A DNA stretch of 38,214 nucleotides from Pseudomonadota bacterium. GTDB lineage: Bacteria; Myxococcota_A; UBA796; GCA-2862545. A program made the position numbers and the translations under genes. Below are positions 1-38,214 of this stretch, in pieces. How positions within the stretch are numbered: position 1 is the stretch's first letter; every line of letters starts with the position of its first letter. Under the pieces are notes generated by a model that saw only the letters and a list, made by a program, of their open reading frames with translations, was not told the DNA's origin and made no database searches. The stretch is taken from the NCBI GenBank assembly GCA_023954855.1, contig JAGSGY010000054.1, positions 1 to 38,214 of the forward strand. Reading direction: 5' to 3'.

Positions 1-447
1 CCAGGAGTCCGGATAACCGGATGGCAAGTGGCTGGAGCCGGTCTGGTCTTGGCGGGAGCCACGACAACCATTTCCGGCCATGCGATCAGTCTCATCGGAG
101 CGCATGGGGCCGCAAGGAGGGTCCAAAGCTACGGCGTCGATGTCTCACGGAGCTGGTCCTACCTTGGAACCGCAAGCTCCGCCGCACTGCTCTGCGCGCC
201 TCTGGTGCCCCTGTTCTTTCCCGCCGTGGGTCGCGCGATACCACGCTCCGACGCGACAAAGCTCGCGTTCGGAGCTCCCGCGCTCGCCATCCTCTCCCTC
301 TCGATTCTCTCCCCAATTGCCCAGTCACGCGTCAATCGCGCAGGCTTCCGAGCGGCCACGGGGGCGCGACCTCGGCGCGCTTCGCTCCAGCTGACGCCGA
401 TCCACTCGAAGAGAAGCAGTGGCCTCGCCCTCTCAGGAGTCTGGTGA
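1..447 (+). CDS. Partial integral membrane protein (5' end outside window)
   Basis: The reading frame is open from the first base of the window, so the gene very probably begins upstream; the first internal start-like codon is a GTG at 28. About 149 residues are visible. Three hydrophobic stretches are seen (roughly residues 10-33, 55-80 and 89-107 of the visible part), separated by short basic or polar turns, followed by a basic, low-hydrophobicity tail of about 40 residues. This pattern suggests the C-terminal part of a multi-pass inner-membrane protein. No family motif is recognised. Alternative frames over the same bases give Arg/Pro-rich products without membrane character and look like shadows. 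Existence as a gene is moderately supported; function is unknown. Confidence 0.5.
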   Translation, partial: PGVRITGWQVAGAGLVLAGATTTISGHAISLIGAHGAARRVQSYGVDVSRSWSYLGTASSAALLCAPLVPLFFPAVGRAIPRSDATKLAFGAPALAILSLSILSPIAQSRVNRAGFRAATGARPRRASLQLTPIHSKRSSGLALSGVW

Positions 448-533
448 GTCCATGACCAGGTCGAATGAAAGGACGTCATCGCGCGTAAGTGAATCCAAGA
501 CCCAACCGCGTGATGTGGATTCCAGGAGGCCCC

Positions 534-677
534 ATGCTTCGTGACAACGTGCTTCGCGTCGTCGTCTTCGTACTCGCGTTCTCGTTCGCGTCGTGGGCGA
601 AGGACTACGAGCCTGCGGCGGCGACACCCACCGCTGAAGCTCCCCAGACGGCCGACGTCCTACTCGCTCTCGAGTAG
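534..677 (+). CDS. Small secreted peptide, 47 aa, hypothetical
   Basis: A short gene with a good ribosome-binding site (AGGAGG at about 524-529, a few bases before the ATG at 534). The product starts with Met-Leu-Arg, then a hydrophobic run (residues 7-17) ending in SFASWA, which reads as a signal peptide with cleavage after SWA. A short Ala/Thr/Pro/Glu-rich mature tail of about 27 residues follows. A longer frame starting at 489 lacks a comparable ribosome site, so the 534 start is preferred. The last 18 bp overlap the 3' end of the convergent PPK2 gene. No family is recognised; it could also be a spurious frame. Confidence 0.4.
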   Translation: MLRDNVLRVVVFVLAFSFASWAKDYEPAAATPTAEAPQTADVLLALE

Positions 678-1544
678 CGCCCGCATCTCTTCGAAGCGCG
701 CGGCCTCCTTGGCATCGACCTCGGGGTAGCGCATCTCGAGCCCCTCGAGCGCCGACACGAGCGCCTCGGCCACGCACACGCGCATGTACGCCTTGTTGTC
801 CGCCGGAATCGCCATCCACGGCGCCCAGGGCCGCGACGTCTCGCGAAGGGCCTCTTGATAGGCATCCATGTAGGCCGGCCAGTGCTGGCGCTCCTCGACA
901 TCGCCGACGGCGAACTTCCAGTTCTTCTCGGGTTCATCGAGGCGGCTTAGGAAGCGTGCTTTCTGCTCGCCGTGGCTCACGTTCAGCCAGAACTTCAAGA
1001 TGGTCGTGCCGTTGCGAGCGAGATGCGCCTCGTGCTCGCGAATCGAGTGCATGCGCTCGTCCCAGATCGTGTCGAGGTCGACATCGGGAATGCGCTGACC
1101 CTTGAGGTAGCCAGGGTGGACGCGGACCACGAGCACTTCCTCGTAGTAGGAGCGGTTGTAGATGCCGATACGGCCCCGCTCGGGAGCGCGTCGAGAGGTG
1201 CGCCAGAGGAAGTCGTGGTCGAGCTCCTCGGAAGAGGGCTTCTTGAAGCTGTGCACCTCGCAGCCGGCCGGATTCACGCCCGACATCACCGCGCGAATCG
1301 TGCCGTCCTTGCCGGCGGCATCCATCGCCTGGAACACGAGCAGTACGCTGTGATGGTCGTGCGCATAGAGCACTCGCTGAAGCTCGCGCAGCTTCTCCTG
1401 GGCCGCCTTGAGGCGCTTCTTCAGCTCCTTCTTCCCGAACGAATCTGCGGGCTCGGTCGGCGCATCGGCTACCGAGAACGTCCCGTCCGAAGACACCAGA
1501 TACGGGGAGGACACCTTCACGGACGGGGGATTGGGCAACGACAT
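660..1544 (-). CDS. ppk2: PPK2-family polyphosphate kinase / polyphosphate:nucleotide phosphotransferase
   Basis: The 294-residue product has the single-domain PPK2 length and motifs. The phosphate-binding loop MDAAGKDGT lies at about residues 74-82 (Lys79, Asp80). The second conserved motif YNRSYYE is at about 129-135 (family form FNRSHYE), and an Arg/Lys-rich lid region follows. PPK2 enzymes transfer phosphate between polyphosphate and nucleotides (AMP, ADP or GDP) in the cytoplasm; the subclass cannot be assigned with certainty by eye. The start at 1544 is preceded by GGAGGT at about 1549-1554 on the minus strand. The much longer upstream extension of this frame runs into the oppositely oriented enoyl-CoA hydratase gene and is rejected. 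Its start lies 70 bp from that divergent gene, and its 3' end overlaps the small secreted-peptide gene by 18 bp. Confidence 0.92.
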   Translation of the reverse strand: MSLPNPPSVKVSSPYLVSSDGTFSVADAPTEPADSFGKKELKKRLKAAQEKLRELQRVLYAHDHHSVLLVFQAMDAAGKDGTIRAVMSGVNPAGCEVHSFKKPSSEELDHDFLWRTSRRAPERGRIGIYNRSYYEEVLVVRVHPGYLKGQRIPDVDLDTIWDERMHSIREHEAHLARNGTTILKFWLNVSHGEQKARFLSRLDEPEKNWKFAVGDVEERQHWPAYMDAYQEALRETSRPWAPWMAIPADNKAYMRVCVAEALVSALEGLEMRYPEVDAKEAARFEEMRALLESE

Positions 1545-1614
1545 CGAACCTCCGGTCCGCCACTGTAGGCCAAGTGCGCTCGGGCGCGCTATCGGAGGCG
1601 GCGGAGGCAGATCA

Positions 1615-2415
1615 ATGTCGGACTGGATCTCGGTGACCCACGACGGGCCCATCGCCACACTCACGCTCGACCGACAGGCGCGTCGCAACGCGATGAACAG
1701 CGCTGTCTGGACCGATCTTAGGGACGTGGCGCACGGACTCGCCGCATCGCCTCCTCGGGTGTTGATCGTCACCGGCGCCGGTGGCCACTTCAGCTCGGGC
1801 ATGGACCTGTCCGCAGACAACCCGTTGCTCATGAGGCTGTTGCCCCTCATCCAGAAGCGCGACGAGCAAGGCCTGACGCAGCTCATCGCCGAGCTCCAAG
1901 AGACGATGAATGCCTACGCGGACTTCCCCGTCCCCGTCATCGCGGCCGTCGAGGGTGCTTGTGCCGGCTCTGGCCTCGAGTGGGCCCTGTCCTGCGACCT
2001 CATCGTCGCCGCAGAAGGCGCGTTCTTCTCACTTCCCGAGACCCGTCACGGCATGGTTCCCGATGTGGGCGGCACCACTCGCCTGACCCGCCGCGTCGGA
2101 CAGGCACGGGCTTCGGACCTCATCCTCACCGGACGGAACCTGAGCCTGGACGAAGCCGAGACCTGGGGCCTCGTCGATCGGCGCGTCCCCGAGGGAACCG
2201 CCTTGAAGGCCGCCACCGAGCTCGCCAAGCAGATTTGCTTGAGCGCACCGACGGCCACCGAACAGGCGCTGACGGTCCTCAAAGACCTCGAGAACAACGA
2301 CCCCAGCTTGGCCCGTGAACGCGCCGCCGGGACCCGCGCCCTGATCTCGGGAGAGGTCCTCGAGGGCTTCGCCGCCTTTGGCGAGAAGCGCGCACCGAAG
2401 TGGGCCGCCCAATGA
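1615..2415 (+). CDS. Enoyl-CoA hydratase/isomerase (crotonase) family protein
   Basis: A 266-residue crotonase-fold protein, the usual length for the family. The oxyanion-hole region GGHFSSGMDLSA is at about residues 56-67. Both catalytic glutamates of true hydratases are visible: Glu122 in AGSGLEWALSCD and Glu142 in SLPETRHGMVPD, followed by the family signature GGTTRLTRRVG. Hydration of 2-enoyl-CoA to 3-hydroxyacyl-CoA in fatty-acid breakdown is therefore likely, although substrate specificity cannot be read. The ATG at 1615 has GGAGG at 1603-1607. The stop overlaps the start of lnt (ATGA, 2412-2415), so the two are probably co-transcribed and translationally coupled, although their functions are not obviously related. 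Confidence 0.9.
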   Translation: MSDWISVTHDGPIATLTLDRQARRNAMNSAVWTDLRDVAHGLAASPPRVLIVTGAGGHFSSGMDLSADNPLLMRLLPLIQKRDEQGLTQLIAELQETMNAYADFPVPVIAAVEGACAGSGLEWALSCDLIVAAEGAFFSLPETRHGMVPDVGGTTRLTRRVGQARASDLILTGRNLSLDEAETWGLVDRRVPEGTALKAATELAKQICLSAPTATEQALTVLKDLENNDPSLARERAAGTRALISGEVLEGFAAFGEKRAPKWAAQ

Positions 2416-3968
2416 GCGACAAGCCGCACATCGCCCTACGCATCGTCGTGGTGCTCGCTGCCGCATCGGTCCTGTCGATCCTCGCACCGCCAGTGAACCT
2501 CCACTGGCTGCACTGGGTCGCCTACCTGCCGATGTTCTGGGCGTTGCGGGCCGACACCCCCCGCGCCAACCGCTGGCTCGCGTTTCTCTACGGCACTGTC
2601 GGCGTTGGCCTGATCTTCCGATGGATCATGGAGTCGATCCTCGGCTTCTCGAACCTCCCGACACCCGTCGCCTGGCTCACTCTGGTCCTCTTCTCGGTGG
2701 TGTTCGGACTCACGCACCTCGTGCTCTGGCCGAGCGTGCATCCGCTGCGCAAGTGGCTCGGAAGCCTGTGGATCCTGGTGATCCCGTCCATGCAGGTCGC
2801 CCTTGAGTTCGTGACCATGTTCCTGTTCTTGTTCCCCTACAACCACGGGGTGAGCCAGTACGAGTTCCCCTACACCTGGCAGCTGGCCAGCGTGACCGGC
2901 GTGTGGGGACTGACCTGGCTCGTGTTCTTCGTGAACTGCACCCTCGCCGAGGCCATGTACCGTCGACGAGAAGGTCGAAAGGACATGCCGGTGGAGTGGA
3001 TTGCGAGCGCGGTCGCCCTGGTTTCCGTCGTGATCCTGTTCGGCGCCTGGCGCTTCAACTCAGTCGAGGCGCAGCTGCGCGAGGCGCCGGTGCTGAAGGT
3101 CGGCCAGATCCAGACCGACATCACGATGAAGCACCGCATGTCCGAGGGCCGAAAGAAGGCCTTCGACATCTGGCGGCGCGAGACCGAGTTGCTCGTCGCC
3201 GAGACCGATCCCGGCGATGTCGACACCGTGATCTGGTCCGAAGGCGCAAGCCCGTACAACGTGCATGAAGGCAAGGCGAACGCCCTGCTCGGCGGCTTGG
3301 CCAAAGAGGGCGGCTTCGAGCTGATCGTCGGCGGCGGCACCTTCGAGGCTGGCAAGACCAAGGACGACTACAAGGCGTACAACTCGCTCTACCTGTTCAG
3401 CAAGGAGGGCGAGATCCTCGGTCGCTACGACAAGAACGTGCCCCTGCCCTTCGGCGAGTACCTGCCCTTCGCGAGCACGTTCCCGATCCTTCGCGAATGG
3501 ATTCGCGGCCCCGGCAACTTCCGCGCCGGCGAGGGTGCCGAGGTGGTCGCCGGCCAATACCGCTACGCCCCGCCGATCTGCTACGAAGCCATCCTCCCCG
3601 GCATGTGTGCCCGCTTCGACAGTCCCGATGTCTTCGTGAACGTGACCAACGACGCCTGGTTCGGAGACACTGCCGCCCCCCATCAGCACGGCATGCTGGC
3701 GGCGGTGCGCTCGATCGAGCTCGGCATCCCGATGATCCGCGCCGGCTACACGGGCATGTCGATGGTGGTCGAGCCCCATGGGGTGATCCACTCCGAGACC
3801 CAGCCATTCGTTCGCGAGAACCGGGTGATCGGCGTGCGCATGAAGACCATCCCCACGCTGTATTCGCGCCTGGGCAACTGGTTTGCGTGGCTCTGCCTCG
3901 TCGGGTCGGCTGCGGGAATCGCAGTCGCGCGCAGAAGAAGGCTAGACAGCCCAGGCGCCAACCGTTAA
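2412..3968 (+). CDS. lnt: Apolipoprotein N-acyltransferase
   Basis: The 518-residue protein has an N-terminal membrane half (about six hydrophobic segments within residues 8-215) and a C-terminal nitrilase-like domain (about 228-485), then a last membrane helix before a basic tail. The catalytic triad of the Lnt/nitrilase fold is visible: Glu277 in WSEGASP, Lys341 in YDKNVPLPFGEYLP and Cys390 in PPICYEAI. Lnt transfers an acyl chain from phospholipid to the N-terminal cysteine of diacylglyceryl-lipoproteins at the periplasmic face of the inner membrane. The window encodes at least five predicted lipoproteins that would be substrates. The start at 2412 (ATGA overlap with the upstream hydratase) is preferred over an in-frame ATG 12 bp earlier, inside the hydratase gene. 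Confidence 0.95.
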   Translation: MSDKPHIALRIVVVLAAASVLSILAPPVNLHWLHWVAYLPMFWALRADTPRANRWLAFLYGTVGVGLIFRWIMESILGFSNLPTPVAWLTLVLFSVVFGLTHLVLWPSVHPLRKWLGSLWILVIPSMQVALEFVTMFLFLFPYNHGVSQYEFPYTWQLASVTGVWGLTWLVFFVNCTLAEAMYRRREGRKDMPVEWIASAVALVSVVILFGAWRFNSVEAQLREAPVLKVGQIQTDITMKHRMSEGRKKAFDIWRRETELLVAETDPGDVDTVIWSEGASPYNVHEGKANALLGGLAKEGGFELIVGGGTFEAGKTKDDYKAYNSLYLFSKEGEILGRYDKNVPLPFGEYLPFASTFPILREWIRGPGNFRAGEGAEVVAGQYRYAPPICYEAILPGMCARFDSPDVFVNVTNDAWFGDTAAPHQHGMLAAVRSIELGIPMIRAGYTGMSMVVEPHGVIHSETQPFVRENRVIGVRMKTIPTLYSRLGNWFAWLCLVGSAAGIAVARRRRLDSPGANR

Positions 3969-4049
3969 TGTAGGGACATCGCTGGTTCGCCGGCAAGCAG
4001 TCCATGGAGACGACGAAGCTTCGGCTTTCTCCAACATCTCCACTCTCGC

Positions 4050-4072
4050 CCCCGTGTGTATCCCCGTGTGTA
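4050..4072. repeat. Two tandem copies of an 11-bp direct repeat (CCCCGTGTGTA)
   Basis: CCCCGTGTGTA occurs at 4050-4060 and again at 4062-4072, a 12-bp period close to one helical turn. It lies in the 228-bp gap between lnt and the receiver-domain gene, just upstream of a TATATG box (4085-4090) and 60 bp before a strong terminator. The spacing suggests a direct-repeat protein-binding site for a short transcript, but no regulator is identified. The same gap holds a 10-bp palindrome CGAAGCTTCG at 4014-4023. Confidence 0.4.
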
Positions 4073-4131
4073 AAAACGGTCGGGTATATGAGGAGCACGG
4101 TGGGCGGGAGCATGGACGACTGCTCACAGAC

Positions 4132-4163
4132 CCCGCTCGGTTCGCCGAAGCGGGTTTTTCTTT
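4132..4163 (+). terminator. Strong intrinsic terminator with TTCG tetraloop
   Basis: The left arm at 4132-4140 pairs with 4145-4154 (nine pairs, one bulged A at 4148) around a TTCG loop at 4141-4144. It is followed by TTTTT at 4155-4159 and further T-rich sequence. It lies 163 bp downstream of the lnt stop and just upstream of the receiver gene. It may end lnt read-through, end a short independent RNA, or act as an attenuator for the downstream gene. Confidence 0.75.
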
Positions 4164-4196
4164 GTTTCGAAGTATGCTCAAGACTCTGGGGGCCAC

Positions 4197-4547
4197 CTGA
4201 GTCGCATACTGCTCGTCGAGGACGACGCCGACCTCGCAGAAATCTGGACTGAGCTGCTGGAACTGCTCGGCCACGAGGTCACTTGGGCGGCTACGCTTCA
4301 GGCACTTCGCGCCACAGTGCCCGGCTCGATAGACCTCGCCATCGTCGATTGGACCCTTCCCGATGGCTCAGGCTCGGACGCACTCGCCCACATCGCGACA
4401 CATTATCCTGACGCGAAGGCGGTGGTCACCACGGGGCACGATGAAAGCACGGTCCCGAACGGGATCCACGGCGTGTCCGCAGTGCTTCGAAAGCCCTTCC
4501 GAATCCGCGAACTACGGGAAGTGGTGACCAAATTAACGAGCGCCTAG
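4197..4547 (+). CDS. Stand-alone response-regulator receiver domain, non-ATG start
   Basis: The 116-residue product is a CheY-like receiver domain without an output domain. All key residues are visible: the acidic pair in ILLVEDD, the phospho-accepting Asp in IVDWTLPDGSG, the Thr of VVTTGH and the invariant Lys of LRKPF. Such proteins accept phosphate from a histidine kinase and act by protein-protein contact; no kinase is in the window. The first in-frame ATG (4317) would delete the first half of the domain, so the true start must be earlier. The best candidate is CTG at 4197, whose bases overlap the TGA of an out-of-frame 8-codon ORF (ATG at 4174). An indel in the GGGGG run at 4188-4192, or slippage there, would also give an ATG start. 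The gene sits directly behind a strong terminator. Confidence 0.8.
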   Translation: MSRILLVEDDADLAEIWTELLELLGHEVTWAATLQALRATVPGSIDLAIVDWTLPDGSGSDALAHIATHYPDAKAVVTTGHDESTVPNGIHGVSAVLRKPFRIRELREVVTKLTSA

Positions 4548-4624
4548 CATGGGTACGATCCCGATGACAGCGCGTTGATCACGCCGAAGGCCCAAAATCG
4601 GACGGCGGGCCCTGACAAAAAGTG

Positions 4625-4654
4625 TTGATGCCGCCAGGGGATCGGACGCATACT
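4625..4654 (+). promoter_or_regulatory. Candidate sigma-70-type promoter between the receiver gene and mtnA
   Basis: TTGATG at 4625-4630 and CATACT at 4649-4654 are separated by 18 bp, a fair match to -35 and -10 boxes in an otherwise GC-rich genome. It would read toward mtnA, whose start lies about 190 bp downstream. It overlaps a terminator-like inverted repeat, so only one of the two readings may be right. Confidence 0.3.
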
Positions 4655-4681
4655 CCTAGACCAGTGGCGGCTGATTTTTCT
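4630..4681 (+). terminator. Possible terminator after the receiver gene
   Basis: GCCGCCA at 4630-4636 is complementary to TGGCGGC at 4665-4671, and the right arm is followed by TGATTTTTCTT. The 28-base loop is long, which weakens the case, but the T-tract after a GC arm, 83 bp past the receiver stop, fits an intrinsic terminator. Confidence 0.35.
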
Positions 4682-4721
4682 TCCGCTGCGACCCGAGACA
4701 GTCCCCTTCGCCGGCGCCATC

Positions 4722-4738
4722 ACGCAAAGCTTTTGCGT
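4722..4738. promoter_or_regulatory. Inverted repeat ACGCAAA-N3-TTTGCGT, possible operator
   Basis: Perfect 7-bp arms with a 3-bp spacer lie about 105 bp upstream of the mtnA start. A TATATT box at 4747-4752 follows within ten bases. The size and position suit a dimeric regulator site, but no regulator can be named. Confidence 0.35.
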
Positions 4739-4782
4739 CTCCTCCATATATTGCGGTGGATTCTGCGCGAAGGGGGCTTTCG

Positions 4783-4797
4783 GTTCGGGTCCCGAAC
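4783..4797. promoter_or_regulatory. Inverted repeat GTTCGGG-T-CCCGAAC, possible operator or 5'-UTR hairpin
   Basis: Perfect 7-bp arms around a single T, 46 bp before the mtnA ATG and 30 bp after the TATATT box. It could be a second protein-binding site. As RNA the near-absent loop makes a simple hairpin less likely. It and the 4722-4738 repeat are the only symmetric elements found in the 295-bp gap between the receiver gene and mtnA, apart from the terminator-like repeat. Confidence 0.35.
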
Positions 4798-4842
4798 GAG
4801 AGCCTCGCCCACGACAGGTTAGCTGCGTGCGCTGGAGGCTCG

Positions 4843-5799
4843 ATGAGCGTCGAAGCGATTCGGTGGAAGGACGGCAGCCTGTGGCTGATCGATCAGCGCG
4901 TACTGCCTCACGACGAGGCGTGGGTGCAGTGTACCGACGCCCAGAGCACCGCCAAGGCTATCGCCGATATGGTGGTTCGCGGTGCACCCGCGATCGGCAT
5001 CACCGCGGCCTATGGCCTTGCGCTCGAGGCGAGGGCCGGCGGAGACCTCGACCTCGCGCGGGACGTGCTCTTGGCTTCGCGGCCCACCGCCGTCAACCTG
5101 CGCTGGGCCCTCGATGAGCTGGCCGACTGTCCGCCGAGCGATCTGCTCGATGCCGCGCGCCAGATGCATGCCGACGACATCGCCATCAACCAGTCCATGG
5201 GCGCGCACGGCGCCTCCCTTCTGCCCAAGGGCGCGAAGCTCTACCACCACTGCAACACCGGTGCGCTCGCGACCGGGGGCTGGGGTACGGCCCTTGGCAT
5301 CGTGCGATCGGCATGGCTCGAGGATGCCTCCCTGCACGTCTGGGTGGGCGAGACCCGCCCGTATCTGCAAGGTGCGCGACTGACGGCCTGGGAGCTCGAG
5401 CAGGAGTCCATCCCCTGCACGCTGGTGGCCGACAGTGTTGCGGCCTCACTCATGGCACGCGGCGAAGTCGATGCGGTACTGGTCGGCTGCGATCGGGTGG
5501 CCGCGAACGGCGACGTTGCGAACAAGATTGGCACGCTGATGCTCGCCGTGCTCGCCAAGCGCTACGGCGTCGCCTTCTACGTTGCGATGCCCAGCTCCAC
5601 CCTCGACATGCGCTGCCCGACAGGTGCCGAGATTCCGATCGAGGAGCGCGATGCCAGCGAGGTGCAAGGCCACCGCGGCGTGACTTGGGCGGCCAACGTG
5701 CCCGTCCACAACCCGGCCTTCGACGTCACGCCCGCTGAATTGATCACCGCATGGGTCACTGAGAACGGGCTGTGGACCCCCACAGAATCCGCGGCCTGA
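4843..5799 (+). CDS. mtnA: S-methyl-5-thioribose-1-phosphate isomerase
   Basis: The 318-residue protein carries the MtnA signatures: MVVRGAPAIG at about 43-52, SRPTAVNL at about 79-86, HCNTGALAT with the catalytic Cys137, VGETRPYLQGARLTAWEL around 168-185, and VGCDRVAANGDVANKIGT with the catalytic Asp217. It converts methylthioribose-1-phosphate to methylthioribulose-1-phosphate in methionine salvage. The ATG at 4843 is chosen because GGAGG lies at 4834-4838 and the conserved N-terminus begins here; an in-frame extension to 4756 is unsupported. No other salvage gene is nearby, so the enzyme is encoded apart from its pathway. eIF2B-alpha-like relatives share the fold, but the full MtnA motif set favours the isomerase. 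Confidence 0.95.
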   Translation: MSVEAIRWKDGSLWLIDQRVLPHDEAWVQCTDAQSTAKAIADMVVRGAPAIGITAAYGLALEARAGGDLDLARDVLLASRPTAVNLRWALDELADCPPSDLLDAARQMHADDIAINQSMGAHGASLLPKGAKLYHHCNTGALATGGWGTALGIVRSAWLEDASLHVWVGETRPYLQGARLTAWELEQESIPCTLVADSVAASLMARGEVDAVLVGCDRVAANGDVANKIGTLMLAVLAKRYGVAFYVAMPSSTLDMRCPTGAEIPIEERDASEVQGHRGVTWAANVPVHNPAFDVTPAELITAWVTENGLWTPTESAA

Positions 5800-5882
5800 G
5801 GGTGACGCAGCACCTGCCATGCAGCGCTGCACCTTGCCCAGTCCCCTGAGAACCGGATAAGAAGCAGCTCATCGGAGGCTCT

Positions 5883-6128
5883 ATGCCCGTCATCGCCATT
5901 GGAATGCCCAGCGCGTGGGAACTCGGCGTCGTCCTCGTCATCGTCCTGGTCATCTTCGGACCCGGAAAGCTGCCGCAGGTCTTCCGTTCGCTCGGCCAAG
6001 GGCTCAAGTCGTTCCGCGACGCCCAGAAGGACGAGGGTGCAGGCGCTCCGAAGGACGTGACCCGTGCAGAGCTGCCGCCCGTGGTGGGCGAAGAAGCCCA
6101 CGAAGTCAAGACCAAGGAAATGGCCTAG
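5883..6128 (+). CDS. tatA: Sec-independent translocase subunit TatA/TatE
   Basis: The 81-residue protein has the TatA layout: a short N-terminal segment, one transmembrane helix (about residues 12-26), the FGPGKLP hinge, an amphipathic helix (about 30-47, LPQVFRSLGQGLKSFRDA) and an acidic flexible tail. TatA forms the pore-like component for export of folded proteins. The ATG at 5883 has GGAGG at 5874-5878. The gene is 83 bp downstream of mtnA and may be co-transcribed with it. tatB and tatC are not in the window. The stop codon overlaps that of the convergent hutI in a CTAG at 6125-6128. Confidence 0.9.
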   Translation: MPVIAIGMPSAWELGVVLVIVLVIFGPGKLPQVFRSLGQGLKSFRDAQKDEGAGAPKDVTRAELPPVVGEEAHEVKTKEMA

Positions 6129-7369
6129 GTCCCGACGAGTTCTCCGCCGATCACCACGTGTTCGGCCCGGTGACACGCCATATGCTGCACGAGCACCGAC
6201 GGCTCTGCAGGCTCCCCAACCGGCGGCCGCACCAACACCAAGTCCCCTGCCATGCCGACGGCAACGCGTCCGCGATCTGACAGGTCGAGTGCACGCGCCG
6301 CCTCGACGGTGATGCCGCGCAGGACCTCGGTGACCGTCATCCGCAGCATGACCGAGGCTAGGGTGGCCGCCGTCCAGAGATCGACGACGGGCGACGTGCC
6401 CGGGTTGTAGTCGGTGGCCACGGCGAGACGCACCCCCGCTTCGCGAAGCGCCTCGATCGGCGGCGCCGGATCGCGCAGATACAGCATCGCTCCAGGCAAC
6501 ATCACGCCGACCGTGCCGGCCGCGGCCATCGCGGCCATACCCTCCGCATCGATGTGCTCGAGGTGGTCGGCCGAAGACGCGCCGAGTCGCGCCGCCAGCG
6601 CAGCAGCCCCCGTATACGTCACCTGTTCAGCGTGGATGCGAAGCCCGAGCCCGCTTGCTTTCGCCGCCCCGAATAGCTGCTCACACTCGGCAATCGTGAA
6701 CGCCCCCCTATCGACATAGGCATCCGCGAAAGAGGCGAGAGACGCGACCGCTGGGAGCTGCTCCTCGATGAGCTGCTTCAGATACGCCTCACGATGGGCA
6801 CGATGCTCGGCAGGCACTGTATGCGCCCCCAGCCAGGTCGTGACGACGTGAACCCCCGCTTGCTCGCCAGCTTGAGCGGCTGCCTTCAGCTGCTTGGTCT
6901 CATCGGCCACCGACAGCCCGTAGCCGCTCTTGACTTCGACGGTTGTGACGCCGCGCGACCGCATCGCGAGCAGCCGAGTGCGCGTGGCATCGACCAGCTC
7001 CGCTTCACTCGCAGCACGGGTCGCCCGCACCGTCGAGAGAATGCCACCGCCTGCCTCGAGGATGGCGCTGTACTCTGCCCCAGCGAGCCGGGCCTCGAAC
7101 TCCGGCGCACGCGATCCGGCCCAGGCGGCATGGGTGTGGCAATCGACGAGGCCTGGAAGGCCGATCAGGCCCTTCCCCGACAGATTGTCCGCAGCGTCAG
7201 GAGCCTTGTCCGAGGGCCCGACCCAGGCCACACGCCCGTCACGAAACCCCACGGCTGCCCCGTCGAGCCTACCGAGCCCGTCGTCCGAGTCCATGGTCAA
7301 TAGGGTTTCGATGTCCCGAATCACGAGGTCCACAGCGGTACTCCCAGTTGCCAGCGCCAGGATAGGCAT
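6125..7369 (-). CDS. hutI: Imidazolonepropionase
   Basis: The 414-residue amidohydrolase has the HutI features: metal ligands in DCHTHAAW (His78, His80), the substrate-site motif KSGYGL (about 147-152), a third histidine in IHAEQ (His246) and the metal-site Asp in ATDYNPGT (about 318-325). It hydrolyses 4-imidazolone-5-propanoate to N-formimino-L-glutamate in histidine degradation. The frame extends upstream to 7420, but the ATG at 7369 starts the recognisable N-terminal beta domain. It also leaves 65 bp to the divergent lipoprotein gene instead of 14 bp. No hutH, hutU or hutG is seen, so the gene stands alone. It ends in the shared CTAG with tatA. Confidence 0.93.
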   Translation of the reverse strand: MPILALATGSTAVDLVIRDIETLLTMDSDDGLGRLDGAAVGFRDGRVAWVGPSDKAPDAADNLSGKGLIGLPGLVDCHTHAAWAGSRAPEFEARLAGAEYSAILEAGGGILSTVRATRAASEAELVDATRTRLLAMRSRGVTTVEVKSGYGLSVADETKQLKAAAQAGEQAGVHVVTTWLGAHTVPAEHRAHREAYLKQLIEEQLPAVASLASFADAYVDRGAFTIAECEQLFGAAKASGLGLRIHAEQVTYTGAAALAARLGASSADHLEHIDAEGMAAMAAAGTVGVMLPGAMLYLRDPAPPIEALREAGVRLAVATDYNPGTSPVVDLWTAATLASVMLRMTVTEVLRGITVEAARALDLSDRGRVAVGMAGDLVLVRPPVGEPAEPSVLVQHMACHRAEHVVIGGELVGT

Positions 7370-7434
7370 GCTACCTATGACCGTCTTTCTGTATTCGTGC
7401 GGGTTCTTTTCGCCCGCCACGCTCGAGGTTCCCC

Positions 7435-8397
7435 ATGCGCTTTGTCTCTCTGGCCCTGTTTTTGGCCGCCTGCACGCCCAATGACCTCTACTGTCAGGGA
7501 GACCAGTGCTCGTTCAACGAAACGGACGCAGACACCGACACGGACACCGACAGCGACACCGATACGGATACCGATAGCGACTCGGATGCCGACTCGGACG
7601 CAGACACCGACACCGACATCACCCCCGGTGACGGCTGCCACGCCGTCGACCCCATGGACGGCACCTGGACGCGCACCTACGCGACCACCTTCCGCACCAA
7701 CGGCGCCGAGCAGACGGGAACCGAGGTCCACACCGGCCGCGGCGGCACCGGTCCGTACGTCTACGACAGCGTGATCGAGATCGCTGGCGGCGGCCTGATG
7801 ACCGAGCCGGCTTGGGGCTGGAATGCCTCGATCACCCGCACCTGTTCCGGCGGAGAGGCCCAGCTCGTCGAGTGGGATGGCACCCGCTACTCGGCGATGA
7901 CCATCGTGCCCGGCTTCCCGATCGCGATGCCCTTCGACCTGAAGATCAGCTACCCGCCGAAGACCTACCTCTCGGACTTTGCGTCGCTGCAGGCCGGCAC
8001 CGACTGGACCTACGACCTCTCCCTCTCTGTGGAGATGGGCCAGGACACGGGCTCGACGGTCTTCAGCGTTCCCGCCGAGGGCACCTTCATCTCGTGGGGC
8101 GCCACCGACGTGACCGTCCCTGCGGGGACCTTCCGCGCGATCAAGATCACCGGTACCTTCACCGAAGACTGGTCGGACGCTAGCGGCGTCAACCTGCCGA
8201 TTCCCGGCCTCTCCGACCTGTTCAACCCCTTCGAGATGATGGGCATCAACGTGGGTGGCAACACCAACGGCGACGTCGAAGCCTGGTACGTACCCGGCGT
8301 TGGCGTGGTGAAAGAGTCGGTCATTGACCGCGATGCCAGCGAGATCATCGAAGAGCGCGTTCTGCAGTCGTACACCGGCCTGACCGCCGTCGAGTAG
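7435..8397 (+). CDS. Lipoprotein with Asp-Thr/Ser-Asp linker and C-terminal beta domain
   Basis: The 320-residue protein opens with a short lipoprotein signal peptide (LFLAAC, lipid-anchored Cys13). A cysteine-containing stretch follows, then a low-complexity acidic linker of alternating Asp with Thr, Ser or Ala (about residues 30-62). The remainder (about 66-320) is rich in Gly, Thr and aromatic residues and looks like an all-beta extracellular or periplasmic domain, without a recognised family. Acidic linkers of this kind are common in Myxococcota surface lipoproteins and probably keep the domain away from the membrane or bind calcium. The next lipoprotein gene starts only 5 bp after the stop, so the two form an operon. 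The start has GAGG at about 7425-7428. Confidence 0.88.
   Translation: MRFVSLALFLAACTPNDLYCQGDQCSFNETDADTDTDTDSDTDTDTDSDSDADSDADTDTDITPGDGCHAVDPMDGTWTRTYATTFRTNGAEQTGTEVHTGRGGTGPYVYDSVIEIAGGGLMTEPAWGWNASITRTCSGGEAQLVEWDGTRYSAMTIVPGFPIAMPFDLKISYPPKTYLSDFASLQAGTDWTYDLSLSVEMGQDTGSTVFSVPAEGTFISWGATDVTVPAGTFRAIKITGTFTEDWSDASGVNLPIPGLSDLFNPFEMMGINVGGNTNGDVEAWYVPGVGVVKESVIDRDASEIIEERVLQSYTGLTAVE
7522..7620 (+). repeat. Low-complexity coding repeat (Asp-Thr/Ser/Ala linker)
   Basis: Degenerate hexamers of the type GAC-ACC, GAT-ACG and GAC-TCG encode the acidic linker of the lipoprotein at 7435-8397. Codons are mixed (GAC and GAT; ACC and ACG; AGC and TCG), which indicates an old repeat that has drifted at the DNA level while the protein pattern was kept. 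Confidence 0.8.
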
Positions 8398-8402
8398 GGG
8401 TC

Positions 8403-9755
8403 TTGAGGGCCATCGCCTTCGGCATCTTCACGCTTCTCGCACCCGGCTGTGTCGGGAGTCTGTGCCGTGGCGTGGACTGCGAGGATGTCTACCAGGCCGG
8501 CCAGATCTATCTGGTCGACACGACCTCGGCCGAGTCCGAAGTGCTGCGCGCATCCACCACGCTCGCCGACCTGACGGGAACCGTCGACGAGGGCACGGAC
8601 TGGTCCGCTGCCGTGCACCAGACCTCGGTCTTCGTCGGCATGCCGGAGTCGAGCCGCATCGCCAAGTGGGAGCCCGAGGCCGATGGAAGCTCGGTCAGCA
8701 GCCTCTTCGTGTGGCGTGGGCCATGGCGCGAACTTGGCGCAGAGGTCGTCGTCGTCGACCCCCGCGACAACGGCATTCCGGACCTCTGGGCCTCGGCGCC
8801 CGGCCACGGCTTGGATGCCGGAGCGGTGATTCAGTGGCGTGCCGCACGTGCGGGAGGGCGTGCCGCCGACGCCAACTTGGTGCTGCACGGCGCCTCCCCC
8901 GCGGACCGCCTCGGAGAGACGCTCGTCGCCTGCCCAGACCTCACCGGCGATGGCCTCCCCGACTTGCTGGTGGGCGCCCCCCGCATGTCGCACGCTGCAG
9001 ACTCTGGACTGGGAACGCGCGCCGGCGGCGTCTTCCTGTTGCCCTCTGAAGCCGAGCTGGTGGGCGAGCTCTCCTACGCGGAGTGGTCGGAGCAGGCCAT
9101 CCTCTGGTCCAGCGCAGAATCCGGAGCCGCCGTCGGAAGCGCTGTGGCCTGCGGTGGCGACCTCACAGGCGATGGCGTGCCCGACATCGCAATTGGCGCT
9201 CCGGGCGCTGGAGACACCCGTGAGGGCGCCGTATGGGTGCTTTCTGGTGCGGACCTGCCACCCGCGGGAGCACTCGACACACCCACGACGGTCGGAAGCG
9301 CCGCACACAGTTGGCTCGGAACCGCCCTGGCGATCGGTGATCTCGACGCGGACGGCGTGCACGAACTCGCGGCAGGTGCCTCCGGAGCCAACGCGGGCGC
9401 CGGTGAGGTCCAGGTCTTCTACGGACCCGAGATGCAGCTGCCCCGGACGGTGATTGCGCCCGTCGCCAAGGACGAGCCCCCCCACGTGGGGAGCGCGCTT
9501 CTCATGACCGACCTCGATGCGGACGGCCATGCCGACCTGTTGGTCGGGGCAGCCGACTGGGTCGACGGTGCCGACTTCGACGCGGGAATCCTTGCGATCT
9601 GGTCAGGCAGCACCGCGCGTCTCGCACCGAACCTGACGCTCGGCGAGGACGAGGACATCACCTACAGCGCTGACCACCCCTTCCAGCGCCTCGGAAGCGG
9701 CATGGTCGCCCACCCACTCGGCCTGATCGTCGAGGGACGAACCCGCGGCTTCTAG
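8403..9755 (+). CDS. FG-GAP repeat (integrin-alpha-like beta-propeller) lipoprotein
   Basis: The 450-residue protein begins at a TTG, the only start codon in frame directly before the signal peptide, with TAGGGG just upstream. The signal peptide ends in LLAPGC, a slightly atypical lipobox (Pro at -2), giving Cys16 as lipid anchor. At least four FG-GAP-type units with calcium-binding Asp loops are visible: DLTGDGLPDLLVGAP, DLTGDGVPDIAIGAP, DLDADGVHELAAGAS and DLDADGHADLLVGAA. A seven-bladed propeller is likely. Such proteins are surface-exposed and bind ligands or partners; the ligand is unknown. It follows the Asp-linker lipoprotein after 5 bp. Its stop overlaps the convergent phosphatase stop in a CTAG at 9752-9755. 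Confidence 0.88.
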   Translation: MRAIAFGIFTLLAPGCVGSLCRGVDCEDVYQAGQIYLVDTTSAESEVLRASTTLADLTGTVDEGTDWSAAVHQTSVFVGMPESSRIAKWEPEADGSSVSSLFVWRGPWRELGAEVVVVDPRDNGIPDLWASAPGHGLDAGAVIQWRAARAGGRAADANLVLHGASPADRLGETLVACPDLTGDGLPDLLVGAPRMSHAADSGLGTRAGGVFLLPSEAELVGELSYAEWSEQAILWSSAESGAAVGSAVACGGDLTGDGVPDIAIGAPGAGDTREGAVWVLSGADLPPAGALDTPTTVGSAAHSWLGTALAIGDLDADGVHELAAGASGANAGAGEVQVFYGPEMQLPRTVIAPVAKDEPPHVGSALLMTDLDADGHADLLVGAADWVDGADFDAGILAIWSGSTARLAPNLTLGEDEDITYSADHPFQRLGSGMVAHPLGLIVEGRTRGF

Positions 9756-10528
9756 CGCTGAATCAGCTCGAGAATCCGGCTGTGGAGTGCGCCATTCGTG
9801 CCGCATACCCCGATGTGCAGCGGGTCCGGGCGATTGAAGGTGTAGCGGGTTCCCGAGCCGTCGGTTGCCTCGCCGCCGCCGGCGAGAATGCAGGCGACGC
9901 CACCGCAGAGGTCCCACTCGTTGCGCGGCTTGGGCGTAAACGAGGCCTCGGCGAGCCCCGCTGCCACGAGCGCGAACTTCCAAGCCACCGAGCCCATCGG
10001 TGTGAAGGTGGCCTCGTCCTTGAGTTCGTCGAACCAGCCCTTCTCGAATTCGGACCGGCTCACAAGCAGGCGGGCGGCGCCAAAGTCGCTCACATCCGAG
10101 GTCTGGACCGGCTCGCCGTTGAGGGTGACGCCCTTGCCCACGGCGCCGGCGACGACCTGGCCGGTTGCCGGGTTGGCGAGCACGCCGACGACGGCTTGGC
10201 CATCGAGAACAAAGCCAACGGACACGCAGAACTCTGGGATGCCGAGGGTGAACTCGCGGGTGCCGTCCACGGGGTCGATGATCCACACGCGGCGGTTCGA
10301 CAGGCGTGCGTCGGTGTCCTTCGTCTCTTCCGAGAGAATCGCGTCGTCGGGAAACGCCGCCGAGATCACGTCAATGAGGATCTGATTGGCCCGCAAGTCG
10401 GCCTCGGTCAGCGGTCCGCGGTCCCCGGACTTCTGCTGCACCGTGAAGTCCTGGGTGTCGTAGATGGCCTTCACAGCGGCCGCTGCCTGGTTTGCAGCGG
10501 CGAGCGCGACGTCGAGTTCGCGGTCCAA
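9752..10528 (-). CDS. cysQ: 3'(2'),5'-bisphosphate nucleotidase (CysQ-like, inositol monophosphatase family)
   Basis: The 258-residue protein has the metal-dependent phosphatase motifs of the inositol-monophosphatase fold: ILSEE (Glu67-Glu68), WIIDPVDGTREF (Asp85, Asp88) and NEWDLCGG (Asp206). The DPxDGTxEF form and the wording around PEFCVSVG resemble CysQ more than SuhB. CysQ removes phosphate from adenosine 3',5'-bisphosphate, the by-product of PAPS-dependent sulfation, and a sulfotransferase gene lies 10 kb away. A role on inositol or sugar phosphates cannot be excluded. The start is TTG at 10526-10528, supported by AGGAGG five bases upstream. The 3' end shares a CTAG stop with the FG-GAP gene. 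Confidence 0.85.
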   Translation of the reverse strand: MDRELDVALAAANQAAAAVKAIYDTQDFTVQQKSGDRGPLTEADLRANQILIDVISAAFPDDAILSEETKDTDARLSNRRVWIIDPVDGTREFTLGIPEFCVSVGFVLDGQAVVGVLANPATGQVVAGAVGKGVTLNGEPVQTSDVSDFGAARLLVSRSEFEKGWFDELKDEATFTPMGSVAWKFALVAAGLAEASFTPKPRNEWDLCGGVACILAGGGEATDGSGTRYTFNRPDPLHIGVCGTNGALHSRILELIQR

Positions 10529-10633
10529 GGGCGCCTCCTTTCGAGTTCACCGGCGAGTAACGCGCGCTGCGGAGTCGATCCGCTCCCAGTCACCGCTCGT
10601 CATGGATAGACTGCATCGCCACCGGGAGCCCGC

Positions 10634-11578
10634 TTGACCGTACAGACCATCGACTGCGACTACTTCGACCAACCCAAGGTCGCCGCCGCCTACCTGATGG
10701 TCGAGGGCGACGAAGCCGCGTTCATCGAGACCAACACCAACGCCGCTGTGCCCCGCCTGCTCGAGCGTCTCGAAGCGAGTGGACTCACTCCGGAGCAGGT
10801 GCGCTACGTGATCATCACGCACGTGCACCTCGATCACGCCGGTGGCGCCGGCCTTCTGATGCAGGCGTGCCCCAATGCCACGCTCCTGGCCCACCCACGC
10901 GCTGCCCCCCACGTCATCGACCCTCGCCGCATCATCGCCGGAGCCACTGCCGTCTACGGACCCGAGCGCTTCGCGGAGCTCTACGGCGAGATCGTGCCGG
11001 TCGCCGAGGACCGGGTGCGGGCCATGGCGGACGGCGAAACCCTGCAGTTCGGCCAACGCACGCTCTCGTTCCTGCACACGCCCGGGCACGCGAATCACCA
11101 CTTCTGCGTGCATGACAGCCGCGAGAACGGCGTGTTCACCGGCGACAGCTTCGGCATCCTCTACCCCGCGCTTCAGAAGGCCGGTCTGTTCGTGTTTCCG
11201 TCCTCCACGCCGACGGACTTCGATGCCGCGGCCGCCCATGTCGCCGTCGATCGCATTGTCGGCACGGGAGCCGAGGTCGCCTGGCCCACCCACTTCGGGC
11301 CCACCTCCCAGCTGGCCGAGATCGCTTCGGAGCTGCACCGTCAGCTGGACGACTACGCCGCTCTCGTGGATGAGGCCGACGCCTCGGGACGCACGGACAA
11401 CGCACTCGACGCCTTTTGTGGCGAGCGCGTACGCGCCTTCTTCGCCGCCGAACTCGCGCAGCACGGGCTGGACGGGGATGCCGACCTCGAGAAGACCATC
11501 GCCATCGATGTGGAGCTGAACGGCCAAGGGGTCGCCTTTGCCGTGAAGAAGCGCCGCTTCAAGCGCTCCAGGCGCTAG
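10634..11578 (+). CDS. MBL-fold metallo-hydrolase
   Basis: The 314-residue protein shows the full metallo-beta-lactamase-fold metal set: THVHLDHAGG (His63, His65, Asp67, His68), His152 in HTPGHANHH, Asp171 in FTGDSFG and His220 in WPTHFG. The C-terminal about 80 residues are an extra helical part with a basic end. Binuclear zinc or iron hydrolases of this type act on thioesters, lactones, phosphodiesters or sulfate esters; the substrate here is not readable. The start is TTG at 10634 with GGGAG upstream. It is divergent from cysQ and convergent with the patatin gene, sharing CTAG at 11575-11578. Confidence 0.85.
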   Translation: MTVQTIDCDYFDQPKVAAAYLMVEGDEAAFIETNTNAAVPRLLERLEASGLTPEQVRYVIITHVHLDHAGGAGLLMQACPNATLLAHPRAAPHVIDPRRIIAGATAVYGPERFAELYGEIVPVAEDRVRAMADGETLQFGQRTLSFLHTPGHANHHFCVHDSRENGVFTGDSFGILYPALQKAGLFVFPSSTPTDFDAAAAHVAVDRIVGTGAEVAWPTHFGPTSQLAEIASELHRQLDDYAALVDEADASGRTDNALDAFCGERVRAFFAAELAQHGLDGDADLEKTIAIDVELNGQGVAFAVKKRRFKRSRR

Positions 11579-12990
11579 CCCTTCATGACCTCGATGGGCC
11601 GCATCATCGCCCGCACGAAGGGCATGTGTGGCTCCATCTCCTCGCGGCCCCAAGCCATCGCGGTGAAGGCGTCGCGCACCGGCGGAACCAGGTTCATCGG
11701 CGAGAGCATGCGCACGAACGGGTGGTAGAGATCCGCGAACTCGAGGTCGCGGTTCACGTTGTCGGCCCGCACGATCTGCTGGACTGGGAACCACGCCACG
11801 CGACGCGCGTTTGGAGCAAAGCAGTCGAGCGCGAGCACGAAGCAGTTGCGACGTCCGCCCACGTCACCGGCCACCGCGGTCTCCCAAGCGATGCGCGCCG
11901 GTACGTTGGAGACCAGTCCGCCCTCACCGAGGCGGGTGATGCCGTGCGAGGCGTAGAGCGTGTCGAGGATGCGGTGCATGCGCGGGTCATCGCGAAGCAC
12001 GTCGTAGTGAATGATGCCGGGAATCGCCGCGGAGAACCCGGCCGCGTCGAGTACATCGAAGTCCTCGGTGCCCTCGGTCCGACCGAGCACCACCTGAACC
12101 AGCTTGTCGCGCCGAGCCAGGAACTCGCGCAGCATCGCCGCGGTCTTCACCACCGTGCGGATGCTTGCCCGCAGGCTGGAGCGCATGTCATCGGCGAGCA
12201 GGGTCTCGTAGTAGTCGAGGTCGTGCTTCATCGCGTCGACGGTCATGCCGGCGGACACGATCTGAAGCGGAATCTCCATGTCAGAGAGCGCCAGCGGACG
12301 TTCCCCATCGAGGAACAGATGGCCGAGGGCGGCGCGCAGGTACAGGCGAAGCGTCGCCGGAATGCCGTAGCGATTCTCGGACTGCAGGACCCGAAACACG
12401 CCGGTCCAGGTCAGGCTGCGAGCCGCCGAGACGAGTGGCGCAGCATCAAAGCGGCGACGGCGCGCACGGAACATGCTCATCAGTGCGCCAATGCTGGTTC
12501 CCGCCATCAAATCGGGGATGAGTCCGCTGCGCTCGAGGGCTTCATAGGCGCCGGGGTAAACGTAGCCGGCACCGCCTCCGCCGCCCGAGACGACGAGGAG
12601 CTTTCGGGTGGTGATCTCCGCTTCGAGGCTGTCGCGATCAATCGGCAGATGCTCGAGGACGGATGCCCGGGCGTTGCGGGTTCGCTCGACGAGGTCGGGA
12701 AGTGCGCGTGCGACCTCCCAGAGCGTCTTCGCCTTCTCGAGTCGCGGCTCCAGCGCTTCGCGAATGCTCATGGCGTGCAAGTGATTCAGTCCGCCAACAT
12801 CGATATCCTCGCCGTCGACGTTGCGGACCTCGGTCAGCCTGGCGAACGACACGACGTAGCGGAGCGCTTCGAGCAGGCTGTGGGCATCTTCGTCGGGCTT
12901 GTCGAGCGCCATGTGCACGATGCGTCGCTCGAGTGCGTCGAAAGGACGACGGCGAGCGGCCCAGCGGTCGGTATCGTAGCGTTGCCTCAT
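11575..12990 (-). CDS. Patatin-like phospholipase with N-terminal DUF3336-type region
   Basis: The 471-residue protein has an N-terminal helical region (about 1-125, including the SFARLTEVRN segment) typical of DUF3336-patatin proteins, followed by a patatin domain. The glycine-rich oxyanion loop SGGGGGAGYVYPGAYEAL is at about 135-152, and the nucleophile motif GTSIG carries Ser166. Where the catalytic dyad aspartate is expected (D-G-G/A), the sequence reads LGEGGLVSN, so Glu356 replaces Asp. The enzyme would act on lipid esters, probably at membranes, but this substitution makes activity uncertain. The ATG overlaps the stop of the upstream nuclease-helicase gene (ATGA, 12987-12990), so the genes are translationally coupled. 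The 3' end shares CTAG with the MBL gene. Confidence 0.88.
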   Translation of the reverse strand: MRQRYDTDRWAARRRPFDALERRIVHMALDKPDEDAHSLLEALRYVVSFARLTEVRNVDGEDIDVGGLNHLHAMSIREALEPRLEKAKTLWEVARALPDLVERTRNARASVLEHLPIDRDSLEAEITTRKLLVVSGGGGGAGYVYPGAYEALERSGLIPDLMAGTSIGALMSMFRARRRRFDAAPLVSAARSLTWTGVFRVLQSENRYGIPATLRLYLRAALGHLFLDGERPLALSDMEIPLQIVSAGMTVDAMKHDLDYYETLLADDMRSSLRASIRTVVKTAAMLREFLARRDKLVQVVLGRTEGTEDFDVLDAAGFSAAIPGIIHYDVLRDDPRMHRILDTLYASHGITRLGEGGLVSNVPARIAWETAVAGDVGGRRNCFVLALDCFAPNARRVAWFPVQQIVRADNVNRDLEFADLYHPFVRMLSPMNLVPPVRDAFTAMAWGREEMEPHMPFVRAMMRPIEVMKG

Positions 12991-15377
12991 GCGGGTTCCG
13001 TGCCAAAGAAGTCGCGAACGGCAGCACCCGGGTCGTCGGCGACCTCTGGCATCCAGTCCTCGGGAAGCAGCGCCGCCACGTCACGCCAGCGAAAACGTCT
13101 GCCGACGAGCAAGACCACGCCGCGGTCTTCAGGGCGACGGATCAGACGCCCAGCGGCCTGAATGACCCGGGTCATGCCAGGAACCAGAGAGGCGTACAGG
13201 AAACCCTGTTCGTACCGAGATTCATAGTACTCACGAAGCAGATCGCGCTCCAAGCCGACAGGAGGAAAGGCGGGCCCCGCCACGAACACAGCATCCAGTG
13301 CGCCGGCCGGCAGGTCGATTCCCTCTCCAAAGATACCGCCCAAAACGGCTGCGAGCACGACTGGCCGTCCCCCTTCGCCCAGTCGAGCGAGCCATTCGGC
13401 GCGAAGGGACGGAGCCATGGCCTTTCCTTGCATCAGCACGTCACGCTCCGCCAATGTCCATCGGCTGGCCAAGTCGTCGAGCATCGCGAAGGAAGGAAAG
13501 AACACCGCGACGTTTCCGGGGACGGCCCGAATACACTCTTGGAGCAGGTCTGCAGTGGGCTGCGCGTCGCGGCGGCGGTCGCGGTAAGCGGTGGACACCC
13601 GAGTGCCGACGAGCACCTTGCGGTTCTCTGGAGGGAACACGCCCTCGATGCGCAGGTGATGCATGTGGTCGGGATTGAGGCCGAGCAGATCGCGATAGAA
13701 TCGCGGCGGCGAGAGCGTCGCGGACGCCCCTACGAAACCGCCCAGTCCCTCGATTCGTGGCCCGAGAAACGGCGACGGGTCCAGGCAAAGTAGAGCAACC
13801 TGCTCATGTCCCGGACGCTGGGCGACGAGCTGCACCGTCTCCTCCCCGGAGTCGACGAGCACCGAGACAAAGCGCGCGACGGCACGGGCGAGGTCGAGAA
13901 AAGCATCCTCACGGTCGTCTGGCCGCCGCTCAGCTGCGCGAAGCAAGGCGTAGTCGAGCCCAAGCTCGTCAAAGCGTTCGGCGAGGTCACGCCAGTGGCG
14001 CTTTGAGAGATCGGCGATGGCCATCCCATCGCGAGCGCGGCCAAAAGCGGCACCCGCAGCGTCGCAGATCGCATCCTCGGTATCGCGAGCCAGCCGAGCA
14101 AAGGCCGCGTAGTCCGGCCGTTCATCGAGCGCCTCGGCCGCCTCACGAGCCATGCGGGCGCTCACCCGCGGCGAGCGGTAGCCACGCGCACGTTCCACCA
14201 GCTGATGCGCCTCATCCACCACGACAATCCACTTGTCGGCGCCCTCAGCGAAGAGCCGGGCGGAACGCACGTCGGGGTCGAAGACGTAGTTGTAGTCACC
14301 CACAACCACATCGACGTGCTCGGCCAGGTCCCGCGCGAGCGCGTGCGGACAGAGCTCACACGACTTGGCCAGCGCAGCGACCGCCTCGGCTCGACCTGGT
14401 TCCAGGGCCACCCCTTTCTGCACCGCGTCGGTCGCGCGGCGCTTGTCGTAGTAGGACTCGGCAAAGCCACAGACCTCGGGCCGGCAATCCACCAGCTCCT
14501 GGAGGCAGGCGTTCTCGCGTGAGGTGAACGCGACCGCCGACAGCTCGAGGCCCTCGGCGACAAAGCGCTCGAGCGTGGCGGCCACCACGCCCTGCTGTGT
14601 GGTGCGGCTCGTCGCCCAGTACACCTGCAGATCGTTCTTGAGCGCGTAGCGAAGCACCGGGTAGAGCACAGCCGCTGTCTTGCCCATGCCCGTGGGCGCC
14701 TCGACCAGCACCGGCTCTCGGGCGGGAAGTGCCTCGAGCAGCCGGTCCACCACCTCGTCCTGCCCAGTCCGCCAACCCGCGAACGGCATCGGCACGGTGG
14801 CCGCGCGGCGACGCTCGAGCCAGGCCAGACGGCGATTGCGCGCCTTCACGAGCTCGGTCACCCGATCGAGAACCAGGGCCTCGACGGCATCGGCATCGAG
14901 TGAGAGTGCAAGCACGTGGCGAGAGCCATCGACCACGCTGATCAGCACGAGCCGGCCGCGCACATCGGCCTTTCCCCCGGCCCGCAGCATGTACAAGTAC
15001 AGCTCGAGCTGCAGCGCGTAGTCGGCCCAGTCGTCGAGTTCAGTTGCGTAGAGCTGAGCCGCGAGCATCGCCGTGGACTTCAGCTCCTCGACGATCGTGA
15101 AGCCACCCTCCTCGGTGAGGCCGTCGACGCGGCCGTGTAGCTTCACCGTCCAGCCCTCCACGACGAGCTGGTGGGTGAGTCGGACCTCGGCCCGGTACGC
15201 GGAATCCTGCTCGGCGCGGTCGGTCTGCCAGGTCTCGTGCACCTGGCGGCCGAGGGCCATGCGTGCCGTTCCGCCGACCATGCGCGGCGACAGATGGCCT
15301 CGTGCCGGCCCCGCCTCGACGAGATCGCGCACCGAGAGCGACAGCGTCTTCGAGGCGTCGTCGTAGCGTAGGGTCAC
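12987..15377 (-). CDS. PD-(D/E)XK nuclease fused to XPD/DinG-type iron-sulfur DNA helicase
   Basis: The 796-residue protein has two parts. Residues about 1-185 form a RecB/Cas4-like nuclease with intact motifs: Asp85 in GRVDG, Glu98-x-Lys100 in VEELK, and Gln123 with Tyr127 in QLELYLYML. Residues about 200-796 form a superfamily-2 helicase: Walker A APTGMGKT (about 227-234), DEAH (about 388-391), and a cysteine cluster (Cys291, 298, 303, 340, 343) where XPD-family helicases bind a 4Fe-4S cluster. Late motifs include SATLS and the terminal QAAGRLIRRPEDRG. A 5'-3' helicase with nuclease activity in DNA repair is likely. The start is GTG at 15377, 9 bp after the upstream helical-repeat gene. The patatin gene overlaps its stop. 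Confidence 0.9.
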   Translation of the reverse strand: MTLRYDDASKTLSLSVRDLVEAGPARGHLSPRMVGGTARMALGRQVHETWQTDRAEQDSAYRAEVRLTHQLVVEGWTVKLHGRVDGLTEEGGFTIVEELKSTAMLAAQLYATELDDWADYALQLELYLYMLRAGGKADVRGRLVLISVVDGSRHVLALSLDADAVEALVLDRVTELVKARNRRLAWLERRRAATVPMPFAGWRTGQDEVVDRLLEALPAREPVLVEAPTGMGKTAAVLYPVLRYALKNDLQVYWATSRTTQQGVVAATLERFVAEGLELSAVAFTSRENACLQELVDCRPEVCGFAESYYDKRRATDAVQKGVALEPGRAEAVAALAKSCELCPHALARDLAEHVDVVVGDYNYVFDPDVRSARLFAEGADKWIVVVDEAHQLVERARGYRSPRVSARMAREAAEALDERPDYAAFARLARDTEDAICDAAGAAFGRARDGMAIADLSKRHWRDLAERFDELGLDYALLRAAERRPDDREDAFLDLARAVARFVSVLVDSGEETVQLVAQRPGHEQVALLCLDPSPFLGPRIEGLGGFVGASATLSPPRFYRDLLGLNPDHMHHLRIEGVFPPENRKVLVGTRVSTAYRDRRRDAQPTADLLQECIRAVPGNVAVFFPSFAMLDDLASRWTLAERDVLMQGKAMAPSLRAEWLARLGEGGRPVVLAAVLGGIFGEGIDLPAGALDAVFVAGPAFPPVGLERDLLREYYESRYEQGFLYASLVPGMTRVIQAAGRLIRRPEDRGVVLLVGRRFRWRDVAALLPEDWMPEVADDPGAAVRDFFGTEPA

Positions 15378-15386
15378 CCGAAGGAA

Positions 15387-16445
15387 CTAAGCCAAACGAC
15401 CGCGCATGGCATCAAAGCCGTACTCGTCGATGACCTCGGCGGCCTGTGCATGCCAGCGCTTCCCCTCCTCGGTGCGTCCGCACGCCGACGCCGCAGCCGC
15501 AGCGCGCAGCAGGTAGTCGCCCACCCACTCGGGCCCGTAGTGCATCTCGTCCGACACAGTCGCCGCATCTCTCCAGGCGTCCGCGGCCTCGGACTGCTGC
15601 CCGGCGAGTGCGAAGCCCACCGCCTTGTAGACGGCCTTGTGATAGTCCTCGCGGCCTCCAGACCAGTCGCGCATGGCCTTGTCGTAGTCGGCGCGACACT
15701 CCTCGAGCACCTCCTCCCAGCCGAGCTCCAGACCCGCGACCATGGTCGCCTCCATGAGGTTGAGGAACTCGTGACGCGACACGTTGGCCTTCTTCAGGGC
15801 CACCGCGTGCATCTCGTGCGCACGCCGTCCCAGAGCCTCGTCCCCCATCCACGCCGCCATACGAAGCGCTGTGCGGGCGATCTCCATCTGCACCCAGTAC
15901 ACGCTCTGGTTTCCGGGCGACGCCCGAGTGTGGCGGTGCGAGCCCGAGCCGAACTGACTCGGCGTCATGCCGTCGTAGCGGTCAATCAGCGCCGTCATGC
16001 CCGCAAGATCCCCACGACACGCCATCTGCCATGAGGACAGCTCGTCCGCGAGGGCCGCCATGTATGGGTCCGAATGCGCCTCGTAGTGGGCCTTCACGGC
16101 TCCGAGGAGCGGCAAGATGCGATCGGTCGCGTAGCCAGCGAAGTCCCAGTACTTGCGAATCGTGTCGTTCGCGACGTGAAACGCCTTGCCCCCCTTGAGG
16201 TGCGCAAACGGCTTTCCGTGGGCGACGACGTCGTCGAGCGACGCGAGCATCTCTTCGGGTCGGTCGCTGTCGCGAAACAGGTCTGCCAGACGCCACGACG
16301 CGGTGTTGAGGAGCTTGTCCTCCTTCGCGAGTCGAGCGAGCTCGATGGCACGCTGAAGGGCTGCAGCTGCCCCATCCAAGTCGCCGGCCTGACGCGCCTT
16401 GCGGGCTTCTCCCAGCTTTCCGTACACCGCGCGCTTGTCGGCCAT
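15387..16445 (-). CDS. Helical-repeat (TPR-like) cytoplasmic protein of unknown function
   Basis: The 352-residue product is predicted all-helical, Ala-rich and without signal peptide or membrane segment. The N-terminal part (about 1-60, with KARQAGDLDGAAAALQRAI) and the C-terminal part (about 270-340) have the spacing of tetratricopeptide-like helical pairs. The central part has many aromatic residues and a Gly/Ser/His patch (about 165-175). No enzymatic motif is seen. The ATG at 16445 has GGAGGG upstream on the minus strand. It sits 9 bp before the nuclease-helicase gene in the same directon, which suggests co-expression; a functional link to DNA repair is only inference. Confidence 0.8.
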   Translation of the reverse strand: MADKRAVYGKLGEARKARQAGDLDGAAAALQRAIELARLAKEDKLLNTASWRLADLFRDSDRPEEMLASLDDVVAHGKPFAHLKGGKAFHVANDTIRKYWDFAGYATDRILPLLGAVKAHYEAHSDPYMAALADELSSWQMACRGDLAGMTALIDRYDGMTPSQFGSGSHRHTRASPGNQSVYWVQMEIARTALRMAAWMGDEALGRRAHEMHAVALKKANVSRHEFLNLMEATMVAGLELGWEEVLEECRADYDKAMRDWSGGREDYHKAVYKAVGFALAGQQSEAADAWRDAATVSDEMHYGPEWVGDYLLRAAAAASACGRTEEGKRWHAQAAEVIDEYGFDAMRGRLA

Positions 16446-16499
16446 AGACCCTCCACGGAGGTTCTACACCGAGAGACGGCGGGGTGTGGGGTGAGGCCT

Positions 16500-17225
<726 letters not shown>

Positions 17226-17267
17226 CCGAACTCCAAGCTGCTTCCCACCATACCGGAAGTCGGAGCC

Positions 17268-19697
17268 CTACATCAGGTGCCGGGGGTCCACGTCGACGTG
17301 AAGGCGAACACCCTTGCCGAGCGAAGGCTTGAAGAAGCGACGTACGTCCGCAAGCCAGGCCCTGAACACGCGAAGGTCTGCGCCTCTCAGCACAATCTGG
17401 AAGCGCCACCGGCCGACGAGCCTGGCCATGGCTGCCGGTGCCGGGCCCATTACGTCGACGCCCGGCGCATTTCGGGCGGTCTGGCGGAGCTTCTTGCTGA
17501 GGTCGCTCGCCGCCAGCTGTACCGCGCGACGGTCGACGCCGTCGAGGCGCAGCAGGACCATGCGGGTGTGCGGCGGGTAGCGGAGCGTCTCGCGCAGGCG
17601 GAACTCGCGCTCGTAGAAGCGCTCGATGTTGCCGAGCTCCTGCAGTGCGTAGTGCTCGGGCTTCCAGGTCTGGAGGAACACGCGACCCGGAGCGTGCCCG
17701 CGGCCGGCCCGTCCAGCGAGCTGCACAAGCAGTGCGGCCGTGCGCTCCGCCGCGCGGAAGTCGGGCATGCGAAAGCCGTGGTCGGCACTCACGACGACCG
17801 CCGTCTGCACCCCGGGAAAGTCGTGGCCCTTAGCGATGATCTGCGTGCCGACCAACAGCTGGGTCTTCTTGAGACGGAACGCCTCGAGGATGCGGTGGTG
17901 CGACCCGCGGACGGCCGTCGTGTCCGCATCCATACGCCCGATGGAGACCCCCGGGAACAGGCCGGCGAGCACTTCTTCGACCCTCTCGGTGCCCTTGCCG
18001 AGCTCTTCGAGGCCGGGCTTGCCGCAGGCGGGACAGTCGTCGGTGTAGGTGCGCTTGAGCCCGCAGTAGTGGCAGGACAGGGTGCGCGCGCGCTGGTGCA
18101 GCGTCATGGTGATGCCGCAGTTCGGGCACTCCCAGGTTCCGCCACAGCTCGTGCACTGCACCATGGTGGCGTAGCCGCGGCGGTTGTAGAGCACCACGGC
18201 CTGGCCGCCTTGCACGAAGGTCTCGCGCAGCGCCTCGACCACGACGGGGGCGAACACCGGCCGCTTGCCGTCGTCTCCGGGCTCGAGCTCGGTCAGGTCC
18301 ACCAGCTCGATCTTCGGCACCGGCCGGGGCGTGGCGCGCTTCGGAAGGCGGAGCATGGTGTAGCGCCCAGCCTTGGCGTTGGCCCAGCTCTCCATCGAAG
18401 GCGTCGCCGAAGCCAACACGACCGGGCAGTGATGGCGGGTGCCGAGCACCACCGCGAGGTCGCGGGCGTTGTAGCGAAGGCCATCGTCTTGCTTGTACGA
18501 GTCGTCGTGCTCTTCGTCGACGACGATCAGGCCGAGGTCCCGGAAGGGCGCGAACAGCGCGGATCGGGCGCCCACGGCGATCGAGGCCTCACCCGCACGA
18601 ATGCGGCGCCACTCGGCCAAGCGCTCGGACCCGGTGAGTCCCGAGTGGAGCACCGCGACGCCATCGCCGAAGCGACCCTTGAAGCGCCCGACCAGCAGCG
18701 GCGTGAGGCCGATCTCCGGAACCAACACGAGCACCTGGCGTTGCCGCTCACGCACCGCCTTGGCCGCTCCGAGAAACACCTCGGTCTTGCCCGAGCCGGT
18801 AACCCCGAACAGCACGAAGGTTCCTTCGGCCTCGGCCCCGGTCAACGCGGCGAGTGCCTGGGTCTGGTCGGGGTTCAGGGGGGGCGCAACGGCAGCACCC
18901 AGGGGGCTCTCTTCATCGAGTGGATCACGACGCTCCCTCTCGACGATCTCGACCGCACCGGCCTCGACGAGGCGCTTGAGTGCAGCGCGCACGGTCTGGC
19001 CTTGCTCGGCGACGAGCTCGGGCACATCGGCCGAGCCTCCGTCGCGCTCAAGGGCCTGTAGGACCGCCCGCATGCGCTTGCCGGCCTTGGGAAGCACGAG
19101 CAGCGGGTCCTTCACGAGCAACCTGGCCATGCGCACCATGCCGCGGGAACCCGAGACCTCCTTCTCTTCCCACAGCGCCAGATCCGCGCGGACGAGGGCA
19201 TCCATGGCCTTCTTGATGACGTCCTTCTCGAGCTCGTCCTGAAGACGACGGACCAGCCCGCGCCGGGTGAGTCCCCGTCGGCTGATCACCTCGCGCAGCA
19301 CCTGCGCCTTGGCTCCATCGATGCTTCGGGCCGTGAGCGCCTCGATGCCGTCATCGGTCGGGTGCAGCACGAGCATGGTCTTGGCCCGAATCTCGGACGG
19401 CAGCGCGGTCTGAATCACCTGGCCCAGCGGAGTCAGGTAGTAGCGCGACACCCACTCGAAGAACGCGAGTTGCCGGGCATCGAAGGCGGGCCGCTCATCG
19501 ACCAGGCGCTGAATCGGCTTGACCTTGCCGACCGGCACGCCTGCCGAGTCATCGCTTAGGCCGACGACGTACCCGGTCTCAGAGGTGCGGCCGAAGGGCA
19601 CGAGCACCACGTGGCCCACCGCGACCTGCATCCACGCCGGAACGGCATAGGTGAACGGCCCCTGCACGGGGCGAGCGATGGCGACCAGGGCAAACAC
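17268..19697 (-). CDS. priA: Primosomal replication restart helicase PriA
   Basis: The 809-residue protein has the full PriA layout: an N-terminal 3'-DNA-binding domain (about 1-100, with the YLTPLGQ segment), a winged-helix part, then a helicase core with Walker A GVTGSGKTE (about 298-306) and DEEH (394-397). Eight zinc-binding cysteines follow (515, 518, 524, 527, 542, 545, 555, 558), then the late helicase motifs GTQIIAKGHDFP and QLAGRAGRG, and a C-terminal domain. PriA reloads the replisome at stalled forks. The start is GTG at 19697; no strong ribosome site is seen. It lies 47 bp downstream of one lipoprotein gene and 42 bp upstream of another, an unusual setting for priA. Confidence 0.96.
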   Translation of the reverse strand: MFALVAIARPVQGPFTYAVPAWMQVAVGHVVLVPFGRTSETGYVVGLSDDSAGVPVGKVKPIQRLVDERPAFDARQLAFFEWVSRYYLTPLGQVIQTALPSEIRAKTMLVLHPTDDGIEALTARSIDGAKAQVLREVISRRGLTRRGLVRRLQDELEKDVIKKAMDALVRADLALWEEKEVSGSRGMVRMARLLVKDPLLVLPKAGKRMRAVLQALERDGGSADVPELVAEQGQTVRAALKRLVEAGAVEIVERERRDPLDEESPLGAAVAPPLNPDQTQALAALTGAEAEGTFVLFGVTGSGKTEVFLGAAKAVRERQRQVLVLVPEIGLTPLLVGRFKGRFGDGVAVLHSGLTGSERLAEWRRIRAGEASIAVGARSALFAPFRDLGLIVVDEEHDDSYKQDDGLRYNARDLAVVLGTRHHCPVVLASATPSMESWANAKAGRYTMLRLPKRATPRPVPKIELVDLTELEPGDDGKRPVFAPVVVEALRETFVQGGQAVVLYNRRGYATMVQCTSCGGTWECPNCGITMTLHQRARTLSCHYCGLKRTYTDDCPACGKPGLEELGKGTERVEEVLAGLFPGVSIGRMDADTTAVRGSHHRILEAFRLKKTQLLVGTQIIAKGHDFPGVQTAVVVSADHGFRMPDFRAAERTAALLVQLAGRAGRGHAPGRVFLQTWKPEHYALQELGNIERFYEREFRLRETLRYPPHTRMVLLRLDGVDRRAVQLAASDLSKKLRQTARNAPGVDVMGPAPAAMARLVGRWRFQIVLRGADLRVFRAWLADVRRFFKPSLGKGVRLHVDVDPRHLM

Positions 19698-19744
19698 GCC
19701 GACGGTGTAGCACGCCCCGCGGACACAAACTGTCCGCTCGAATT

Positions 19745-20341
19745 CTAGAGTGCGCTGTACTTCGCGGTCGTCGCGAGCGAACCGACCTCGGTCCCCTCGT
19801 AGTTGACGGGCTCGTTGGCGGTGTACGTGTAGGTGCTGCCGTCGTCGGTCGCATCACCCATCTCGGTCCAAGTCCCCTGGTTGACCCAGTAGATCTTCCA
19901 GGTCGTCGCCGAGGTGAACACCACGCCGTACTTGCCGGTCGTCGGACGCGGGCCATTCGGGTCCGCCGGGCAGTCATCGGAGGGGTAGGCGAGCGTGCCG
20001 GTGTAGATGCGGTCGCACTCGGCGCAGTCGTTCGGGTAGAGCACGTCCATGTCCGACGTCACCCGCGTGGTGCAGTCGCTGGCCCCGCCGAGCTTCGCGA
20101 GCGCGTTCGCGTCGAAGGCCAGAGTGATGTCCGTCGCAATCGCCAGCGGCCACGCACAGCTTGCATCGCCGGCGCAGTCGTCATCGGCGCAGTCGATCAG
20201 GCTGTCGCCATCCTCGTCGACGCCGTTGTCACAAGTCTCGACGGCGGCAGCTCCGCTGTCGTCAGCGGAGTCGATCACATCGTCTTCGGGCGAGGAGTTG
20301 CAGGCGACAAGCAGGACGGTCAGGGCGAGAATGCGGGTCAT
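19745..20341 (-). CDS. Lipoprotein with Asp/Cys-rich segment
   Basis: The 198-residue protein has a clear lipoprotein signal peptide (VLLVAC, anchor Cys14). An acidic stretch follows, then the segment ETCDNGVDEDGDSLIDCADD with DCAGDASC (about 36-62), a Ca-loop-like, disulfide-capable module repeated across Myxococcota surface proteins. The remaining about 130 residues have further cysteines (SDCTTR, NDCAECDR, SDDCPAD) and a beta-rich C-terminus. GGAGAG lies four bases before the ATG on the minus strand. It is 45 bp downstream of the sulfotransferase gene and upstream of priA on the same strand. Function unknown. Confidence 0.85.
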   Translation of the reverse strand: MTRILALTVLLVACNSSPEDDVIDSADDSGAAAVETCDNGVDEDGDSLIDCADDDCAGDASCAWPLAIATDITLAFDANALAKLGGASDCTTRVTSDMDVLYPNDCAECDRIYTGTLAYPSDDCPADPNGPRPTTGKYGVVFTSATTWKIYWVNQGTWTEMGDATDDGSTYTYTANEPVNYEGTEVGSLATTAKYSAL

Positions 20342-20386
20342 GGGGCTCTCCGGCGAGCGACACCCTACTCTGAGCCCGCGTCGCTT

Positions 20387-21472
20387 TCAGGTCTGAGCGT
20401 CTTCTCTCGCGCGAAGAGCCGCTTGCCAGCCGTCCTTCAGCTCTGGCGTCGGGGGCATCGAGAACCCCGGGTAGAGTTCCCAGGAGCGCGGGTTCAGCTT
20501 TGCGAGCAACCTGCGCGAGCGGGTCTCGCCATCTGCTGCCGAGGTGTCTTTCGAGGCCCAGGCAAGACGCAGAAAAAAGAACAAGAAGCGCCAGTACTCG
20601 GGCAGATCTCCGAGCCACGACCGCCAGATCGCCACTCGACTCGCCGGCTCATCGAGGGTCGCGAGGGCGTATCCATAGGGCTCGAGACAGTCGGCGGTCT
20701 GCTCCTCGAGAAAGCGAAGCTCCGCGGCCGTGTAGGCCGTTCGCCAGCGGGGTTCGACAGGTCCGGACCGAGGTGCCTTGGTCGCGGACTGAAACCACGG
20801 CACCGGCGGCAGGTCCTCGGCAGGCGGGCCAAAGGTCGGATGGTCGAGCACCTGCTCGCTCCATTCCTCGCCGACATGCGCGAGCACCTTCCCCATCACC
20901 GCACGAGGGTCTGCGAGCAGGTCCTCGAGGCGAATCTCGAGGATGCGGTCCTTGAACGGCGCCGTCTGCTTCTCTTCGAGCTTGCAGAAGGTGGCCCCAC
21001 CACACAGGCTACGCGTTCCCCAGGGCATGCGAGCGAGCGAGGCCACGACATCGCGTGGATCCCGGATGATGCGCACCACACGGGCGTCTGGGTAGTCGTC
21101 GAAGATGCGGCCGAGATGAGCGGAGTGACTGGGCGTCTTGTCGCCCCACCGCGGCTTTCCATACTGCGCCGCCTTGGCCTTCATCACGGCGGTGTACAGG
21201 GGATGAAGCGCGTCGGTGAGGGGCGGCAGCGTGTCGAGCAGCTCGGGACCGAGCCGTAGCCAGCGAAACGAGAAGCTGTTCGCGTAGTGCTCGATGTAGG
21301 CCTCTGGGCCCCGCTTCTTCAGTGGAAAGCCGGTCTCCCACAGGTAGAAGCTCGCCTCGTGGGTCAGGTAGATGCGCGGATGCGCAGACAGCATCATGCG
21401 CAGCAGCGTGGTGCCCGAGCGGCCGGTGCCGACGACGAAGATCGGGCTCTTTGCGGGGTCTAGCGTACTCAC
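20387..21472 (-). CDS. Sulfotransferase family protein (PAPS-dependent type)
   Basis: The about 361-residue protein has the 5'-phosphosulfate-binding loop VVGTGRSGTT near its N-terminus (about 13-22) and a 3'-phosphate-binding motif in RIIRDPRDVVASL, the two hallmarks of PAPS-dependent sulfotransferases. RWGDKTPSH is also typical. The acceptor may be a carbohydrate, lipid or protein and cannot be read. The open frame extends to 21571, but that would overlap the divergent acyltransferase-like gene by 40 bp. GTG at 21472, just before the conserved core, is preferred; its ribosome site is weak, so the start is uncertain. A CysQ-like enzyme able to recycle the PAP by-product is encoded at 9752-10528. 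Confidence 0.87.
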   Translation of the reverse strand: MSTLDPAKSPIFVVGTGRSGTTLLRMMLSAHPRIYLTHEASFYLWETGFPLKKRGPEAYIEHYANSFSFRWLRLGPELLDTLPPLTDALHPLYTAVMKAKAAQYGKPRWGDKTPSHSAHLGRIFDDYPDARVVRIIRDPRDVVASLARMPWGTRSLCGGATFCKLEEKQTAPFKDRILEIRLEDLLADPRAVMGKVLAHVGEEWSEQVLDHPTFGPPAEDLPPVPWFQSATKAPRSGPVEPRWRTAYTAAELRFLEEQTADCLEPYGYALATLDEPASRVAIWRSWLGDLPEYWRFLFFFLRLAWASKDTSAADGETRSRRLLAKLNPRSWELYPGFSMPPTPELKDGWQAALRAREDAQT

Positions 21473-21531
21473 CTGCAGCTCATAGCCTCCCAGACCTGCG
21501 CTCCACGCCAAGAGCTTGCTAGGGTGCCGGC

Positions 21532-22701
21532 GTGAACGTCTACATCGAGCCCACCGAGCGCCGCATCGCACCCTTCGGGGACGCGCCCGCGGACGTGCCG
21601 ATCGCGAATCGTCCGTTGTCGGAGTGGCAGGCCGAGATGATCGCGGACGCGGGCCTCACTCGCATCGACGCGCTCACCGCTCCGTGCGTGGTGGTGCCAG
21701 ACACCCTGTTCGCGACCGGGGACGTGCTGCGTGCCTTGGTCGATGGTTCCGCAGGAAAAAACGCGACGCTGGTGCTCGCGAGCTCGCGCTTTGGCGAGAA
21801 CACGACCCACGTGCAGCCCGGTGTCGTCGCCGTCGAGGCCGGCTGGCGCTTCGAGACGGTGCGGGTGGTGAGCGGCGGCGATGAGCCTTCCATTGACGTC
21901 GTCGTCGACCCTGACGAAGACACCTTCGAGCTGCCGCTGCCGAAGCAGTTCGGCGGTAGCACGACCATTGCCCTGCCGAAGAACCCGGTCATGACCCTGC
22001 ATCACTGGGTGCACATCCTCTGGGCCAACCAGGCAGCCGGCTCCTCCGAGCTGCGTCGGGTTCCGCGCTGGCTCGGCATCCTTCGGGTGATCTGGGCGGT
22101 CATCCGCGCCCGCTCGATCAACAAGTGGAAGGTGCTCACCAAGCTGAACACCATCGGCAAGGGATGCGACATCCACCCGACGGCGGTGGTCGAGGGCAGC
22201 ACCCTCGGAGACAACGTCACCATCGGGCCCTACGCGCGGGTCCTCTTCTCGCGACTCGGCGATAACGTCACGGTCATGAGCGGGGCCGAGGTCGAGGCCT
22301 GTACCCTCGGCGATGGATCGGCGGTCGCCCAGCGCTCGGGCCTGCGCATGTGCGTGCTCTACCCAGGCGCCTTCGCGAGCCAAGTGCAGTTTCAGTTCGG
22401 TGTGCTCGGCGAGGACGCGCTCACCGTCCCAGGCACCTTCAGCATCGACCACAACTTCGACCGCAACATCCGCGTGCCCCTGGACGGCAAGCTCTGGGAC
22501 CTCGGCACCCGCTTTATGGGCCTAGCCATCGGCCATCGCTCGAAGGTGGCGACCGGTCTCTGGTTTGCGAGCGGAAGGTCGATTCCCAACGACGCGTTCG
22601 TGATCCGCGACCCGAGCGAGGTGGTGCACAAGATCCCGGAGGTCGCGCCCGAAGGCCCGCTCGTACTTCGAGACGGAGAGCTGGTGCCCTGGAAGGCGTA
22701 G
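21532..22701 (+). CDS. Left-handed beta-helix (hexapeptide repeat) acyltransferase-like protein
   Basis: The 389-residue protein starts at GTG 21532. Residues about 205-300 contain hexapeptide-type repeats (GKGCDIHPTAVVEGSTLG, GDNVTIGPYARV, LGDNVTVMSGAEVEACTLG) that build a left-handed beta helix, as in trimeric acyltransferases and GlmU-like nucleotidyltransferases. The N-terminal 150 residues have short beta-alpha features, possibly a diverged nucleotidyltransferase-like domain as in GlmU-like fusions, but I see no intact nucleotide signature. A hydrophobic patch near 160-195 (LHHWVHILWAN and LGILRVIWAVI) could touch the membrane. Substrate unknown; sugar or lipid precursor modification is the usual theme. 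It is divergent from the sulfotransferase (59-bp gap). Confidence 0.75.
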   Translation: MNVYIEPTERRIAPFGDAPADVPIANRPLSEWQAEMIADAGLTRIDALTAPCVVVPDTLFATGDVLRALVDGSAGKNATLVLASSRFGENTTHVQPGVVAVEAGWRFETVRVVSGGDEPSIDVVVDPDEDTFELPLPKQFGGSTTIALPKNPVMTLHHWVHILWANQAAGSSELRRVPRWLGILRVIWAVIRARSINKWKVLTKLNTIGKGCDIHPTAVVEGSTLGDNVTIGPYARVLFSRLGDNVTVMSGAEVEACTLGDGSAVAQRSGLRMCVLYPGAFASQVQFQFGVLGEDALTVPGTFSIDHNFDRNIRVPLDGKLWDLGTRFMGLAIGHRSKVATGLWFASGRSIPNDAFVIRDPSEVVHKIPEVAPEGPLVLRDGELVPWKA

Positions 22702-22754
22702 CGCTCTTGGGCGCAACGGCGCACGACGGGTCGCCGCAGGCCTCATCGAAGGGC

Positions 22755-23333
22755 CTACTGTGCCGCGAGGGTCTCGAGGTAGACGGGGTCGAACGGGAAG
22801 TTGTCGACGTTCGCAATCTTGAGCTCACGATCGAGCACGGGAAGCGTCGGGAACCCGCCGAGCAGCATCGGCGACATCGTGGACTTGGGGTCGGCCAACA
22901 TCGGATGCGTGACGCTGTACTCGAGAATCCACTGGTCGAGGTTCTCGGGCGTGGCAGGACCGTTGTTGCCCTCGAGCATGACGCCGAGGATTACGACACC
23001 ATCGTCGGCGAGGTCCACGGAAGTCGCTTCGACAAGCGGCGCCTCGTCCTGGCAAGGCCCACACCACTGCGCGAAGAGAATCAGCTGCACGACCTGGCCG
23101 TAGAACTGGTACAGCTCCACTTCGTCGCCGTTCTGGTCGATGAAGGTGAAGTTGGCGGGCACCTGGCCCAACGCATTGCCCGTGGCCGCCAGGTCAGCCG
23201 GCATGTCCTCTTCGAACGCGTGGAACCACTGGTTGTCGGGCCCGTAGTACGCAGGCTCTTCCTCCACGGTCTCGTCCACGCCGCCGGAGCAGGCCATGAG
23301 GGGGAACAGAACAATGGGGAGTAGGTGACGCAT
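22755..23333 (-). CDS. Thioredoxin-fold (TlpA/ResA-like) lipoprotein
   Basis: The 192-residue protein has a lipoprotein signal peptide (FPLMAC, anchor Cys15), an acidic linker, then a thioredoxin-like domain with redox motif WCGPC (Cys91, Cys94) and the cis-proline region GGFPTLPVLD. TlpA/ResA-type proteins reduce or exchange disulfides outside the cytoplasm, for example in cytochrome c maturation or protection of cysteine-rich envelope proteins. The cysteine-rich lipoproteins in this window are possible clients, but that is inference. The frame runs upstream to 23573; the ATG at 23333 with GGAGGT just before it and a clean signal peptide is the correct start. It overlaps no gene. Confidence 0.92.
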   Translation of the reverse strand: MRHLLPIVLFPLMACSGGVDETVEEEPAYYGPDNQWFHAFEEDMPADLAATGNALGQVPANFTFIDQNGDEVELYQFYGQVVQLILFAQWCGPCQDEAPLVEATSVDLADDGVVILGVMLEGNNGPATPENLDQWILEYSVTHPMLADPKSTMSPMLLGGFPTLPVLDRELKIANVDNFPFDPVYLETLAAQ

Positions 23334-23388
23334 CGGACCTCCAGGCGCGGCCACCATACAGCCTCCCGCTCCGATTTGCCGGCGAATC

Positions 23389-24069
23389 TTGCGCCAAACT
23401 CGTGTTGTCGATGACGCCCGTGAAGTAGCGTGTCGCTCAAGGCGTGGAGTCCCCATCACAGCCCGTGTCCCAACCCTTCCGCTCTCCGACCATGAAGAGG
23501 CCCAGCGCCCCGAGAGCCTGGCCTTCGATGCCGCGCACGGGGTCGAGACGGCGAGCTTCGCGGCCTGGCACACCTACGAGCCCAGTCCGCCCTCCGTGGT
23601 CGAGGCGGTGCTCGATGCCCTAATGGACAGAATCGAGGGGGCCAGCATCGACGCGGCCGACTGCACGTTCATCGACATCGGCTGTGGCAAGGGACGCGTG
23701 CTGCTGATCGCCTCACAGCGCGGCTTCTCGCGCGTTCTCGGCGTGGACCCCGCGAACAAGCTCTGCCGTGCCGCCGAGCAGAACGTGCGCACATGGTCTG
23801 CTCGGCATCCCGACGCGACCCGCATCGACGTGTGGTGCGAGGACGCCAGCCGGCTGACCTGGCCGAAAGGTCCCCTGTTGCTGTACCTCTACAACCCCTT
23901 TCACGAGGCGGTCATGGACCGAATGGTCCGCTCGCTGCCGCGCGACCGGCCCGTCTGGCTCGCCTACGTGAACCCGCTGTTCGCGGAGCCTCTGCGGCGC
24001 CATGGCTTCGCCCTGATCGAAGAGGCCACCGAGGTCGACCACTACGCGTGGAAGCTGTTCCGCCGGTAG
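23389..24069 (+). CDS. Class I SAM-dependent methyltransferase
   Basis: The up to 226-residue product contains SAM-binding motif I, FIDIGCGKGRVLL (about 93-105), the acidic end of motif II in VLGVDPANKLC, and a post-I region ending in PLLLYLYNPFHEAVMD, where Asn-Pro replaces the usual post-motif acid. The start is uncertain: no ATG or GTG precedes the core, and TTG at 23389 is the first candidate in frame. The N-terminal 40 residues are weakly conserved-looking. Its stop (TAG, 24067-24069) abuts the stop of the convergent glycosyltransferase gene (TAGCTA). The acceptor is unknown; a role in tailoring the neighbouring lipid pathway is possible but the gene is on the other strand. Confidence 0.82.
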   Translation: MRQTRVVDDAREVACRSRRGVPITARVPTLPLSDHEEAQRPESLAFDAAHGVETASFAAWHTYEPSPPSVVEAVLDALMDRIEGASIDAADCTFIDIGCGKGRVLLIASQRGFSRVLGVDPANKLCRAAEQNVRTWSARHPDATRIDVWCEDASRLTWPKGPLLLYLYNPFHEAVMDRMVRSLPRDRPVWLAYVNPLFAEPLRRHGFALIEEATEVDHYAWKLFRR

Positions 24070-25221
24070 CTACCCCAGCGCCAGAATGACGTCGGCCGCA
24101 GTCACGGCCCCACCTGCACCCTCGAAGCTCGCCTGAATGGTTCGAGCGGCGTCCCGGTAGGCGGGCTCATCGAGCACGGTCCGCACAGCCCTTGAGAGCT
24201 TTGCGGCGGTCACCCGACCAAAGGGCACCCGAACGCCCGCTCCGGCGGTCACCACCTGGGCAGCCACAACCGGCTGATCATCGGTGATCGGCAGCAGCAC
24301 GACCGGAAGGCCGTGGGCCAGCGCCTCGCAGGTGGTGTTGTGGCCCGCGTGGCAAACCACGGCATCGAGGTGCGGAAGTAGCGCCAGCTGCGGCACGAAG
24401 TCCCGGCGAATCACATTCGGGGGCGGGTCGGGCACGAGCGACTCTGGCGCCACGAGAATGACCTGGAGGTCTTCGGCACCGAGGCCCGTGCAGACGGCAT
24501 CGTAGAAGCGCTTTCCCCGCTCGCTGTTCACGGTACCAAGCGAGACGAGGACCTTCGCGCGGTCCTGCAGCGCGTCCCAGGGGAACGCGACTTCGCTCCG
24601 GCCGGTCGCGATGGCCGGCCCCACGAACACCGCTTGGTCTGGGTAGCTGGAGCGCTCGCCGGCCACCTCGGGCGTCGAGAAGATGATCACGCGTTCGGGC
24701 GACACATCGGCGTTGGCGACCGGGTCGACACCCACGTCGCGCTGGATCTGGAGCACCTGCTCGCGCTGCCACTCCGCGACCTTGGGGAACGCATCGAGCG
24801 CGTCGCCCAGACTTGCCGACGTCGTGGCCGAGGTCACCCAGCGAATGCCGAGCTTGCGTGCGACCAGCGCACCCGCGACGGCCTGGTGATCGACGACCAA
24901 GAGGTCAGGTGCAAAGGCGGTGACCCGCTCTTCGGTCTCAGCGAACGATGCGCGTGCCAGCGGCGCGATGAAGTCTTCCCAGAAGACCTTGAGAGCGGCC
25001 ATGCCACGCACCGATCGCGCCTTGCGAGACACCGCCGCCGCATGGGCCGGGTCGCCCTCACCCAAGGCGAGCAAGGTGCCCCCACGAGGCAAGCGCCCGG
25101 CGAGCTTGCTCGCGTGTCCCAACCAACCCACTTCGTGTCCGCGGGACAGAAGCTCAGCACCGACGGACAGGGTCGGGTTGATGTGGCCGGTGAGCGGCGG
25201 CACCACGAAGAGTACGCGCAT
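24070..25221 (-). CDS. MGT-type UDP-glycosyltransferase (GT1 family), last gene of lipid synthase operon
   Basis: The 383-residue protein has the GT-B fold of GT1/MGT enzymes. The N-terminus VVPPLTGHINP carries the catalytic-base His13, and the C-terminal donor-binding stretch HAGHNTTCEALAHGLPVV, followed by PITDDQP, is the UGT signature. These enzymes glycosylate hydroxyls of hydrophobic acceptors such as macrolides, carotenoids and lipids. Its ATG overlaps the stop of the upstream hydrolase by one base (TGATG at 25219-25223), so it is translationally coupled to the synthase operon. The obvious inference is that it glycosylates the product of the two large synthases. Sugar and acceptor are not known. 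No transporter follows; the next gene is convergent. Confidence 0.9.
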   Translation of the reverse strand: MRVLFVVPPLTGHINPTLSVGAELLSRGHEVGWLGHASKLAGRLPRGGTLLALGEGDPAHAAAVSRKARSVRGMAALKVFWEDFIAPLARASFAETEERVTAFAPDLLVVDHQAVAGALVARKLGIRWVTSATTSASLGDALDAFPKVAEWQREQVLQIQRDVGVDPVANADVSPERVIIFSTPEVAGERSSYPDQAVFVGPAIATGRSEVAFPWDALQDRAKVLVSLGTVNSERGKRFYDAVCTGLGAEDLQVILVAPESLVPDPPPNVIRRDFVPQLALLPHLDAVVCHAGHNTTCEALAHGLPVVLLPITDDQPVVAAQVVTAGAGVRVPFGRVTAAKLSRAVRTVLDEPAYRDAARTIQASFEGAGGAVTAADVILALG

Positions 25222-25991
25222 CAGATCTCCCCAAACCAGCGGACGATGCGGTCACGCACCTGGGCGGTCGCTTCCCAGATGACCGAGTGGCTGCAGCCGT
25301 CGAACACATCGAAGACCACGTTCTCGCCGGCGTCAGCGAGCAGTTGACCATCGCCGAGCACGTCGGACTCGGCACCGTAGATGGCGAGGATGGGAAGTGA
25401 GAGCGCGGCGAAGGCCTCGTCGGGCCAGGACGTGGAGGCTCTGAGGTCCTCGAGCAACGTGGTGCCCTCGACCAGGGCCCCAGCCTGCTTGGCCAGGCGG
25501 TTGCGCTTGCGGCTGGAGTGGCGACCGAGCCAGCTGGCGAACACACGCTCGATGGTGGCGTCGCGCTCCTCGCCCGTGGTCGCGAGGGTGCCAACCATGG
25601 CCTCGCCCCAGCCCTTTCGGGGAAGCAACGCGTCGACGAGCACCAGACCCCGCACCCGCTCGGGGTAGCGAAGTGCGCACGCCACCGCGAGTAGGCCGCC
25701 GAAGCTGTTGCCGACCAGGTGGGCCTGTTCGATGCCCTCGGCGTCGAGCAAACCGACGAGCTCATCCACCAGCGTATCGAGATCGTAGCCCTGCGTAGGA
25801 CGCGCGCTGCGTCCATGCCCACGCAGGTCGTAGAGCCGCACGCCGCGGAGCTGCGCCACCGGGTTGGCGACGGTGAAGTACCAACTCGAGAGGTTGTCCA
25901 TCACCAGGCCATGCGCGAAGACGACGTCTGCAGGCCCATCTCCGAGGCGCTGCACGTGCAGGCCCACGCCGTTGACCGACACCTCAGCCAT
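25221..25991 (-). CDS. Alpha/beta hydrolase 1 of the lipid synthase operon
   Basis: The 256-residue alpha/beta-hydrolase has the nucleophile elbow VGNSFGG (Ser96), an acid in YGAESDVLG (Asp210) and a histidine in DGCSHSVIWE (about 235), so a complete triad is visible. The oxyanion segment FAHGLVMDN is near residue 25-33. It is a paralogue of the upstream hydrolase: both share YDLRGHGRS/ADLRGHGRS, RPxxGYDLxTL and a WYFT motif. Its ATG overlaps the stop of hydrolase 2 by 8 bp, and its stop overlaps the glycosyltransferase ATG. In this setting it could release the chain from ACP as a trans-acting thioesterase; the large synthases have no thioesterase domain. The frame extends to 26408, but the ATG at 25991 is the natural start. 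Confidence 0.9.
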   Translation of the reverse strand: MAEVSVNGVGLHVQRLGDGPADVVFAHGLVMDNLSSWYFTVANPVAQLRGVRLYDLRGHGRSARPTQGYDLDTLVDELVGLLDAEGIEQAHLVGNSFGGLLAVACALRYPERVRGLVLVDALLPRKGWGEAMVGTLATTGEERDATIERVFASWLGRHSSRKRNRLAKQAGALVEGTTLLEDLRASTSWPDEAFAALSLPILAIYGAESDVLGDGQLLADAGENVVFDVFDGCSHSVIWEATAQVRDRIVRWFGEI

Positions 25992-26742
25992 GCAGGAACT
26001 CCACGATGGTGGAGGTGAGCAACTGCGGCGACTCGACCGGAACGAAGTGACCGCCAGGCACGATGGAGAGGCGGCTGTTCGGCAGGCACTGCGTGAGCCG
26101 TTCAGCGGCCGGGCGACAGGCCGAAGTCTCGCCAAACACGAGCAACGTCGAGGCTGAGACGCCGGCAATCTGGGCGTCGGTGAGGCGTGGCTCGCTTCGC
26201 ACATCGGCGAGCAGCGTCGTGTCTTGGACCAGCGCGCGAATGCCCTCGACCAGCCGTCGGGCGCGGCGACCGCCACCGAGCACGGCCTCCCGCACCGCCT
26301 CGGGAAGCATCGCCAACAGCTCTTCGGGGCCCGCGTTCTCGGCAATGTCGAACACGCCCGCATCGCCTGGAGGGAGCGGCAGGTCGACCAAGACGAGCCG
26401 ACGAACACGGCCGGGGTGCTGCATCGCGAAGGTCAGCGCCACCAGCCCACCGTAGGAGTGACCGACCAGGTCGATGGGCTCGGCTACCGCGACTGCATCG
26501 AGCAAGCCCGCAACGTCCGCGCGGAGGGTGGCGAGGTCGTAGCCCGTGCTCGGACGGGAAGAGCGACCGTGGCCGCGTAGATCGGCCATCCACACGGTCT
26601 GCCGGGTCGCCAGCGCCGGCGCCAGCGTGAAGTACCACTGCGCCAACGAGCCGAGCAGCAGGCCGTGGAGACAGAGGACGGGCGGGCCCTCACCCATCGA
26701 CAGGGCGTGGACGCGGAGGTCGGGAAGCTCGATCAGCGGCAC
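25984..26742 (-). CDS. Alpha/beta hydrolase 2 of the lipid synthase operon, acid residue apparently missing
   Basis: The 252-residue protein has the elbow VGHSYGG (Ser96) and a C-terminal histidine in PGGHFVPVE. At the position of the catalytic acid, where the paralogue has GAESD, the sequence reads GETSACRP with no Asp. The acid may be supplied elsewhere (Glu208 is close), or the enzyme may be impaired or have another role. It overlaps the ACP gene by 10 bp upstream (26733-26742) and hydrolase 1 by 8 bp downstream. The ATG at 26742 lies inside the ACP coding end. Possible functions are proofreading release of stalled chains or acyl transfer; none can be shown from sequence. Confidence 0.87.
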   Translation of the reverse strand: MPLIELPDLRVHALSMGEGPPVLCLHGLLLGSLAQWYFTLAPALATRQTVWMADLRGHGRSSRPSTGYDLATLRADVAGLLDAVAVAEPIDLVGHSYGGLVALTFAMQHPGRVRRLVLVDLPLPPGDAGVFDIAENAGPEELLAMLPEAVREAVLGGGRRARRLVEGIRALVQDTTLLADVRSEPRLTDAQIAGVSASTLLVFGETSACRPAAERLTQCLPNSRLSIVPGGHFVPVESPQLLTSTIVEFLHG

Positions 26743-27005
26743 GACTCGACGAAGTCGACGACCTCGCCCACGGTGAGGGCGATGATCTGGTCCAGCTCGA
26801 GGTTCGAGATCCAGCCCACGAAGTCGACGTGGTCGCCGAAGTGGGCCTGCACGGACTCGGCGAGCGCGACAAACTCGATGCTCTCGAGCTCGAGATCGTC
26901 CGAGAAGGAGGTGTCGAAGGCGACCTCCATGTCGTCATCCCACTCGTCTCCGATGACGTCGCGGATGAAGCCAGCCAAGATCTGCAGGGTGTCTTCTCGG
27001 CTCAT
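26733..27005 (-). CDS. Discrete acyl carrier protein of the lipid synthase operon
   Basis: The 90-residue, strongly acidic protein has the four-helix ACP pattern with the attachment serine in DDLELESIEFVALAE (Ser42). The usual G-x-D-S is replaced by E-L-E-S, as in some specialised carrier proteins. Length and start are typical. The ATG overlaps the stop of the second synthase (ATGA at 27002-27005) and its 3' end overlaps hydrolase 2 by 10 bp. The second synthase has no ACP of its own, so this protein is the likely trans-acting carrier for its KS, AT and DH domains, or a carrier for the finished chain. It needs 4'-phosphopantetheine from a PPTase. Confidence 0.93.
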   Translation of the reverse strand: MSREDTLQILAGFIRDVIGDEWDDDMEVAFDTSFSDDLELESIEFVALAESVQAHFGDHVDFVGWISNLELDQIIALTVGEVVDFVESCR

Positions 27006-30000
27006 GTCTCGCTCCAGGCGACGATATGCGCGCCTTCGCGCACCAGCTTCACTGAGATGCCGTCCACCACGAGATGGTCCGCATCGCCCCCCTCTATCGC
27101 AAGCAGCGAGCGCGGGTCTGCACCGCGGCGCTGCGCGGCGACGGTCTTTGCAGCCTGCACACGTGCGGCGGCATCGGGCGCGCCGTCGAAAAAGGACAGA
27201 TCACCAGCCGAAACAAAGCCTTCATCCACCGTTTCGACGGGGACCAATGCGATAGCTCCGGAGCCGTCGGACGCTCGTGCCACCGACACACCGGCGTCAT
27301 GGGCGACCGCGACCTGCCACCCGGTCGCGGCGAGAGGACCGCCGAGCACCGGGGTGTCGAGGTCGGGACCCAGCGGCACCTCCACGGGGAACAGCGGCGG
27401 CACTCCGTCGGCGTGAAGCCGGAACCGCACGGCATCCTTCGCGGCGATGCGGTCATCGAGGAAGCGTCGCTGTCCACGCGGTCCCGAGGCGAGCATGGCC
27501 GCCCGCTCGGACTCGCCGAGGTAGCGACGCATCAGCCAGTCGCGGCTCGGTGCGCGGTGGGCCGACTCATCGAAGATGCGGTAGGCGCCGCGATCGACGG
27601 AGAGCATGTGGTGCTCGGGCTGCCGCATGACCGCCCAGACGTGCGGGTCGGTCTCGAAGCGGTGGTCGACCCAGTTTCGGATGCGGCACCAGAGCCGGCC
27701 CTCGTAGACCAGCTCGAGATCGGCGGCGAGCGAGCTGTCGTCGACCCCGAGAATGCGCACGCGACAGAGCACCTCTGCCCCAATCGGAGGATGGTCCTCG
27801 AACCACTCGATCAGGTCCATGCCGACGGGCATCGCGAGCTGGTCGAGGTCCTCGGCGGCCATCAGCCAGTAGCCCAAGATCTGGCCGGCATTGTCGAGCA
27901 GGGAACCGAGACCTTCGGGGGCGGTGATGATGCCCTCGATGCCTGAGTCGTCCATCGGTCCAAGGGTGGTGATGCCCTGGTAGCGCGGACCGTGGAACAT
28001 CCAGCGCTCTTGGTAGAGCTGAACTGCGTCCACGGGGGTGGACCGGGGCGATGGCAGCGCATCAAACGCTGGCGCCGGCGCCGCTGGAAAGGCTGGCGCC
28101 ATGCGGAGGCGGATCTCGGCGTAGTCGGTGATCGACGCACGGACCCAGTCCCCATCGCGCTCAGCGACGAGCTCGACCGTGATCTCGGGCTCGACGACGA
28201 GCCACTTGAACGCCTGAAGCTCCGTGGCTTCAACCACGACCCAGCCCGGCACGAGCTGGCGGGCCGCGTCGAGCAAGAGCTCGATGGTCATCGTCATCGG
28301 CACGACCGGGTGCCCATCGGAGGGTGTGCTCCAGCCCGGCGGCTGAGGGAAGAAGCTGTGGTCCCACAAGGCCGGATCCGTATGAACGGACAGCGTACGC
28401 GACCCAGACCAGCGCTTCGGCGCGCTGCGCTCCCGATAGGCCTCGAGCACATCTGCACCCGAGCGCGACAGTGCAGACAGCGCATCGCCGAACGCTGACA
28501 TCACGGGACTGTCGTCGGTCGTGGCCACCGCTGTCGATGCGGAGAGACGGCCGCGAAGGTCAGGCCCAAGCGTGAGTAGCGGCGCACCGAGCGCGAGGTC
28601 CACCGTCGGACCGCGCTTGGGAACGAGTGCGTCGACCTCGACGTCTGCCCCCTCGACCCACAGCGCCAACGCGAGGTTTCGCAGCTGCGCCAGGCCGCTG
28701 CGCCGGGGTTCGTTGGCACTCACCGCGAGGTGCGGCTCCCCCGCTAGCGTATCGTCGACGAACCCGGTCAGCGACCCAGTGCCCACCTGCACGAAGACGC
28801 GCGCGCCCTCGGCGAACAGGCGCTGCACGAGCTCGGTGTAGCGAAGCGGCTCGACCAGGTGGCGAATCACCAGATCCCGGATGGCATCGGGCGCATCGGG
28901 GTAGCGTTCGACCGTCGTGGCCGACCAGAGCGGCAGGGCGGCGGGCTTGAGGTCGAAGTCCGCGAAGTGCTTGCGGTGCGGCTCGACATAGTCGGCGAAC
29001 AATGCCGAATGAAAGCCCGACTTGAACGGCAGGACCTGGCAGATGACGCCGGCATCGATCAGTCGCTCACGTGCCACCGACACCGAGTCTTGCTCACCGC
29101 AGAGAATCACCTGGTGAAGGCAGTTGTCGTGCGAGATGGCGATGTCCTCGAGTCCGGCGATGGCCTCGCGGGCCTGGCCGACCCCGCATCCAGCGGCCGC
29201 AAACAGCACGCCGGGGACCTCGAGGGTTCCGGGGCCCGCCGCCTCGAGAAAGGCGTCGACCTCGGCATTCGAGAGCATGCCCGTCGCCATCATTCCCGAC
29301 CACTCGCCGATGCTGTGGCCGAGCACGAGGTCGGGAGCGCAGCCGAGTCGCCGGAGCGCGGCATCGAGGAAACGTCCAAGCTCGACCACTCCCCTGCCCG
29401 TCTGTTCCAGGTCGGTGGGTGCCGTGTGAACCGGCGGCTCGAGCCCGAAGTGCTCGGCGACGGAGGCGACCTCGGGGGCAAACTGAGCCTCGATGCCGGG
29501 GAACATCCACGCGACCTTGCCGCCAGCGCTCACCAGACCAGACGGGCTGAACCAGATCGCACCCCGCCCACGCCAAGCTTCGCCGCGGACCACCGCCTTG
29601 CGAGCCCGCGCGATGCGCTTGGGCGTCGGATCGACGACGGCCAGCCTGCAAGGACCCTCACCGCCAGATCTCCCAGCGTCGAGGGCCACAAGCAGCGCCT
29701 CGGGCGTGGCGGCGGCGAGGCGGAGAACGAGGGCATCGGCCGCGTCGATGGGCTTGAGGGCGCGCGGCACTGCCACCGCATCGCCGTGGCCTTCGAGCAC
29801 CACATGCGCGTTGATGCCGCCAAAGCCGAAGGCGTTCACCGCCGCCACCCGTTGTGGCGAGGACCAGGGCTTGGCCTTGCCGATCACCGAGAAGCGTGTG
29901 GCCTCGAGCTCTGCGCGCGGGTTGTCGCAGTGCAGCGATGGAGGCAGCACGCCGTGGTGCACCGCGAGCACCGCCTTGATCAGTCCTGCCGCACCGGCCG

Positions 30001-31144
30001 CCGGCATGGTGTGGCCGATCATCGTCTTTACCGAGCCAAGAACCGCTTCGGGCCCCTCGCCAAACACCTCGGTCAGGGTGCGCAGCTCGGCGCGGTCACC
30101 GGCGTTCGTGCCGGTGCCGTGGGCCTCGACCAAACCGAGGGCATCGCGGTCCACGCCGGCATCCTGCCAGGCGCGCTCGAGGGCGAGCACCTGCCCGGCG
30201 ACCCGCGGCACCATCACCGAAGCGGCGCGTCCATCACTGGCACTGCCCACCCCGCGAAGCACCGCGTAGATCTTGTCCCCGTCGGCTTCGGCACGGTCGA
30301 GGCGCTTGAGCGCCAGCATGCCGATGCCCTCGCCGATCACCAGGCCGTCGGCGCCCTGGTCGAAGGCCGCGAGGGTGCCGCTACGCGACAGCGCACCGAG
30401 CTGGGCAAAAACCGACCAGAAGGTGATGTCGGGCGAGACGTGCACTCCGCCGGCAATCACCACATCGCAGCGGCCGTCGCGCAGCTCGCGAACGGCGTGT
30501 TCGACGGCAATCAGCGCACTCGCACAGGCGGCATCGACCGTGTACGCGGGACCATTCAAGTCGAGGCGGTTCGCGATACGCGACGCGGCGAGGTTCGGCA
30601 CCAGTCCGATCGCGGTGTCGGGCCCATAGGCGCCGGCCTCATCCTGAAAGCGGGCCTTGATCGTCTCGACCACCGCCGGATCCAGCCCAGGCGCAAGCTC
30701 CCGTAAGATCGACGCGAGCTGGCCCGCCTCACGCACCTTCCGGTTCAGTCGAACCAGCCCCGGGGTCAGGTAGCCACCGCGTCCGAGGATCACGCCCACG
30801 CGCTGGTTGGCCAGACTTTCGCGGTCCAGCCCTGCATCGTCGAGGGCATCGGCCGCGACCTTCAGGGCGAGCAACTGATCGGGCTCAGCACCCTCGGCGG
30901 CCACCGGCATGATGCCGAAACGCCCGGCCTCGAAGGGCATCACATCCGGAAGAAAGCCCCCACGACGGCTGTAGACGCGGTCGACGGCCTTGCTGTTTGG
31001 GTCGTAGAACTCCCCGTCCCAGCGGGCATCGCTGGCCTCGGAAACGCAGTCGACGCCGCCCTTGATGTTGCGCCAGTAGCTCGCCACGTCGGGCGCACCG
31101 GGAAACACGCAGCCAAGGCCAATGACGGCAACTCCACGCTCCAT
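27002..31144 (-). CDS. Secondary lipid/polyketide synthase B: KS-AT-DH with C-terminal PPTase-like domain
   Basis: The 1380-residue protein has, in order: KS (about 3-455; Cys207 in DAACASA, His342 in EAHGTGT, His378 in IGHT); AT (about 545-830; Ser611 in LGHSIGEW, His712 in SGFHSAL); PKS-type DH (about 915-1165; His929 in WDHSFF and Asp1084 in LLDNAGQ); and a C-terminal domain (about 1185-1375) with the layout of Sfp-type phosphopantetheinyl transferases (RRFLDDRIAAKDAVR, then VAVAHDAGVSVA). The metal-binding D-x-E and W-x-K-E-A motifs are not preserved in that domain. It lacks KR, ER and ACP. KS1, KR, ACP and ER are on synthase A, whose stop overlaps this ATG by one base (TGATG, 31142-31146). 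The two proteins probably form one iterative complex. Confidence 0.93.
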   Translation of the reverse strand: MERGVAVIGLGCVFPGAPDVASYWRNIKGGVDCVSEASDARWDGEFYDPNSKAVDRVYSRRGGFLPDVMPFEAGRFGIMPVAAEGAEPDQLLALKVAADALDDAGLDRESLANQRVGVILGRGGYLTPGLVRLNRKVREAGQLASILRELAPGLDPAVVETIKARFQDEAGAYGPDTAIGLVPNLAASRIANRLDLNGPAYTVDAACASALIAVEHAVRELRDGRCDVVIAGGVHVSPDITFWSVFAQLGALSRSGTLAAFDQGADGLVIGEGIGMLALKRLDRAEADGDKIYAVLRGVGSASDGRAASVMVPRVAGQVLALERAWQDAGVDRDALGLVEAHGTGTNAGDRAELRTLTEVFGEGPEAVLGSVKTMIGHTMPAAGAAGLIKAVLAVHHGVLPPSLHCDNPRAELEATRFSVIGKAKPWSSPQRVAAVNAFGFGGINAHVVLEGHGDAVAVPRALKPIDAADALVLRLAAATPEALLVALDAGRSGGEGPCRLAVVDPTPKRIARARKAVVRGEAWRGRGAIWFSPSGLVSAGGKVAWMFPGIEAQFAPEVASVAEHFGLEPPVHTAPTDLEQTGRGVVELGRFLDAALRRLGCAPDLVLGHSIGEWSGMMATGMLSNAEVDAFLEAAGPGTLEVPGVLFAAAGCGVGQAREAIAGLEDIAISHDNCLHQVILCGEQDSVSVARERLIDAGVICQVLPFKSGFHSALFADYVEPHRKHFADFDLKPAALPLWSATTVERYPDAPDAIRDLVIRHLVEPLRYTELVQRLFAEGARVFVQVGTGSLTGFVDDTLAGEPHLAVSANEPRRSGLAQLRNLALALWVEGADVEVDALVPKRGPTVDLALGAPLLTLGPDLRGRLSASTAVATTDDSPVMSAFGDALSALSRSGADVLEAYRERSAPKRWSGSRTLSVHTDPALWDHSFFPQPPGWSTPSDGHPVVPMTMTIELLLDAARQLVPGWVVVEATELQAFKWLVVEPEITVELVAERDGDWVRASITDYAEIRLRMAPAFPAAPAPAFDALPSPRSTPVDAVQLYQERWMFHGPRYQGITTLGPMDDSGIEGIITAPEGLGSLLDNAGQILGYWLMAAEDLDQLAMPVGMDLIEWFEDHPPIGAEVLCRVRILGVDDSSLAADLELVYEGRLWCRIRNWVDHRFETDPHVWAVMRQPEHHMLSVDRGAYRIFDESAHRAPSRDWLMRRYLGESERAAMLASGPRGQRRFLDDRIAAKDAVRFRLHADGVPPLFPVEVPLGPDLDTPVLGGPLAATGWQVAVAHDAGVSVARASDGSGAIALVPVETVDEGFVSAGDLSFFDGAPDAAARVQAAKTVAAQRRGADPRSLLAIEGGDADHLVVDGISVKLVREGAHIVAWSET

Positions 31145-34100
31145 CAACGCATCCGCTCGAGCTCGGCGCGCATGTAGACGACCTGTCGATCGGTGCCCGT
31201 CTGCAGCTCGCCGATCAACGCATCCACGCCCTCATCCGGGTCAATCAGTCCGATGCCGAGTCGCGCGTACTGCCGCTCGAGTGCGTCGGACACCATGCCG
31301 CCACCACCCCAAGGGCCCCAGTCCAAGGACACGGTCCGACCCGTCCGCGCATGGGCCAGGTGGTCGAGCGCGTCGTTTGCCGCGGCGTAGTCCGCCTGAC
31401 CGCGGTTTCCAAACGCCCCAGCCACACTGGCGTAGAACGCGACGGTCGTCTCGTCGTCGACCGCGGAGAGCAGGTTGAGAGCGCCGAGGAGCTTGGTGTC
31501 CACCACCCGCAGGAAGCTCTCCTCGGTCTTGTCCCGCAGGAGCTTGTCTTCGAGCACACCAGCTCCGTGAACCACGACATCGAGACGGCCATAGTCACGC
31601 TGAACTCTTGCCACGACCGCAGCGACGGCATCGGCATCGCGGACGTCGACGGCCACGTACTCGAGCTTCGCGCCCGCGCCGCGGATGTACGCGAAGGTCT
31701 CGCGCATCACCCGCTGGCTGTAGAGCTTGCCCACCCGCTTCTCGATCTCGGCGGGACCGCTGGCCACCCCCTCTGCAATCACGGCGGCGCGAAGCGCATC
31801 TCGGCCCTCGGCACCCGCGAAGGCGGCGTCCTCGACCGCCGGGGGCTCAGGACTGCGACCCAGCAGAATGAAGGTGCCCTTGGAGCGCCTTGCCAGCTCT
31901 CGAGCGACCCGCGCGGTGATGCCTCGTGCACCGCCGGTGAGCAGGTAGACCGTGTTGGCGTCGAGCGTGCTGCGCGGCGCCGAGTCTCGATCCCGCGCCA
32001 CCATCTCGCGCCCCTGGCGCTGTCCATCGCGCCACGACACCAGATCGTGGGTGCCGGTGTCGAGCAGCTCATCCCGCAGCTGGGCAACCCCATCGGTGCC
32101 ATCGAGCTGCACCAGACGCACCGAGACCGGCCACTCCTTGCGCACCGTCTTCAGCAGCGCGGGAAGACCACTGGTTCCGCTCTGGGACACCACGAACAAC
32201 CGCTCTGCGCCTGCCGCAATCGCCTGCCTGAGCAGCGCCGCCACCTTCCACAGCCGCCCCGGAAGCGAGGCGTCTGCACGCCACTCCTGCACAAAGAGCA
32301 CCAGCGTGTCGACGCTGTCGGGCTCGAGCTCATCGCGCACCACGCGTACCCGAGCACCGTCCCCGGCAAGGGCCTCTTGAAGCGGCTCGGTCAGCGAGGA
32401 GCGGCCCACCAGGGCGATGCGCTGCTGATCGAGTCGACCCGCCACCGGTGCAGAAAGTGCCGTCGTGCGGGGAACAAAGCGAAGGAGACGGTCCGGAACG
32501 TCGAACGAGACTTCCTCGGTCGCGGGGGCGTCGCTGCCCTCGGCTTCGGAGCCCTCGAGCCAGTCGAGAATCCCGCGAAGGGTCTTCACGCCAGAGAGCT
32601 CCTCGACCAGCTTGTCGCGGTCGACCTGCCCGCCACCCAAGCCGAGCTCATCGGAAAGCACGCCGAGGATCTCGATGCGCTTGATCGAGTCGATAGACAG
32701 ATCGGCTTCGAGGTCCAGGTCGAGGTCGAGCATCTCGGCCGGATAGCCGGTGCGCTCACTGACGATGCCGAGCAGGGCCTCGCCGGCGTCCCGATCGGGC
32801 TTGGCCTCGACCGGGGCCTCTTCGAGTGTCGAGGGCGCGGCGGCTTCGGTCGGTGGTGCGTGTTCACCCAGGTAGGCCAGCATGATGCGGCGCTGGGTCT
32901 CGGCCTGCTCTTTGAGGGTCTCGAGGTAGTCGAGCACCACCCGGTCCCGTCCTCCGGCGAGGGACGTGATGACGGGCTCCGTGACGGGAGTCATCGCAAA
33001 GTCGGGCAGCTCGCCACGCGTCGGCCAGGCGCGGTGACCGTTGACCTTCCACAGGGTGGGTGATGGCAGCGGCGGTGCCTCGTCCAAGGCCACCGCTCGG
33101 CAGCCGCGACGTGCGAACAGCGGCGCGAGATCGACGGGAATGCCGTGCACAGCCAGCTGCGCAACGAGACGGACCAGGCCATCCAACGCACCGCCTCCCC
33201 GGGGGTCCTCGAGCGACAGTGCCGTGATGTCCCGGTCTCCCAGCGTCTTCTCGACGAAGCGAGTGAGGACGCGCCCCGGTCCGACCTCGAGGAAGATCCG
33301 CGCTCCCGCGGCATGCATGGCCTCGAGCTGCTCCACGAAGCGAACCGGCGAGACGACGTGCTCCGCGAGGGTCTCGGCGACCGCGACGGCATCGGCGGCG
33401 TAGGGCGCCGCGGTGCGGTTCGCGTAGACCGTGGCCTCGGGCGCGCGAACCGAGAAGTCGGCGAGCGCATCGGCAAACGCGTGCCGCGCATCGGCGACGA
33501 CCGGCGAGTGGAAGGCCGCGGCGACGGGAAAGCGCTTGACCTGAATGCCTGCCGCTTCGAGCCGCTCTTGCGCCGCGGCCACCCCCTCAGTCGTCCCGGA
33601 GATCACGGTCTGGTTGGGGTCGTTGAGGTTCGCGAGCACCACGCGGTCATCGAGGTGCTGGGCCACCGCATCGGCGGGCGCCTTGGCCGAAGCCATCGTG
33701 CCCGGGTCATCCCCAGCGGCTGCGAGAATCACCTCGCCGCGACGCGTGGACAGCGCCGTCAGCTCCGCGGGGTCGAGCGCGCCCGCCACACTGAGCGCGA
33801 CCAACTCACCGTAGGAATGGCCCGCGAGCTGATCGGGCTTCACGCCCAGGGTACGCATCAGCGCTGCAGCGGCGGTCTCGACGAGGCCGAGCGCGGGCTG
33901 GGCCACGCGGGTGTCGGTGAGGGCTGCGCGAACGCCCGCACGCCGGGCCGGATCGAAGGTGTCGGCCGTGTAGAGCTGCTCGGCCCATCCCTCGGGAAGC
34001 AGCTCCTGAAGCTCGGGGAATGCGACAAACAGCTCACCGAGCATGCCTGGACGCTGGCTTCCTTGGCCGGGGAACAAGAACGCGACCTTGCCGGGCTCGG

Positions 34101-37100
34101 CGCCTGTCGAGCGCAAGATGCCGCGCCCGTTCTCGCCGGCGATGGCGCGCTCGAGCTTGTCGCGCAGGTCGTCACGATGATCGGCCACGATGGCGAGCTG
34201 GACCGGACCGTCGCCTCGCGAAGCCACGGCGGCCGCCAGGTCGCGAACCGTGCTCGTGTCCAGATGCTCCAAGACGCGCTCGAGGTCGGCGAGGTCGCGA
34301 AAGACCAGCACCTCGGAGGGCCAGACCTGAAGACCCCGCACCTCCGGCTTCTGTTCGTGGCCGCGCATCAGCAGGTGGAAATTGGTGCCACCAAATCCGA
34401 AGGCGCTCACCGCACCGTGTCGCTCTGCACCCGGCCAAGGCGCCGGCTGGCTGCGGAAGACGAAGGGGCTGGTCTCGGGACTCCAGGCCGGATTTGGCTG
34501 GCGCACGTGAAGCGTGGGCGGAAGCACCCGGTGATGCAGCGCCAGTGCGACCTTGATCATGCCGGCGATGCCTGCCGCGCACTTGGTGTGGCCGATGTTC
34601 GACTTCACCGAGCCGAGGGTCACCTGCCCAGGCCGCACGCCGGCGCGCGAGTAGACCTCGGTGAGGGTGCCGAGCTCGGTGCGGTCGCCGACCACCGTTC
34701 CCGTTCCGTGCGCCTCGACCAAGCCGACCGCCGTCGGGGCGATTCCGGCGCGTTCGTAGGTGCGCTCGAGGGCGCGCATCTGCCCCTCTTTGCGCGGAGC
34801 GGTCAGCCCAAGGCTCTTGCCATCGCTGGACCCGGCGATGCCCTTGACCACTGCGTAGATCCGGTCGCCGTCCCGCTCCGCATCCTCGAGACGCTTGCAG
34901 ACGACGACTGCCACGCCTTCGCCGAGGGAGATGCCGTCCGCGTCGGCATCAAAGGGCCGCGAGCGCCCCGTCTTCGAGAGCGCATGCACGCTCGAGAACA
35001 TCAGGTAGTCGCCGATGGCGTTGTGTAGATCGGCGCCGCCCGCGAGCACCATGTCGGAGGTGCCGGCAGCGAGCTCCTTGCAGGCCAAGTCCACCGCGGC
35101 CAGCGACGACGCACACGCCGCATCCACCGTGTAGTTCACGCCGCCGAGGTCGAGGCGATTGGCGATGCGGCCGGCGATGACGTTGGCGAGCACACCCGGG
35201 AACGAGTCCTCGGTGAGCGTGGGAAGCACCGCATCGAGTTCGGGCGGAAGATCGCCCATGTACTGCGGAAACAGCGCGCGAAAGCCGTAGGCCGAAGCCA
35301 GATCCGTTCCGGCCTCGGCGCCGAAGATCACCGAGGTGCGCTCACGATCGAAGGGAGTGTCGCCGTAGCCCGCATCGTCGAGGGCTTGCTTGGCCGCCTC
35401 GAGTGCCAGCAGCTGCACAGGCTCGATCGCCGCGAGGCTGCGCGGTGGAATGCCGTAGTCGAGAGGGTTGAAGTCGATGGCGGGCAGGAAGCCGCCCCAC
35501 TTGCTCGCCGACTTCGCACCAGGCGTGGAGTCCGGGTCGAAGTAGCGCTCGATGTCCCAGCGCTCGGCGGGGACTTCGGTGACCGCATCGCGGCCGAGCA
35601 CGAGGTGGCTCCAGAAGGTGTGGACGTCGGGTGCGCCCGGGTAGAAGCAGGCCATGCCGACGATGGCCACGTCGAGACCGCGAGCGACCGGCTTGGGCTC
35701 GGGGGCCGCAAGGAATGCGGACGCCCCGGCGCTGACCTCTTCGTGGAGCGCTGCGATGGTCGTGGTGCTTCCCCGAAGGGCGGCCACCTGACCGATCATG
35801 AACATGCCTTCGCTGCGCTGCGTGTCCTCGTCGACGTCGACGAGCTGGGGCCCTTCCCGGCGGATGCCCTTGGACGCGATGCGCAGGCGGCCGAGGTTCA
35901 TCTTCTCGAGGGCTTCCCAGATGACCTCGGAGGGCTCGCCGGCCGCTTCGAGCTCGCGGCGCTTGGCCTCGAAGGCATCCACGAAGGGGCTCGGTGCGCA
36001 ACGGGTCGCGTGCCCTGGCGCACTGGTGACCAGAGCGGTGTCCGTGCACCCGAGCGCAGCGGCCTGGAATGTCGGGGTGATGGCACCGGTGCTGACCGCC
36101 TCGGTCGTGAACAAGTAGGCGGTGCCCATGATCACGCCGATCTTGGCTCCGTGTGCAGCGAGGGGAGCCACAAGCGCGGACACCATCGCGGCCGAGCGGC
36201 CATCGTGGATGCCACCGGCGAAGATCAGCGACAGCTCGTGCAGTGCATCGTGCTTGAGGAGTCGCTCGACGAACTGCTCCCAGAGCACAAAGCTGGTGCG
36301 GGGGCCGACGTGACCGCCGCACTCCCTGCCCTCGAAGACAAAGCGCCGCGCACCGTCCTTCAGGAACAGGTCGAGAAGTCCCGGTGAAGGCACGTGCAGA
36401 TAGGTGGGAATGCCCTCGGCTTCGAGCTCGCGTGCCTGCGAGGGTCGTCCACCCGCGAGCAGGGCCACGGGGGGCCGCGCTGCTCGAACCGCCGCCAGCT
36501 GCTCAGCCCTCAGTTCTGGCGGAGCGAATCCAAGCAGGCCCACACCCCAGGGCTCATCGCCCAGGCGCTCGCGCGTTCCATCGAGCAGGTCCACCAGTCC
36601 CTGACCGCGCATCATCGACACGGCGAGGAAGGGCAGAGCGCCGCCCTTGGACACGGCCTCTGCAAAGCCCGCGACGTCGCTGACGCGGCTCATCGGGCCC
36701 TGGGCGATGGGGTAGCGGAGTCCGTGCGCGCGCGCGAAGGCCGACCCGGGAGCAAGCGGCTCAGAGGCCACCGCTTGGCCCAAGTGTCCGTCGATCTCGC
36801 GATTCAGTCCACGCACCAGGGAGAGGACCCGGGGAAAGCGCTTGGCCATCGGGGCGGCGAGGCAGCCGTCCTGGCCGACGGGAAGGAGCTTCTCGGAGAG
36901 TGGCCCGACGCCTAGGCTGTCGGGAATCTGCGCCGCGAGCGATGCGAGTGGAAGATCGGGACGCGCGAAGACCCGGCGTCCGCCGTGGACCTCCGTCTCG
37001 CTGCCGTCCATGCCGCCAACGGCCGCCTTGATGATGTCGGGCGCTGAGGACTCGGCCAGCAGCGCAAGTTGGCTGTCGAGCACCACACCCGCCGCTCCGC

Positions 37101-37578
37101 CGGCCACCGCCGCCGCCGAAGAGTGCGTGCCCATGCCGCCCTGCACCCAGATCGGCAGCTCCGTGCTTCGAACCAAGCGCTGAAGCAGCACGAAGGCCCC
37201 TTCTTCGCCCACCAGCCCGCTCGATTCGCTGCCCTTGGCGATCAAGCCGACCGCACCCGCTTGTTCTGCACGCGCGGCCGCGTCGACCGAGGTGACCTGA
37301 ACGAGGACTTTCTTGTCGGTGAACGGGGCGAGATCGGCGCCTTCCGTGAGCACGACCCAGTCCACGTGTGGGGGCAGCGCGGGCGCTGCAACGCCGTCAG
37401 GAATGCGCACTGCCACGAGCTTGGCACCGAGCGACTGCATCGCTAGCGCCGCGGCGTCGGCATCGCGGCCCAGATCGAGAATGCCGAGGCCATCCGTACG
37501 CGAGAAGGCCGCCACGAGCGAGACGTCGGGCCGCTCAAAGGGTGAGAGACCGAGAACTCGGGGAGGGGCGGTGCGCAT
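31144..37578 (-). CDS. Secondary lipid/polyketide synthase A: (NPD)2-KS-AT-ACP-KR
   Basis: The 2144-residue protein contains: a first nitronate-monooxygenase-like barrel (about 1-260, diverged); a second, intact one (about 275-565, FEGRECGGHVG with His423) resembling the flavin enoyl reductase PfaD; KS (about 633-1075; Cys822, His957, His997); AT (about 1163-1450; Ser1255 in AGHSYGE, His1357 in AAFHSP, the malonyl-type form); one ACP (about 1595-1675; Ser1631 in DLSIDSIKR, the PUFA-synthase form); and KR (about 1715-2125; TGGARG near 1881, Ser2051, Tyr2064, Asn2068). It would extend chains from malonyl-CoA and carry out both ketoreduction and enoyl reduction. The ATG at 37578 with GGGAG before it is preferred over an in-frame start at 37647. 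It opens the six-gene operon. Confidence 0.94.
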   Translation of the reverse strand: MRTAPPRVLGLSPFERPDVSLVAAFSRTDGLGILDLGRDADAAALAMQSLGAKLVAVRIPDGVAAPALPPHVDWVVLTEGADLAPFTDKKVLVQVTSVDAAARAEQAGAVGLIAKGSESSGLVGEEGAFVLLQRLVRSTELPIWVQGGMGTHSSAAAVAGGAAGVVLDSQLALLAESSAPDIIKAAVGGMDGSETEVHGGRRVFARPDLPLASLAAQIPDSLGVGPLSEKLLPVGQDGCLAAPMAKRFPRVLSLVRGLNREIDGHLGQAVASEPLAPGSAFARAHGLRYPIAQGPMSRVSDVAGFAEAVSKGGALPFLAVSMMRGQGLVDLLDGTRERLGDEPWGVGLLGFAPPELRAEQLAAVRAARPPVALLAGGRPSQARELEAEGIPTYLHVPSPGLLDLFLKDGARRFVFEGRECGGHVGPRTSFVLWEQFVERLLKHDALHELSLIFAGGIHDGRSAAMVSALVAPLAAHGAKIGVIMGTAYLFTTEAVSTGAITPTFQAAALGCTDTALVTSAPGHATRCAPSPFVDAFEAKRRELEAAGEPSEVIWEALEKMNLGRLRIASKGIRREGPQLVDVDEDTQRSEGMFMIGQVAALRGSTTTIAALHEEVSAGASAFLAAPEPKPVARGLDVAIVGMACFYPGAPDVHTFWSHLVLGRDAVTEVPAERWDIERYFDPDSTPGAKSASKWGGFLPAIDFNPLDYGIPPRSLAAIEPVQLLALEAAKQALDDAGYGDTPFDRERTSVIFGAEAGTDLASAYGFRALFPQYMGDLPPELDAVLPTLTEDSFPGVLANVIAGRIANRLDLGGVNYTVDAACASSLAAVDLACKELAAGTSDMVLAGGADLHNAIGDYLMFSSVHALSKTGRSRPFDADADGISLGEGVAVVVCKRLEDAERDGDRIYAVVKGIAGSSDGKSLGLTAPRKEGQMRALERTYERAGIAPTAVGLVEAHGTGTVVGDRTELGTLTEVYSRAGVRPGQVTLGSVKSNIGHTKCAAGIAGMIKVALALHHRVLPPTLHVRQPNPAWSPETSPFVFRSQPAPWPGAERHGAVSAFGFGGTNFHLLMRGHEQKPEVRGLQVWPSEVLVFRDLADLERVLEHLDTSTVRDLAAAVASRGDGPVQLAIVADHRDDLRDKLERAIAGENGRGILRSTGAEPGKVAFLFPGQGSQRPGMLGELFVAFPELQELLPEGWAEQLYTADTFDPARRAGVRAALTDTRVAQPALGLVETAAAALMRTLGVKPDQLAGHSYGELVALSVAGALDPAELTALSTRRGEVILAAAGDDPGTMASAKAPADAVAQHLDDRVVLANLNDPNQTVISGTTEGVAAAQERLEAAGIQVKRFPVAAAFHSPVVADARHAFADALADFSVRAPEATVYANRTAAPYAADAVAVAETLAEHVVSPVRFVEQLEAMHAAGARIFLEVGPGRVLTRFVEKTLGDRDITALSLEDPRGGGALDGLVRLVAQLAVHGIPVDLAPLFARRGCRAVALDEAPPLPSPTLWKVNGHRAWPTRGELPDFAMTPVTEPVITSLAGGRDRVVLDYLETLKEQAETQRRIMLAYLGEHAPPTEAAAPSTLEEAPVEAKPDRDAGEALLGIVSERTGYPAEMLDLDLDLEADLSIDSIKRIEILGVLSDELGLGGGQVDRDKLVEELSGVKTLRGILDWLEGSEAEGSDAPATEEVSFDVPDRLLRFVPRTTALSAPVAGRLDQQRIALVGRSSLTEPLQEALAGDGARVRVVRDELEPDSVDTLVLFVQEWRADASLPGRLWKVAALLRQAIAAGAERLFVVSQSGTSGLPALLKTVRKEWPVSVRLVQLDGTDGVAQLRDELLDTGTHDLVSWRDGQRQGREMVARDRDSAPRSTLDANTVYLLTGGARGITARVARELARRSKGTFILLGRSPEPPAVEDAAFAGAEGRDALRAAVIAEGVASGPAEIEKRVGKLYSQRVMRETFAYIRGAGAKLEYVAVDVRDADAVAAVVARVQRDYGRLDVVVHGAGVLEDKLLRDKTEESFLRVVDTKLLGALNLLSAVDDETTVAFYASVAGAFGNRGQADYAAANDALDHLAHARTGRTVSLDWGPWGGGGMVSDALERQYARLGIGLIDPDEGVDALIGELQTGTDRQVVYMRAELERMR

Positions 37579-37656
37579 TGTGCTCCCAGGCCAGAGGCCG
37601 GGCGAGGACTCAGAGGAGCCCACAAATAGCGAGGAGTGGACCGGCAACCTAGCAGA

Positions 37657-37685
37657 CGCAAACCCCGTCCAGTGCGCGGTTTGCG
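37657..37685. promoter_or_regulatory. Inverted repeat CGCAAACC-N13-GGTTTGCG, candidate operator of the synthase operon
   Basis: Perfect 8-bp arms at 37657-37664 and 37678-37685 are separated by 13 bp, so arm centres are 21 bp apart, two helical turns. It lies 78 bp upstream of the synthase A start. This is the classic geometry of a dimeric repressor or activator site, but no cognate regulator gene is in the window. Confidence 0.45.
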
Positions 37686-37775
37686 CCCTTTCGACAAGGT
37701 CGTGAGTGTGCGGCGGACCGCAGTCTGGCCGCGGCCGCGGAGATTCCGACCCTCAAAGCACCGACACCGTGAGCT

Positions 37776-37825
37776 CGTGGACGTTGGCCGCGAGCACAGA
37801 GACAGCGTGGACGTTGGCCCCGAGC
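37776..37825. repeat. Direct repeat pair, 20 bp, period 30 bp
   Basis: CGTGGACGTTGGCC followed by a CGAGC pentamer occurs at 37776-37795 and 37806-37825 with a single mismatch. The repeats lie about 200-250 bp upstream of the synthase operon. They could be binding sites or part of a longer intergenic repeat family. Confidence 0.6.
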
Positions 37826-37862
37826 CCAGGGGTACCTATTGTTCCGTTCGCTGGCGCTCACT

Positions 37863-37878
37863 CCGGCCTTTCGGCCGG
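37863..37878. repeat. Perfect GC hairpin (6-bp stem, 4-base loop)
   Basis: CCGGCC at 37863-37868 pairs with GGCCGG at 37873-37878 around TTTC (GAAA on the minus strand). No T-tract follows on either side, so it is not a standard intrinsic terminator. Confidence 0.5.
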
Positions 37879-38050
37879 CACGCTTCGCTTTCGGCGCAGT
37901 CGCCTCGGTTCCTCGGGCAACCTCGGTCCGCACGGGCTTTCGGCAGGCGAGCGGATGGAGAACGCGTGCGGTGCATCGGAGCCGGGCGCCACAGCGCATG
38001 GCGGACCGAGAAGCCCTCGGTACCTCCGCGACCGCCTCCGCTCCGCGGTT

Positions 38051-38188
38051 GTGGGACCGCGCCCACACCGCGGGGAGTGGCATCGCAAGCCCGCGATACC
38101 GCTGAACCACCAACGCGCACGAAGCCCCCATCCCCCACACCTCGCCGACCACTCCCGACCCCGGGCCGCGGTGTGGGCGCGGTCCCAC
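38051..38188. repeat. Large inverted repeat with 23-bp perfect arms plus 8-bp inner arms
   Basis: Bases 38051-38073 are the exact reverse complement of 38166-38188. Just inside, GGGAGTGG at 38073-38080 is complementary to CCACTCCC at 38149-38156, so the stem continues past a 9-base bulge (38157-38165). Within the loop, ATCGC (38082-38086) pairs with GCGAT (38093-38097). The whole unit is 138 bp and touches no gene. It may be an intergenic repeat element (REP/MITE-like) or the terminator of a gene beyond the window, though no T-tract is visible. Confidence 0.75.
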
Positions 38189-38214
38189 GGCCAGGGGGGG
38201 CCTGCGCAGGGGGG

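Follow-up and report, generated by a model that had tools for sequence, protein, structure and literature searches.

A widespread six-gene operon of the uncharacterised Type M/N secondary lipid synthases, predicted to make a glycosylated long-chain lipid

Introduction

What is made by an operon that joins two large synthases to a discrete acyl carrier protein (ACP), two hydrolases and a glycosyltransferase, and is such an arrangement new? The locus lies in a window (the whole stretch of DNA analysed here) that comprises all 38,214 bases of contig C134, one of 178 contigs in a 6.1 Mb genome whose nearest named relatives are Deltaproteobacteria/Myxococcales MAGs. A preliminary description of the locus had proposed an iterative, reducing, PUFA-synthase-like system with a glycosylated product, in a layout that was possibly undescribed. 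The biosynthetic part of that proposal is supported; the novelty of the layout is not, as the operon is neither private to this genome nor architecturally new.

Results

The six genes all lie on the minus strand, spanning 37578 to 24070, and each overlaps the next, by 1, 4, 10, 8 and 1 bases in operon order (Table 1); they are a true operon of two large synthases and helper enzymes. The preliminary description had read six codirectional genes with overlapping junctions, and both this reading and its domain and gene annotation proved correct when set against Pfam, NCBIfam, AlphaFold models and alignment to relatives. Pfam supports two NMO domains, KS, AT, ACP and KR in gene A, KS and AT in gene B, Abhydrolase domains in both H1 and H2 (which are 36% identical to each other), and a GT1-type match for GT. 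The DH of B scores only 17 bits in Pfam, below the cut-off, and the C-terminal part of B is weak or silent; the discrete ACP, at 17.6 bits for PP-binding, is likewise below the Pfam cut-off. GT scores 185 bits against the NCBIfam MGT model TIGR01426, below its 260-bit cut-off, and has EryCIII-like matches.

Table 1. Genes and domains of the operon, in window coordinates
Feature	Position	Strand	Basis
Gene A, NPD1 (predicted pseudo-ER)-NPD2 (ER)-KS-AT-ACP-KR, 2144 aa	31144..37578	-	Pfam, NCBIfam, residues
NPD1, FabK/NMO-like TIM barrel without catalytic His	36889..37578	-	residues, model, PDB matches
NPD2, FMN-type enoyl reductase, catalytic His423 (GGHVG)	35719..36729	-	Pfam, residues, model
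KS of A, Cys822, His957, His997	34354..35673	-	Pfam, KS tree, residues
AT of A, malonyl type, Ser1255 with Arg1280	33229..34086	-	Pfam, residues
Single in-cis ACP, PUFA type (DLEADLSIDSIK, Ser1631)	32599..32811	-	Pfam, residues
KR of A, Ser2051, Tyr2064	31306..31950	-	Pfam, residues
Gene B, KS-AT-DH-PPTase remnant, 1380 aa	27002..31144	-	Pfam, NCBIfam, residues, model
KS of B, Cys207, His342, His378	29786..31138	-	KS tree, residues
AT of B, Ser611 and His712 kept, malonyl-binding Arg absent	28745..29527	-	residues
DH of B, PKS double hot-dog type, His929, Asp1084	27620..28423	-	residues, AlphaFold model
Degenerate Sfp-type PPTase remnant	27005..27547	-	alignment to relatives, model
Discrete acyl carrier protein, 90 aa	26733..27005	-	Pfam, NCBIfam, conserved in loci
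H1, alpha/beta hydrolase (thioesterase/esterase-like), 252 aa, GTG start	25984..26742	-	Pfam
H2, alpha/beta hydrolase, 256 aa	25221..25991	-	Pfam
GT, MGT/GT1-type glycosyltransferase, 383 aa	24070..25221	-	Pfam, NCBIfam, co-occurrence

When flanking genes were compared between relatives, none was conserved save an upstream methyltransferase. This LCM-family gene lies directly upstream of A in the genomes G001, G011, G020 and G046; the ortholog in the window genome (G000:C161:524-1294) is at a contig end, and an assembly gap probably parts it from the window. Because this copy sits by a contig end, the start of the operon may fall beyond the window. That a methyltransferase gene is usually found upstream of the six-gene unit is new here. 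On the other side, a gene with a methyltransferase domain at 23389-24069 (plus strand) converges on GT, stop codon abutting stop codon, and no homolog of it was seen beside the operon in relatives. The window also encodes, at 7435-8394, a secreted protein with long Asp-Thr/Asp-Ser repeats (DTDTDSD...), which is near the operon in relatives too.

Gene A begins with two fused barrels, as the preliminary description had it, although the account of them as an ER has to be corrected: they are FabK-like, and the first appears to be dead. FabK enzymes are the best PDB matches of the barrels, with PfaD far lower, and the fused ER is nearer FabK than PfaD. The catalytic His is kept in NPD2 in 76 of 77 relatives and never in NPD1, where R, K or L stands instead; since the second barrel alone keeps this residue, NPD1 is predicted to be a conserved pseudo-ER, an assignment that is new here. 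The AlphaFold models of NPD1 and NPD2 have a mean pLDDT of 90. TIM-barrel ERs work as dimers. In Schizochytrium, the ER barrels pair as a heterodimer, and one of them depends on the other for folding and for FMN binding (PMC13311796); by analogy with this pair, and since such ERs dimerise, NPD1 is probably the in-cis structural partner of the NPD2 ER. Downstream, the KS of A has its Cys-His-His residues in at least 77 of 78 relatives and the AT of A its malonyl-binding Arg in 74 of 75 sequences. Pfam confirms that the window has one in-cis ACP, as had been described, and no tandem array; the number of ACPs differs among relatives.

The second synthase was said in the preliminary description to carry a KS that is no chain-length factor, a PKS-type DH and a pseudo-PPTase, and all three assignments find support. 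The KS of B keeps Cys-His-His in 55 of 55 relatives. The His/Asp pair of the DH is complete in all 51-52 sequences, and the AlphaFold model of residues 861-1380 of B (pLDDT 89) matches PKS dehydratases. The last ~180 residues of B are a PPTase, in which an alignment with 19 relatives shows the GxDxE and KEA motifs to be lost in the window; they are degenerate in the nearest relative too and intact in many others, so that the same domain is an intact PPTase elsewhere. The fused PPTase thus appears, from its motifs, to be dead in the window and intact in relatives, which is new here. One PF01648 PPTase is encoded elsewhere in the window genome. A decayed or shrunken fused PPTase is also seen in Pseudonocardiaceae and Skermania (L103, L109, L114, L085), apparently independently of the window lineage. 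One B protein (L046:401-4771) finishes with a stretch of unrelated sequence that by eye we take to be TraB/GumN-like; a fusion would explain this, as would a chimeric contig.

The AT of B differs from that of A in that the malonyl-binding Arg is absent across relatives. This second AT appears to have lost the residue in a PfaB-like manner, a further observation that is new here. PfaB, which also lacks the malonyl Arg, has been demonstrated to act as a terminal acyltransferase for long chains (PMC12895367). The AT of B does not have the change of the GHSxG His to Tyr that PfaB has.

A scan with the NPD didomain returned at least 559 relatives, of which the best 80 are spread over Myxococcota, Actinomycetota, Bacteroidota, Planctomycetota, Acidobacteriota, Gemmatimonadota, Chloroflexota and other phyla; among them the NPD match continues into KS-AT in nearly all, and B, the ACP and a hydrolase then follow wherever the locus is long enough. 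Reading 19 loci further downstream revealed the ACP and GT in 19/19 and a hydrolase in 18/19. Bacteroidota copies have an extra second GT and two PapA-like acyltransferases, and a Streptomyces plasmid copy has the order PKS-KS-ACP-hydrolase-GT-methyltransferase. Of 58 related genomes, the 9 with A, and no others, have a GT ortholog; the chance of this co-occurrence is ~1e-10 by a naive estimate that is uncorrected for organism phylogeny, and the distances among A, B and GT correlate with a Mantel r of 0.80-0.90, likewise uncorrected. Gene order is kept far beyond chance, and the co-occurrence in related genomes on which the preliminary description had staked its proposal is evident in these counts.

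Prevalence was counted by the NPD didomain rather than by the whole operon in each genome. It is present in 15 of 284 Myxococcota genomes, 51 of 199 Streptomyces genomes, 65 of 150 Pseudonocardiaceae genomes, all eight Kibdelosporangium-group genomes (8/8), and 4 of the 5 genomes in the genus of Frankia californiensis. One record (L119), a 12.4 Mb genome titled Rhodococcus rhodnii NRRL B-16535, groups with the genus of Kibdelosporangium aridum and was not counted as Rhodococcus; its title is probably wrong.

To place the synthases we used a tree of 99 KS domains, with references that include C. pinensis YS-16 and F. californiensis rather than the exact strains of 2011, and with the window genome's own PUFA synthase and the Beijerinckia Type P synthase in place of PfaA, PfaC and HglE; TIGR02813/TIGR02814 scores served for comparison alongside it. 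Every A domain lies to the same side of a branch with SH-aLRT 99, and the same is true of the B domains (99); the 42 core A rows make up a branch supported at 100. C. pinensis is a member of the A clade and, together with Frankia californiensis, of the B clade; the window genome's own PfaA-like KS domains are on a different branch. The references nearest to A are the Type P synthases of Beijerinckia and Methylosinus (SH-aLRT 90). Type P (Azotobacter vinelandii, Beijerinckia indica) differs from the window operon in its surroundings and layout: it is accompanied by type III PKS-like genes and a separate PPTase, and lacks the N-terminal ER didomain and the GT-hydrolase unit. PDB sequence searches returned generic PKS KS domains only. 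The window genome's own canonical PUFA synthase is on contig C159 (L152, G000:C159:8000-27999) at 2854-17564, and a second pfaD with a KS gene is at a contig end (L153) of the same genome.

The closest match in layout is to two 'secondary lipid synthase' types that Shulse and Allen 2011 (PMC3098273) list as uncharacterised, Type M of Frankia, Renibacterium and S. avermitilis and Type N of C. pinensis. Gene A has their ER fused N-terminally to KS-AT-ACP-KR, and gene B their KS-AT-DH-PPTase layout, with PPTase motifs that are degenerate in the window; the combination of a fused pfaDA with a pfaBC-PPTase is closely like the Renibacterium cluster (PMC13291983). The A and B proteins of the Frankia and C. 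pinensis loci belong to the families seen in the window, and the ACP, hydrolase and GT genes that follow them are shared as well, the whole unit being present in Chitinophaga pinensis (Type N). What sets the window apart from Types M/N is the degenerate PPTase, the two hydrolases and, in its relatives, the upstream methyltransferase. Because the 2011 types and the Renibacterium-like fused layout both match, the window is a member of a known, uncharacterised kind of secondary lipid synthase. The layout had therefore been described before, for Renibacterium (Type M), and C. pinensis carries the unit. The excerpts of Shulse and Allen 2011 that deal with Types M/N do not mention conserved ACP, hydrolase and GT genes, and we found no report in the literature of a product for a Type M/N-like gene set.

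Discussion

We consider it likely that the operon encodes a two-subunit iterative type I FAS/PKS of Types M/N that makes a long-chain hydroxy-fatty-acid glycoside. From the observed domains, active-site residues and conserved gene set we infer the catalytic steps, together with chain length, sugar and product. The in-cis ACP would receive malonyl from the AT of A, and chain extension would fall to the KS of A; each cycle would be reduced by the KR of A, the DH of B acting in trans, and the NPD2 ER with NPD1 as its partner, though in some cycles reduction would go no further than the hydroxyl. A special first or last condensation might, as a guess, be the task of the catalytic KS of B, and the AT of B, presumably unable to use malonyl normally, could transfer the finished chain, perhaps to the discrete ACP. 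GT would add a sugar to the hydroxyl, and one or both hydrolases would release or esterify the product; H1 and H2 may also be esterases unrelated to release. The methyltransferase beside most Myxococcota copies probably methylates the product, and the single PF01648 PPTase elsewhere in the genome would make holo-ACP. The second GT and the two PapA-like acyltransferases of Bacteroidota copies fit the glycolipid assembly expected from this scheme.

It is very improbable that the product comes from a canonical PUFA synthase or heterocyst-glycolipid synthase. The PfaA model TIGR02813 is the best NCBIfam match to both A (876 bits) and B (464 bits), and the locus resembles PfaA-D in its KS-AT-ACP-KR order, PUFA-type ACP motif and flavin ER, and PfaB in the missing malonyl Arg of its second AT. 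However, A falls below the 1010-bit cut-off of that model, whereas in the C159 locus, which consists of PfaD, PfaA and a PfaBC fusion with a FabA-type DH, PfaA scores 1571 bits and PfaD 632 bits. PUFA synthases have a tandem array of 4-6 ACPs, a KS-CLF pair and FabA-type DH/isomerases; the window has one in-cis ACP, a FabK-like fused ER, a catalytic second KS and a PKS-type DH, with no ACP array, CLF or FabA-type DH, and its KS domains form a separate clade. The score and the catalytic second KS bear out the preliminary description in holding that this is no canonical PUFA synthase. The heterocyst glycolipid (hgl) island also combines an iterative lipid synthase with a glycosyltransferase, in a gene set with an HgdB/C exporter, but neither an hgl gene set with the HgdB/C ABC exporter nor a CLF is found among the six operon genes. 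Enediyne PKSs (PKSE) have KS-AT-ACP-KR-DH-PPTase on one polypeptide and no ER, a layout that differs from the two polypeptides, the ER and the two KS domains of the window. We also regard as unlikely, though less so, a glycosylated polyketide (macrolide- or pyrone-like) from a partly reducing iterative PKS in which the hydrolases would be cyclising or releasing thioesterases. A polyketide aglycone in place of a lipid is conceivable because the GT family also glycosylates macrolides, and the MGT-family and EryCIII-like matches of GT, together with a DH that is PKS-type and not FabA-type, are consistent with this. Yet the KS domains group with secondary-lipid synthases, beside the phenolic-lipid Type P, and the PUFA-type ACP motif, the full set of reducing domains and the PapA-like acyltransferases of Bacteroidota copies also argue against a polyketide.

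A specific form of the favoured hydroxy-fatty-acid glycoside, which we put forward tentatively, is a macrodilactone glycolipid of the glucolypsin/fattiviracin/cycloviracin class. In such a molecule the sugar 6-OH would link two glucosylated long-chain 3-hydroxy acids head to tail, with ester links made by the hydrolases or the AT of B. Compounds of this class are dimeric esters of glucosides of C19-C33 hydroxy acids, with O-methyl sugars in cycloviracin, and are produced by Streptomyces, Nocardia and 'Kibdelosporangium albatum' (PMC4365757), the last of which is now Allokutzneria albata of the Pseudonocardiaceae. The class thus has both its predicted chemistry and its producer lineages in common with the window system: the synthase is present in Streptomyces, Pseudonocardiaceae and the Kibdelosporangium group at the frequencies given above, and the clusters contain methyltransferase genes. 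Against this, the match is circumstantial, by lineage and chemistry alone, and the compounds have been reported far less often than the cluster occurs. No gene cluster for glucolypsin, fattiviracin or cycloviracin was found in the portions of the literature covered.

More broadly, one horizontally spread, multi-phylum pathway, present in a quarter of the sampled Streptomyces, might possibly lie behind a shared, so far unrecognised class of glycosylated long-chain hydroxy-fatty acids and the orphan glucolypsin, fattiviracin and cycloviracin, and perhaps behind Frankia glycolipids. The glycolipids of Frankia CpI1 are listed as 'not determined' (PMC4365757). Two other candidate links were rejected: papers on Frankia vesicle mutants name hopanoid, nif and NAD genes and not the A/B synthase, and the Rhodococcus glycolipids associated with an hglE-KS region are tied to trehalose genes and not to the A/B cluster.

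The system is ordinary in kind and well conserved. The synthase type was catalogued in 2011 without a product, and its linkage across phyla to an ACP, a hydrolase and a GT predicts a glycolipid. The putatively dead ER barrel and the PfaB-like AT are specific enzyme predictions, and the product is testable in culturable carriers, among them Chitinophaga pinensis, Pedobacter, Streptomyces, Kibdelosporangium and Frankia.
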